64,000 bases of DNA from NCBI GenBank assembly GCA_037039685.1, contig JAWNGF010000003.1, positions 1,984,001 to 2,048,000 on the forward strand, in the 5' to 3' direction. This DNA is from Ceratobasidium sp. AG-K (Eukaryota > Basidiomycota > Agaricomycetes > Cantharellales > Ceratobasidiaceae). Shown here piece after piece: positions 1 to 64,000 of the stretch. The notes under the pieces were generated by a model. That model was not told the origin of the DNA, made no database searches, and worked only from the letters and a program-made list of their open reading frames with translations. How positions within the stretch are numbered: position 1 is the stretch's first letter; the number at the start of each line of letters is the position of its first letter. The position numbers and the translations under genes are program-made.

Positions 1-267
1 CTGTCCTTGCCTAGTGGTATTGAGTTCTTTGTGTACATTGTTTACAAGTCCTTGTGTGTTTGTAACCTCATTTTGTAGTTGGGTTACGTCTTGACCAACT
101 AGGAAGGTGTTATGTTCACTGTTTCTCGCGGCATTGAGAATATCCGTGAGGGTTCCTTGAAGGGTGTTGATGGAATTATTGAAGATCTGCTGGTTATTCG
201 CTAAGACCTGAGTGGCCTGTTCTAACCCGTTGAGTCTTCTGTCAATCACTATTCTCATTCCATCAAT
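1..267 (-). pseudogene. inverted gag fragment of a B-family chromovirus
   Basis: The plus strand here is nearly the same, base for base, as 9605-9875, which is the antisense of element B gag. This is therefore a piece of the gag coiled-coil region read on the minus strand. It runs off the left edge of the window. At about 267/268 it meets gag in the opposite orientation (element A). No start or stop belonging to it is visible. It is either the rearranged 5' half of element A or a second element abutting it. Confidence 0.8.
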
Positions 268-789
268 GACCCTAACAAGAAGGCCAAGGCAGAGGCCAAT
301 ATCCTAAAGAGCAAGCAGATCAACTTGGCAGCCAATTATGCAACGGAATTCCGCTTTCATATGGTTGATGTGAATTGGGGGGAAGAAGCTCTTATCAACC
401 AATTCAAGGAAGGACTCAAGCCGGAAATCAAAACAGAATTGGCACAATTTGAACTCTCCCTTATCAACAAGGACGGAACCAAAAGGTGCCTTAACCTTAA
501 TCAATGGATCACTCTTGCAATTTCTATTGATCAGAAATTGCAACAAATCAAGACCTCTACCGGAAAGAAAGCATCTCAATCAACCACTAGCGGACAGACC
601 TCTACAAAGCGGTTGCCAGACAAAGTATACAAAGCAAGGATGGTGTCAAACCAATGCCTGAAGTGTGGACAAGAAGGACACTGTTCACTCAAATGCTTGT
701 CCAAGGAGTGGATAACAGCTGAACCCAATGTAAAGGGAAGAGAAGCAACAATCATAGAAGAATTGGGAAAAGAAGGGGTCTCCCTCTAA
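268..789 (+). pseudogene. gag 3' part of element A (nucleocapsid)
   Basis: The frame is open from GAC at 268 to TAA at 787-789 and matches the last third of element B gag. It includes the W/L-rich Retrotrans_gag region and a C-x2-C-x4-H-x4-C zinc knuckle at about 655-697 (CLKCGQEGHCSLKC), which in this family binds element RNA. The first methionine in the frame (325) is not a start, since the homologous protein begins far upstream. Arginine codons of B are repeatedly replaced by Cys, Gln or Trp here, as expected from C-to-T changes at CpG. Non-functional fragment. Confidence 0.85.
765..771 (+). promoter_or_regulatory. candidate -1 ribosomal frameshift heptamer (element A)
   Basis: G GGA AAA in the X XXY YYZ pattern, with GGA and AAA as zero-frame gag codons, 15 nt before the gag stop. 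Slipping back one base enters the pol frame, which has no stop between here and protease. The heptamer and its phase are the same in element B (8564-8570). Confidence 0.5.
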
Positions 790-791
790 CT

Positions 792-3048
792 GTGTGGGGA
801 GAGACCAAAGAACTGGCAATGTACTTTAGAGCAAACAAAGAATCCACAATTGTTTACAGCTATGTTGCCGGAATCACAGACCCAATTGCCACTCTTATTG
901 ACTCTGGAGCCTCCCAAAATTTCATTGATAGTACTTGGGCCAGGAAGAATAACATTGCCTTGAGTGAGCTCCCTGTCCCTCAAAAGGTTATTGGAATACA
1001 AGGAAAGGAGCTGTCCCACACTATCCATTTCAAAACACGTATGGAGATAACGGTCAAAGGAAAAACGTTTAAAGAAGAATTCTTTGCTATGCCTACAGGC
1101 AACACAAACATCATCCTAGGACTTTCCTGGCTAGAAACTGCAAACCCTAGCATTGATTGGAAGCAAAGAAGCATCTCTTGGAGAGACAAGGAAATACACG
1201 GAAGAGAAGGATCCTTAGACCTTATTCCGGAGGAATTGAAGGAGTTTGAGGATGTGTTTAGTGAAGAAAGGTTTAAACGCATTCCGGATCACTGTCCTTA
1301 CAATTGTGCTATCGACTTCAAGGAGGGTGTGGAAGTTCCAAAGCCAGCAAGACCTATACCTTTATCCCCAGCCAAATCCATTGCAATGAGAGAGTACCTT
1401 GACAAAGAACTTGCCATGGGAAAAATCAGACCTAGCAAATCCCCAATAGCATTGGCATGTTTTTTTGTCAAAAAACCAGGCCCACTGGGGGGATTACAAC
1501 TGGTACAAGACCTACAACCCGTAAACGCCATCACAAAGGACAACAGATTCCCTATGCCCCTTATGGAAGACCTGCTTGACAAAATAAAGGATGCAAAAAT
1601 CTTCTCAAAAATCGACCTAAGGATGGGGTTCAATAACATCCACATCAGGGAAGGAGACAAATGGAATGGAAGACCGCGTTCAGAACAAAGGAAGGACTAT
1701 TCAAATATGTTGTCATGCCGTTTGGACTGAAAAACACACTGGCCACATTTCAACAATATATGAATCACATCTTCCACAACAAAATCAATGTGTGTGTCAT
1801 TGTTTATATTGACAACATCCTTGTCTTTTCAAAAACCCGTTCTCAACATGTGGTGGACCTACAAGAAGTACTTCAAATCCTGAAGGAAAACAACCTTTTT
1901 GCAAAGCTGCTGAAATGCAAGTTCTTCATCTCAGAACTGATTTACATGGGACTGAAGATCAGCAAGGAGGGCATATCCATGGACAAAGAAAAAATCAAGG
2001 CCATAAAGGAATGGAAGGAACCAAAGACGGTGAAGCAAGTGCAGGCATTCCTAGGTTTTGCAAACTTCTATAGAAGATTTGTACCTGGTTTCTCCACAAT
2101 TGCTAAACCACTCACAGGATTGACACGGAAGGATCTTCCATGGAAATGGGGAAATGAAGAACAGAAAGCTTTCAAAGGTATCAAGGAAATGATTTGCAAG
2201 GATCCCGTACTCCGACACCCCAATCCAGAAAAGCCGTTTTTTCTCAAGACTGATGCTAGTGGAGTAGCAATGGGGGCAATACTATCCCAGAGACAAGAAG
2301 AAGGAAGACTACACCCAATTGCATTCCTTTCCAAATCCTTCAACCCGGCACAGATGAACTACAACGTTCACAATAAAGAACTTATGGCAATCATCAAAGC
2401 ACTCACACATTGGAGGCTTTACCTGGAAGGGACAAAGGAGGAAATCACAATATACACAGCCCACAGAAACCTCCAGTTCTGGAAAGATGCAAAAACATTC
2501 AATTGGAGACATGCACTCTGGCACCAAATACTTGCTTCTTACAACTTTGTGATTATTTACTGGCCAGGAATCCTCTCACAAAAACCAGACCTACTGTCTA
2601 GAAGGGCCAACCACGCCAAAATTCCGTCAGCAGAACAAGTCATGATTGCTGACAAAAAATTCCGGGGCTTTGCGGGAGGATTCAAGGAAGACATCATTGG
2701 TGATATTATCAAAGCGCAACAAGAAGATCCAAGTCTACATGGAGTAATTGAACTCTGCAAAAAGAAGGAATTGCTACCTAGGAGTATTATGTCCAGTGTA
2801 AAGGATTACAAACTACGCAAAGGACTACTGTGGTACAAAGGAAAGATAGTAGTTCCGGAAGACAAGGACTGCTGTTTATTGGTATTGAGGCTGCATCATG
2901 ATTCACCTATTGCTGGTCACCAAGGACATGCAAGAACCCTGGAGCTTGTTTTGAGACGCTACTACTGGCCAGGAATGAAGCAAAGTGTCCACAAATACGG
3001 AGATTCATGCAAACAGTGCCAAAGAGCAAAAGGTACAAGAATGCAGGC
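792..3048 (+). pseudogene. pol of element A, part 1: protease, RT, RNase H, integrase N-terminus
   Basis: Domains in order: aspartic protease (DSGAS near 902), reverse transcriptase, RNase H (TDASG near 2251) and the integrase HHCC zinc finger (H near 2896, C-x2-C near 3009). Two lesions are plain. A 5-bp tandem duplication, TGGAATGGAA at 1662-1671, shifts the frame inside RT. The RT catalytic YIDD of element B is YIDN here (Asn codon 1814-1816). RNase H also carries changes such as DHRNL to AHRNL. The piece ends at the solo-LTR insertion at 3049, after the CAGGC target site. It sits in the -1 frame relative to gag. Confidence 0.88.
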
Positions 3049-3515
3049 TGTCATGAGCCAACTCACTCCATTGGACCCGTCTTGCGTCTCACCCATCTGT
3101 TCTTGTTTTGGTCGTTCTGTTTGTGTGTTGTTTGCCTTTTCCTGTGCCGCGTTGCCATGTCCTTGTGGTTATTCTGTTACATTGTGTAACACGGCTGTGC
3201 TTTGTACGAGTCATGACTGCCTGCGCAGCATGACTCACTTGGACAGTCCTGACTGGCTTGTATGTATGACTCTTGTGGCTGCGTCTTGTATGACTGGGTC
3301 ACTTTCTGAATATATATAGAGGACCAACAAGCCTGGTAACCCCAGCTTGTTTTGTCTTGTCAAACATCCCTTCTGAGTGACACTTTGAACCACCCCTACC
3401 CTTAAGACTCTACAGCCACTTAAGTGTGGTGCGATTCAAGAGGTCCCTTAGGTCTTAGTGCCGTCCACTCTCCACCACAGCTTGTTTCATAGCCACCAAG
3501 AAGTAGCTTATGACA
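3049..3515 (+). repeat. solo LTR (B-type) in the element A integrase, TSD CAGGC
   Basis: 467 bp from TGTCATGAGC to GCTTATGACA, flanked by perfect CAGGC repeats (3044-3048 and 3516-3520). It carries the TATATATA box and the AGCTTGTTTTG start-site block of B-type LTRs. Solo LTRs arise by recombination between the two LTRs of a full element. Removing it with one CAGGC restores the integrase frame. Confidence 0.92.
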
Positions 3516-3816
3516 CAGGCTCCTTTGAAACCATTACAAATTGCAAATGAGCCATGGGAAGACATAGCGTACAACTTCATTGTAAAACTCCCTAATTCAA
3601 AGGGAATGGATAGCATTCTTGTCATAGTGGACAGATTCTCCAGGATGGCACACTTCATACCTTGCAGGGAGTCGCACAAGGCAAACAAATTAGCAGAACT
3701 ATTCCTGAGCAACGTCTGGAAACTTCACGGATTTCCCAAAAGCACTGTATTGGACCAAGGAAGCACTTTTAACATCAAACTGCTGAAAGCGATCTACAAG
3801 AGAATTGGGGTCTCAC
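3516..3816 (+). pseudogene. pol of element A, part 2: integrase core, first half
   Basis: Open frame starting ...PLKPLQ and covering the first catalytic Asp strand and the second Asp region of the DD35E integrase (DQGSTF here; DRGTTF in element B, another CGG-to-CAG-type loss). It is interrupted after codon GTC-TCA by element B. The five bases CTCAC (3812-3816) are the left target duplication, and the frame resumes at 11043. Confidence 0.88.
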
Positions 3817-4282
3817 TGTCGTAAGCTTCTTCTTAATGACTATGAGACAAGCCGCGTTGGAGAGTGGACGGCACTAAGACCTAAGTGACCTCTTGAACCG
3901 CAACACACTTAAGTGTCTGTAGGCTCTTGAGGGTAGGGGTGGTTCAAAGTGTCACTCAAAGGGGATGTTTGACGAGACAAAACAAGCTGGGGTTACCAGG
4001 CTTGTTGGTCCTCTATATATATTCAGAAAAAGGCCGAGTCATACAAGGCGCAGCCACACGAGTCATACGAGACAGCCAGTCAGGAGTGTCCATGTGAGTC
4101 ATGTTGTATGAACAGACATGACTCGTACAAAGCACAGCCGCGTTACACAATGTAACAGATAACCACAAGGACGTGGCAACGCGGCACAGGAAAAGACAAA
4201 CAACAAGCAAACAGAACAACAAGAAAGAGAACAGACGGGCGAGGCAACAGGTGAGTCCGATGGAGTGAGCTAGCTCACGACA
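3817..4282 (-). repeat. 3' LTR of element B
   Basis: 466 bp bounded by TGTCG and CGACA. It matches the 5' LTR at 10572-11037 except for three substitutions seen by eye. In element sense it carries TATATATA followed 33 nt later by AGCTTGTTTTGT, the predicted RNA start. Confidence 0.95.
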
Positions 4283-4296
4283 TTACTCCCCCCTAA
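4283..4296 (-). promoter_or_regulatory. polypurine tract of element B
   Basis: In element sense this reads AGGGGGGAGTAA immediately before the 3' LTR. It is the expected primer for plus-strand DNA synthesis. The same tract precedes the 3' LTR of element A (about 12737-12749). Confidence 0.75.
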
Positions 4297-4323
4297 GAGT
4301 CCGTTTGGGGGACCTGAACGGGC

Positions 4324-5088
4324 TTACTGCACTGCGCAGTCCTTCCCCTTCTTTTGCATATACTCCTCCAATCCTTCTTCGTCCTCCAAGGTCAGGTCGA
4401 TGGGATTGAAGATGGTATTTCCCGGCTCATCCGAGAACTTCTCCCATTCTTCCCAGGTTTCCTCCTTCGTCCAGTCTGCCTTGGACCAGTCCAAAACCCT
4501 CTTCTGGGTCTCCGCAAACTCCTCATCCCACTGTCGCACATCAGGCTCTACTTCCTTCCATGCCGACACGTCGGTCTCCTCTTTCCTCCACCAGTAAGGC
4601 TCCCATTCGATCTTCTCCTTCTGGTATCTGCCTCTCTCCATCCTCCAGTCGCTCAGGTCTTTCTCGTAGTTGGCATCCCAAGCGTCGTTCCACCTGGGTC
4701 GTAGTGTTGGTGGTCTCCCATCGTACCCTGGTACCCATTCACTTGAGTATGCCCCTTCTTGCCCCCACTCAACAACTCCGAGCATGTGGGTGGAAAGGAG
4801 GATGACCTCCAAGACTTGGAACGCGGCGCATCCTCGGCAAACAAAGATGTCCCTTCGTAGGAGTTGCATGCGTGTCGGCCATTTTTTCCCAACCCATTGG
4901 AATTCTCCCAGGTCTGAGTGTAGGATGTCGTCCGACGCCCTGAAATGCATTCTTCCTGAGCTTTGCTGCGACCTCTTGAAGACGTAGAGGGCAGCTCCAG
5001 CATCGAGGATTCTTGCTGTTGCGAATGCTGGTCCTTCGAGGACACGGACGAGGTTGTTGGTGATGGTGGAGCGGGTAATGGCAGGCAT
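4324..5088 (-). CDS. third ORF (ORF3) of element B, function unknown
   Basis: 254 codons from the ATG at 5088 (context ACAATGC, A at -3) to the stop at 4324, in the -1 frame relative to pol and overlapping the pol C-terminus for about 435 nt. The frame is open upstream of this ATG for another 60 nt without a better start. The protein has no signal peptide or membrane segment. It has a central LHSDLGEFQWV stretch, then VCRGC, then an acidic Trp-rich C-terminal half (repeats of W-x-K-E-E and W-E-E-W). Element A has the same ORF with two stops. Element C has a diverged version sharing the I/L-H-x2-LG-x3-WV and CRGC-x4-V blocks. I recognise no family. It occupies the env position but does not look like an envelope protein. 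Confidence 0.72.
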   Translation of the reverse strand: MPAITRSTITNNLVRVLEGPAFATARILDAGAALYVFKRSQQSSGRMHFRASDDILHSDLGEFQWVGKKWPTRMQLLRRDIFVCRGCAAFQVLEVILLSTHMLGVVEWGQEGAYSSEWVPGYDGRPPTLRPRWNDAWDANYEKDLSDWRMERGRYQKEKIEWEPYWWRKEETDVSAWKEVEPDVRQWDEEFAETQKRVLDWSKADWTKEETWEEWEKFSDEPGNTIFNPIDLTLEDEEGLEEYMQKKGKDCAVQ

Positions 5089-8000
5089 TGTGGAGGACAA
5101 AAAAGATTTAAAGCGTTTAGCGAGGTGTGAGTTTTGGAGAGCTTGCAAGTTTTGCAGATATCACTACTGGCTGCTCCCCCCCTCCCTTTTATCTTTCCTG
5201 GGACATAGTTAGTAGGTGTTGGAGCCTCAGGGTGTCGGTGTAGCAAGTCCTTGATGATCTGGGTCAGGTGGCCAAAATCTTCTGCCCTTTGTTCTGTGTC
5301 TTCTTCGTCCCCATAACCCTTCCATCTGACCCTGTAGAAAAGCCCATCCTTTGTTTTCTTCCAATCCATGATTTTTTCTACTTCGTATTCCTCTTCTCCT
5401 TCTTCTGTTATGATCGGCGGTGGTCGGGGTTGGTTTCGGCTGAACTCTGTGTCTTCTTTGTAAGGGCTGAGCAAATCGATGTGGAAAACAGGGTGCACCC
5501 TCATTGTTGCCGGCAAAGTGAGTTCATAAGCGTGTGACCCTATCTTTTGCTTCACAACAAAAGGCCCGTGCTTTTTGTTATCCAGCTTCTTTGAGGGTCT
5601 TTTTGTTTGAATGTTCTTTCCCAACAGCCATACTAGATCTCCTTCCTGGTACTTGTTTCTTGGCTCTTCTTCTGGGAGCCTTTGGCTTTCCATTGATGCG
5701 ATTGCTTCGTCGTGGATTTTGCGCCATTTTTCCGTGATGTTGTTTGCTTCCGGAACCACTGATTCTTCTGCTGAGACGTTCCACAGTGGTTCCCTGCCAT
5801 AGACAATTTCGAAAGGGGAACTACCCGTTACGCAGTGCTTCTGTAGATTATAGCTGAATTCCGCAATCGGTAATAAGTCCGCCCAATCATCCTGTCGGTA
5901 GTTGACAAACGATCGTAACCAGCCTTCCATCCATTGATTGATTCTCTCCGTTATTCCGTCTGTTTGGGGGTGGTAGGCAGTACTGAAACCTGGGCTAGTT
6001 CCAATTTTCTCATAAATGGCTTTCATAAGTTTGGAATTGAAAGTAGTCCCTCGGTCTGAGATTGTGCTCTTTGGAAAACCGTGCAGTTTCCAAACATTTG
6101 TGACGAAAAGATTTGCAAGATCGCTTGCCGTGTGAGATTCTTTGCAGGGTATGAAATGCGCCATTCTTGAGAATTGGTCCACCACTACTAAGATGCTATC
6201 TGCCCCTTTCGATTTTGGTAATTTCACTACGAAGTCGAATGCTATGTCTTCCCATGGTCCTTTTGGAATCTCCAGAGGCTTGACTGGAACTATCGATTTT
6301 GATCCCTTCGTCCGTTGGCAAGTCTCACAGGATTCCACGTATCTGTTTACGCTTTGTTTCATTCCCGGCCAGAAGTATCTTCTCGATATTAGTTCCAATG
6401 TTCTAGCTTGTCCTTGATGACCCGCGATTTTTGAGTCGTGGTGAACTCGCATGATGGCCAGCCTGGATTCCTTATCTTCTGGCACGTAAATTCTTCCCTT
6501 GAACCATAATAGTCCCTCCTTGAAATCATAATCTTTTGCACTGTGTTGTAGGGTCTTTGGTAGCGTTTCCCTCAATTTGCAGATTTCTTTGATTTGTGTC
6601 AATCCTTCGTCTGTTTCCTGTGCCTCCTTGATAGTGTCTATAATGTCTGTGTCAACTTGTCCTATAAACCCCTTGAACCTTTCGACAGATATCATAACCT
6701 GTTCAGGCGTGGGGGTATCTTCATGGTCTGACCGTCTTGACAATAGGTCCGGTTTAGATGACAGGATTCCAGGGTGGTATATAATGTCAAAGTTATAGGA
6801 AGCAAGCAATTGGTGCCATCTTGCGTGTCGACGGTTGAATGTTCTTGCTTCCTTCCAGAACTGTAGGTTCCTATGATCGGTGTAGATGGTGATAGGGTCC
6901 TTTGTTCCTTCAAGGTATAGCCTCCAGTGTGTTAAAGATTCTATGATTGCCATAAGTTCTTTATCGTGGACGTCGTAGTTGAGTTGAGCCTCGTTGAAAG
7001 ATTTTGAAAGAAAAGCAATAGGGTGCAGGTAGCCATCATCTTGCCTTTGCGACAGGATTGCTCCCATTGCTACTCCACTTGCGTCTGTTTCCAAGAAAAA
7101 GGGTTTGTCAGGGTCCGGATGGCGTAGAGTGGGTTCCTTGCTGATTTCTGTTTTTAGGGCTTCAAATGCTTCCTGTTGATCGTTTCCCCATTCCCATTTG
7201 TTCTCCTTTCTTGTCAAGGTTGTCAGGGGTTTTGCTAATCGGCTGAAATTTGCGAATCCTAGGAATGCTTGGACCGGCTTGACCGTTCTTGGTTCCTTCC
7301 ATTCCTTTATTGCTTTGACCTTTTCTTCCTCCATTGAGATGCCCAAATCGCTGATTCCAAGTCCAGTATATGTCAATTTGGTGACAAAGAATTCGCATTT
7401 TGGAAGCTTTGCGAATAGATTTTCCTCCAGTAGGATCTTTATCACTCTTCTGACATCCACAGTATGTTGGCTTCTGTCCTTAGAGAAGACTAGGATGTCG
7501 TCAATGTATACTATGACACATACGTCGATAAGATCATGGAAGATGTGATTCATATATCTTTGGAAAATGGCGGGCGCGTTTTTTAGTCCAAAAGGCATGA
7601 CGATGTATTCGAACAGTCCTTCTTTTGTTCTGAAAGCTGTCTTCCATTCGTCCCCTTCCCTAATTCTGATATTGTTGAAACCCATGCGCAGATCGATTTT
7701 GGAGAAAATTTTCGCATCCTTGATTTTATCCAGGAGGTCTTCCATTAGGGGCATTGGGAATCTGTCGTCCTTTGTAATGGCGTTTACTCCTCTGAGGTCT
7801 TGAACAAGTCGTAGTTGGCGTACTGCCCCTGGATTTTTTTGATTGATCGGCTTTTTGACAAAGAAACAAGGTGATGCGATGGGTGATTTGCTTGGTCGGA
7901 TCTTTCCTGCTGCGATTTCTTCATCCAAGTATTCTCTTAGTGCAATTGACTCTGCTGGAGAGAGTGGGATTGGTCTGGCCGGTTTCGGAAGTTCAGCTCC

Positions 8001-8543
8001 TTCCTTGAAGTCGATGGCGCAGTCGTATGGACGATGATCCGGGATTCTTTTGAATTTCTCTTCGCTGAATACATCTGCAAATTCCTTGAATTCCTCGGGT
8101 AGGTCGTCTATTGAGGCCGTTCTTGCTTGGATGGGTTCTGTCCGCCATGATATGTGCTTTGTTTTCCAATCGATGACAGGGTTTGCTTCTTCTAACCATT
8201 CCAGTCCTAGGATAAGTTTAGTTTCCCCAGTAGGCATAGCAAAGAAGACTTGTTTGAAGGTTCTTCCCTCCACGTCTAGTTCCAGCTTAGCTTTGAAACG
8301 TATTTGGTGAGAGAGTTCCTTTCCTTGGATACCGATTACTTTTCTCGGAGTGGAAAGTTCCATGAGTGGAATTTTGTTGGATCGAGCCCAAGAGATGTCC
8401 AAGAAGTTCTTTGATGCTCCAGAATCGATGAGGGTTGGGATAGGTTCTGTGATTTCGGCAATGTTCGCGTAAACAATGGTTGATTCATTTGTTGCTCTAA
8501 AGTACATTGTTTCCGTTGCCGGTCTTTTGGTCTCTCCACACAC
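4653..8543 (-). CDS. pol: Pol polyprotein of element B (PR-RT-RH-IN-chromodomain)
   Basis: About 1,296 codons in the -1 frame relative to gag. The first listed codon is GTG, so translation is probably by frameshifting from gag rather than a start here. Domains: aspartic protease (DSGAS near residue 38), reverse transcriptase with YIDD near residue 347, RNase H (TDASG), integrase HHCC finger and DD35E core (FDF, SDRGTTF, ITERINQ), then a chromodomain near residue 1050 (YEVEKI, WKGYG) that in chromoviruses steers integration to marked chromatin. After the chromodomain the frame stays open for about 200 codons of low-complexity sequence over the start of ORF3. That tail may be only partly meaningful. 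No lesion seen. Confidence 0.93.
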   Translation of the reverse strand: MCGETKRPATETMYFRATNESTIVYANIAEITEPIPTLIDSGASKNFLDISWARSNKIPLMELSTPRKVIGIQGKELSHQIRFKAKLELDVEGRTFKQVFFAMPTGETKLILGLEWLEEANPVIDWKTKHISWRTEPIQARTASIDDLPEEFKEFADVFSEEKFKRIPDHRPYDCAIDFKEGAELPKPARPIPLSPAESIALREYLDEEIAAGKIRPSKSPIASPCFFVKKPINQKNPGAVRQLRLVQDLRGVNAITKDDRFPMPLMEDLLDKIKDAKIFSKIDLRMGFNNIRIREGDEWKTAFRTKEGLFEYIVMPFGLKNAPAIFQRYMNHIFHDLIDVCVIVYIDDILVFSKDRSQHTVDVRRVIKILLEENLFAKLPKCEFFVTKLTYTGLGISDLGISMEEEKVKAIKEWKEPRTVKPVQAFLGFANFSRLAKPLTTLTRKENKWEWGNDQQEAFEALKTEISKEPTLRHPDPDKPFFLETDASGVAMGAILSQRQDDGYLHPIAFLSKSFNEAQLNYDVHDKELMAIIESLTHWRLYLEGTKDPITIYTDHRNLQFWKEARTFNRRHARWHQLLASYNFDIIYHPGILSSKPDLLSRRSDHEDTPTPEQVMISVERFKGFIGQVDTDIIDTIKEAQETDEGLTQIKEICKLRETLPKTLQHSAKDYDFKEGLLWFKGRIYVPEDKESRLAIMRVHHDSKIAGHQGQARTLELISRRYFWPGMKQSVNRYVESCETCQRTKGSKSIVPVKPLEIPKGPWEDIAFDFVVKLPKSKGADSILVVVDQFSRMAHFIPCKESHTASDLANLFVTNVWKLHGFPKSTISDRGTTFNSKLMKAIYEKIGTSPGFSTAYHPQTDGITERINQWMEGWLRSFVNYRQDDWADLLPIAEFSYNLQKHCVTGSSPFEIVYGREPLWNVSAEESVVPEANNITEKWRKIHDEAIASMESQRLPEEEPRNKYQEGDLVWLLGKNIQTKRPSKKLDNKKHGPFVVKQKIGSHAYELTLPATMRVHPVFHIDLLSPYKEDTEFSRNQPRPPPIITEEGEEEYEVEKIMDWKKTKDGLFYRVRWKGYGDEEDTEQRAEDFGHLTQIIKDLLHRHPEAPTPTNYVPGKIKGRGGAASSDICKTCKLSKTHTSLNALNLFCPPQCLPLPAPPSPTTSSVSSKDQHSQQQESSMLELPSTSSRGRSKAQEECISGRRTTSYTQTWENSNGLGKNGRHACNSYEGTSLFAEDAPRSKSWRSSSFPPTCSELLSGGKKGHTQVNGYQGTMGDHQHYDPGGTTLGMPTTRKT

Positions 8544-8545
8544 AG

Positions 8546-10549
8546 TTAGAGGGAGACCCCTTCTTTTCCCGAGTCTTCTATAATTGTTGCTTCCCTTCCT
8601 TTAACGCTAGGTTCCGTTGTTATCCATTCCTTGGACGGGCATTTGAATGAACGGTGTCCTTCCTGTCCGCACTTTAGGCAGCAGTTGGTTGCTATCCTTG
8701 CTTTGTATACTTCGTCAGGAAGCCGCTTTGTAGAGGATTGTCCGCTAGCGGTTGATTGGGGTGCCTTCTTCCCTGTAGAGGCCTTGATTTGTTGCAATTT
8801 TTGGTCAATAGAGATTGCGATTGAGATCCACCGGTCCAGTGACAGCTCCCGCTCCGTTCCGTCCTCGTTAATTAGGGTTAACTCGAATCGGGCTAGCTCG
8901 GTTTTTACTTCAGGCTTCAGTCCTTCCTTGAATTGGTTGATCAGTGCTTCCTGTCCCCAGTTGACGTCGACCAATAAGTATCGGAATTCAGAAGCATAGT
9001 TTGCTACCGAATTGTTTTGCCTGCATTTCCGGATATCGATTTCGGCTTTTGCCTTTTTGTTGGGGTCGCTAAATTGTTCCAAGAAGTGGGTTTTGAAGTT
9101 TTCCCATGAGGCTAGGTTTTCGTTATTTTCTCCCCGGTTTAGTGATCGAAGCAGTACTTGTGCCCAATGAGTGGCTGCTTTGTTCTCTGACTTGAAGTTG
9201 GCAAGTGCTTCGCGGATTCGTTCTTCGTGCGGGTTATATTGATCGCCTAGTCGGACGAAATAACTTTCCATTTGAGTGATGAACATTTCAGCACCCTCTC
9301 CCTTCTTCCCATCGAAGGAATCTCGGCGTGTAACTTTAGGGCAAAGTGTTCTTCCGCTGGAGTTGGGGTTCTCGGTCAGTCGTTGAAGCCTTTGTTCTAG
9401 TTCCTCGATCCTGGTTGATTCTGCTTCTGGATGTGGTGGGGAATTTGATCGTCTAGAAGGATGCTCGGCATGTAGGGAAGCTTTGTCCATTTCTTCCCGA
9501 AGGTTGTTGATGGTTTCTTGTATTGTTGTGACTTTGGTGGCAGTAGCGCTTCCCTCTTGTCGTAAGTTTTCTAGGCCTTGAGTTACTGCTTCGTTCCATT
9601 CAAATTGTCCTTGCCTAGTGGTATTGAGTTCCTCGCGGATATTGTTTACAAGTCCTTGTGTGTTTGTAACCTCATTTCGTAGTCTGGTTACGTCTTGCCC
9701 CACTAGGAAGGTATTATGTTCGCTGTTTCTCGAGGCATTGAGAATATCCGTGAGTGTTCCCTGTAGGGTGTTGATGGAATCGTTGAAGATTTGTTGGTTA
9801 TTTGCTAAGATCTGGGTGGATTGTTCTAAACCATTGAGTCTTCTATCAATAGTTATCCTCATTCCATCAATAATTCTTAAGAGTGCGTTGTGTCTTCCAA
9901 GGTGAAGATCGTCGAGGTCGTCCAGATTGCTAATCACAGTTCTACTGCTGGAGCTAGAACTTGAGCTGGGAATCCTAGGGACGTCTTGGCCTTCAGTTGA
10001 TGTTGGTTGCTGGGAATACCCTTGCGGTATATATGGCGGTGCAGGGTTGACTGGTGTCACGGCTTGAGAGCTTATTTGGATCGGACCAACATTGGTGATG
10101 GTTCCTGTGATCTGTGGGATTTGAGCGGCGTGGGAAATGTGTGGTGTGGGAGGTGGTCTAATAGGAACAAGGGATACGCCTCCATGGGCCTCAGGTTGGG
10201 GGGAAAAAAACTGTCTTCTGGATCCCAAAGGCCATAGTGGGCGTGAGGGTCCTGGGCTTGCATTTGAAATTGGGATTCGGATTGCCACCGGTGTGGGGTC
10301 ATCAGTAATATCCCCTGGTTCCCTAGTAACCATGGTAGGTTCTTCGTGAACGACTGAAATGTTCTCAGTGTTGAATGTTCCTGGCATAGAAGCTTGGCTC
10401 TGTGGGCGAGGCCTTGCTGGTCCTCCCGCCCGTGCTTGTGCAATATCTTGTTCGTTGAGGGAACTTGTAGGTCTCGAAGCCCTACTTGGTCCTCTTCTTA
10501 TTGATAATGGTGTTGCGAGGCGTGAGCCTGCGTCCTCTTGAATGGACAT
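8546..10549 (-). CDS. gag: Gag of element B
   Basis: 667 codons from the ATG at 10549, 23 nt inside the 5' LTR, to TAA at 8546-8548. The N-terminal third is Pro/Ser-rich and disordered. A central Gln/Asn-rich coiled coil follows (about residues 210-380), then the Retrotrans_gag capsid region (about 420-560) and a C-x2-C-x4-H-x4-C zinc knuckle (CLKCGQEGHRSFKC, about 624-637). In this family Gag forms cytoplasmic particles and binds the element RNA. Intact and CpG-rich. Confidence 0.93.
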   Translation of the reverse strand: MSIQEDAGSRLATPLSIRRGPSRASRPTSSLNEQDIAQARAGGPARPRPQSQASMPGTFNTENISVVHEEPTMVTREPGDITDDPTPVAIRIPISNASPGPSRPLWPLGSRRQFFSPQPEAHGGVSLVPIRPPPTPHISHAAQIPQITGTITNVGPIQISSQAVTPVNPAPPYIPQGYSQQPTSTEGQDVPRIPSSSSSSSSRTVISNLDDLDDLHLGRHNALLRIIDGMRITIDRRLNGLEQSTQILANNQQIFNDSINTLQGTLTDILNASRNSEHNTFLVGQDVTRLRNEVTNTQGLVNNIREELNTTRQGQFEWNEAVTQGLENLRQEGSATATKVTTIQETINNLREEMDKASLHAEHPSRRSNSPPHPEAESTRIEELEQRLQRLTENPNSSGRTLCPKVTRRDSFDGKKGEGAEMFITQMESYFVRLGDQYNPHEERIREALANFKSENKAATHWAQVLLRSLNRGENNENLASWENFKTHFLEQFSDPNKKAKAEIDIRKCRQNNSVANYASEFRYLLVDVNWGQEALINQFKEGLKPEVKTELARFELTLINEDGTERELSLDRWISIAISIDQKLQQIKASTGKKAPQSTASGQSSTKRLPDEVYKARIATNCCLKCGQEGHRSFKCPSKEWITTEPSVKGREATIIEDSGKEGVSL
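8564..8570 (-). promoter_or_regulatory. candidate -1 ribosomal frameshift heptamer (element B)
   Basis: In element sense G GGA AAA, phased as gag codons GGA and AAA, 15 nt before the gag stop. The pol frame is -1 and open from this point. Position and phase match element A (765-771). I did not find a convincing downstream pseudoknot by eye. Confidence 0.55.
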
Positions 10550-10557
10550 GTTTGTTA

Positions 10558-10569
10558 AGCTTGTTTTGT
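10558..10569 (-). promoter_or_regulatory. self-priming primer-binding site of element B
   Basis: In element sense, ACAAAACAAGCT begins 2 nt after the 5' LTR. It is the exact reverse complement of AGCTTGTTTTGT inside the LTR (10732-10743 on this strand), which lies 33 nt after the start of TATATATA and so should be the first bases of the RNA. Tf1 of fission yeast primes reverse transcription this way, from its own folded 5' end rather than a tRNA. Confidence 0.75.
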
Positions 10570-10571
10570 AA

Positions 10572-11037
10572 TGTCGTAAGCTTCTTCTTAATGACTATGA
10601 GACAAGCCGCGTTGGAGAGTGGACGGCACTAAGACCTAAGTGACCTCTTGAACCGCAACACACTTAAGTGTCTGTAGGCTCTTGAGGGTAGGGGTGGTTC
10701 AAAGTGTCACTCAAAGGGGATGTTTGACGAGACAAAACAAGCTGGGTTTACCAGGCTTGTTGGTCCTCTATATATATTCAGAAAGAGGCCGAGTCATACA
10801 AGGCGCAGCCACACGAGTCATACGAGACAGCCAGTCAGGAGTGTCCATGTGAGTCATGTTGTATGAACAGACATGACTCGTACAAAGCACAGCCGCGTTA
10901 CACAATGTAACAGATAACCACAAGGACGTGGCAACGCGGCACAGGAAAAGACAAACAACAAGCAAACAGAACAACAAGAAAGAGAACAGACGGGCGAGGC
11001 AACAGGTGAGTCCGATGGAGTAAGCTAGCTCACGACA
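10572..11037 (-). repeat. 5' LTR of element B
   Basis: 466 bp, TGTCG to CGACA, holding the promoter of the element. In element sense, TATATATA (plus-strand 10769-10776) is followed by the predicted start AGCTTGTTTTGT. Upstream are several near matches to the bZIP site TGACTCA (one TGAGTCA, others CGAGTCA). The right flank is the CTCAC duplication. Confidence 0.95.
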
Positions 11038-11042
11038 CTCAC

Positions 11043-12379
11043 CTGCTTTCAGCACTGCATACCACCCTCAAACTGACAGAATTACGGAACAAGTTAACCA
11101 ATGGCTAGAAGCATGGTTGCGCACCTTCATCAATCACCATCAGGACAATTGGGTGGAATTACTGCCTACTGCCAAATTCTGTTACAACATGCACAAGCAC
11201 AGGGTAATGGGAAAGAGCCCTTTTGAACTTGTCTATGGAAAGGAACCTTTATGGAATATATCCAGTATAGTGACAGAGGTTCCCAAAGCAAACACTGTAA
11301 TGACAAGATGGGAAGAAGCTAGGAAGGAGGCTAGTGCTGCCATGGAACTACACCGGATAAAGGAAAGGAATGTCAAGGAGGAGTACCAGGAAGGAGATCT
11401 TGTGTGGTTATTTGGACCAGACATCAAATTGAACAGACCGTCCAAAAAACTGGATAACAAAAAGTTCGGACCCTTTCCTGTGAAAAGGAAAATATCTTCT
11501 CACGCTTACAAGCTGGATCTACCGCCCACTATGAAGAAGCACCCTGTTTTCCATATCAACCTTCTAAGTCAGTACAAAGTTGACAAGGAATTCAATCAGA
11601 ACCAACTGTGTCCTCCACCAATTGTCATGGAAGAAGGAAACAAAGAATATGAAGTTGAGAAAATTGTTGATTGGAAAATGACAAAGGAAGGGGTTTTCTA
11701 TAGAATCCAATGGAAAGGATATGGAGAAGAAGATGATACGGAACAATGTGCAGAGGATGTAGGGCACCTAACTGAAATAGTGCAGAAGTTTCTGAAGAAA
11801 CACCCTGAAGCTCCAACACCTGCAAATTTCAAGGGGAGGATAAAAGGCAGAAGGGGGAGAGAATGGGAACCCATCTGCAAAACCTGCAACTACACCAAGT
11901 CCCACGCTTCACTCTACACTTTAAATCTTTTTTGCTCTTTGCAATGCCTGCCGTCACCCGCTGCACCATTGCCAACAACCTCATCTGCATCCTCAACTGA
12001 CCAGTGTTCACTACGGCAAGGATCCTTGATGCCAGAGCTGCCCTCTATGTCTTCAAGAGGTTGCAACACGGCCTGGGCAGAATGCAATTCCGGGTGTCAG
12101 ACGACATACTCCACTCAGACCTGGGGGAGTTCCAATGGGTCAGGAAAAAATGGCCAACACGAATGCAACTCCAACAAAAGGACATCTTTGTTTGTCAAGG
12201 ATGCGCCGCATTCCAGGTCTTGCAGGTGGTCCTCCTGTCCACCCATATGCTTGGAGTCATTGAATGGGGGCAAGAAGGGGCACACTCAAGCAAATGGGTA
12301 CCAGGGTATGACGGGAGACAGCCAATGCTCTGACCCAAGTGGAACAATGCCTGGGATGCCAATTACAAAAGGGACCTGA
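11043..12379 (+). pseudogene. pol of element A, part 3: integrase end and chromodomain
   Basis: Continues the integrase frame broken at 3816: the catalytic Glu region (ITEQVNQ), the C-terminal integrase domain and a chromodomain (YEVEKI near 11648, WKGYG near 11713). Codon phase across the element B insertion is exact once one CTCAC is removed. The open tail beyond about 11880 overlaps ORF3, as in element B. Confidence 0.87.
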
Positions 12380-12708
12380 GCGACTGGAGGATGGAGAGGG
12401 GTAGATACCAGAGGGAGAAATTCAAGTGGTTGCCAAACTGGTGGAGGAAGGAGGAGACTGACGTGTCAGCATGGAAGGAAGGAGAGCCGGACGTGCAACA
12501 ATGGGATGAGGAATTTGTGGAGGCCCAGAAGAGGGTGTTGGACTGGGCCAAGGCAGACTGGACAAAGGAGGAGACATGGGAAGAATGGGAGAAGTTCTTG
12601 GATGAACCGGGTAACACCGTGTTCAATCCCATTGACCTGACCCTGGAAGAGGACAAGGGACTTGAGGATTACATGCTGCATAAGGGGAAGGACTGCATGG
12701 TACAGTGA
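11944..12708 (+). pseudogene. ORF3 of element A, two stop codons
   Basis: Same protein as the element B ORF3, from the ATG at 11944 to the stop before 12709, in the -1 frame relative to pol. It is broken by TGA at 11998-12000 and TGA at 12331-12333; the second replaces a CGA arginine of element B. Outside those two codons the frame and the CQGC and W-E-E-W blocks are kept, so the ORF was probably under constraint until the element died. Confidence 0.75.
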
Positions 12709-12749
12709 GTCCATTTGAGTCCCCCAAACAGACTCTTAGGGGGGAGTAA

Positions 12750-13214
12750 TGTCATGAGCCAGCTTGCTCCATTAGACTCGTCTTGCGTCTCGCCTGTCTG
12801 CTCTTGTGTTTGTTGTTCTGTTTGTCTGTTGTTTGTCCTTTCCTGTGCCGCATTGCCACGTTCTTGTGGTTGTTCCGTTACTTTATGTAACACAGCTGTG
12901 CTTTGTACGAGTCATGTCTGCCTGTGCAGCATGACTCACTTGGACGCTCCTGACTGGTTTGTATGCATGACTCTTGTGGCTGCGCTTTGTATGACTTGGC
13001 CTCTTTGTGAATATATATAGAGGACCAACAAGCCTGGTAACCCCAGCTTGTTTTGTCTTGTCAAACATTCCCTGAGTGACACTTTGAACCACCCCTACCC
13101 TCTAGAGTCTACAGCCACTTAAGTGTGGTGCAATACAAGAGGTGTCTCAGGTCTTAGTGCTGTCCACTCTCTCTCGCAGCTTGTCTCATAGCCACCAAGA
13201 AGAAGCTTACAACA
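12750..13214 (+). repeat. 3' LTR of element A
   Basis: 465 bp from TGTCATGAGC to GCTTACAACA, preceded by the polypurine tract AGGGGGGAGTAA. It has TATATATA and the AGCTTGTTTTG block. The terminal AACA rather than GACA fits a G-to-A change. The matching left target duplication is not in the window. Confidence 0.88.
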
Positions 13215-13624
13215 ATCATGCCCTGGATGGCACTTTCACATACTCTTTACTTATCCTCCAGCAACTTATCCAGAATTTACTTGACAGATGGGACAAGAAA
13301 ATTGGTGAATTTTATTCTATGGGCTGCCCTCAATCAGTTGCCACCAGGCATACTCCTGCCTCATGCACTCAGTCCTCCAAGAAATTTGATCACACATCTC
13401 TGTTATGCATTTCTCCAGAAGGCAGGCCAATGATGATTGCCAAATTGATGTGTCAAAAGATTCAAAAGCTTACTGAAGCAATAGGAGACAAACGGGATAC
13501 CAACCATGGAAGATGGTGTAACAAATGCAAGAGTTCCTTGAGAAAAATTGCAAGCAATGTTGTGCTTGACATGTACCTGGATTTGGTGGAATGTGTGAAT
13601 AAGGTTGACCACTCTAGGTTGTAA
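13215..13624 (+). pseudogene. BTB-type gene copy 1, 3' fragment
   Basis: About 135 codons matching the C-terminal third of the intact gene at 27905-29024, ending ...DHSRL and TAA, with the family's W-C-x-K-C motif (WCNKC near 13521) and a conserved EFYS-x-x-CPQ block. The 5' part is cut off by element A, whose LTR ends at 13214. The sequence is poor in CpG compared with copy 3. Non-functional. Confidence 0.75.
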
Positions 13625-14950
13625 CTCTCTATGTAGAAGCAGTTGGCATTGAGCAAGATATCAAATAATAAAAAATAATTGGGCATACACCCATGATTTG
13701 ATTCAAATGGTATTATTAAGCCAGCTGTATGCTCAATAAGTTTAGTCCTAAACCCTGCACTTCTTGGTGTCAGGCCTTTGTGGAGGTGCATCACTGAACT
13801 ATCATGTGTGCACTCAGTTGTGGCCTGTGAAAATTATCCAGTAAATTATGGTCCCCCTTAGTGTAGAGCCAATGCAGGACCTTGGCCATGTGCAATGCCC
13901 CAATGTTGATAGAACCAAGGCCAAGAGAATGTGTAAATAAGTACAAGCTGGATCAACATCTTGACAGACCTGAGATCAAGCTATACTGGAACTTGTAGGG
14001 GAGTATTCTTGCCAGATTTGGTGAGAATATGCAGAGATATTTGCAAGATGTGGGTGGTGCTTGGAAATATGATTAGATATATCAACTTATCAACAGCTTG
14101 CGATTGGCAATGTGTACTGCACATGTATACACAGTTATTTGGGCATGAACTGACCCAATTTATCTAAATAACAATTGTGAGCCATGCCCAAGAAGCTACC
14201 AAAATTGTCTAAGACCATTTACCAGTTGTTCCACTTGCACAATCATCACAGATGACAGCAACTTAACTGGGAAGAGGTGACAAAGGATCTCCAAATCTTG
14301 TAATTTGTTTGCTCATCCTCCTTAGACAGTCCTAGATATTATTCAATGCATTTGGGCAACATTGTGCCCACATACACATGCCCCAATGGACACTACATAC
14401 CTATTGTCAAAAGTAGTGTTGCCTTCAGTTTGTCCATCAAGCCTACTAAGTTGCTCATAATGTAGGGTCTCTTTGTTTTCCTTTTCTATGCAATGTGCAT
14501 TTGTTAAATTAATGGATGCTATATGCATAGGCATGTATGTGATTCCCTGGCCTCATAGGAAGGATCCAGTTCACAAACTTGCCTTGGAGTTGCATGGCTG
14601 CTTGAACAAATACAGTATGTAACACAAATGTACAGACACTGGGCGCTTTTGGAGAGTTTCAGTGGTGGCACTGGTTTAGAGGCTCTAACAATTAAACAAA
14701 AAGCGCAGAAAGAGAGCAAAACATGTGAGATAGACAGTTGATTTTGTTACATGCAATTTAAGGTGGAAACAGCGGAGTGAAAAATGAGACAAAACACAAA
14801 GTTGAGTGTATGGTTATGTAACCTGTTTCACCGACCACAAGGTCACCCCCCTCAGAGTACTGGAATTGATTAATAGAGCAACCTTACATGTATATAAGTA
14901 CTCAAGCACAATGCCCAAAGTATCATACCAATTACCTCACTATCTCTACT
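13625..14950. other. spacer with a decayed BTB-gene upstream repeat
   Basis: No convincing gene. 13870-13983 aligns with 27657-27775 upstream of the intact BTB gene, which suggests that this is the promoter region of BTB copy 2, now separated from its coding part by the transposons to the right. The last few hundred bases should contain the left end of the Tc1-type element, but I could not find its inverted repeat. A/T-rich and poor in CpG. Confidence 0.5.
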
Positions 14951-15652
14951 ATGCCAAAGGCAATCTCTGAGGCATAGCTGAATGATATCCTTTCTGGGCT
15001 CAATGCCAGTCATTCTACCACTCAAATTGTCTCTGATTGTTGTGTTGCACATGGCACTGTCAATAGCATACATGCCAAGCACTGTCCACACCTTGTCAAA
15101 TCCCCTGGTGGGCATCCACCCAGACTTAACCCCACCACTGTTTGTCATGCCATGCAAATTGTCACCCACGGAAATTTGGTATCCACCCCACAAGCCACAC
15201 AACTACTGTCAAACATTACTGGGATAACCATGCATCCTCAAACAGTCTGTCAGGCTCTGAAAAGAGCTGGTCTCAAAGCTGTGAAGAAGGTCAAAAAGCC
15301 AAAGCTCACCACACAAGCCAAACAAGAGCACCTTGACTTTGCCCAAGTGCACCAGCACTGGATAGTTGAAGACTGGAAACACATGCTATGGTCAGACGAG
15401 ACCAAGATCAATCGCCTAGGGTCAGATGGCATCAAGTGGGGCTGGATATGTGGAGCAAAGCAGCCTTTGGACAGGCTGTTGGTTGGGACCAGAAATTTTG
15501 GCAGAGGCTCTTTGATGTTCTGGGGATGCATGGGGTACAAGGGAACCGGACTAGGGTGCAAGTTAGAAGGAACACTGAACTGGGAATTATACCTTGAAAT
15601 TTTGAAGGATGAAATGAGCTGCAGTCTGGAGCATTTGGGCTTGGAGCCTGAG
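14951..15652 (+). pseudogene. Tc1/mariner-type transposase, N-terminal two thirds
   Basis: The frame starts at ATG 14951 and continues in frame to the insertion point of element C at 15653. It has an N-terminal helix-turn-helix region and the first catalytic Asp in WSDETK. TAG at 14975-14977, nine codons in, breaks it. With the right part (23505-23822) the whole would be about 339 residues, normal for Tc1 transposases. The last five bases, CTGAG, are the target duplication of element C. Confidence 0.88.
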
Positions 15653-16149
15653 TGTCGTGACCTGTCCCGCCCTCTCTCTGCTTCTGCTGTCTCGTGGCTT
15701 GTTCTTGCGCCTTATGCGCTCTTTCTGTATAGATGTGCCCTCTCCCTCGTTTCGTGAGGTGTATGGATGATGTGTCACCATGAGTCATATGACTCATGCT
15801 GTTTCTATTGGCTGGCCTGCGCAGCCCCCTTTATGACTTGGACTTTGACTCAGACAAGTGACTCATGTATGTACTATGACTCACTTGCTTTCTTGGTATA
15901 TATACTGGCTTGCAAGCATGGTCATCCCCAGCTTGCTTCGCCTCGTCAACTCTCCCTGCAGTGTGATCAGAGGCACTTGGCTACTTAGCCCTTAGCACAG
16001 CCACTTGGACTTAGGAGCTAGTGACTTGTACTGACAAGACTAGCGTTCGTCCACCCTAGTGATAGAGTCTTAGAAGACTTATCACATATTGTTCCACATC
16101 TCAAAGGCCATTAGCGGTCGTCAACCATAGGCATTAGCAGGTTGCGACA
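15653..16149 (+). repeat. 5' LTR of element C
   Basis: 497 bp from TGTCGTGACC to GTTGCGACA. TATATATA lies at 15897-15904 and the predicted RNA start, AGCTTGCTTCGC, at 15930-15941. No difference from the right LTR was found by eye. Confidence 0.95.
15779..15904 (+). promoter_or_regulatory. cluster of five bZIP (AP-1/GCN4-type) sites and TATA box
   Basis: TGAGTCA at 15781 and TGACTCA at 15790, 15846, 15859 and 15877, all within about 105 bp and directly upstream of TATATATA (15897). The first two form a perfect 20-bp palindrome at 15779-15798. These heptamers are the classical site for bZIP factors of the Gcn4/AP-1 class. The same cluster is in the right LTR. Stress or starvation control is inferred. 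Confidence 0.6.
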
Positions 16150-16151
16150 TT

Positions 16152-16163
16152 GCGAAGCAAGCT
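16152..16163 (+). promoter_or_regulatory. self-priming primer-binding site of element C
   Basis: GCGAAGCAAGCT, 2 nt after the LTR, is the exact reverse complement of AGCTTGCTTCGC at 15930-15941, which starts 33 nt after the start of the TATA box. Element B has the same geometry with a different sequence, so the pairing covaries. Confidence 0.78.
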
Positions 16164-16205
16164 CTTAGTACGCTGAGCCACGAGAAAGCAAGGTCACGTG
16201 ACCAG

Positions 16206-18377
16206 ATGGACAATCGATCCTCAAGTGCAGCGTCTCGAAGGAGCGAGGCTCCAACAGCGACAATAGTCGAAGTCCGATCGAACCCCTCAAGAGGAGCTAG
16301 GGAACGAGCAGGTGATTGGACGGCACCACTTAGAAGTGGCAGCCGCGCATCAAGACCCCCTTCTACCAGCGTCCCAGGAGGAATCGGCAACATTATCGAA
16401 GCATCAGGAACTCAAGAGGAAACCAGGACGTCGAACGGACAAGGATCCATCTCACCAACAATTCGAGTGGTTGAAAATCCAATCAACACGCCACCACCAG
16501 CAGCTCCAGTCGTCACTCTCCATGGGGAAAGTGTGATTAGCCCTAGAGCTGTGCGCATGATTAGGATACCAGGACCACTTAGAAATGCGACTCCAGGGCC
16601 ATCAAACACCGGAACAACAGGGACTAGACGTCCTTTAGCATTTCCCGATTTCGGAATGCAATTTCCACCTCCAATAGCCACTCCTGCGTCCATGCCACCA
16701 CTAGTAGAAGTTCCCAGGACTCACAGTGCCCTGAGCGTGCCATCAACCTTCCAGTCACAAGGAAGCATTGAGTCAATTCCACAGGACGAAGGACTGAGAC
16801 AAGAACAACTGTTGGGAAATATGGAGGGGAACCCAATCCAAGCCCTGGAAAGGATCTTCAACACCCTTCAAATCCAATATCAACAGGAGAATGCAGTCCA
16901 AGCCCTTAGAATTGAGGGGTTGGAACGACGATGGGATCTGCAAACCCAAGACACGACAAACATGATGCAGCGAATTGAGCGCATCGCCTCTAGAACGGAA
17001 GACGGAGTCAACACTTTCTACGAAAGGCTGAGAAACGTTGATCGTGTTCAACAGAGAATCCTTGAAGTTTTCGTACAATCGGTTGAGAATTCCGAACAAA
17101 TCAACAACAGATTGAACAATTTCGATCTCCTGATGAACCAAACCTTACAGGGACAAACTCAGCGCATTACACGCATCGAAGAGACCCTAGGCAGAATGGC
17201 AGAAGGAATGAGAAATATGACCATCACTCTTGGAAGAATTGACGAAGAAGTCACCGACGGTTTCCAAGACCAAACCACTAGGATGCAAGAAGTTCGCCTA
17301 CAAACAAGGGAGACATTTGACCTTCTTGAACAGATTGGGGTCGATGCCCAGGTAGAATCTGAACATCGAAGGGAGGAGTCACGACGAACATCCCTTGATG
17401 TTCCTCAACGAAGAGAGGCAGCCCCTCATCTTCCGCCACAAGGACGACGATCACCCTCTTTCGAGGTACAAGGACAATCCGGGTATCAAATCAGGGATGA
17501 AGGAAGAACCTTTATCTTCCAAACGAACCAAGGAGGCAACGGAGGAAACTCAGGACCACGCATCAAAATGCCAAAAGCTTTTGAAGGATCCAGGGGAACA
17601 GCAGCCGAAACCTTCCTTGCAAGAATGAAAGCTTACTTCCGATTGAACCCTACCCAGTATGACACGGATGAACGACGCATTATAGCAGTATTGATGAACA
17701 TGGCAGAAGGTCCTGCTGGAAACTGGGCACAGCCGGTTCTCAATAGGTACAACGACAATCTAGACCACCCCTGGCTAGATTCATGGGAAGCTTTTCAAGA
17801 AGCTTACAACAGGCAATGGAGCGATCCCAGCAAAAAGGTTCAAGCTGAACAAGGGATCCAACAACTCTACCAAAACAAGAGCGTATCTGAATATGTATCA
17901 GACTTCCGACTTCTTTCCCAGGAACTCGACTGGAACGATGCGGCATTAGCAGCACGATTCAGACAGGGACTGAACCGCTTCATCAAAGCAGAGCTCGTTC
18001 GCGAGGAACTCAGAGATAGAGCAGGATCCCAACAATGAGATCTTGAGGGATGGATCAATATCGCCCTGCAAGCGGAGGAAATCAACAAACTAACCAACCC
18101 GGTTAGCACAAGGAAGAAAAACGAACAACCAGTTCAAGCAGAAGGTTCCAAGACCCAGAAAATCAAGGGGGATCTAGTCCCAAAGGAAGAAAAGAAACGC
18201 CGAAGGGAAAACAACCTCTGTATCAAGTGTGGAGAAGCAGGTCACAATCTTGCTGACTGCACAAAGGAATGGACCTTCAAGGACAAAGGGAAGAAACCTG
18301 TGAAAGGAAAAGCCGCTGAACTCAAAGTCGAGAAAGGGAATGACAACGGATCCACTGATTCCGAGTCGGAAAACTAG
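16206..18377 (+). pseudogene. gag: gag of element C with one internal stop
   Basis: The frame runs from ATG 16206 to TAG 18375-18377 (about 723 codons), interrupted only by TGA at 18036-18038. Beyond that stop the same frame goes on through the C-x2-C-x4-H-x4-C zinc knuckle (CIKCGEAGHNLADC near 18220) to the true end, so the stop is a lesion. N-terminal disordered region, Gln-rich coiled coil (about residues 210-390), then the Retrotrans_gag capsid region. Only distantly similar to element B gag. Confidence 0.88.
18368..18374 (+). promoter_or_regulatory. weak candidate frameshift site (element C)
   Basis: G GAA AAC directly before the gag stop. Pol is again in the -1 frame and open from 18359. 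The A-site half fits -1 slippage but the P-site half is imperfect, so this is much weaker than the heptamer of elements A and B. Confidence 0.25.
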
Positions 18378-18394
18378 ATGGGCATCTCTCCACC

Positions 18395-21300
18395 GTGTGT
18401 GAGGATGCCCCGATATCCCCTCTGAGAAATGTATACTATTGCAAAGCTACAAATGAAACACCCATGGTATACACAACTGCAGAGGGAATCACGGAAAAAG
18501 TCTCAACCCTCATCGACTCCGGCTCTTCTAGAAACTTCATCGACCTGAGGTTTGCCAAGGAAAACAACATCCCTTTGACCAAATTACAAACTCCCAGAAG
18601 CATCGAAACTATCGATGGAAAAACACAAAGGAATCAGATCCAATTCAGGTGCAAGCTGAAGTTTGACCTAGAAGGAAGAACTTTTTGCCAAAAATTCTAC
18701 GTCATGAATACTGGCACACAACCCATGATTTTAGGAATGCCATGGCTGAAGGAAACCAACCCTGAAATATCATGGTCCCCCTTTACTATCAAATGGAAGA
18801 CAGAAGACCCCCTGATTGCCAAGGCAGGACTCCTCCAGGAACTGCCAAAGGAACTTGAAGAATTCAAGGACGTCTTCGACGAAGAAAAATACGACAAGCT
18901 CCCAGAACACAGAGAATGGGATTGCAGAATCGATTTCTATGACAACAATCGACTTCCAAAACCAAAAAAGGCCTACCCTCTTTCACCAAGGGAAAGAGAA
19001 GCTACGAAGGAATACATCGAGAATGAACTCCGCTCAGGACGTATCAGACCCAGCAAATCTCCTCTGGCCGCAAGCCTTTTCTTCGTCAAGAAAGCCCTGA
19101 AGGAAGGACAGACCATCCCTGACCTACGTCCTGTTGTTGACTACAGAGGAGCAAATGAAGAAACAATCCCGGACCGATATCCGATTCCACTCCTTGAACA
19201 ACTCCTAGAGATTTTCAAAAGAACAGGAGAAAATTCAGAAGAAGAACTTTTCATTACCTCTCTTGACCTGAAGAACGGCTTCTGGAATGTCAGAATCAGA
19301 GAAGGAGACGAATGGAAAACAGCATTCATCACCTCAGAAGGACTTTTCGAATATACCGTGATGGCCTTTGGCCTCAAAAACGCACCATCTACTTTCCAAA
19401 GAATGATGGACCACATCTTCAGGGACATGATTGGAGTGAAGATTGTGATCTACATCGACGACATCCTTATTATTTCCCGGGGAAGAGATCAACACACCAT
19501 CGATATCAAGGAAGTTTTGCAAAGATTGAGGAAGAACAACCTCTTTGGAAATCTGAAGAAATGTACCTTTTATGGAAAAAGGGCCGACTGGGTCGGGTTT
19601 GTCGTTGATGAAAACGGCATTTCCATGAACAAGGACAAGATCAAAACTATCCAAGAATGGCCTACCCCGAAAACCGTGAAACAACTACAGGCGTTCATTG
19701 GCTTCTGCAACTTCTATAGAAGATTCGTGGTGGCCTTCTCTTCAATTGTCAAACCCCTGACTCAATTGACAAGAAAGGACAAGAAGTGGGAATGGAACTC
19801 CGAGCACCAAGAAGCCTTTGATTCTCTGAAGGATGTCATCTCAAAGGAGCCAGTACTGGCACATCCTGACGAATCAAAACAATACTTCCTTGAAACAGAT
19901 GCCTCAGGGGTTGCTATGGGAGCTATACTCAGCCAACGACAAAAGGACGGATACTTACACCCAGTAGGGTTTCTCTCAAAAAGCTTCAAGGAAGCGGAAC
20001 TGAACTACGACACACATGACAAGGAACTTCTTGCTATCATAGAAGCACTACGACACTGGCGCATCCACCTTGAAGGAACAAAGGAACCAATAGTGATCTA
20101 CACCGACCACAAGAACCTTACTTACTGGCAGAAGGCCAGTACCTTCAACCGACGACACAACAGATGGCTTCTCATGCTGGCAAGCTACAATTTCGAAATC
20201 CACTACAGACCTGGAAAAATGTCGGAAAAACCGGACATCCTCTCAAGAAGAAGCGATCACAATGATATTGCCTCTGCTGAACAAGTGATGATCTCCGCCG
20301 AAAACTTCAAGGGATTCTCAGCTCAGATGAGCGACAACATCATCGCAGAGATCAAAGAAGGCCTGGAAGAGGATGAAAACCTGGAAACGTTGATCAAAAG
20401 CACCAGGGGGAAGGAAGACCTACCTCCTTCTGTGAAAAAACAATTCAAGGACTATGAAATGAATGAAGATCTCCTTTGGTACCAAGGGAGAATCGTTGTC
20501 CCTGACAAAAAAGACATCAAGCTGAAGCTTCTCAAACTTTACCATGATTCGCCCATTGCGGGTCACCAAGGACAAGCCAGAACTCTAGAACTCGTTTCTA
20601 GAAACTACTACTGGCCAGGTATGAAGGCCCAAGTCAACAAGTACGTTGACAGTTGCGAAGCGTGCCAAAGGGGGAAGGGAAGCAAAGGACACTTACCACT
20701 CAAACCCTTGCCCATTCCGGAGAAACCTTGGGAAAATATCGCATATGACTTCATAGTGAAGCTACCAAAATCACAAGGGTTCGATAGTGTCCTTGTTGTG
20801 ATGGACCGCTTTTCCAGAATGGCACACTTCATCCCCTGCAAGGAATCTACAAACTCAGAAGAGCTAGCCGATATCTTCGTGAAAGAGATATGGCGCCTTC
20901 ATGGGTTCCCCAAAACCACTGTGTCAGATAGAGGAACCACCTTCAAATCACACTTCTTGGAAGCTGTCTACAAGCGGCTGGGAATCCAAGGGACTTTCTC
21001 TACCGCCTTCCACCCTGAAACTGATGGCCTGGTAGAAAGAACGAACCAGTGGCTGGAAGGATGGATACGCATCTTTGGAAATCACAAACAAGATGACTGG
21101 GCTAGATGGCTACCCATTGCGGAATTTTGTCACAACAATCACAAGAACCGAGTCACAAACAAATCCCCCTTTGAGGTCATCTACGGTATGACTCCCAAAT
21201 GGTCTATTGAGGACTATGTGACTCGCTCCCCAGAAGGAGACAAGTGGACAAAGGATATGGAGGCTGTGTGGGAAGAAACAAAAGCTCTGATGGAATACCA

Positions 21301-22879
21301 TCAGTCAAAGGAAGAAACCCCAAAAACACAATACAAGGAAGGAGACAACGTCTGGCTCCTGACCACCAACATTACCACAAGACGCCCAAGCAAGAAGCTT
21401 GATGACAAAAAAACAGGCCCCTTTGTTGTGAAAAAACAAGTCTCTTCACACGCCTACCAACTTGATCTTCCAAAATCCATGCGCATCCACAACGTCTTCC
21501 ATGGAAATATGTTGACCCCCTATACTGAAGACATAGAGTTCCAACGAAATCAACCCTGACCCCCGCCTATCGTGACTGAAGAAGGGGAAGAAGAATATGA
21601 AGTAGAAAAGATTGTAGATTGGCACCAAGACCCTGATGGGCTGAAATACCGCATCAGATGGAAGGGTTACAGCCCTCTGGAAGACACAGAAGAACCGGCG
21701 GAAAACTTTGCTGAACTGACTCATGTCATGAGAAAGTTCCAGAAGGACTTTCCCACCGGCCCTCTACCTCCAAATTTCAAACCACAGGAATACAAAAAGA
21801 CGAGAGGAAAGGCAGCTGAGGTCCTCATCCCAGCTACTCAGCCTATCACTTCCTGTCCGCTCTTAGCAAACACACTTTCAAAAAACTCTTTTCCACTTTT
21901 ACAATGGCCCCCATCCGCTCCAACAACACCGCCGCCGCTGCCCGCCGTGCCTCTTACAGGCTCAGCGCCGCCTATAGCAAGGCCATTATGGCCGGAGGAC
22001 CCGGCGAGTTCGCCATCAACTGCAGGGCCACAGCGCCCTGGTCCCTCAAGGAGGCCAGGAAACTGGCCAACGATCTTGAGCCTGGGGTTCACCTCGGCTA
22101 CATCTCCCTCGCCAAGCGAGGCGACCTCAAGTGGGACGAGGAAGGCAAGTCTCTTATCCACCCCCAACTTGGCTCTCTCCTCTGGGTTAGCCACCCCGAC
22201 GCCCGGCCCTCCGACCCAACCGACATTGGGCGCAGCAAATATTACCACTGCCGCGGCTGCGTCGGACTCACCGTCCACGATGTGGTCATCAAAAGCGCCG
22301 ATGCCTGGAACAGGGACACTGGCTACAAATGGGAAGGTGACAGTTGGTTCAAACGCGAGACTGACCCCCGCATCGCCCTGGCCAATGGAGGACACATCGA
22401 CGACGACGGGATCTGGTGGAGCGATTGCTCCTACGATTTCACCAGCGGTTGGCCCACCCCCTGTGAGTGGCAGAAAAAGCCTGAACCACCAGTCGCTGAC
22501 AACACATACCCCGAAACCCCCCTCTCCGATTTCGACTGGTCAAAAGGCGCTGACGAAGATGCTGAGCGAATCGAACGAGAATGGAACGCGGCCTGGGACA
22601 GGGCCCGGGAGAATGTCGAGGCCCTCATTGCCGATGTCGGGCAGGCAATTGCCAAGCTCGAGCCTCGTCCACCGGCCGATCGCATGCCTTGCGATGCCAA
22701 CGTCCTGGAAGCGTACCGCCTTGTCCAGAGCGGATCCTGGTCAATTGACCAGCTCAACAAATGGCTCGACCACCGACAGGAGCAGTGGGCACTCCACGAA
22801 CAGCAAGAACTCGAGCGCCTCCAACAACGGCACCAGGAGGAGCTTGACAAGCTCTACCAGGAAAAATGGGACCGCATGA
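18395..22879 (+). pseudogene. pol: Pol polyprotein of element C with one internal stop
   Basis: Aspartic protease (DSGSS near 18521), RT with YIDD near 19453, RNase H (TDASG near 19898), integrase HHCC finger and DD35E core (YDF, SDRGTTF, LVERTNQ), then TGA at 21557-21559, then the chromodomain in the same frame (YEVEKI near 21597, WKGYS near 21659). Element B has CGA at the position of the stop. After the chromodomain the frame stays open to 22879 through Pro/Ser/Thr-rich sequence lying over ORF3. That stretch may be a by-product of GC-rich ORF3 coding. Apart from the stop, all catalytic motifs look intact. Confidence 0.9.
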
Positions 22880-22962
22880 ACGAGCTCCTCGAGACGGACA
22901 TGCAAAACCTGGCGGAACGTGTTGGCTGGCTGGAATTGAAGGAGTGGGTCGCCCGCAGATAG
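21904..22962 (+). CDS. third ORF (ORF3) of element C, function unknown
   Basis: 352 codons from ATG 21904 (context ACAATGG, a strong start) to TAG 22960-22962, in the -1 frame relative to pol and overlapping its tail for about 975 nt. No signal peptide or membrane segment. A middle block (LIHPQLG, LLWV, then HCRGC-x4-V-x2-VV) matches the corresponding block of the element B ORF3. The C-terminal 100 residues form a Gln/Glu/Trp-rich coiled coil. More GC-rich than the rest of the element and uninterrupted, although gag and pol are each broken. I know of no family for it. A particle, chromatin or host-defence role would be a guess. Confidence 0.75.
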   Translation: MAPIRSNNTAAAARRASYRLSAAYSKAIMAGGPGEFAINCRATAPWSLKEARKLANDLEPGVHLGYISLAKRGDLKWDEEGKSLIHPQLGSLLWVSHPDARPSDPTDIGRSKYYHCRGCVGLTVHDVVIKSADAWNRDTGYKWEGDSWFKRETDPRIALANGGHIDDDGIWWSDCSYDFTSGWPTPCEWQKKPEPPVADNTYPETPLSDFDWSKGADEDAERIEREWNAAWDRARENVEALIADVGQAIAKLEPRPPADRMPCDANVLEAYRLVQSGSWSIDQLNKWLDHRQEQWALHEQQELERLQQRHQEELDKLYQEKWDRMNELLETDMQNLAERVGWLELKEWVARR

Positions 22963-22988
22963 GTCCAGGCGCTCCACTACCTGGCCCT

Positions 22989-23002
22989 ATGTGGGGGGGC
23001 AA
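22989..23002 (+). promoter_or_regulatory. polypurine tract of element C
   Basis: GTGGGGGGGCAA directly before the 3' LTR, the expected plus-strand primer. It ends at the LTR boundary in the same way as in elements A and B. Confidence 0.65.
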
Positions 23003-23499
23003 TGTCGTGACCTGTCCCGCCCTCTCTCTGCTTCTGCTGTCTCGTGGCTTGTTCTTGCGCCTTATGCGCTCTTTCTGTATAGATGTGCCCTCTCCCTCGT
23101 TTCGTGAGGTGTATGGATGATGTGTCACCATGAGTCATATGACTCATGCTGTTTCTATTGGCTGGCCTGCGCAGCCCCCTTTATGACTTGGACTTTGACT
23201 CAGACAAGTGACTCATGTATGTACTATGACTCACTTGCTTTCTTGGTATATATACTGGCTTGCAAGCATGGTCATCCCCAGCTTGCTTCGCCTCGTCAAC
23301 TCTCCCTGCAGTGTGATCAGAGGCACTTGGCTACTTAGCCCTTAGCACAGCCACTTGGACTTAGGAGCTAGTGACTTGTACTGACAAGACTAGCGTTCGT
23401 CCACCCTAGTGATAGAGTCTTAGAAGACTTATCACATATTGTTCCACATCTCAAAGGCCATTAGCGGTCGTCAACCATAGGCATTAGCAGGTTGCGACA
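23003..23499 (+). repeat. 3' LTR of element C
   Basis: 497 bp, apparently identical to 15653-16149, followed by the CTGAG target duplication at 23500-23504. Confidence 0.95.
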
Positions 23500-23504
23500 C
23501 TGAG

Positions 23505-23822
23505 GGGGTGATCTTTCAGCAAGACAACGCAAGCTCCCACAAGGCAAAAACCTGCCTCAAATGGTTAGAAGATAATAATATTGAGGTACTAGAGTGGCCA
23601 GCGTACTCACCAGACCTCAACCCAATCAAAAACCTGTGGGCAGAGCTGAAAAGGTGCCTCGGAACATATGAAACCTCACCAGTGGGAATTCTCAAGCTGT
23701 GGGACTGGGTTCAGGCCAAATGGAATGCAATTGAGCCCAAATACTGTCGAAAATTGGTTGAAAGCATGCCAAAGAGAATGGCAGAGGTCTTGAAACAAAA
23801 GGGGGGTGCTATCTTTTACTAA
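23505..23822 (+). pseudogene. Tc1/mariner-type transposase, C-terminal third
   Basis: Continues the frame of 14951-15652 exactly when element C and one CTGAG are removed. It holds the second catalytic Asp (QQDNASSH) and, 34 residues on, the position of the third catalytic acid in NPI-x-NLW. That residue is Lys (AAA, 23628-23630) instead of Glu, so the DD34E triad is broken. TAA at 23820-23822 is the natural end and overlaps the target duplication of the solo LTR that follows. Confidence 0.88.
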
Positions 23823-23825
23823 ACT

Positions 23826-24268
23826 TGTCACAACCTTTTCTCTTTCCTCGTCTTTTGCTCTGTTTGCCTTGTGTTTGGTCTTGTTCTGCTCGCCTTGGCG
23901 CATTTAGTCGCCTTTCTGTAAGCCATGGTCACGGGACATGCCTGCCTGGCATGTCTTCTCTTTGCCTTGTTCTCCATGGACTTATCTTGTCTCTTTTGTC
24001 TTGCCTGTGCTTCTCTTTGTCTCTTGCATTTTCCTTGTTCTCTCCCTTGTCGCCTTCTATCTATTGTACATAGCCACACTAGATAGTATATATACCAGCA
24101 ACACAAGTCTTGCTCCCACAAGACTTGTTCTCTTGTCTTTTTCCCCATCACTCATTGCGTGACTCACTTAGGCCTTAGTGCCATACATTTGACCTTCGTT
24201 GTTGTCCCAACCCCCATTCTCACTGCCTGTGGAGTCTCAGCCTCCAAGGTTTGGCTAGGGTTGTGACA
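23826..24268 (+). repeat. solo LTR of a third family, TSD AAACT
   Basis: 443 bp from TGTCACAACC to GGTTGTGACA with perfect AAACT flanks (23821-23825, 24269-24273). A TATATATA stretch near 24090 suggests a promoter. The sequence differs from both the B- and C-type LTRs. Confidence 0.88.
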
Positions 24269-24273
24269 AAACT

Positions 24274-25043
24274 GGTCTGCAATTTTTTCCATTCCAAAAC
24301 TATATGCACAGCCACTATGTTTGTTTCACTCATAACTTAGTTATTTCCCAACCAAATCATGCAAAATATGGTTTTCTATGTAGCTCTGATGTCTAGCTAA
24401 CATGTATTTATTTTTGCTGTATTATATTGGATAGCTGGTTCTATCAATATAACTCACATACATGAAACGTGGCAAATGTTTGTATAGTTTTGTTGCATAC
24501 TGTATGTAGCTACAGTGGACTTGCCAAACTTGCACAATGATTAGCACTTTGCCTGTTGTATGCATATTACTAAACATAGCACTTGTAGAACCATTCAGTT
24601 GTATGCAATGCTCCAACAAAGGATTGTCCAGATACAAGAATGTGGAAGAGAGTTTAGTGGTACTCATTGGCAATCCAAATATCCATACTTAATATTGAAC
24701 AGAAAGGAGGTGGTGCCAAGGATTTGTGGTTGACTTTATTGCGCTCCAGGGGGGCAATATTGAATCTACTTACTGCATCAGTTATTGTGGAATGGGGGTG
24801 CTGTTATGAAACTTGTACCTCCATATCTTGCAGGGTTGTATGCCGGGATTTTCTCCATACTTATGGCAAAATACAGAAATGAATTTTGTATTGTTGTTGG
24901 TGTCCAGATACACTGACATATCAATCCTACTGCTCTGGGCTTCCACAGCCCATGTTGTTCCTTTATATATGTCAATTACAACTTCACTCAAACACTAAAC
25001 CAAACTCCCTGAAGCTTTGTTGGTAGCTTGCTTTGTCCTTGTG
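24274..25043. other. spacer right of the Tc1-type element
   Basis: A/T-rich, poor in CpG, no coding signal. It should contain the 3' end of the Tc1-type element and the sequence between it and BTB copy 2. I see no terminal inverted repeat matching the left side. Confidence 0.4.
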
Positions 25044-25961
25044 TGTTGCGAGCCTTGCTCTCTCCATTGGACTCGTCTACGCCTCCTCCTTTCTCGTGGC
25101 TGTATCTTCTATGTTTTGTTTCTCTTTTCCCACTGCATTGCCACCTTCTTGTGATTTTCCTGTTACATTGTGTAACGCGGCTGTGCTTGGTATGAGTCAT
25201 GTCTGTTCATACAGCATGACTCATATGGACACTCCTGACTGGCTGTTCTGTTTGACTCATGTGGCTGTGCCTTGTGTGACTCAGCCACTTTGTGAATATA
25301 TATAGAGGACCAACAAGCCTGGTAACCCCAGCTTTGTCGTGAGCTAGCTCACTCCATCGGACTTGCCTGTCGTCTCGCCCTCCTGTTTTCCCCTTTGTGT
25401 TACGTTTCCGTTTCCTTTGCCGCGTTGCCACCTTCTTGTGGTTGTTCTGTTACATTGTGTAACGCGGCTGTGCTTTGTACGAGTCATGTCTGTTCATACA
25501 GCATGACTCACTTGGACACTCCTGACTGGCTGTTATGTTTGTCTCGTGTGGCTGCGCTCTGTATGACTCGGCCACTCTTCGTATATATATAGAGGACCAA
25601 CAAGCCTGGTAACCCCAGCTTGTTTTGTCTCGTCAAAACATCCCCTTTGAGTGACACTTAGAACCACCCCTACCCTCAAGAGCCTACAGACACTTAAGTG
25701 TGTTGCGGTTCAAGAGGTCACTTAGGTCTTAGTGCCGTCCACTCTCCGTCGCGGCTCGTCTCATAGCCACCAAGAAGAAGCTTACGACAAGCTTGTTTTG
25801 TCTTGTCAAACATCCCCTTTGAGTGACACTTTGAACCACCCCTACCCTCAAGAACCTACAGACCCTTAAGTGTGTTGCGGTTCAAGAGGTTACTTAGGTC
25901 TTAGTGCCATACACTCTCCATTGCGGCTTGTCTCATAGCCACCAAGAAGAAGCTTACGACA
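25044..25961 (+). repeat. old solo LTR (B-type), itself interrupted
   Basis: Starts TGTTGCGAGC and ends GCTTACGACA. Without the inner insertion it is about 458 bp, the normal length. The flanks TTGTG (25039-25043) and TTGCA (25962-25966) look like a decayed target duplication. It lies just upstream of BTB copy 2. Confidence 0.82.
25335..25789 (+). repeat. solo LTR (B-type) nested in another LTR, TSD AGCTT
   Basis: 455 bp from TGTCGTGAGC to GCTTACGACA with perfect AGCTT flanks (25330-25334, 25790-25794). Its target is the AGCTTGTTTTG block of the outer LTR, the predicted RNA start. Confidence 0.92.
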
Positions 25962-26096
25962 TTGCACAACCAAGCTGCAACTCACTTCAATGACAGTTGT
26001 GGTGTTATAAATTTGGGAGCTGGGTATTTATGGAACTCTACTGTAAACTCACCTATTGACCACTACAAGCCACTCCAAAAACCAGTCCTCTCTGTG

Positions 26097-27221
26097 ATGT
26101 CTGACTTTGTGGCTAAAAGCTCCCAAATCAACAACAAAGATGAGCATGTTAAACACTTCTATTGTGATGGAAACATCACTCTGAGAGTCAAAGACAAGAT
26201 GTTCTGAGTCCATAAAGGTTAGTAGACCCAACTTATGTGCCTACACCATAATCATATTAGATGTCTATTATTCCCCTATTAATAATATTCAACCCCAATA
26301 GGTGCTCTTTCCCTTCATTTGGGAATGTTCAAGGACATGTTTGGTTTGTGTAACTCCCAAACAGTTGCCACTGAACAAGACAAGGCTGTAACACTGCACA
26401 ATAACTCACAAGCATTCACAAAATTATTGGACACCTTGTATGTGTGTGTGTGTGTAATATTTCAAACTTCCAATGGATTTCATGCCCCGACATCATTATT
26501 ATGAAGTGAGTTTATTTGCAGCACGGCAGTTGAGGATTGCTTTGAAATCATTGAGCTTGCACACAAATATCAGATGCCAAATTTAGAACATGCTCTTCAA
26601 CAATGCGCAATGGCAATCCTTCCTACATCTGCGGAACATGTGTTTGAAGCAAATGCCATGAAGCCTTATCAAAACAACCCATCCTTAGCTATATCCATCT
26701 TATGTTTTGGCTCTAAACCCCTTGCACCATGGGCATTCTACAGCATAGGAACCCAGCTCATCTCAGGCATCAATTTAAAGGATAAAAAAACATACAAACC
26801 CCCACCAACCCTTGTGTCCATTGACAAATCCTTTATCTACTTGGTTCTTGTCCTTCAAGAAGCAATCCACAACACCCAATACACATGGGATAACCAAGTC
26901 AGCCAGTTTTACACTTCAGACTGCTCCAAGGCAGTCAATCCCTCAACACATAGGAAATCCCCTGATCCCAAGTGCTTGCGCCTTGCAATGAAATTCGATT
27001 CTGGCTCTCCTTTATTTGTCCAAACAGACAAAAAACGTAGGGTTATAGTAGCACTAATGGCATACAAAATCAAAGAATTTGAATATGTGATGGAAAGTGA
27101 CAATGCGCACCACAACAGGTGGTGTTACAAGTGCGTCAAGTCCCTGAAGAGCATTATATCCAATGTCTTACTTGACCTATATCCAATTCTGGTTGCATGT
27201 GTAGAGCCAGATCGCTTGTAG
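26097..27221 (+). pseudogene. BTB-type gene copy 2, decayed
   Basis: Same three-exon plan as the intact copy 3. Exon 1 starts at ATG 26097 (MSDF...) and is broken by TGA at 26205-26207, where copy 3 has Lys. The intron acceptor is near 26301, exon 2 contains FKDMFGL, and exon 3 is open to TAG at 27219-27221 with WCYKC. A TG-repeat near 26440 lies where exon 2 should end. CpG is strongly depleted. Its upstream region appears to have been moved to 13.9 kb by transposon insertions. Probably dead, although the long exon 3 is intact. Confidence 0.7.
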
Positions 27222-27904
27222 TTACAAATTAAGATATTTATTGGCTTGCTCCATGAGACTCACAAGTGTGCAAAACAGCAGCCTCAGCTTCAAGTACTGA
27301 CAACCTACTATGCATGTGTGGGTTTGTAATCTCCATCATTGTTCAGTACACTATTTGCAAACCATTTACACTAAGTGACAAGCTAGCAGTTACAGCAAAA
27401 GTGCCCTACTAGCCTTCATCAATAGTGCTGTGGGGCGGGTCTCCTCAAAATTCGGTAGCTTTCAAGTTGTTGAGTTGTCGATTCTCAACACGTGCGTGTG
27501 TATCCCACCCCCGCCCCGCGCCTCCATTGCAGCTATTTTCTAGTTGCAATAGAAACTGCTCAACTGGGTCGTTTATGGAACCCCTAGATTACCCCGCATA
27601 CAGCCACTGGTGGACTTCAAAATCGTTTGAGAAGCCGTAAGCGTGCTCATCATGGAACCAATGCGGAACCTCGGCCACGTGTGGTGCCCCGATGTCACTG
27701 GTAGAATCAAGGCATAGAGAACTTGCAAATAAGCGCAAGCCGAATCAGTATATCGGAGGATCTGAGACGGATCCAGCAAAAGGGCACAACGAGAGAAATG
27801 AGTTCATGCGGTGGCAATATCCGACTGCTGGCAGTGGTTAAATTGAGTGGAACGACCGTTCGAATTCAACCACCACAACCATTCCGTCTCGGTATCACCA
27901 CGAA
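27222..27904. other. intergenic region upstream of BTB copy 3
   Basis: No gene. Contains the upstream repeat (27657-27775) that also occurs at 13870-13983. CpG content rises sharply from about 27.43 kb rightwards, marking the edge of the decayed, transposon-rich block. Confidence 0.55.
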
Positions 27905-29024
27905 ATGTCCGACATAGAGCTAGTATCTGCATGTGACTGCGACTCTCCATTCTCAGACGGCCAAAGCAATATCGAGATATTTGAAACCACACACGTTTAC
28001 AGCGATGGAAATCTACAACTGGACGTGAGGGGTACACGATTCAAAGTTCACCAATGTCGGTACTTCAGATCCACGTAGAACAGAGACACTTATATTTAAT
28101 ACACAACCCCCTTAGCTATACTTGCTATGCACTCGGAAACCTTCCGCGACATGTTTGGTTTACCCCAAGCACAGTCAATGACTCGGACACAGGATGAACC
28201 CATCGCACTAGATGATTCCCCCCAAGCGTTTGACCAACTAATGAACTCCGTTTACAAAGGCATGTGAGTGTGTTTACGATTGTCGTGTTATACGATCTCA
28301 AAGTATGATATTCAACCGCATGTTATTCAGTGAATTCATTCGAGGTGCCCCGATTCGCGATCACCTTGGCGTTATCGAGCTCGCTCAAAAGTATCAGATG
28401 CACGCCATCGAGACTCAACTTCAACAACACATATCGACCCTACTCCCCGCTTGCCCCAGTGCCCCCGTGCTTACGTCCGAGCGATTTCTGCCCTACCAAC
28501 GAGACCACTCTCTGCCGCGAGCCGTCTTGCGCTTCGGCGCTCCAGAGCTTCGGCCGTGGGCATTCTACGCTCTGGCTGTACCAATGATCTCGGGCATCGA
28601 TCTAGCAAACAAGTCGACATACGATCTTCCATCATTACTGGCCCCCTTTGGTACCTCGTTTGCGTATGAACTACTCGTGCTCCTACGACTTATTCAAGAC
28701 ACTCCCCTGAAATGGTGCCGGCGGATCAGCGAATTCTATTCAACCAGCTGCCCTCAAGCCTTTCCTGACTGTCCTCGAACTGCGCGGAGATTCGATAGTT
28801 CATCTCCTTTGTTTATACCATCGGATCCCATGCGCGTTGCAATTCTATCGCCGATGGTAGGAAAGATCAAGAGTCTCACCAAGCATATGGAGGGTGACCA
28901 CGAGCATGGAGGGTGGTGCAACAAATGCAAGCGCGATCTAAAGAAGATTCCCAACGATGTTATTCACGAGCTTCACGGCAGCCTAGTCGAGTGTGCGGCG
29001 AGGCTGGATTATTCCCGGTTTTGA
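27905..29024 (+). CDS. BTB/POZ domain protein (intact copy 3)
   Basis: Three exons, 27905-28055, 28116-28263 and 28331-29024, with GT-AG introns of 60 and 67 nt, giving 330 residues. The first exon junction produces FKVHQSILA-x-HSE-x-FRDMFG, the classic opening of a BTB/POZ fold, a protein-protein interaction domain often used in cullin-3 ligase adaptors and transcription regulators. The C-terminal part is specific to this small family: EFYSTSCPQ, a FDSSSPLF block and a W-C-x-K-C motif near residue 300 that might bind metal. It is the right-hand member of a tandem triplication whose other copies are decayed. No partner can be named from sequence. Confidence 0.85.
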
Positions 29025-29292
29025 TCTGTAAAGGACTTTATACCTAATGCTGTAGGATTGGGCTAATTTTTTTCCCTTGGTGATTAATGCATGTTTTTCC
29101 AAGTAGCAGTTGCACTACATCGCAAGCCCCGTTGAGCGAGAAACAGATGCTGGCGGTGATTAACCTAACCCCCTGATTGGCAATTGCATAGCATATATTG
29201 ACTGTGCATATACCCCGATACGGATACTCAACAACACTGACATATTGTGCGGCCATCACCGAACTTTGGTACTTCGAACGAAGCTATACACT

Positions 29293-30627
29293 TCACTCTT
29301 CTTCGTCTTCTCCTTCCGGCGCGGCCAATCTCCTCAAAAACGCCATCCACGTCCACTTCGTCCCCCTCATTTCCACATCATACCACCAATTCACCGCCAC
29401 ACACAATCCACTCGAGTCGCCAGACTGTGCAACATGATGCCACCACCCAGCCGGCAAATATAATGCATCGCCTGTATTCACCGTCACCCTCAACCCCGAG
29501 GCCGAATCGGAGAGAGTGGGATCGACTTCCGCCCATCGGACGCTCGAGTCGGATATAGGCTCGATCACGAGGGACGAACCTGGAGATGGGCGGGTGAATT
29601 TTGCGTGTGGAACGCGTTGTTCACGGAGCGTGTAGCCTTCGGTCGGTGGGAGGAGCGTAAAATGTTTTGAGCCTCGGATGACGGTGTAGAGGTTTTCATA
29701 CGGGTCTGTCGTGTTTGAGTAGAAGCGAGTAGGGGCACCCAATGAGAAGCGAACAAGGCAATGATGGAGGCACGGTACCGCTATGTACACTCGTGACGCT
29801 GCGACTGCCTCCTATCCAGATGTTCACCGCATCAGGTGTGCGGTCTAATCCATTTCAATAAGTTAGCCTCCGCGGACGAGAGCCATGGGACTAACCAAGC
29901 GCCTCGCTCGCCCATGGTATTTCTCTTGGCACGTCAGGCAGCAACGGTGCGAGCTCCGAGGTGGACCCAGACTCAGGTGAATCAAAGTCTTGAGCGCTGT
30001 ACATGTTCCCATTTTGCGATTGGAGGTAGTAGACCTCGTTGGACGGGTCCTATGATCACACGTAAACGGACGGTGGTGGGGAAAAAATGGGCGGACTTGT
30101 TCAGAGGTGGAGATGGCCTGGAACAATTCCTGCATGGTCATTTGTTCCGTGTGGGGTTCGACAAAGTAACGTGTCCCATTTGAAAGCGTGTGTAGTGCAT
30201 CTGCTCGGCTGGTCACAGTGGGTTATATTGAAAAATGGTTCGAGCCTGGCTCACCCGTTGGGTGTGACGGCAACAGAGACTTTACGATCGGCCATGGAAG
30301 CGAGTAGGTACTCGTTGGACCACCTCGTCAGGGCGGGCAGGTCCTGTTTGGCGGGAGTGCCTGTCGATCAAACGCTGATCAGTCAAAGGCCAGCATCATG
30401 TGCAGAACCCGCCTTTGAACAAGACTGGCCTCCCGATGTTCACGAGTCTTGCAAACTCGAGAGAAGAGGGTGTATGCGTCCACACCTCGAGCTCCGTTCC
30501 ATTCAAATCTGATATGATCAGAATCGATCGCGTGAGATAATAGACCGTGCTGACCCGTGTAGTCTTGTGCGAGGCGATGCAGGAGGCTGTCGCGTTGCGG
30601 CCTAGTGAGAGCAGTGTTTGCTGGCAT
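29293..30627 (-). CDS. JmjC domain protein, JMJD7-type
   Basis: Seven exons on the minus strand: 30627-30555, 30508-30413, 30360-30255, 30208-30097, 30049-29896, 29844-29779, 29705-29293, giving 339 residues in one frame. Motifs of the JMJD7 family appear in order: RPVLFKG, VSVAVTPNG, FVEPHTEQMT, PWASEAL, PDAVNIWIG, the Fe(II) ligands H-x-D in VHSDPYENLY, and the distal His in GWWHHV. Human JMJD7 is a 2-oxoglutarate oxygenase that hydroxylates lysine on DRG GTPases. The fungal substrate is not known from sequence. Intron 2 (30361-30412) needs a GC donor for the frame to hold; all others are GT-AG, 46-73 nt. It is divergently placed to the gene at 31026. Confidence 0.88.
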
Positions 30628-31025
30628 TTTTTGACGGAGCGGATCCGCTATCGGAATTTTGTACCTTTCTGGGCGCTAAATTGGTTTCCTTGTGTGGGTC
30701 AAGGGATATCGAGAGGTAACGAGAGAGACAAGAATACGACGCTTAGGGGCTTGGAGGAACGCTAATATAACTATCTTGGCAAATCGGACAGAAAGAACCA
30801 GGCGGAAAGGAGTTTGCTTGTTCGAGTCAGACGCGAATTTGAAATCCAGGCACAGAGGCAATGCACCTCTCAACCAAATGAACCACTTTAGCGCGCTCTA
30901 CGTCTTTCGGTCAAATGGCAGATGCCCGACTTGGAACACCCCTCCCACTCCTCCTGCTCCTTCTCGCCATCACCTAGACTCTCCAACAACCCCACCATAT
31001 CTAAGCTTGCCGACTAGTATACACG
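30628..31025. other. divergent intergenic promoter region
   Basis: 398 bp between the starts of the JMJD7-type gene (-) and the disordered protein gene (+). It becomes C/T-rich from about 30940 to 31020, a common feature upstream of basidiomycete starts. No specific site recognised. Confidence 0.4.
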
Positions 31026-33069
31026 ATGGCTACGCACGACGACATGTTCAACACCGACCCTCCCCCACCTGCTTATCAGCTCACCGACGCTGAGCTCGAT
31101 CGCAAAATCGCCGACGCGGCGCAACGCTCACTCACTCTGCAGGCTGAGCAGCTCCGACGACCGATTATGCCTCCGCGTACGATTTATCCGTTTATTCCGT
31201 GGCAATGGACGCTGATTGTTGGATTTAGTGGACGAAGACGGTTTCCCGCTATGGTCTGACGATTTATTCAACTATAATCAAGCCCTGAGGCAACAGGAGG
31301 TGGAAGCTGCCAGCGCAAAGCTCCAGTCCGAGTATGTCCGTGTGCCCGCCTCGGGCACCTCGGGGGCATCGACGTCCAGTCCACCGCCCCCATCTCACAC
31401 TAGGCCCATCTCTGACGGATTGAATTCAAAGCAAAAAGAAGGTCGTTTCGGGTGGTTGGAGGGTTCTTCACAACGGATCGGCCAAGACGACGACGACCAG
31501 GGCGGACTGAATGTTGGCCAACCGCCCTACTCTCCCCCACCCCAAACGCAAAACATGACCCACACCCGCCCAGGGATCCAAGTCCAAGTAGGTCCTCGAC
31601 CGCACGATGTATTGGCGCAGCCACAGTCGCCCGTGAGCGATCCCGACGAAGAATTGCCCGTTCCCGCTGCCCCGCCTTCAGAAGCGCTTGGCAGAGCCCC
31701 AACCTATTATCCGATGGGGCAGAACCACCCAGGCGCCGGTGCCAGACTACGACGAACCGATACTCGAGCGAGCGTGGACAGTACGCGCAGTGAACTTCCA
31801 GCATGGACGGCCGAGGCGCCAAGTCTTGAAGGGCCTGCATACGAAGAGGTCGAGGGTGGACGGGGCATGTCGGCCAGTCCCGAGGGGCGTAGACCGCCTC
31901 GTCCAGTGCAGGTGCAGGCCCGCCCACAGATTCAGGAACGTGTTGCTGGTGCGAGGCGCTCGATGACAGGTGCTAGCGCCTCGGTCCCGTATGCGCCTGT
32001 TTCAGCTCCTCCAGCCCCGCCACCAGCCCCTGCCGCTTCCAGGCCTGTTGCTTCCCCTCTGAGGTCTGCACCTCCTGCTGCTGGGCATAGGCCTGCTCCT
32101 ATCCACGCACAGACTGCTCCGGTTACAACGTCCTATACCCCTTCGGGATACGCTCCTCCCTCCTCTACGAGACCCAATGCAGCCACGTTTGATCCAGGTC
32201 GAGCTTACCGATCGAACCAACAATACACCCTCTCCGGCCCAGTCGATCCCATCTCTCCAAGTGCTTTCCTCGAAGTCCAAACTGCACTGCGCGAAGGCGG
32301 GGCGGGTGTCTTCTACAAGTAAGCGCCCCCATCATCTGTCTCGACGTCACTAACTTTTTGTAGCGCCGCGGTGGCAGCGACGATGAAAGGGACCGGGACT
32401 CCGTTTAAAGCACCGCCTCCACCGCCTCCTAGGTTCTCGGTTCCTGACGATGATGCTTCGAGTGTGTTTTCTGGCATGAGTGGGGGGAGTCGGGGTGCGA
32501 CTGCGAGGATGAGCGTGCATAGTGGGGATAATCGGGCTAGCTATGTGCCTCCAGGTGGTGGGCAGGGATACCAAGGCTTCCAGGCTGGTCAAGCGCATGG
32601 GTCCCAAGGACAAGCACAAGGCTTCCAAGGGGGTCAAGGACAAGGCTTCCAAGGGGGTCAAACGCAAGGCTTCCAGGGAGGTCAAGCGCAGGGATTCCAA
32701 GGAGGACAAGCACAAGGAGGACAAGGGCAGGGGCACCTAGGGCAAGGGTTCCAGCAACTTAACCCAGCATACCAGCCCTCAGGAGCGGGGTATCAACCAC
32801 CAGGCGGACAAGGGTACAGGCCGTCGAATTCGGCGAGGATGTCTGTGCTCCCTCCACCTCCGCTAGGCGCATACAACCCGGGCGCGAATCCTGCAGGCGG
32901 GTCATCGCGACCGTTGCCCAGCGCACCAGGCTTCGCGCCACCCTCAGGAAACGCGGGGGGATTCGTGCATAGTCCCCCTCCGGGCCCCGCCCCTGCCCAG
33001 CCTGCGCCTGTTGGTCCGGGCGGGTTCATGGTTGGGCGCAAGCCAGCGAAGCTATATAAACGACTCTAG
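31026..33069 (+). CDS. Pro/Gln/Gly-rich disordered protein, unknown function
   Basis: Three exons, 31026-31176, 31229-32318 and 32364-33069 (introns of 52 and 45 nt), give 648 residues from the ATG at 31026. Near the N-terminus PPPPAY contains a PPxY motif, the usual ligand of WW domains such as those of Rsp5-type ubiquitin ligases. A short conserved-looking block follows (DEDGFPLWSDDLF). The rest is low complexity: Pro/Ser-rich, then a Gln-Gly-Phe repeat (about residues 485-550), then a Pro/Gly-rich tail ending in basic residues (KPAKLYKRL). No enzyme motif, signal peptide or membrane segment. A scaffold or trafficking adaptor is possible but unproven. Confidence 0.8.
32575..32760 (+). repeat. 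in-frame minisatellite encoding QGFQGGQ repeats
   Basis: Imperfect tandem 24-nt-scale repeats (CAAGGCTTCCAAGGGGGT-type units) inside exon 3 of the disordered protein gene. Likely to vary in length between strains. Confidence 0.7.
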
Positions 33070-33695
33070 GCGATCTTTTGCCATATGCGCACCTTGACGT
33101 ATGCGAGCTCTCTTGATATGCATCTGCCGGACTTATTTTTGTCACATGTCAAATTGTTCTATGCTTCTGTATTACTCTTTGTTTATGTATTATTTCTGTG
33201 ATGATTTCTAATCAAACGTGTTTTAGCGAGACGTTGGCGGGAGATGGCGCGGGGGTGCGAGCGCATCTCAGGCGAGACCGAGTCAAGCGCGCAATAGCCG
33301 CGGGTGATCCGAGTCAGCGAATGGTCGAGACGCGGCTGACGGAGCATGTATGCGTCATTGGTGGAGGGGCACTCCGAGCGGACCCTGCGGCGGCCGAGAA
33401 CGCCTTAGCGCGGGAGATACACTCGCTGCGTAATGGCAGTAAATCAGGCTGTAAATTTGCTGTGTGATTAGATTAGTCTACAACACGCACTTATTGCTGC
33501 GCAACCGCTACGGATTCTGGCTAGAGAGCAGCGCATCTTGTACTGCGATTGAGTGGGACCCTGCCTGTGGTTGATCCGGGGCTGAAATTGCATCCGAAGC
33601 CGTTGGGATGCCGGGGTGTGTCAGCTCCCATCTGAGGTAGACGGCGACTATAGAACTGACAGGCTTTTCTTGACCACGACTGGTACCGGCTCGCC
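33070..33695. other. intergenic region before the flippase gene
   Basis: A/T-rich 3' flank to about 33215, then GC-rich sequence with short ORFs that resemble nothing I know. No gene called. Confidence 0.4.
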
Positions 33696-36600
33696 ATGCC
33701 GCCCAGGAGCACCAACCGCTTTGCCAGTGCGTACCGCGCACTGGCCAACTTCAACGTCGAGTCGCTCTTTTCGCGGGCTCCACCCCCTGCAACACAGCGC
33801 ACTGTCTATGTCAACCAGGAGCTGCCCAAGGACCTATTCGACGCCAAGGGCAAGATTCGCAAGGACGCCAAGTATGCGACCAATCAGGTTGTGACGTCCA
33901 AGTATACGGTCCTCACATTTGTCCCTCGCAACTTGTTGGAGCAGTTTCGCCGTATTGCCAATGTGTGAGTCGAGTAGACTAGTTGATTTGTTGGGCAAGA
34001 GCTAATCGGCCTGCAGCTTCTTCCTGGCCATTGCCATCCTCCAGTTCTTCCCCCGCTTTTCGACGATTTCTCCCGGTCTTGTGTTGTTGCCGCTGATTGT
34101 GGTGTTCACGATCACCGCGGCCAAGGACGGCTACGAAGACATCAAGCGACACCAGTCGGACCGACAAGTCAACCACTCGATTGTGCATGTGTTGCGCTCC
34201 AAAGACCACGTCAACCACAATGTAATGCGCTCCAAGGCAAAGACATTTGTTCCTGGCATTGTACTCCCCAAGTTTGTTCGCCGCAAAGGCAAGGGCAAGA
34301 ACCAGGACGACCCCAACCCCCTCGAGGCGACAGTCAACATGGAAAAAGGATCCCCAGAGTCGGTGCAGATGAACGTCATGGCCCCCAGCAGCGACCCCGA
34401 CGACCTTCCACCCACCGACGACAACCCCGATGCGCCCCACTGGGAGCCAACGCTCTGGGAAGACGTCCGAGTCGGCGACTTTGTCAAGCTGCACGACCGC
34501 GAACCTTTCCCCGCCGATATCGTCATTTGCGCAACCAGCGAAGAGGAAAATGTGGCCTATGTTGAGACCAAGAACTTGGATGGCGAAACAAACCTCAAGT
34601 CCCGCCACGCCGTGCCCGAGCTTACACATCTTCGGACGGCCCAGGACTGTGCCCAGGCTGCGCCCATGCGTATCGAGGCAGAGGCACCCGATGTCAACAT
34701 GTACAGACTCAATGCCGCCGTCATCTTGGACAACGGAAAGAAATCCCCGGTCGATCTCCAAACCGTTTTGTTGCGTGGTACCGTTCTCCGAAATACCCGA
34801 TGGGTGACTGGCGTTGTGCTTTTCACTGGCGACGATTCCAAGATTGTGATCAACTCGGGTGGAACGCCTAGCAAGCGCAGCAAGGTCGAGCGGCAGATGA
34901 ACCCCCAAGTGTGAGTTTCTCCGCAGTTATTAGTGCCAAGACTGACATGTTGTAGGTTTATGAACCTGATTCTTCTTGGGATCATGGCTGTTGTCTGCGC
35001 GATCGTTGACTCGACACTCGAAAAGCGTGCATTCAAAAACGGCGCCTACTGGATGGCTTTTGCCACACAGCCCGACGATAACCCCAGCATCAACGGCCTG
35101 GTTACTTTCGCCAACGCGCTGATCACCTTCCAGAACGTTATTCCCATTTCGTTGTACATGTGAGTCTTGTCCCCCTGACCTCGGCGGCCGATCACAGGGG
35201 TCCTGAGCCCATTTGGCTAATCTCATTGATTCTCAGTTCCATTGAGTTCGTGCGAACCTGTCAGGCGGCCTTTATCTACTTTGACCGTGACATTTACTAT
35301 TCCAAAAACGACACGCCGACGCTCGCGCGTTCGTGGAACTTGTCGGATGATTTGGGTCAGATCGAGTATGTGTTTTCGGACAAGACGGGAACGCTCACGC
35401 AAAACAACATGGTGAGTACTAAAGTTGATTGAGACGGCAAATCTGACTGGTCGCAGGTGTTCCGACAATGTTCGGTCGGCGGAACGATCTACAAAGGCGA
35501 AGACTTTCCCGAGGAAGGAGACATCAAAAAGAGCCCATCCTCTGAAGCCACTGCGATCGACGACGATGCCGAGGTTGGAGTACCCAAAGGCCAGCGACCT
35601 TCCCACGATTCGATTCCCGGCTCGTCCACCAACCAGCCTCAGAGCGTCGAACCAACCATACATGCCTCGAACGTCGCCACTCGCTTTGTTAATGAGCAGC
35701 TCAGACAAGACATCGACTCGCCTCGGGACGACAATCACATGCGACAAATTTATGGTTTCTTTTCGACCCTCGCGCTTTGCCATACCGTTCTCGCCGGAAC
35801 CGACGAACGAACGGGCAAACTCGAGTACAAGGCTCAATCACCCGACGAGGCCGCGCTCGTGCAGGCTGCCGCCGACGCTGGCTTTGTTTTCCTCGGTCGG
35901 GAGCGTGAAATCGTGCGGATGAAGACACCGTTTGGGGACAATATCGAAGAATTCCAGTTGCTCAACGTCTTGGACTTTACGAGTGCTCGTAAACGGATGA
36001 GTGTGATTTTGAAAAAGATGGATCCCGAGGACCAGAGGATATTCTTGATGTGCAAGGGCGCGGATAATGTTATTTTCGAGAGGCTCAAGTCGGGCAATGA
36101 GAGTCTTAGGCAAAAGACGGGCGATGATTTGGATTACTTTGCGAGCGAAGGTGAGTTGTTCGGGTTGTTTATTGACTGGGGCTAACTTGGAGTAGGTCTT
36201 CGCACGCTGTGTCTCGCTTACAAGACCCTCTCTGCGGAAGAATACGATGATTGGAACGCGCGCTACGAAGACGCACTAGTTGCTCTCAAGGACCGTGAGG
36301 AGAAGATCGAGACCGTTTCGGACGAGATTGAGCGCGAGCTTCGGTTGTTGGGTGCCACGGCCATCGAGGATCGACTCCAGGACGGTGTCCCCAAGGCGAT
36401 CGCGGAGCTCAAGCGGGCCGGAATCAAGGTCTGGGTCGCGACGGGTGACAAGCTCGAGACTGCCATTGGTGAGTAGGGTACTAGGGTATAATACAAGTGC
36501 TAATAGGGAAATAGCCATCGGATACAGCACCAACCTCATCTCCAAGGACGCCAACCTGATCATTGTTCGCGGCGGATCTGACGACCTCGCCGTACACGGA

Positions 36601-38600
36601 CAGATGAAAAAGGCTGCCAACGAGTTCTTCCCGACGATCATATCATGGACAATCCCGATGTTCAGCCGACCGAGGAACCCGCGACGCCCTCGAGGCGCGG
36701 CATGCCACTGCGGAGAATGTCCATGGGCCACTCGGCGACCTCACTCGTCCCTGAAGGCAACGGATCTCGTCCCGGCGGGTTCGTACTGGTGATTGACGGT
36801 GGAGCGTTGACGCATGTGAGTAATCTACCTGTCAGGGGAGCGAGCGCTAAATGCGGTGCAGGCCATGAGCGAAGACGCACCCTGGAACCGTGAACTCATG
36901 ATCCAACTCTCGACGCGCTGCGAGGCCGTTATCGGATGTCGTGTCTCTCCGCGCCAAAAGGCCCAGATGGTCCGACTGATCAAGGACGGCTTGGGTGTCA
37001 TGACACTCGCGATTGGAGACGGAGCCAATGACGTGAGCATGATTCAGGCTGCGGATGTGGGCGTGGGTATCTCGGGCGAGGAAGGCCTTCAGGCCGTGAA
37101 TTCGTCGGATTATGCGATTGCTCAGGTGAGTCGTGTACCCATTGTTTGAACGCGTGTTGATGGGCTGTAGTTCCGCTTCTTGACGAGGTTGTTGTTTGTC
37201 CACGGTCATTGGTCATATGTTCGCAATTCCAACATGTGAGTACTGTGGAGCATTGAGTGGAGCGGTGCTAATGGTGATTTAGGATTCTAAACTTCTTCTA
37301 CAAGAATATTGTAGGGATTGGTGTACTTTGGTGGTTCCAGATCTATTGTGGATGGAGCACAACCTAGTGAGTAGCCTAGCACGCCAACCGGGCGGGACTG
37401 ACTGTTTCACAGTGTCTTTGAGTATACGTACTTGTTGTTCTGGAACGTGTTTTGGTCGATCGCTCCCGTGATTGCTATTGGTATTTTCGATCGAAATATC
37501 GGTGAGTTGCTCGTTATCTCCATGGAGGCGGTGCTAATATGACCTAGATTCGGACATTTTGGTTATTCTGCCCGAGCTCTATCGTTATGGTCGTGAAGGA
37601 CGCTGGTTCGGTGTTAGAGTATTTGCCATATACATGCTCGAGGGTATCTATCAGGTAAGATAATCTAGCTTTTCTGGGGTTTGTTCTGACATTGTTCTAG
37701 TCGGCGGTTATCTTCTTCTTTATCTTTTATACGTACCACACTACTACCTCGCGCACGGACGGATACGATGTTGGCATGTACGAATTTTCGACGGTACGTT
37801 CCCACGCTCGATGTTCTTGCTCGGTGCTCATCGACATGTAGACCATGGTTATCACTACCGTCATGGCCGTCAATGCGTTCAACGGTTTGAACACTCGTGC
37901 ATGGACCGCCTGGGTCTGGTTCGCAGTCTCGTTTGGCGTAGTTCTCGTGTGGGCGTATACCGCGATTTACTCTTTGATCCGGCCTGCGGCGTTCTATACC
38001 CCTGCCTAGTAAGCCATTCATAACCACGCCCGAATCGGTTACTTATTTTGTCTTAGCGGTAATACGTATTATCTCTTCCGCTCGGCCTATTTCTGGTTCG
38101 GCATCCCCGTTACGTTCTGCATGGCTGTCGCACCCCGCTACATCTTCAAGACCATCCGGCTCCTCGAGTCCCCCAACGACATTGACATTATGCGCATCAT
38201 TCGCGCTCGCGATCCCAACGTCGATATTGCGCACCATCCCAAACTGGGCGGACACTTCGAAAAGGAGGAAGAACTGGCCCGAACCAGTGCGGAATCGTAT
38301 CCTCCGCGCCGAACGCATTCCCGCCAGCCGACTTTGCATTCGCTCGGCAGCCGGACGGACATGGCCACCGGTATGCGTTCAACTTCCAACCGTGGGTTTG
38401 ACTTTTCCACCGAGGAGGGTGGTGTGGCGATTAGGCGGATGCAGAGCAACATTAGCGAGCGGCAACGAGCGCGCGCCGATGGTTTATCCGACGAAGAGGG
38501 AGGTCACAGGAGAAAAACGGCCGTAAACTTGTTACCCGCGGCGATGCGCCGATCATTACGCATAAAGAAGGGGCGAACGTCACCGCAACATGAGCGCTGA
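33696..38600 (+). CDS. P4-ATPase phospholipid flippase (Dnf type), one apparent frameshift
   Basis: Fifteen exons: 33696-33964, 34017-34910, 34956-35159, 35237-35411, 35457-36150, 36196-36468, 36515-36815, 36862-37125, 37171-37235, 37283-37366, 37413-37501, 37548-37654, 37701-37793, 37842-38008, 38057-38600. All introns are GT-AG, 45-77 nt. About 1,407 residues. P4-ATPases move phospholipids to the cytosolic leaflet of plasma and Golgi/endosome membranes. Signatures: DGETNLK in the actuator domain, PISL in TM4, the phosphorylated Asp in [13 protein letters not shown] in the nucleotide domain, GDGANDV, then about six C-terminal membrane helices. A long basic, Ser/Arg-rich tail follows. One base is missing at 36631-36632 (frame changes after EFF), between intact flanks. 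Either a base-call error in CCC or a fresh mutation. The partner would be a Cdc50-type subunit. Confidence 0.93.
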
Positions 38601-38821
38601 TACCATAGATTTGATTGGGGCGGAACGGTTTATATTTCTTTTTTGATTCACCTTATTATAATTCTGTATCCACTACGCCGTACATTTTGTCAAGGCGCAC
38701 GACGTGTCATGAGCCCTTACTAGTGTTAATTCATTCGCTATCTACAATTATATTTTACTAGCCCGCCTTGGTTTTCTGGAAAGCGCATAGGCGTGCAGTC
38801 GTCAACGAGTGAACAATGCGC

Positions 38822-39136
38822 TCACACTTGGACATCCGGGAACCCGAGGTTACCCCAGCCGGTCCAGGTCGGGCCGCATGCGCGGAACTTGTTTCGCTTC
38901 TCAATCTTTAAGAGCTCTGCGATTTCGTTGGGCGCGAGGTCGATGACTTTGATGTTCTCCGCGATCCGTGCGGGTTTGACCGACTTAGGAAGGACTGTTG
39001 CGCCGAGATAAGATGTGACGTCTGGTGTGTAAATGCGACTTGCCTGCGACACCATTGGTGTTGGCCCATAGCGAGATGAGGACGCGTGCGGGATGTACTC
39101 CATGCGTTTCTGCTATCTTGGTCACGGTTGGGTCTA
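38822..39136 (-). pseudogene. aldo/keto reductase C-terminal remnant
   Basis: On the minus strand, the end of an aldo/keto reductase: VTKIAETHGVHPARVLISLW, then VLPKSVKPARIAENIK, then LGFPDVQV and stop. Those are the cofactor-binding loop and C-terminus of the NADPH-dependent fold. The TIM-barrel N-terminal two thirds is missing upstream, and the join between the two blocks needs an implausibly short intron. Non-functional remnant. Confidence 0.65.
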
Positions 39137-40160
39137 CAAAGCGTGTGAGCGAGTAGTGTGCAATTGAAATGAGGTACTCGAAGGCCTGACTAAGGCCATG
39201 TAATTCGTTACTTGTTTTATGGGGTTACGTTACACCGTGGCTCTTAGCCACGCTTAAATTGGCAGGTCTTTGTTCGTCGTCCAGCATGATGTCGGGGACG
39301 AGATCATGTTCGCCATAGGCGAAGTGGCTGTGAACCAACCTGAGCATCAAGAAAACGACTCGGCGAGCATCGGTGCACGGCTTGGGGAATGAGGTGAGCA
39401 GCAGGCTGCTGATCTCCTGGCAGCCCAGGGGACGGCGACGAGTGGTGAGGACCGGGGTGAACATGGTAGATGTGATTGGCATTGTGATAGATGTTTGAGA
39501 GTTTGAACGTTGGGAAGTTTGAGTGCTTGGAAACTGGAGAGAACCTCGACTCGTAGGGATACGGGTTAAGATTGGGGATCCAACATGGCGACATCGAGGT
39601 TTATATGCCTTGTGTTTATCGTGGACGGAGGTGTATGGTCCGTGAGAGCGTGCCATTCACGGACCCAACGACGGCTTGGCGAAAGCGGATGTTCGTGGAG
39701 TGTTTTGTTTACTGTCTCTCCGTTACTCTGCGTGAGCATGGCAATATGGGTGCCTGGAGAGAGCCAGCTCGATTCCGAGGGAGCGGGAGAGACAGGTAGT
39801 GGCTATGATGTGAGCCACGTGAGGGCGAAGACAAAGATCCCAAAGTCGCGGAGTTAGAAATTGGTAATAACAGCTCTGTCTTCTCGGTAAAGTGCGAGAC
39901 GATTGTTGTTACTCCGAGTCGTAAGCTTGTGAACGTGCGCTGCTCAACATCTACATCAACGGGGCATGAACCTAACTGCATTAGATAGGTGCCGAGTGAG
40001 TTGCCATGGAAATCTTTGCGTCTCTGAAGTCAAAAGCCAAGGGTTACTACACATATTTTCCTCCCTGCTGGTGGCAGCCCGGTCAAAGCTTGACCGCGCT
40101 ACCTGTTACAATATTGCGCATCTTGTGACAAGCTTCAGTACTCCTTAAATAGGCAAGCCT
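39137..40160. other. intergenic region, one weak small ORF
   Basis: The minus strand has an open frame at 39225-39656. An internal ATG near 39482 would give about 85 residues with no recognisable feature. Nothing else seen. I do not call a gene. Confidence 0.3.
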
Positions 40161-40202
40161 TTGTTCGTCTTTGTTTGCCAGCCGCTACCACATCTCTTCC
40201 AC

Positions 40203-41282
40203 ATGCTATTTAAGTACACTTTAGAGACGCGCTTCAGTCTACTGCTTCAGTCCATTTATCTGGCCTCACTACCTGGAGTCCACCCCACTTGGACGGTTGA
40301 AGTGAACACGCCATCTTCATCATTTGACTTAAACAGCCGCGACTTCTACAGTAATTCCCAACGCTTTCCCTACTTTGTTGCCAGTAACTTGCCGCACACC
40401 ACTCCGGCTTCCATCTTAGAGCACATCTATTTTTGCGATCAATGCAAATTTACGGGGTTGCTGGCGACGCACTCCAGTCTGAAAGGCGTGCTACTAACGT
40501 CCCTGATTATCTTAATCATGTATCTTAGCCCCGCGGTTTTTAGACATGAAAATCGGCTATTGGTATTCTTATAACCTGACTCGCCCGAAATCCTTTCCGA
40601 AAGTCCGCAACGTGATTCTTACTTTCCACGAATCGACGCCGGGAGTCAATGCCGAGGCTACCGAGACGATTACATCCTATGATCCCTGGCGTGGTGTTTC
40701 CGTCCCTTCCGCTATCCGCTTTCCCAATACTTTAGGCGGGCGTCCTCCTGTACTTAGGACACGCACAAGTTTCATGCCGGAAGGGTCATCAGAAACTCTC
40801 ATAGTCATGAGCACAGCTGTCGAACCAGCCGTTAGCTCCACAAGGACGCGTGAGTTCATATCCAAAATCTGGCTAGAGCATTGGTTAAGTTAGCTTCCTC
40901 TTCAGTGTTCTACAAGCCTGCCATATCCGTATGCTCGCGATTTTATAGACTTTCTCCAACTTGACATTGCTGCGAACAAAGAGAAATACCTCGAGACTGA
41001 GTCAAGGGTTTCTGAAGATCGTGTAAATCGAGCCGACGCGCGTCCTTGGCCTCTCTGGAGACCACCAAGCAGGTGTACGAGGAACTTCGAGTGCCTTCAT
41101 ATCGCTTGGCTTTCAGCACTGATATCGAACAAACACTGAAGGACTTGACGAATTCGTTCCACGATCTGAGTCAAAGTATAGGTTGGATCGAAGAGAAACC
41201 TCTCGCAACGGAAGTTAGGGTTGCTTACCTCGAGGCCGAGAATGAGTACTTGTGGCAAGCGTTGAAAAGTGGAGGAGTTTGA
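40203..41282 (+). other. possible multi-exon gene or relic, unresolved
   Basis: Several adjoining open segments have coding flavour. 40203-40382 starts with a signal-like hydrophobic stretch (FSLLLQSIYLASL). 40546-40850 starts MKIGYW and could be joined after a TTTTTAG acceptor at 40543. 41046-41282 ends in an acidic coiled-coil-like stretch. A TACTAAC branch-point-like motif lies near 40490. I could not find a single consistent exon set, and the caspase-like core is absent. It may be a relic of the neighbouring family or an unrelated small gene. Confidence 0.3.
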
Positions 41283-42141
41283 TTGCATGATTAGCCGCTG
41301 GATAAATCCTATTTTGTCAAATTAGTCGAGATCGTCATCTATAATTACCGTCGGTTATCAATTTGTATCAATGCATTTAGCTTCTTGTATCGTTCGTGAA
41401 AACACTCCAACAATAAGCCTCCGCACACTCTCTGCATGTCAAAGCGGCCAAGTATCAACACGGCTCCAAGGTAATGTGATGAATTCTGCGTCGGGCCTAC
41501 ATTGGTTTATGACACGAGCTTGAAGCGCCGATTTAGAGCTCAACAATGAGGCACATACCGGCGGCTTCTTGACAGGCTTTTGATTGAGAACTTTATTTCC
41601 TGTGGCGATGTTGTGGCGGGGTTCAGTGCATGAAATGGCACAAGCGCTCGACTGCCCAAAGTACCAGAAACAAGCAGCGAATCTACGTTTGAAGCGAGCA
41701 ATAAGGACCGTGCCGTGTGCTCGAGGTAGGCGCTGTTATACACGCCAGGTATTTCATGCGGTGTTGACCTTCTGGAAGTCTTTCATCTCGTCATTATTCT
41801 TTTCTCGAAAAATTATAAACTAATATTCCTTTAAGACAATTCATACCAGTATGAAGCCGCAACAGATGTAGTGTAGGTATATGTGTTGCTACGCCCCATT
41901 CGCCTGAAAGTGGGGTATTGGGGAGCCATGCACATCAAATTTCAAGTCGCGTTGTCACGTGAAGCAAAAAAAAAGCGTCGTCGCGCGATTCAGTGCCTCC
42001 GGCAACTTCCGCTCGCCCATATAACAGCCTCGTCGTCATCACTGCGATACCTGGACTCTATATGAACACCAACTAACCTCAATCAGCCTACGGCGACAAC
42101 GCTAGCACGCGTTTTAACCCAATCTCCGCGCAGTTACCACG
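41283..42141. other. upstream region of P1
   Basis: No gene. TATA-like CATATAAC about 125 nt before the P1 start, followed by C/T-rich sequence. Confidence 0.4.
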
Positions 42142-44208
42142 ATGTGTCCAATGATTCTCACTTTGTTGACCGCCCTTCCTCTTGTCGCGTCAGAGCCATC
42201 ACATCATGCGCTCGTCCCGCCTCAGCTTCTCAGTCAGGGGATTTTTCAAAACCATGGGACCATCATCGTAAACCATTACCCGAACCCTACTTCCCTGCTT
42301 GATCGAGAGGCTCCGAACTCCAGCTCAGGACCCGGATGGGGTGATATCGTGGCATTTGTCGTCTTCATACTCTACGCTGGGAAGCTTTGGCACCAGTCAC
42401 AATTCCCGGCGAGTCATGATCTCACGCGGCGCGCCTGCCCTTTGCGCTGCCCGGGTCGCCGTCACACCGTGGAGACTGGCGAACCTAGGACTGGTAGGTG
42501 ATTGTATCGTCTGTAAGGATGGCTAGTTCATTAGAAATACTCCAGACCACTTGACCCTGCCTCCCCGTGACCGCGCCGGTACTCCGAACAGTGGTCATCC
42601 GGTGAATCCTCGAGGGCGAACCTCAGCTGCTGCGGTTGCTTCCGCCGGGCCCACTTCGTACAATGTGCTATATGGTAAGTTGCCTTTACCGACGGCTTGG
42701 TGACGGGCTTGGCTAATTTTTTCTCGTTCTCAGATCAGGCCGTGTTGATCGAGGAGCCGGAGCACGACCTGGCTCACACAATTGACTTGACAAATACACA
42801 AAGTATATACAGTTTGGAGGGGATGTCTACACCTGTTTGCCCAACGCTTATGCACGTTATGTAGGTCCTACGAAACCCGAGTTTCCTCCGTCGTGGGACA
42901 CGCCCGCCTACGATGAAACCGCACTGTCCCCATCCGAACCACCCACTGACCCACCGAATATTTCAACGAATGTGTCTTATATACCCTGGGCGTCTGCAGA
43001 TAGGAAAACCAACAGTGTGCCCACTCCGGGCAATTCTCCTGGCAGCAAGGTCATTTTGTACCAACCGCGGCATCTCAGTTTACCCTTCGAGGACGGACGC
43101 CAACGTAGCCCGCCCAACGTAAAGAAGAGCACTCCGCTACAAACAGCTCTATACACTGGATCAGCGAGTCTTTCGATAGCGTGGTATTTCCTTGTTATTG
43201 CGGTGAACTACGATGGGGTTGAGGATCCAGAGAACGACCTACCGCTATTTCGAGATTTGCTCACACAACCCGGCGCACAGCCCCTAGATATTCATTTCGA
43301 GTCGCTCGTTGGGTCCGAAGCTACGATTCTCAGCATAACAACCAAGCTGGTCGCGATCTATCTGGAAGCCGCACGCAATACTAGTGACTCTCGGGTCCTG
43401 GTGCTGCTCAGCGGCTCGGGTAACGACGATAACCAAATGTGCCTCTCAAACGGAGAGGTCATTACGGAGAAGATTTTACGCAACTTACTAGTCAAGGTAC
43501 ACATGAAATCGAACGTTACTGACATAGAACCAGCACTTTTTGTAGTTGATATTTGCCGCCCTAATCGGAGCAAGCTCAGCATCCCCAGCTGCCATGTGGT
43601 GAATATGATTTGGGCCTGCTCTCCAGGCCAACGGGGATACGGCGTCGGGTTAGGAAATTTGCCCAACTCGGTTTTTCTCTTGGCCCTTTGCTGGGCAGCC
43701 TCGGATCTCCCTCAAGGTGTCCCCTCGAACTCCTGCCAAACATTCAACTTCGAGCAAGTGTTCAGGCGTCGGGTTAGGCAATTGGACAGGCTTATTCTCA
43801 GTTGTCACAACTATTGGCACTATGTTGAGCCTTCGTGTGAGCAGTGCGCGAGCCCAGTCGCGCGATGCGATCCACCTGAGCCACAAGTTCCCGAAGGCGA
43901 AAGGCCCGGGGTAAGTCGATTGGCTCCTGCATGGAGTAGTCTTATCACTAATACTTACTTCCAACCTTGTAGTGGGACACGCTCATGGGTCTAGCCGAGC
44001 TGATTATGAAAAGATCACGTGAACGTGTGCTTGAAATCGTGGATGCGTTGACGGATGCCATTCGGGAATGTAGTGAATGGGAACGGCGCAACGTACGTTT
44101 ACTTCCAACTGCCCACGCCCACGTCGCTGACACCACCCATTCCAGACTATTTCCGCCAAGCAAAACCCTCGAGGTGCTACAATGCCGATGTCCCAAGGCG
44201 CTGCCTAG
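42142..44208 (+). CDS. P1: membrane-anchored caspase-like protein without catalytic His
   Basis: Six exons, 42142-42493, 42546-42674, 42734-42802, 42865-43910, 43973-44092, 44146-44208, give 592 residues; intron phases 1,1,1,0,0. N-terminal signal peptide (MILTLLTALPLVASEP), short ectodomain with N-x-S/T sites, TM near residues 70-87, a disordered juxtamembrane region, then a caspase-like fold from about residue 289: strand FLVIAVNY, SGSGN at the place of SGHG (His replaced by Ser, about 364), MCL, and the D-x-C element DICRP (Cys about 413), then CSPGQ. Near 499-516 is an H-x5-C-x2-C-x6-C motif. The family resembles fungal peptidase C14/metacaspase-like domains, but the missing His argues against ordinary protease activity. 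Role unknown. Confidence 0.82.
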
Positions 44209-44787
44209 ATTTTGCCTTGACGTGAGCCACCATGACCAAGGCCGTTCTGCTGATTTTTTCCCTAGTATCCGACGTTATGTTTCCCTCACTCGTTATGCAG
44301 CGTTACAGCCTGTTTTGAAATCTCACCATATGCGCGCTCATGCGTCCGTACTTATAGCAATTTATAAAAGTACATGCCAGCACTGAACCCATCAATGTAC
44401 CTACATGAGAGTGCTCTCGCTTGAGGCCATATGTGTTCAAACACGGTGCCTCACGATCCACTATGTTCATACTTTGCCCCCACTCGCTGTTTATGAAATA
44501 TACGATAAAGTTACATCCCGCGCGCATGATTGACCGGCGTGTATTCGCAAGTAATTTGTGATATCAAGCCCCAAAGGACACTCACCCGAATAAGCTATAT
44601 TCATGTCTCAAAAGGGGTTACCCTATGCATTTTCGGCTCCAGACTTTGAATATAATATTTCATAGATACATGCGCATATGTAGCCGAGACCGTTGATTGT
44701 GTGCATAATAGATAATTGATAAACGAAGAGGTGTTATGAATAACCAGATGCAAATAGATTTCGGGCGGGTTACGCCCCCAGCGTGCA
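44209..44787. other. convergent intergenic region P1/P2
   Basis: A/T-rich 3' flanks of two convergent genes. No feature recognised. Confidence 0.45.
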
Positions 44788-46855
44788 CTAAACTTTCACG
44801 CAGAGCACGGGTTGCGTCGCGCCTCGCTCGATTAGATTAGTATGCGGGCCAGCAACCTTGCGACGCAGGTCAGAGGGTACGTTAGAAACGCTCTGAGGGT
44901 AGGGTTAGTATATTGTACGCAGCGACCTTCAACGAACGTAACTTACGCTGCTTGTTTCCAAAACACGAAACAGCACCATCTTACGGCTCATTATGCTAAC
45001 AATTTCTTGCACAGAATCGGGACACGCTACCACAATATCCTGTCCAAAGATACCGAGAGTATCCCACTGCGTGAAAGTCGTTAAATCAATCAAGAAAATG
45101 AATTAACAGGAGATCGCTTACCCCTGCTGACTCCCCCTCGGGAGTTTGTTCTTTGGGTGGGTCACATTTCTGACCCTGATCTGTGCATTGTTTGCATGTA
45201 TCGGCGCGCTCGTGTATGCGGTCATGTACGCGCGACACGAGCCCTCCCAGCTGCTTCATTCGATGCTTGAATGCGGCTTCAAAGTTCATGGGACCAGGAG
45301 GAGCCGGGCCGTACAGGTCATATGATGCAAGGAAGAAGGCTAGGAGGAAACATGACCAGGGTACAGATTTGAATGCAAGGACGTGCGCTAGTTGACCAGG
45401 AGAGCAAGACCGAACGAGTTTTGTTTGGTTCGAGCTCACATCCGCAGGTTTGATTAGGCGTTTACCAGGGCGGCAAACGTCAGCAAGGATAAGGGACGAG
45501 ATATCCGGAGTATTCCATTGCGCGTGTATCTCCGAAATCCAGGGTTGGAAGTCGTTATCGGAGATAAACTCCTGGTTCAATAAGCACATCTGCTCTGCCT
45601 CGTCTCCTAGGCCAGAGAGGAATACCAATATCCTACAGCTGTTGGAAGCGCATCCAGCCTTCAGGTACAGCGACGTGAATACTGTCTTTATTTTATTACG
45701 AGTAGCATCGGACCCGCTGACAGATTCAAGATGAATGGTTGCGAGTGCTGCACTGGACTGGCGAAGAATTTGCTCGAGAAGGGCAAGGTCGTGTTCTGGG
45801 TCCCGCACGTGACCATTATTGACCCCAATGAAAAGAACAAACCACTTGATCCCGGGCAGCAAGGAGAACCTGCTGAAGGAACCAAATAATGCTGCCTTCA
45901 GCGGAACTTGTCGAGCTGAACGCAGGACTCGGCGTTCGTTGCCATGATCGTTGCACAAACTTTTGTAACGAAGTCGAGTCGGGCTATTTGTGGGTGGAGG
46001 TAGAGCATGAATGTGCGCCGTAATAGGGGTTGTACTGCTTGCGGATAAACAGCGGATTCTGGTTTGGGGGGATGCCTGAACCAAGGCGGACCGGTTCCGA
46101 GGTGAGTTGGCCACAGCTTTTTGTCAAAACAAGTATAAGCAAATTGAGTCGCTTTTCTCTTGTTGACACGCACATTTTGCTTCAGCATGGTCCTGTTCAC
46201 TTCTAGCACGTCTTGGCGGCAAGGGAGTTCGTGTATTGCATACACCTAAATATTTAGTGTAATATTTGAGATTATGTGGCGATACAACTATTGACTCGAT
46301 ACCCTTACCGGGAAGTGCACTGCGAGGCGAAGGAAAGCTGTCAGTAGCTATTGCCGTAGCAGAGTTCCGGCCCCGCTCATTCGGCGATTGAATATAATCC
46401 TTGTGTCGAACATCAACTACATTGAATGAGAAGAGGGTAGGATGGAAATCTAACTAAGCCAGACTCAAGCAAACAGGGTGAGAATGGTACTGACCAGCAC
46501 TCGACGCAGTCTGCAAAGATAAAACTGGCCTATTGCGTTTCGGTGTAGAGCGTAAAAGACGTGCACTCTTGGTTTGATTCACAGAAGCTCGAGTCGAGAA
46601 TCCGCGGGATTTGATCAATACATAAATCGGGAGTGCGACTGTAATCACAATCCACCAATTGTCGAGTTGGTTATATGCGCGTTGGTAGCCAGAGGAAACG
46701 TCTAGCATCTCTCGACCGGGCTTTGTAGGATCGTCGCCACCACCGTGAACGGCGAGCCTCTGGCATTCTTCAAGTCCCTGGGAGGAAAGTAAACACGCCG
46801 TAGCCGCGATTTCGGGTGGCGCGAAGAGCAGATTCATGGTAGCAGAAAATGCCAT
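44788..46855 (-). CDS. P2: membrane-anchored caspase-like protein without catalytic His
   Basis: Six exons on the minus strand: 46855-46495, 46416-46309, 46245-46174, 46116-45122, 45066-44947, 44892-44788, giving 586 residues with the same intron phases as P1. The start may be 46855 or 46837, both in frame. Hydrophobic N-terminus, ectodomain, TM (WWIVITVALPIYVLI), then RGR-rich linker exons and the caspase-like core: VLFIGVNN, SGLGD in place of SGHG (His to Leu), MCL, DVCRP, CSPGQ, then H-x5-C-x2-C-x6-C (IHERADTCKQC). Exon 5 is exactly 120 nt, as in P1, P3 and P5. Convergent with P1. Confidence 0.82.
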
Positions 46856-47508
46856 ATGTAGTGGTTTATTGGAGAACAACCGCGGGTGCATCCTAAGGCT
46901 TTTGCCCCCGCCTCGAGGCAGGGGGGTGAAGCAACGTGGTTTACCCCACGTGTGGCCACTGACTAAGCAGAGACAGATGTGTTGTTTAACATGCTTGTTC
47001 CAATGTTTGGGCGTATTGTAACGTTTTCGTGTGCTCGAACCCTCAAGGACCCGTTCCCCCCGGTCACCGAAAAATGAGGAGGCTGGACGGAGCGCGGACG
47101 GTGCACGAGCTGACAAGAGAGTTATAGTAAATAAATTAGTATAAGAGCGGGCCTTGCTCGAAGAAGTCACCTCCCGCAGAATCCGTCAGTACAGAGCTCG
47201 CCTAACTCGAACTCGGAGTCGGCATTGGATGTTAGGGATAAGCTAACAGCCAGAAGGGGCGGTTGGTTGTGGGTAAAGGGCGAGAAATCGGCAAGCGCAC
47301 TAGGGAAAGTACCGAGAAAAGCGGGCGTGTTCCAGTCTGAGAATGGGCCGAGACCATACTGTTGTAGTCAGCCGAAGCAAGCGTCAAGCATAAGGGATCG
47401 AGAGAGATGTGAGGAACTGGGTGGCGGATGGCATGTAATGGCAAGTGATTCAGATCCCGTTCGAGCACAACGATGGGTGGTGGTATATGCCATAGCTTGT
47501 GAGTTCTC
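46856..47508. other. upstream region of P2
   Basis: No gene. A block at about 46868-46965 (GTTTATTG, CCTCGAGGCAG, CCCCACGT) recurs at about 48900-48985, so part of this promoter region has been duplicated. Confidence 0.45.
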
Positions 47509-47795
47509 ACATCAAGAAGACGGGACAACGCAACGGCAAGCTGATTGGTAAAGAGTACGCACGCGAGGTTTCCGAGGCACTTGCCCAGAAGATGGAGCAA
47601 AAAGAGGCTTTTCAACCAGAAAGGTGAGTCTAGAACTAGTGTTGAACGAGTTCAAACTGATAATTCGCGACATTTCAGAAGGATTCGCACTTACCCTCCA
47701 GCCCGAACCAAGTAGCCTTCGTTCGGGAAGCCCGACCCACATGGCGCTTACGTGGTGCGAACCAACGAGCCTCCCAAACGATGCGGCACACGGGC
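47509..47795 (+). pseudogene. relic R1: last two exons of a P4-like gene
   Basis: Aligns with P4 exons 5-6 and the intron between them: REVSEALAQKM before GTGAGT, then a TTTCAG acceptor and the C-terminal exon with SSVREAR-like coding. The similarity continues into the 3' flank (47795-48180 matches 55207-55600). The upstream exons, including the caspase-like core, are missing, so it is a leftover of a tandem duplication. Confidence 0.65.
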
Positions 47796-49627
47796 TGACC
47801 TAGCAACCTATCTCGTTTTGTTACGTTTCTCTGGGAGCTTTCAGCAAGATTGCAGTGTGTTACAGTAAACTAGATATAAAAACAAATTTGCTTCCGTTGA
47901 CTCTAGAAATGAACCCGTTGTGTATTCACAAGCACCAGCCCGTCCTGCTTGAGTCAGAAACAGCGTCCGCCTCTGCTGTGCGTGTGGGCCCTGATTGGTA
48001 GTGAGCAGGAGTGTGTCTCCGGGAGGGCAAGTACGGTATTTGCCATGACAGTTAGCATTAGTGACGCTTGAATATCGTCGGGTGGTAAAGGGAGGAATTG
48101 CCACCAACGAACTCAGGCTATTTACGTTTGTCAGACGATTTCTGGCCGCCGTAACCACACTGGGCCCGCTCCGTTATGTCCGTTTATTTAGCTCGATCGA
48201 TTCAAATTGGCAGATCGCCCGATGAGGCTGAAAAAGCTCCCGATATATTGTCCGTTATTTATGTTATTGTAAACGTATCTTAGTCAGGCGTTATCCTCGG
48301 TGAGGGTACCTCGGGCTGGCAACGCGTTATTCTCGCTTTCAGTCGCACCAAGCCGCTTATCTGAGCCTCGTGTATGTTTCCAGCATCTTACGCGTTTATC
48401 TCAAACCTCTCACCTACACCTGCATGCACACTGCGTGAAATGTCAGAAACATAGGGTGGACAAGTATTGATCTTAAATGCGTTCACTCTGCCCGCAGAAG
48501 ACTCAGTTTCTAGTCGTCCCTTATACAACCGCATGTCTAGAAATAGATACATTAAGCTTACCTGGGGACCAAGCCTTCCACATCTAGTCGCACGTGATTC
48601 TGCCTTTGAGCATTTGAAATTGAGCACTGGCGGAATCACGGCTAGAAGGCTTGGTATAACCTGGCATGCCTCCACCGAAAGCCAAAATTCTCGTTCGGCT
48701 TGTAAGGTCTCGTGATGCCAGGACCTTTCTCCTGGGTCTCCAGAGCACTCGGGGTGGCTCGTAAGCGCTCAGGAGATAAACGAGATTTTCGGCTTTTGGT
48801 AGAGTGTAGAGGGCCGTGCCTCGCGCGGCCCGCGTCACCACGACGAAATAGTAAATACATATCGCTCAATATACAAAGTTTGGATTTTCGACCTCTGTAT
48901 TTCGGTTTATTGAGGAAGAGGATTGAAGCTTTCGCTCGCCTTGTCTCCGGCCTCGAGGCAGATAGCAAAACGTGTTTGTCCCACGTTGTGTAACCAAACA
49001 GGAACAAATTGATACCCCCATGTACTACCTACCTCACCATCCTTCTGGCATTGGCACTCGAACCAGCCGATTGTTCGTTAGATCTGATAGCCTTCTAAGC
49101 TCAGCTGTTGGCAAGTAAAGTAGTTTTAGAATGAATGTGCGCGCATGTATGTAGCAATTCTGTTACAGGCGTAGCGATCAGCGAAGTAGTTTAATTAGCA
49201 TATCACGAGGGGGCTAATGGGGATGGAGCCCCTCGAATATACTGGCGCCCATATCTCTGGGTGTATGTGCACGTGAATTAGACAGTGTTGTCAATATGGC
49301 CAACTCGGGCCGGAATAGGTATCTCTCTTGCTTTTCAGCGTCCCCCTGACTATTCACATTAGCCTCGTGCAGCTTCCCGGCACCATCTCACACGTCTGCC
49401 TCAAACGTCTCACCCTGTCCACATGTAAACCGGTGGGCAAGTCTGAAACAGGGATTGGCAAGCACAACTCTTAAATACGTTCGTCTCGCTCGCAGCTCGG
49501 CTCGGTTTCTAGCCCTCCTTGATATATTCGCAGAGATCCAACAAGCAGCTTAACAGAACATAGACACAACTACTTCTTGTCCCCAATTTCCCTACCCCTC
49601 CGCTTATTCAACCGGGTCAACGGCGCT
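47796..49627. other. duplicated spacer with relic R3
   Basis: Contains recognisable duplicates but no full gene. 47796-48480 aligns with 55208-56110. A block ending in CTCRGTTTCTAGYCCTCC-like sequence occurs three times (about 48380-48560, 49370-49530, 55985-56170). On the minus strand, about 48700-48985 resembles the start and promoter of a P2-like gene (relic R3). The array has clearly grown by segmental duplication and loss. Confidence 0.5.
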
Positions 49628-51717
49628 TCAGTCTCCAACAATGTTCCTCGGACTCGCGGACTCGGCTTGTGACACGGGTAGTAAAGCACCCCGAGGATGT
49701 GATGTCACGGCGCTTGCATGATGAACAATAGGAGCCGATTGAGAACTTTGAGGCGCGGACGGAGTGCTCTGCAACATGTTAGTCTTCCCATAGTACCCTC
49801 AGTATCAACCACCAAACTCACAATGTTATCGACCCAAAGCCCACTCGCTCGCATGTTCTGCATAATGGTGTCGACAATAACGCGCACGGCGCCGGGATTG
49901 TTGGTCATAATGAACATACCGAGCCGGTAGAGATCGGCGAACTAAACAAACAACAAAAGTGTAAGCACGTTGAATCCAGCTTCGTCAAAGGAATGACACT
50001 CACGCCAGCATACCCTTCAAGTGTTTGGAGCCCAGGGTGATCACATAGTACTCCACTCTCGACGCAATCATCGCATCTCCCGACCACGGCGTGGTCGTAG
50101 TCGTAGATCCATAATCTGTACTTGCTTACATGACCCAGCCAGCTTCTCATTGAATTCTCAAACTCTGCGGGAGTAGGGGGGCCATCGTTCGCAGCCAGGA
50201 AAAAGGCCAGGTAGAAGCACGATCTGGAAACATGCTTTGACTTGAATTCTATTGCTTGCGCGAACTGGCAAGGCGAACATGATCGGATTAGGTTGACCAT
50301 ATCCCCAGCGTTAAAGCTCGGTATGTTGCTCTCCCTACAAATATCGATTATGATTGTCGGGGTCTGAGCGCCACGCAGGTTGAACCGTTTGCGAATGGTT
50401 GACATCCACTTGTGGATATCGTCCCCTTCGAGGGATGCTTCCTCTGGTAAGCACATCCGGTTATGTTCATTGCCCCGGCCGGTCAGGAATACGAGCAACC
50501 TAGCACGGTTGAGAAAGGCTAGCAGATAAAGCCAGATAAACCAGCGCCTAATAGTTTCGACCGTCAAGTCATCGTCAGCAAGAGGCGAGAACCGCATGGT
50601 GGGATCGGCGACGGGTCGATGGAGGATGCCCTGAAAGACTCCGAGGTCATGTTTTGGGTCTTTAAGCCCGTCGTCTACGGCCACGAACAAGACGGAGAGA
50701 TTGCCCGTGTCCTGTGCGGAAAGATCTTTCGAACCGGTGCTTAGCGACTTATTCAATCCCTCGGTCTCGATCGGGTGTGGTAGAGGTATATCGGTTCCCC
50801 AGGCCAAGGTCTGGGATCGTGGTTGGAGGGTCGTGACGAGGCGGTTTGGATTGGGAAGACTTCTGGAACGCGAGGCTACGGCGGTCGACACGGGACGGCG
50901 GGTCTGCGAAGGATTCGATGGCAGATTTCCGGGTGGTTGGATCCAACGGGAGGTTATGCTAGTCAGAAGGTTCTTGAGGAACAGCAGCACTAAGATGACA
51001 ATCGCTGGGACTGGACAACGAACAATGAGAAGCTGGGACATTGATAGCACAACCCGTGCACTCGTACCTTCGATGGGTGAAATGCCATCTCCAGGATTGG
51101 GGTCGTATTCCTCGGTCACCGGGGGTAAAATGGCCTGCTCTGGAGGATTCCGTGAATACCAGCAGGTCGAAATATTCTTCGATAGGACTCACCCTGTAGA
51201 GCGCTACGACGGGATGGATTGTTGTCGAAAGCTGACGCCGTAGTTGATGACTTTCCCCGATACTTTGCTACATGGGGTGCGTCATCAATTTCTCCTAGCG
51301 GAGGTTGACATAGGGGAGCTGAGGGTTTCCTGTTAACTAATGCATTTGAACGCCAGGAAAATCGCACCTACCATCATCTAGTATTGGTGTGCCGGCCAAT
51401 ACCGAGTAGCTGCGCCTTGGGGCATGGGGCAAAGGATGGCTCTGTGACGCTCGCCACTCGTGTCCACACCATTTACCAAACGAAAAAACGGCAAGAACGG
51501 TCGCGGCAGGGGTAAAAATCGTCCAGATGTAGATAAGCGTGAGTTGGCGGTCGTGGAGAAGACGTGGTATGTGTAGGACGCATTCTATGTTCGTGTCGAC
51601 GTAGACGGACGATGCTGAAATCTTTATAAGGATTTCGGATGGTAGTGCATGGCTAAGGGCGAGTATGAAGATCGTGGTCAAAAGAAACCAAATCTTGACG
51701 TGTGTAAACGTAGACAT
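49628..51717 (-). CDS. P3: membrane-anchored caspase-like protein without catalytic His
   Basis: Six exons on the minus strand: 51717-51372, 51318-51193, 51139-51068, 50989-50004, 49941-49822, 49768-49628, giving 596 residues; intron phases 1,1,1,0,0. Signal peptide (IWFLLTTIFILALSHALP), ectodomain of about 50 residues, TM (LIYIWTIFTPAATVLAVF). Caspase-like core: VLFVAVDDG, TGRGN for SGHG (His to Arg), MCL, DICRE, CSPCQ; then H-x5-C-x2-C-x6-C (DHAVVGRCDDC). The Ser/Pro-rich C-terminal exon closely parallels that of P5, so the two are recent relatives. The start of exon 4 (50989) is the least certain boundary. Confidence 0.82.
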
Positions 51718-53037
51718 CGGGGTTTGGAAACATAACAGTTGGTGGTCACAGATACTGATGTCGTCAAAGGCGGGAGATGAGGCCACCAGCCCTCTCGGTC
51801 GCTCTGCTTTATAGGCCAATTATTCCTTTACATGCAGGATGGCCTGACGGGAAACTGGGCGGTGCCGGATCGGCCCATCGCTTTTCTCGGACATTTCAGT
51901 CAGGTACGGTAACGAAAGAAGCTGCAAAAACGGGATCCCACCATAAAATTACGACTTCCCCACCATAACCTTACCCTTACAGAAAGGTTATTCGCCTTCG
52001 TATGTATGTTAGCCCACCTACGACAAGCTCTCGTCTGCACCCACAACTATTTTTCGACGCGCTTCTCCACGTCACGCTGAGACCGCGTTTGCTTCCGGCC
52101 TCGCGACGCACTGCATTGATGTGCCTGCCAGACACCCCCAGCTTTTCTATTTTGCCGGTCGGCCCCAGCACCTACGCAAGCACACCGTGCCGAGGCAGTC
52201 CCTGCATATACCCTCGTTGATTTGTGGATCATTGTTCCTCACGAAGATCCCAAAGTCAAAAGGTTTTTTCGTGAAGCGGCTGTAGCTGGCGCGCGGCGGA
52301 CCCGGGCTTCAACAAGGTCAGTTGGCTTTTCATTTATAGAATTTGGAGATATCACGTATATTCACTATCGCGTTATTGTACCAATTGCGATCTCTTAGGT
52401 GTCATTCTTCCACGCCCCTCCTCCCTGGATCGAATTCGGGGATGCCCATTGCGCTCTCTGACTGATGACGGAACGGATACATGCGGACCTACGATCATCC
52501 ACTACGTTCATTTGCTCATTGCCCCAGCTATTGCCGCGCGTCTCCCTGCGGTATGCTGCGAGTGTGTATTGCTTCCCGCGCGTCACCACATCCCGGCGCG
52601 AACAATTACTCCGTCGTGTTTCTGCATGGATCTTCTAGAGTCGCCCACGCGGTTGGCAAGGCCTGGAAGCGCCAATCGGTTGAACTCAAGGATACGTCCT
52701 TCGTCAGGCGGAAATTCCCGCAAGAGATTCTGGCCAAATCATGAATACTATAGCCCATTTCGACAAAGACCGAAGCTTCGTGTCTGCAGAGTCGCCCACA
52801 CCCTATGAGTCAGCATCCCATGACACGAATCCAGTTGGTCATTCTTCCATCAGCAGACAATACGGCTATCATATAGGTCCAGTGCTTTTTGACGGGGGGG
52901 TGATATTGGGAGGATAGCCGAGCTACTCAGGCGAGAAGCCCGTGTACCTTAAAATTCGGGGTCGTTTTCATGGAGAACATATAAGGTGAATGCCGCTGCA
53001 CGGGCTCTTCGTTCGCTATCCCGCAGTCCCACTCGCA
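51718..53037. other. divergent intergenic region P3/P4, duplicated at 58.7 kb
   Basis: No full gene. From about 51995 to P4 exon 1 it aligns with 58730-59742, with matching blocks such as the CGACGCG-type start and GATCGAATYCGGG. The copy at 58.7 kb lies between P5 and relic R2, so the two regions are the same promoter segment duplicated. Confidence 0.55.
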
Positions 53038-55207
53038 ATGCCCACGACCACAGATGTAGTTTCTTCCCTCGTCGGTGCGGATCACGTTACGGAGATCTGC
53101 ATAACGACGTCACTTGCCCTTGACGTGCACCATGTTGCCATGGAGAGCGTCAAGTTAACAGTCAATGTCGTATGCCAACCCTCTACCGGCCTCGGTTCTC
53201 GCTTCAACCATTTCGTACTCCTCGCCCTCTGGTATGGCTGTTGGATCGGCTTTGCATTCGTGCTTCATATTTTCGTCGGCCGCTATTGGCCCCGATCTCG
53301 AAACGGAGCTGGGAAAAGGCCCCGGAGCTGTCGATATCGGATTCCAACGGGGCAGGGTTGTACAGGAGTGAGTTGCCCGTCCATACAGGGAGAAGGTAGG
53401 TGCGATTCCTACCATTCACCGAAAAGTTGGGCTAACTCGATGCTCTAGATAGCTCACCGTTTCCCTTTGCAAACGTCGACGACGACACCCTCGCTGATGT
53501 TTCGAGCACACCCAATGGGAGGGGTCGTCGGTCTGCTACCGTCGGTAGCAGCGTTATGCTGTCTCGTTTTAACCCTTTGGCCGGCGAGTTTTTTCACAAT
53601 AAAGGTTGACGTTGCGCTGAAGCACGTCTTACCTTGAACAGACCAAGCTGACACCCAGAACTCTTTGACGATCAACGAGAGCGACGCTCCTACTACAAAT
53701 TCACACGGTATGTTTGATCGATAGTCCCATCGGCGGAGTAATAAAACTCCGGCCCTTCTTTCCTTCTCCAGGCCATTTGACATCTCAAACTCTATCGAAT
53801 CGGCCCCCATCGACTTCTTTGATACAGCCGGGCGATCCTGTAACCCCTCGCCCCGGCGTTGCATCTCCAAACACCGGCAAAAGACGTACATATCTCTCAG
53901 GGCCTGTTCGTTCCCAAAGTCGCCGGCGAGCACACCAGAATGCAATCCTGGACGTTTTCGAGCCTCGATTAGCTGAGCCTATTCCCCTGTTGGCGACGCT
54001 CCTCGCCTGGACCACCCTACCTACACCACCTGCGAGTAGTTCGAGCGTGTTTGAGCCCAGGCCGGCTGATCCAACCAGGAGTACACCATTACTCGCGGCC
54101 TTGTATCCCCGACTTGGCCACCTCACGGTAGCTTCTCGGACCAAGTGGTTTATACTCGTCATCGCAGTGACTTGCAAGGAGCACGAAGTAATAGACCCCA
54201 AGTTCGATCTCGCTTTTCTCCGAAAGGTGTTCGGCCAATCCAAGTCCACGAACGTCCGCTTTGAATGTTTGGCCGAAGGGGACGCTACTCTCGAAAACAT
54301 CCGGGCCAAGCTTGAATCCCTCTACTGCGAAGCTCGGGAAACCCACGGTCCATTTCGGTTGTGCATCTACCTTACTGGCATAGGAGACGGCGATAGCAAG
54401 ATGTGCCTCCTTGGCGGCGAGGTCGTCAGTGAACAAGAGTTGGGAGGTTGGACACTAGGCCTACAAGATCAATCGACCGGCAGCCGATACTCAAACTCTA
54501 TAAGCGCAATATTGGACTTCTGCCGTGAGGCAATGAAGCAACGGGACTTGATGGACGATAGGCTAGGCCTTGTTTGGTCATCTTCGATTGGTGAACCACC
54601 GTCTGCAAATGCTTACTCTCTTGGTGATGGCCTGCCAATGTCTTGCTTTCTTATTGCCCTTTTTTCGGTTGCAAACAATATCACTACTGGCTCCAACGCA
54701 TTCGGGGAAGCAATTAAACTACAGCTTGAACAAATCGGGGACTTCTTGCGCTTTTGTTACGACAAGCAGCATGAAACCAATGGACAATGTGAACGCTGCA
54801 AGGCTCAAGGGGAGAATTGTCTTCTGCTTGCACTGCAGGTGCCCGAGTGGGATTCGGCCGGAGTGAGTGGCTCGTAGTGCATCAACCTTCCAATCCTAAC
54901 TTGACCCTTCAGCTCGACATGCTTACCGCCCTAGCAGAGCTTATCAAGGCCGAGTATTCTGAGTATGCACTTGAGGTTTCCGAAGCGCTCGCCCGGGAAA
55001 TGGGAGAACAAGGCTTTCTGGCTAGAAGTGTAGGTCTGGAACTAATGTTGAGCGACTTCAAATTAATAATTCGCAATGTTTCAGAACGACTGTCATTTGC
55101 CCTCTGGCTCGAAGCAAGCATCCTCCGTTCGGGAAGCTCGAGCTTCGACGCCACACTTTCGTGGTGCAAATGAGCGAACCTCCCAAATAGTGGAGCACAT
55201 GGGTTGA
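53038..55207 (+). CDS. P4: membrane-anchored caspase-like protein without catalytic His
   Basis: Six exons, 53038-53395, 53449-53604, 53642-53707, 53772-54862, 54913-55029, 55085-55207, give 636 residues; intron phases 1,1,1,0,0. The start at 53038 is chosen by alignment with relic R2; an in-frame ATG at 52990 is possible and would add 16 residues. The ectodomain (VKLTVNVVCQPS) is unlike those of P1-P3. TM near FVLLALWYGCWIGFAFVLHIF. Core: WFILVIAVT, TGIGD for SGHG (His to Ile), MCL, DFCRE; the CSPGQ block is diverged to SSSIGE. Then H-x5-C-x2-C-x6-C (QHETNGQCERC). The most divergent member in the core. Confidence 0.82.
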
Positions 55208-56261
55208 CCTCATAAACTCTCTCGTTTGTTATATTCCTCCAGAGGCCGCCAATAGGATCATAATGTGTTACGGTAAACTAAATATAAAAACGACTTTTGC
55301 TTTCGTTTAGCTAGAAATGTGCGGATGTAAATTTAAATCTGGCGTGTATTCACAAGCGCTAGTCGGTCCTGCTTATGCTGAAAAGAACGTCCGTCTCTGC
55401 TGTGTGCACGCGGGCTGTGATTTGTGCCAGTGCCGTTCGGATCCATTTTGGGCCCCTGATTGATGGTGAGTAGGGGTGTAGCTCCTGGGGGGACAACTTG
55501 GAGTACGATATTCACTATATATGGAAGTCAGTATTGGTGGCGCCTGGACATCGCTCTCTGACTGGTACTCTTCTGATAGTGGTGAATCCTAGGATGAGGG
55601 TCATGGTGTGGCCTCCTAATTAAAGCGCGATGCTTTTGAATGAAGAGCGTGAGTTGAGGCTCGCAGTAACGGCGTTCGTTATTGTATGTGTGCTAATTCG
55701 CGAGATAAACAGAATAATTGCAACCGGCAAACTAATTATGTTTGTTTATACAAAGTCTGGCCGCCAAGCTCATCCTAAGTCCACTCCGTCATATCCGTTA
55801 TATTTGGCTATGCCGCTCAATTAGTTGAAATTGGCAGATCGTCCCAAGGCACAGAGCAGTCTGGAAAGCTCCCAATATATTGTTCGTTATTTATGTTATT
55901 GTAAACATGGGCTAGTTAGGCGTTCTTGTCGGCGAAGCTACCTCAGGCTGGGAACGACGTGATCTCGCTTTCCCGCGGCACCCAGTCGCTCAACTTAGCC
56001 TCGTGTATTTTCAGTATCTCACGCATTGATCTCAAACGTCTCACATAAGTCCGCATGCAAACCACATGTAATGTCAGAAACACGGGGTTGATGAACAAAA
56101 GTCTTAAATGCTTTCGCTTCACCTGCAGCGCGACTCAGTTTCTAGTCCTCCTCAACACAATCGCGTGTCTGAAGTACATACAACAAGTGGATTCACGGAA
56201 CATAGCCATCCCCTCCCCAACTTCTTTACCCCTTGGCGTATTTCACAGGATCAACGGCGCC
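55208..56261. other. convergent spacer P4/P5, duplicated at 47.8 kb
   Basis: No gene. Aligns in order with 47796-48560, including a motif ATATAAAAACRA near 55283. It marks the second copy of the duplicated unit. Confidence 0.5.
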
Positions 56262-58375
56262 TCACGCCTCGACGATGATACTCGGAGACTCGGCCTGTAC
56301 CATCAACGGTGCGGCACCCCGCGAATGCTGTGCTGCCGCGCTTGAATTCTGCACAATAGGGGTTGATTGGGGGGTTTGAGACATGGAGGCTCGCTGCAGA
56401 ACATAAGCTTCCAAAAGTGCTCCCGACACTCGCCAGACTTACGTTTCTCCGGCTCCAAAGCTCAATATCCTTCTCCTCTTTGTGAAAGCGATTAACGATA
56501 TCGCACATGGGGCCAGGGTGTTTCGTTGCTATGAACACACCAAGTTCATGGAGGTCGGACCACTAGTTGGTCCAAGGAGCATCAGGATATGGAATCTCGA
56601 CGTATCACAGAAGCAGTACGTACCCCGTCGTCCCCTGGTTCAAGGGTTTGAGGTTCGGGTTGGTCACACGTCGAATCGTTCGTACAGTCCTTACAGTCCC
56701 CCGGGTTGGCGTGCCAAATTTCATGGATCTGCGCTCTGAGCTTGCCTACTTGACCCAACCAGTACACGAGCGCCTTCTTGAATGCGTTTGGACTAGGAGG
56801 GCGGTCATTCGCCGCAAGGAAAAAGGAGAGGTAGAAGCACGACCTGGATATGTTTTTGGGCACAAAACCTATGGCTTGTGCAAGTTCGCCAGGTGAGCAC
56901 GACCGGATCAGGTTAGCCAGGCCCCCAGCGTTGAAACTCGCCAGGACCTGTTGCCTACACACGTCGAGTATAATTGTGGGGATCTGAGCGCCGGGAAGGC
57001 GCACGGTTGATAGCCAGTCGAAAATATCTTTCTCGGCGAGAAACGCATCGCCCGGCAAGCACATTCCGCCCTCGGCGCCTCGACCGGCTAGGAACACCAG
57101 CAATCTGGAGCGGGTAATAAAAGCCAACAAATAGAGCCGAATAAATCGTCGTCTGATGGTGTCAAGCGTCACATCGTTTCCGGCAAGTGAAGAGAAGGGG
57201 ATAATGGCGGGGTCGTTGACGGGCTGGTGGAGGATAGTCCGAAAAACACCGAGGTCGTGATCTGGGTCTCCCAGTCCGTCGTCCGCGGCGACGAAAAGGA
57301 CGGAGAGGTTGTCGGCAGGCGGAGCGGAAAGGTCTGCTGGGCCGGTGTACAACGACTTGTGCAACGTCAACGGCGTGATTTCGGTTGGATTGGGCGGAGA
57401 CGGTTCGGGTTCGACATCATGAAATAACGTGTTGTATCGTGCCTGAAGGCGGGTGGCTACGACGAGGAGCCTCGGATCGGGCACGCTCCGCGATCGTCCG
57501 GGTCCAACCGTTGCACAAGGGTGGCAGGTTTGCGGCGGATTGGATAGTGGGTTGTCGAGAACCTCGTACCACCGAGTAATAATCAAGGGCAAATCGTCGT
57601 TGTGGGACAAGGATGGTTCAGCTGCAACTAGCGCCGGATACCGTATCAGTGAGAAGTCAAGGCATGGACACAAAGGGTTATTTACATATCACTTGAGCAG
57701 CCAGAGTGGTATTGCAACATCCGGATTCGAGATATCGATCGGAAGCTGCGATCGATGATGAGCGTGAAACGGCACCTGCTAGGGGAAGCCGATGAATACG
57801 GGTGAGCCGAAAGATATCCGAACGTGACTTACTCTGCAGCACGTTACGACGGGATGAAGCACCGTCGGAAGCCGATGCCATAGCGAGGGACTTTCCCTTA
57901 TTACTGAACGGCTGGGGACAATCGTTATGTGCGTCATTGGTCATTTCCTGGGCTGGTTGGCGGGAGTCGGCTAAGATTTTTCGATTAACAAGAGCTGGAC
58001 AACAGAAAGATACCACCTACGGTTGACGCAGGCTGGTTCGCCAACCGAGCCGGAGTGGTTGCACCCAGGGCGCGCGATCCATCCCTGCGACACCTGCTCC
58101 CCTTGTCTACGCCATGTAGCAAACAGAAAAGCGACGAAAAAAACGACCGCAACCAGAATAAGAATGCACCAAGTGCGAAACTGTACGCGTTGACTGTCGG
58201 TAGGGGCATGTAGTAGTTGTAGGTCATAAGTATTGTCCTTGCCGACGTAACTGGCTGACGTCAGATTCCGTACAGGGAGTCTGGACGGCAGAGCGTGGGC
58301 AGGGATGAGTAGTCTGGTCGTGGTCAAGAGCAACCCAATGGCCAGTCCGACGTGGGCGTTCAAATTTATAAACAT
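56262..58375 (-). CDS. P5: membrane-anchored caspase-like protein without catalytic His
   Basis: Six exons on the minus strand: 58375-58021, 57970-57833, 57775-57686, 57627-56624, 56562-56443, 56393-56262, giving 612 residues with phases 1,1,1,0,0. Exon 3 could start 3 nt earlier. Signal peptide (VGLAIGLLLTTTRLLIPAHALP), ectodomain, TM (WCILILVAVVFFVAFLF). Core: VLFVAADDG, AGRGA for SGHG (His to Arg), MCL, DVCRQ, CSPGE; then H-x5-C-x2-C-x5-C (WHANPGDCKDC). Closest to P3. The P3 and P5 pair sits in two copies of a duplicated unit. Confidence 0.82.
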
Positions 58376-59742
58376 CAAAGATAGAGCCGGGTAGGGGGGC
58401 TTCAAAGTGGTGAGGATGCCGTCACCTCCTGCCGTCGATCCTTATGTGGAATCCCCATCGCAGAGGGATTTCTTTTCGAACGTCAACTGCGGTGCCCGCC
58501 AAGCGGTTTTATTCCTGGCTTTTGAGTCAAATACCCAAGAAACCAAATGTCTTGGGTATCCCACCGATCGCGAGACCGTGACTCTGGACGCGTGACGCTC
58601 ACCTGCACGTGAGTTGCCCGCTCTCTCTCTCTCATGATCAAAAAACTTGGTAAATTAAACTCAAGGTGACGTTGTGTTTATAATATTTTGCTTTACTTCA
58701 TGCCTTACACTTTGTTATGGGAATCACAGGCTGGTGTATGTATCCCACCCGCCCACGACGAGCTCTTGTCTAGGTCTCAACTACATTTTCGACGCCACGA
58801 TGTCAACGCGTTTTGCCTTCTGCACTGTGTTGACGCGCCTGCCAATCCTTACGCCGCCCATCCATCCGTCAGGCCAAAATCGCCGGGCACGTTGGTTCAA
58901 TGATGGATCATCTGTTTCTCAAGGAGATCCAGAAGTCGAAACGCTTTATGACGGAGCCGTGGATGCGCCACAGAACCTGGCTTCGACAAACTCAGTCGGC
59001 TTTTCATTTGCGGAAAGTGCGAGCTGTTTAATAAATATCAATTATCGTGTTGCCTTTACGATTTGCGATATTTCGGACATCATCCTCCACGCTCGACGGT
59101 CAATCTCAACCAGATCGAATCCGGGCATGCCCTTTGCGCTCTCCTAACGTGGCGCGGGGATGGTACACACGGGGTCATGCGATGCTCGTGGCTCCACCTG
59201 GCGGCGGGTTTCGCGGTGACTGTGTGACTGTGACTGCGAGTGCTATTGCCCTTTACCCATCAGCGCACCTCGGTGCCGGCCGTGTGCGTTTCTGCCCAGG
59301 TCTTCTAAGATCTTTCACTCGGCCAGCGAAGCCTGGAAACGCCAATCGAATGGGGATCAACCCAAAGTTGTGTCTCAGAGGCGGGACTCCCACGACAAAT
59401 TTTGCCTAGATTGTGGGTGATCCATTTCGACAAAGACCCAAAGCTCTGTGCCAACGGAGCCGCTGATGCCCCACGAGCTCAGCTTCTCATGAATCCAGCT
59501 GTTCTCTCATTTCATCCGCAAGCAATGACGCAATCATGCGATGTTCGTATGCTAGGTGCGCAAACTACAGTTATCTGGGATCGTTTCAGCACCTCCGACA
59601 AGAGGTAACACCTGGGAGCCCAAGTTCTTTAGGCGAGAAGCCAAACTGTCCCAAAAGATCAAGACCGCTTCTGATCGAGTACATATGTGGAGGATTCTAT
59701 TGCGCCGCTCTTGTTAGCCATCCTCTGCGGCCCTCACTTGCC
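58376..59742. other. divergent intergenic region P5/R2
   Basis: No full gene. 58730-59742 is the duplicate of about 51995-53037. It serves as upstream region for relic R2 as the other copy does for P4. Confidence 0.55.
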
Positions 59743-60087
59743 ATGTCCTCGCCGATTAATATTGAAATTTCTTCCCTTGTCGAATTAATGCCCCTCGTCC
59801 CCGGCATACGCCAACTTATTGTGGAGAAAGTCAAACTAGCTGTCAATGTTGTATGCCAACCTTCCACGCCCGAAGTGATCCAAGGCGACCTGGATTCTCG
59901 CTCCAACCACCACACCCTACTCATCCTCTGGTATGCTTATTGGGCTGCCGTTGCACTTGGGCTTCATATTCTGGTCAGCCGCTGTTGGCCTCACTCCCGA
60001 AACGGAAGCAGGATCGCATCCCAAAGTTATCCGTACCGGATATCCAATTTGAATAACACGCGGAAGCTCCCTAGTCTTGCATTATAA
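59743..60087 (+). CDS. R2: truncated P4-like protein, ectodomain and TM only
   Basis: One exon of 114 codons from ATG 59743, aligned with P4 exon 1 over its whole length (VKLAVNVVCQPS, LILWYAYWAAVALGLHIL, PHSRNGS). It stops at TAA just where P4 would splice into exon 2. The rest of the gene is absent; P6 starts its 3' end at 60241 on the other strand. It is either a dead remnant of the duplication or a small membrane protein keeping only the ectodomain and TM, which could act as a decoy or regulator. The reading frame is clean. Confidence 0.5.
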   Translation: MSSPINIEISSLVELMPLVPGIRQLIVEKVKLAVNVVCQPSTPEVIQGDLDSRSNHHTLLILWYAYWAAVALGLHILVSRCWPHSRNGSRIASQSYPYRISNLNNTRKLPSLAL

Positions 60088-60240
60088 TCATTGTCATTAG
60101 TTACTGTTATTATAGTGATGTAGGCTCTAATGTAAAATTCATCTAAGTGCGTCTAGCATAAAGAGTGTGGAATATGAAAGAATGTTGTTTGGTAGAAGCT
60201 CTGCCCAATTACACCTGGATTATGGGCTGGATAACTGTGT

Positions 60241-62062
60241 CTACGCCTGGAATACGCAATGGCTTGCACCCCGCATATGCCGCGCTGTGTGGCCTGTATG
60301 TTGGGCAGACGGCGGATCCTGAAAATTAGAATGTCAACAAACTTATGCTCCGCTAACATCGATAGATCAACTCACAGTAGCCACAGCGAACTTGCACAGC
60401 TTCATTTCTTCGAGAAACAAAGCATCAATCTTGACGGCTGAATTGCAATAGTTTTTCGCAATAAACGTGGCCAACTGGCGGATATCCTCCCACTAGATAA
60501 CAAAACAACATTAGTGGACAAACGCCAACAAACCAAACGACACCCACCCCTGCTCGTGATCCGTCAGGTACCTGCAGCCCGGGTCGAGCGCACTTTCCTT
60601 CTGGCTCATTGCTACAATATTTGCAGATCCCTGATCCTATGTGCCACTCCGTGTGGCTGTACAACAAGTACCTCCCCAACTCGTCCAACTGGCATTGAAA
60701 CGCTGCTTCAAACTCTGCAAAGCCAGCGCCGGCACTCTTGCACGCCCGAAACAACGCGAGCCAGAAGCACGACCTGGGTATAGCTGGGTCCTCGAATTCA
60801 ATTGCATAAGAACGTTGTCCGAGGGAGCAAGACCAAACCAAGTTAGCTACACCACCGGGGCTCGCACTCGGGGAGTCCTTGCTCTCACGACAGATGTCGG
60901 TAACAATCGTGACGGGTTTGGAGTGTAGCAATCCGAGTCGCGTACGTGTGGTCGATAGCCAATTGCAAAGGTCATCTTCCGAGATGGATACGTTGTTGGA
61001 AAGGCACATTCGATTGGTGGAGTTGCCTTGACCAGATAAAAATACGAGCATTTTGGATCCTGTCAAAGTCGCCCGCAGGTCCAGCCAGAGCAGCCAGCCT
61101 TTGATATTGCTAAGGGTGACGTCGGCGCCAGTCAGTGACGTGAAGCGAATGGCCACATTCTCAGTGCTAGGCGCTTGGAGCGCAGTCTTGAAGGCCTTGG
61201 CATCGTGTTCCGGGTCTTCTTCGCCGTGGTTGACCCCGACAAAAAATACAGATAGTTGTTCCGTGGGTGGTGCAACGGAATCTTCCGGTTCTTCAGTGGA
61301 CGACGCAAGCAGATAGGTTTTATCCGATGGTGACAAAAACCCATCGCCCTCGTGCAATAAACTTTGGTACCGCGATTGAATCCGACTCGCTTTGGTGTCA
61401 TAGAGCGTCGGAATGGGGATGCTCTTGCCTCGCTCAACGGCTATGACGCGGCGGGTCCTTGTCGGGATTGGAGGGGCTTCTACTTCAACCCAGCGAGGGA
61501 ATGTTTGAACCAGAGAAAAAAGCGTCCTCTGGCATCGTCCCGAATCATGTACGTGTTCGGCTCCCATCGCATCAAGGCCATCTTCTGGAACCGCAGGTGC
61601 CTGAGTGACGGCCCAGCCTGCGAAAGCGCCAAATTAACAGGTTGATTCGGGAATGGTACCAATCCCAACTTACTGCACCCGTTCGGACCAAACGTCCCTT
61701 GGTTGGAAACCGCAGCCAAGGTGAACGTCCTACCCCGAGTGCGGTGCTGCAACGTTGGCATCCCTCGCCCCACCCAAGTTTGGAACGATAGTCGATAGCA
61801 CTTGATACCAATCGCAAACGCAATGATCGTCCACCAAACACACCAGGGAATGAATATGGGCTGGTGCGTAGGGAGTGCTGCTGGGGTTGGATTCCCTGTA
61901 CAGTTGTCGGCAAGGAGTGCAGGTTTTGTCGCAAGAGGATTAGACAGAAATGGCTTTCCGGATGTGTACAGCTGACCGGCAGACGAGAAAGAGTGTGATA
62001 GTACAACAACCCAGAACCAGGCTTGGGGGGGGGGCAATGGAACTTGATGCGTTGGCCTCCAT
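60241..62062 (-). CDS. P6: membrane-anchored caspase-like protein, start affected by C10 tract
   Basis: Four exons on the minus strand: 62062-61674, 61617-60548, 60492-60376, 60318-60241, about 550 residues. The linker exons 2-3 of the others are fused to the core exon. Signal-like stretch (WFWVVVLSHSFSSAG), ectodomain, TM (WCVWWTIIAFAIGI). Core: VFFVGVNHG, SGQGN for SGHG (His to Gln), MCL, DICRE, CSLGQ; then H-x5-C-x2-C-x7-C (WHIGSGICKYC). The only in-frame start, ATG at 62062, needs nine C residues in the tract at 62025-62034, but ten are present. Either a homopolymer error, a null allele or a slippage-prone switch. The frame is otherwise intact. Confidence 0.75.
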
Positions 62063-64000
62063 CTCGGGCAAGCCTCTTTTTAAGCCAAGTTGAAGCCAAT
62101 GTTGAAGGTATGTTCGAGAAACCCAGGGCGGGCGGTGTTAGGGCCTGAAACGCTGGCGGGACCAATATCCAACCAATTTTCCTCGGAAAGGATCAATGAA
62201 CCTTAATTTATTTGGCACGGATTTACGAGCCCAATGTTCCGGTTAGGGATATTCTGTTTGCATTGTTAGCGCTGCGCAGCCCTCCACGTCTGGCGGCCCG
62301 TTACACTGCATCGGGAAAACCCGACCCGGGACTCGCTGTACTAACCAGCATACCATAATACCCACTACCTTGCATGACAGACCCACGCTAAACGCACCGC
62401 ATAACTCATTCGAAGACGTATCCATAAAACAACCGACCCAAAAACTTATACTATAACCTAACTAGTGATTTCGGTAAGGTCGAGCCTCTATAAATTTACG
62501 TCATACGCCACAATGTGCCTCTAGCCCGAAATGAAATCTCCAGCTGCATGTTCGCTTCATGTTGCCGAGGCCTTCAGATCCCCGGCGGTAAGCTTACATT
62601 GCAATAATCAGTCACCGAGGTTGCAAACGAGTTCGGCTCCGATCCGCGTGGGATAAGCATAATGTATCGGTGCAGAATGTCGGGGTCTCCACTGGATTTT
62701 CGTGGAGTGCTAGTACTGTTCAAGTCGCGACACGTTCCGAGCCTGCGATCGAAGTCAACCCCCGGCCTATATCTACGCTGTTGAACGCGAATCGCGCTTG
62801 CTGCAGGACTGGGACGGTGTCTCAGACAATGGCCCTGAACACGGCCATATAACTAATATGGCGGGATCCAGGAGAGGCCTGATTTACTTCAGACGCATAC
62901 ACATCTTAGGGTAATATTTCATCTCATGTAGCTTATCTCGAAACCCACTCAAATGAGTGGGTAATGTATCGATTAATATACCCTCGTATTGCAAAAGAAA
63001 ACGTACAGCCGAGCCAATCCTGATATGGGCAAGTGATGTGCATGGAGCGAAGGCGGGAACTTGGTCAGCTCACATTGTCAGCGACAATATTCAGCGAGAC
63101 CGGTGGGACCCTTGTATGGCCAGGAATTTGCCGTGGTGTACGCACCTTCGATCTACCGAGCATCTAAGTTCGACATCCGTTCTTCACACGGAACGTTGTA
63201 CTGTATGATAACAACTGTCCACTAAACTCTGAGTCCCCAAATGATTACACTATGAGCTCAGGCGAACCCACAAGCATGTAAAACGTACTACCCCTCACAA
63301 ACTACGAGAATGGGAGGATGACATTATCACCACAGCCGGACAAGTTGCTACCACCAAGTACCGCATTGGTACTGTTGAAGCAAAGCCCAAAAGATCGGAC
63401 GGGACAAACAGTACAGTCACCCTCGCTATTATCCTTCCGGCTGCTCGAGGGGACACCACATTTCAAGCCACTCCCGCGAGGCATCAGAAGCACGGGCAAC
63501 TAGTCTGTGGTGACTCAAGGTTTACAATAAAAGCTAATGAGCACCCTCAGTATATTCACCGGTTATCAACCTACAAAGGGCATGGTTTGTTGCAATGAAA
63601 CCTATCTGGACCGGCTTGCAAGCGTAAAATGGAATTCGCACGGGCTGAAACTTCATGGCGACCCTAGGGCTTGTTGCCGACGACCCACCTCGTATCCAGG
63701 GGGTATTGCCCCCTCCTTTGTACCAATGCGAAGTGACCCTCTCACGGCAGGCTCCTAACATTACTTTCATTGTAATTCACTGCTTCATTTGCGCTGCTGC
63801 ATTTCGGCGATACTTACTATGAAGGTGGATCTGCGTCATCAGGTGTCTGCGTTTATGGCATTGCAATCCAGATTGAGGCAATCGTCAAATGTAATTAATA
63901 ACTGTGACTGCGAGGGTGTGGTTTCTCATCACGTGCAGGCGGCGTAATGATTTCAGACACGCAATCGAGTCTCCGTTCGACAAATCTACATACCAAGCGC
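62063..64000. other. right-hand non-coding region
   Basis: Only short open frames without recognisable domains, splice logic or similarity to the array. No transposon ends or RNA genes seen. The next gene may lie beyond the window. Confidence 0.45.

Follow-up and report, generated by a model that had tools for sequence, protein, structure and literature searches.

Predicted membrane-anchored caspase-fold genes with and without the catalytic histidine form an array in Ceratobasidium sp. AG-K

A cluster of fungal genes whose products seem to join a short outer part, a membrane segment and a caspase-like domain raises the question of what such proteins do: whether they act as peptidases, serve in signalling or recognition, or are decaying duplicates. 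The cluster lies in the right third of the window (the whole 64 kb stretch of contig C3 that was analysed; the assembly comprises 53.6 Mb in 17 contigs). Long reading frames and their alignment revealed six homologous cores in the order P1(+), P2(-), P3(-), P4(+), P5(-), P6(-), in agreement with an earlier note on this DNA, which had described six paralogs in both orientations at 42142..62062 (the models of P1 and P6 start at 42142 and 62062, respectively). The features are listed below, with the motifs at the catalytic His and Cys places given last for each gene.

42142..44225, + strand: P1; exons 42142-42493, 42546-42674, 42734-42802, 42865-43910, 43973-44072, 44146-44225; signal-peptide-like N-terminus (by eye), short ectodomain, TM-like segment, linker, caspase-fold core; SGSG / DICR
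44788..46855, - strand: P2; core exon 45122-46075, C-terminal exons 44947-45066, 44788-44892; SGLG / DVCR
49628..51717, - strand: P3; exons 51372-51717, 51193-51318, core 50004-51139, 49822-49941, 49628-49768; TGRG / DICR
53038..55207, + strand: P4; exons 53038-53395, 53449-53526, 53642-53707, 53772-54862, 54913-55029, 55085-55207; TGIG / DFCR
56262..58375, - strand: P5; exons 58021-58375, 57833-57970, 57686-57745, 56624-57627, 56443-56562, 56262-56393; AGRG / DVCR
59467..60087, + strand: orphan reading frame resembling P4 exon 1 (58% over 62 aa)
60241..62062, - strand: P6; core exon 60548-61617, exons 60376-60492, 60241-60318; SGQG / DICR

Each of the six paralogous genes in the window is predicted to contain several introns. 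The core exons encode 318-363 aa with 29 invariant columns in the alignment of six, identity to P5 across the aligned cores is 26-55%, and the cores score 264-291 bits against a profile made from these same six sequences. No caspase core was seen behind the orphan frame at 59467-60087.

Gene models relied solely on splice signals and codon use, except that the first exon of P4 was set by hand. Good models were obtained for P1, P3, P4 and P5 (591-622 aa, common intron phases), the cleanest being P5, with 602 aa and phases 1-1-1-0-0. P4 has the same phases and 610 aa when its start (53038) and splice sites are hand-set, the program having favoured other first exons. The P1 model (591 aa) reads 1-1-1-0, its uncertain last intron coming out in phase 1, and that of P3 (622 aa) reads 1-1-0-0; an in-frame intron of 57 bases is possible near the start of the P3 core exon, and this third intron is optional, since the bases concerned form an open run whose length is a multiple of three. 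For P2 the best model has 547 aa and unsettled first exons, with a TM-like segment in exon 46583-46855. In the window copy, the P6 frame opening at ATG 62062 runs into a stop after 40 codons, while the near-identical copy on contig C2 continues through a TM segment. Here the two copies differ in length by a single base, which falls within or next to a homopolymer of nine bases and may therefore reflect a sequencing fault; the model produced by the program splices across the break and has 498 aa. The whole frames and shared 1-1-1-0-0 phases of the earlier note were thus recovered for P5 and, with its hand-set first exon, for P4, and nearly so for P1 and P3, but not for the N-terminus of P2 or for exon 1 of P6 in the window.

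Structural comparison addressed the question of fold. As modelled, the core is a caspase fold (clan CD caspase-hemoglobinase, alpha/beta/alpha), as had been expected of a structure prediction: with coarse, low-confidence models of P5 and P2 (pTM of 0.58 for P2), all 18 Foldseek matches at E<=0.001 were caspases, and the rows listed for each model were clan CD enzymes throughout (50/50), at TM-scores of <=0.51. Against the PF00656 cut-off of 21.4 bits, P1 scored above (23.5), P2 (20) and P6 (19.4) just under, and P3-P5 were unmatched; six of 11 family members matched at E<=0.1. No second Pfam family (e.g. paracaspase Ig-like domains) was found in the scanned core frames, and P5 had no PDB sequence match at E<=1.

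Instead of the six genes first described, the array was found to have nine members, continuing past the window with P7 and then P8 and P9. P7 (C3, ~2110.1-2111.1 kb) carries Met at the catalytic His place and keeps the Cys, while P8 (AGHG/DFCR; 38.5 bits against PF00656) and P9 (TGHG/DFCR) retain the His-Cys dyad. Models of the latter two comprise a hydrophobic N-terminus, ~55 residues and a strong TM segment, followed by the caspase domain and a Cys cluster. Five more His-less loci, with two pairs of close copies among them, lie on contig C1, and caspase genes of other types with the His occur elsewhere in the genome. The residues concerned are exemplified by P5.

57080..57082, - strand: P5 codon at the catalytic His place (Arg, between two invariant Gly), position 182 of the alignment's first sequence
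56957..56959, - strand: P5 catalytic-type Cys in the invariant D-x-C-R, position 223 of the alignment's first sequence
56666..56713, - strand: P5 H-x5-C-x2-C-x5-C cluster, a possible metal site; H305, C311, C314 and C320 invariant in P1-P6

In all six window genes the catalytic His between the two Gly is replaced (S, L, R, I, R and Q in P1-P6, respectively) and the catalytic-type Cys of D-x-C-R is kept. Since the His is absent from all six, P1-P6 are, judged by these residues, unlikely to act as peptidases in their present form. Once second-copy duplicates, and frame fragments ending short of the His or the Cys column, had been set aside, the Cys was retained by every one of the 12 His-less cores (P1-P7 and the five C1 loci); at the His place they carry six different residues. 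All 11 aligned members, dyad-bearing P8 and P9 among them, share without exception the Gly on either side of that place, the D-x-C-R motif and three Cys in the C-terminal cluster. The nucleophile motif of fungal type I metacaspases is D-x-C-H-S-G; P1-P9 and the C1 loci have D-x-C-R instead, and motifs of the D-x-C-H-S type are present elsewhere in the genome. Of the suggested kinship to peptidase C14 and metacaspases, then, the caspase fold and the Cys (6/6) hold up, whereas the His (0/6) and the nucleophile motif do not.

These residues bear on two other explanations. One is that the genes are decaying paralogs which lost the His after duplication of a dyad-bearing membrane caspase and now drift with no present function. 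The diversity of residues at the His place would fit drift, but D-x-C-R and the C-x2-C...C cluster are invariant in 10 of 10 aligned His-less cores (R3, outside these alignments, has lost one of the three cluster Cys), and with the evidence on copies given below we regard decay as unlikely. The other is that His-less members are enzymes or cofactor binders, in which the Cys works with another base or the cluster binds a metal, for non-proteolytic chemistry or redox sensing. Retention of the Cys in every His-less core and the invariance of the cluster among aligned members would fit this, as would a weak, non-significant profile match of the cluster to FeoC (E 0.027); set against these are the coarseness of the structure models and the Cys missing from R3, and we consider this explanation quite improbable.

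In a tree of 15 rows, which left out S2 and whose outgroup S1 formed a very long branch, the 12 His-less cores fell on one side with support of 81/91, a topology compatible with, and not proof of, a single loss of the His. Eight database relatives were found, all of which keep the dyad (8/8); five of the eight are named Rhizoctonia solani, at 47-50% identity to P8. P0001 (609 aa) and P0002 (553 aa) match the build of P8 and P9, P0004 starts inside a hydrophobic segment, and P0005-P0008 seem to represent a single protein in several versions. Five of the eight have no hydrophobic segment before the core, and some look cut short. The protein database from which His-less relatives were sought contains R. 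solani proteins of the dyad-bearing type. In a genome search with P0001, the matches listed contained, beside His-less members, P8 and P9 and no other dyad-bearing gene (counts are to be read as 'at least'). Neither P5 alone, with the 8000 candidates richest in shared words scored in the protein database, nor a profile built on ten His-less cores, with 7995 scored, retrieved a match. As no His-less relative appeared among the candidates scored, the His-less branch is suggested to be lineage-specific.

Membrane build was assessed from exon 1, which encodes a hydrophobic segment of TM strength in P1-P5 and in the C2 copy of P6. Compared with 2000 same-letter shuffles, the segments of P5 (p = 0) and of the P6 TM frame (p = 0.035) stood out, whereas those of P1 (0.19), P2 (0.10), P3 (0.23) and P4 (0.07) did not; the TM call therefore rests on position and relatives rather than on composition. 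P3 shows a signal-peptide-like start, ectodomain and TM-like segment, while P4 has one TM-like segment in exon 1 and no clear signal peptide was seen there. An A-L-P common to P3, P5, P8 and P9 after the hydrophobic N-terminus (read by eye) matches the expectation for a signal-peptide cleavage site shared by the four. Signal peptide, TM segment and cytosolic side of the caspase domain are all predictions from sequence. The receptor-like build proposed earlier is supported, as a prediction. Its companion claim, that ectodomains differ greatly and cores stay alignable, was confirmed: all cores align, and just three of 36 pairs of N-terminal regions passed the shuffle test at p<=0.01, namely P3 with P5, P4 with the orphan exon and, weakly over 21 columns, the orphan with P6.

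Contig C2 holds the array a second time, at 99.7% identity across 7.9 kb and 99.1% across 16.6 kb, with P7-P9 at 99.5% across 11.6 kb. Doubling of the whole assembly was tested with the TCP1/Cpn60 family, in which three of ten chaperonin loci were doubled (hand count) and the rest were single. Because most of these loci are single, the C2 and C3 copies may be either haplotypes that were retained or the product of a recent segmental duplication. On C2 the frames of P1 and P3 are intact, as are the core exons of P2, P4 and P6, and P5 is broken. P8 shows the opposite, with an open frame on C2 and a broken one on C3, and the last predicted exon of P7 differs by one base of length between copies.

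Ratios of synonymous to amino-acid differences between copies were 5:1 in P1, 2:1 in P2 (unsettled model) and 7:3 in P3; 1:4 in P4 exons 4-6 and 1:3 in P4 exon 1; 5:3 in P5, whose C2 copy also has a stop and a gapped codon; 14:28 in P6 exons 4-6, 1:13 in the P7 core exon, 5:13 in P8 and 2:1 in the P9 core exon. By these counts, constraint is apparent in P1-P3 (together 14 synonymous and five amino-acid changes) and not in P4 or P6-P8, the changes in P9 being too few to tell. Between window paralogs, omega was 0.18-0.38 in the eight of 15 pairs that were computable, the other seven being saturated. As regards decay, the breaks in P5 on C2, in P8 on C3 and in P6 exon 1 of the window copy, the orphan exon and the amino-acid-rich differences of P4 and P6-P8 would count in its favour, but the genes and core exons open in both copies, the low omega and the constraint in P1-P3 argue against it.

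Differences between the copies of P6 were concentrated in one block.

60398..60956, - strand: P6 block in which the two array copies differ far more, mostly by amino-acid changes (copy comparison)

Taken as 60376-60492 plus 60548-60931, limits chosen after the differences were visible, this block holds 28 amino-acid and eight synonymous changes, against 1:8 in the rest of the core exon (Fisher p 0.0004). A donor or third copy for the block was sought in this assembly and not found. Likewise, exons 1-2 of P8 hold 13 differences in 593 bases, compared with 53 in 10000 overall. Such patterns would be expected if these were recognition or incompatibility genes, whose outer parts and P6/P7 core differences are under diversifying or balancing selection and whose variant clashes trigger cell death. 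The barely alignable ectodomains, the 13 amino-acid changes to one synonymous in the P7 core exon and the open and broken alternatives of P5 and P8 point the same way. However, the comparison comprises two copies only, which may be a segmental duplication rather than two nuclei; the p values for P6 and P8 are optimistic, since both stretches were picked after the differences had been seen; the P7 ratio is not significant against a neutral one (hand estimate, p ~0.13); and the P6 block could derive from an unseen donor. We therefore hold a recognition role to be doubtful.

Our preferred reading, adopted tentatively and with real reservations, is of a membrane-anchored caspase family in which P8 and P9 are possible proteases and the His-less members are pseudocaspase partners or regulators. 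By their sequences, P1-P7 and the five C1 loci are most likely pseudocaspases acting without cutting, and P8 and P9 could be proteases. Homology, the caspase fold of the P5 and P2 models, loss of the His with the Cys kept and clustering with dyad-bearing members come from sequence or model; pairing, regulation and any role in cell death or recognition we infer. The family would consist of single-pass proteins with a short, fast-changing outer part, a cytosolic caspase-fold domain and then the Cys cluster. A signal from outside or from the cell wall would cluster them in the membrane, their cytosolic domains would pair, and His-less partners or competitors of P8 and P9 would determine if the active ones act and which targets they act on, in the manner of cFLIP and caspase-8. 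A more far-reaching version, which we offer as speculative and rather improbable, places receptor and caspase in one chain: two active receptors would be tuned by lineage-specific pseudocaspase receptors diversifying between nuclei, an independent logic resembling that of death receptor, caspase-8 and cFLIP, and possibly serving self/non-self discrimination.

To our knowledge, no fungal membrane receptor is known whose own chain includes a caspase domain, and no literature on basidiomycete transmembrane caspases or fungal receptor-caspase chains was found among the titles and abstract starts listed. A term search of a paper on fungal NLR effector domains (PMC9815663) returned no passages on metacaspase, C14 or transmembrane. 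If P8 and P9 are active and P1-P7 bind them, surface caspase-type signalling would become testable in a fungus with ready natural inactive partners; the array is, besides, a clear example of a caspase-fold family in which the His has gone and the Cys has stayed.

Fungal type I metacaspases are soluble, with a prodomain and calcium-dependent cleavage after Arg/Lys, while a TM segment and signal peptide are predicted in the array proteins. Shared with peptidase C14 and fungal metacaspases are the caspase-hemoglobinase fold and the catalytic-type Cys, and in P8 and P9 also G-H-G and D-F-C-R; unlike them, P1-P7 are without the catalytic His, and the array proteins have a predicted signal peptide, ectodomain, TM segment and C-terminal Cys cluster. 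In R. solani, the 301-aa metacaspase RS107_6 is described as having neither a signal peptide nor a TM segment (PMC10143347).

cFLIP reaches a separate receptor through death-effector domains, whereas in the array TM segment and ectodomain are predicted in the caspase chain itself. The likeness lies in active and inactive caspase-fold homologues being adjacent in the genome; common descent of the inactive forms is not claimed. cFLIP-L is an inactive homologue that adjoins caspase-8 in the genome and forms an active heterodimer with it (PMC11121540). After this precedent, the pseudocaspases of the array probably regulate or compete with dyad-bearing P8 and P9.

Trypanosome metacaspases also show dyad variants. 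Bacterial pseudo-orthocaspases have lost the dyad residues, with Tyr-Ser most often in place of His-Cys, and among the prokaryotic caspase homologues surveyed there pseudo-proteases seem restricted to orthocaspases (PMC6426788). The array differs in losing the His only, in a fungus, and with a predicted TM segment.

The GPI transamidase catalytic subunit and legumain, which share the clan CD fold, were among the structural matches listed for P5; by sequence profile, the match to GPI transamidase was not significant (E 0.35 and up). Their peptidase domain is lumenal or outside, ahead of any TM segment, whereas the caspase domain of the array proteins comes after the predicted one.

The array of predicted membrane-anchored caspase-fold genes, six of which (P1-P6) lie in the window, continues past it on the same contig, C3, with the corresponding members also found in the second array copy on contig C2 of the same assembly:

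C3:2110132-2116708, beyond the window (second copy at C2:1361503-1368081): further array members P7, P8 and P9

On both contigs, P7 was an array member lacking the catalytic His, and the His-Cys dyad was retained in P8 and P9. The two copies differed in spacing: between P6 and P7, C3 carried a stretch of ~56 kb (about 2049.2 to 2106.0 kb, past the window end) in place of <1 kb on C2, and the interval between P2 and P3 was ~3.1 kb longer on C2 than on C3. An orphan exon resembling the first exon of P4 was located at window position 59467-60087; no caspase core was observed downstream of this exon.

Many matches to the Pfam peptidase C14 family (PF00656) were observed elsewhere in the genome, on contig C1 (two regions, at roughly 302-355 and 6602-6660 kb) and on C15, C6 and C12. 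Several of the PF00656 frames read outside the array had the catalytic His, and the C1 set was present twice in identical order.

Synteny was broken at window position about 39179, left of which the window matched C1 (up to 1308.8 kb) and right of which it matched C2 (from 1327.4 kb). A repeat, whose copies were 82-84% identical, lay immediately right of this break, which may reflect either an inter-haplotype translocation or a misjoin.

By eye, Ty3/gypsy-type retroelement-like frames (gag, reverse transcriptase, integrase) were recognised at window positions 226-12400 and 16131-22900, and repeated BTB-like frames sharing a common H..WC.KC ending at 26505-29024 and 13106-13624.
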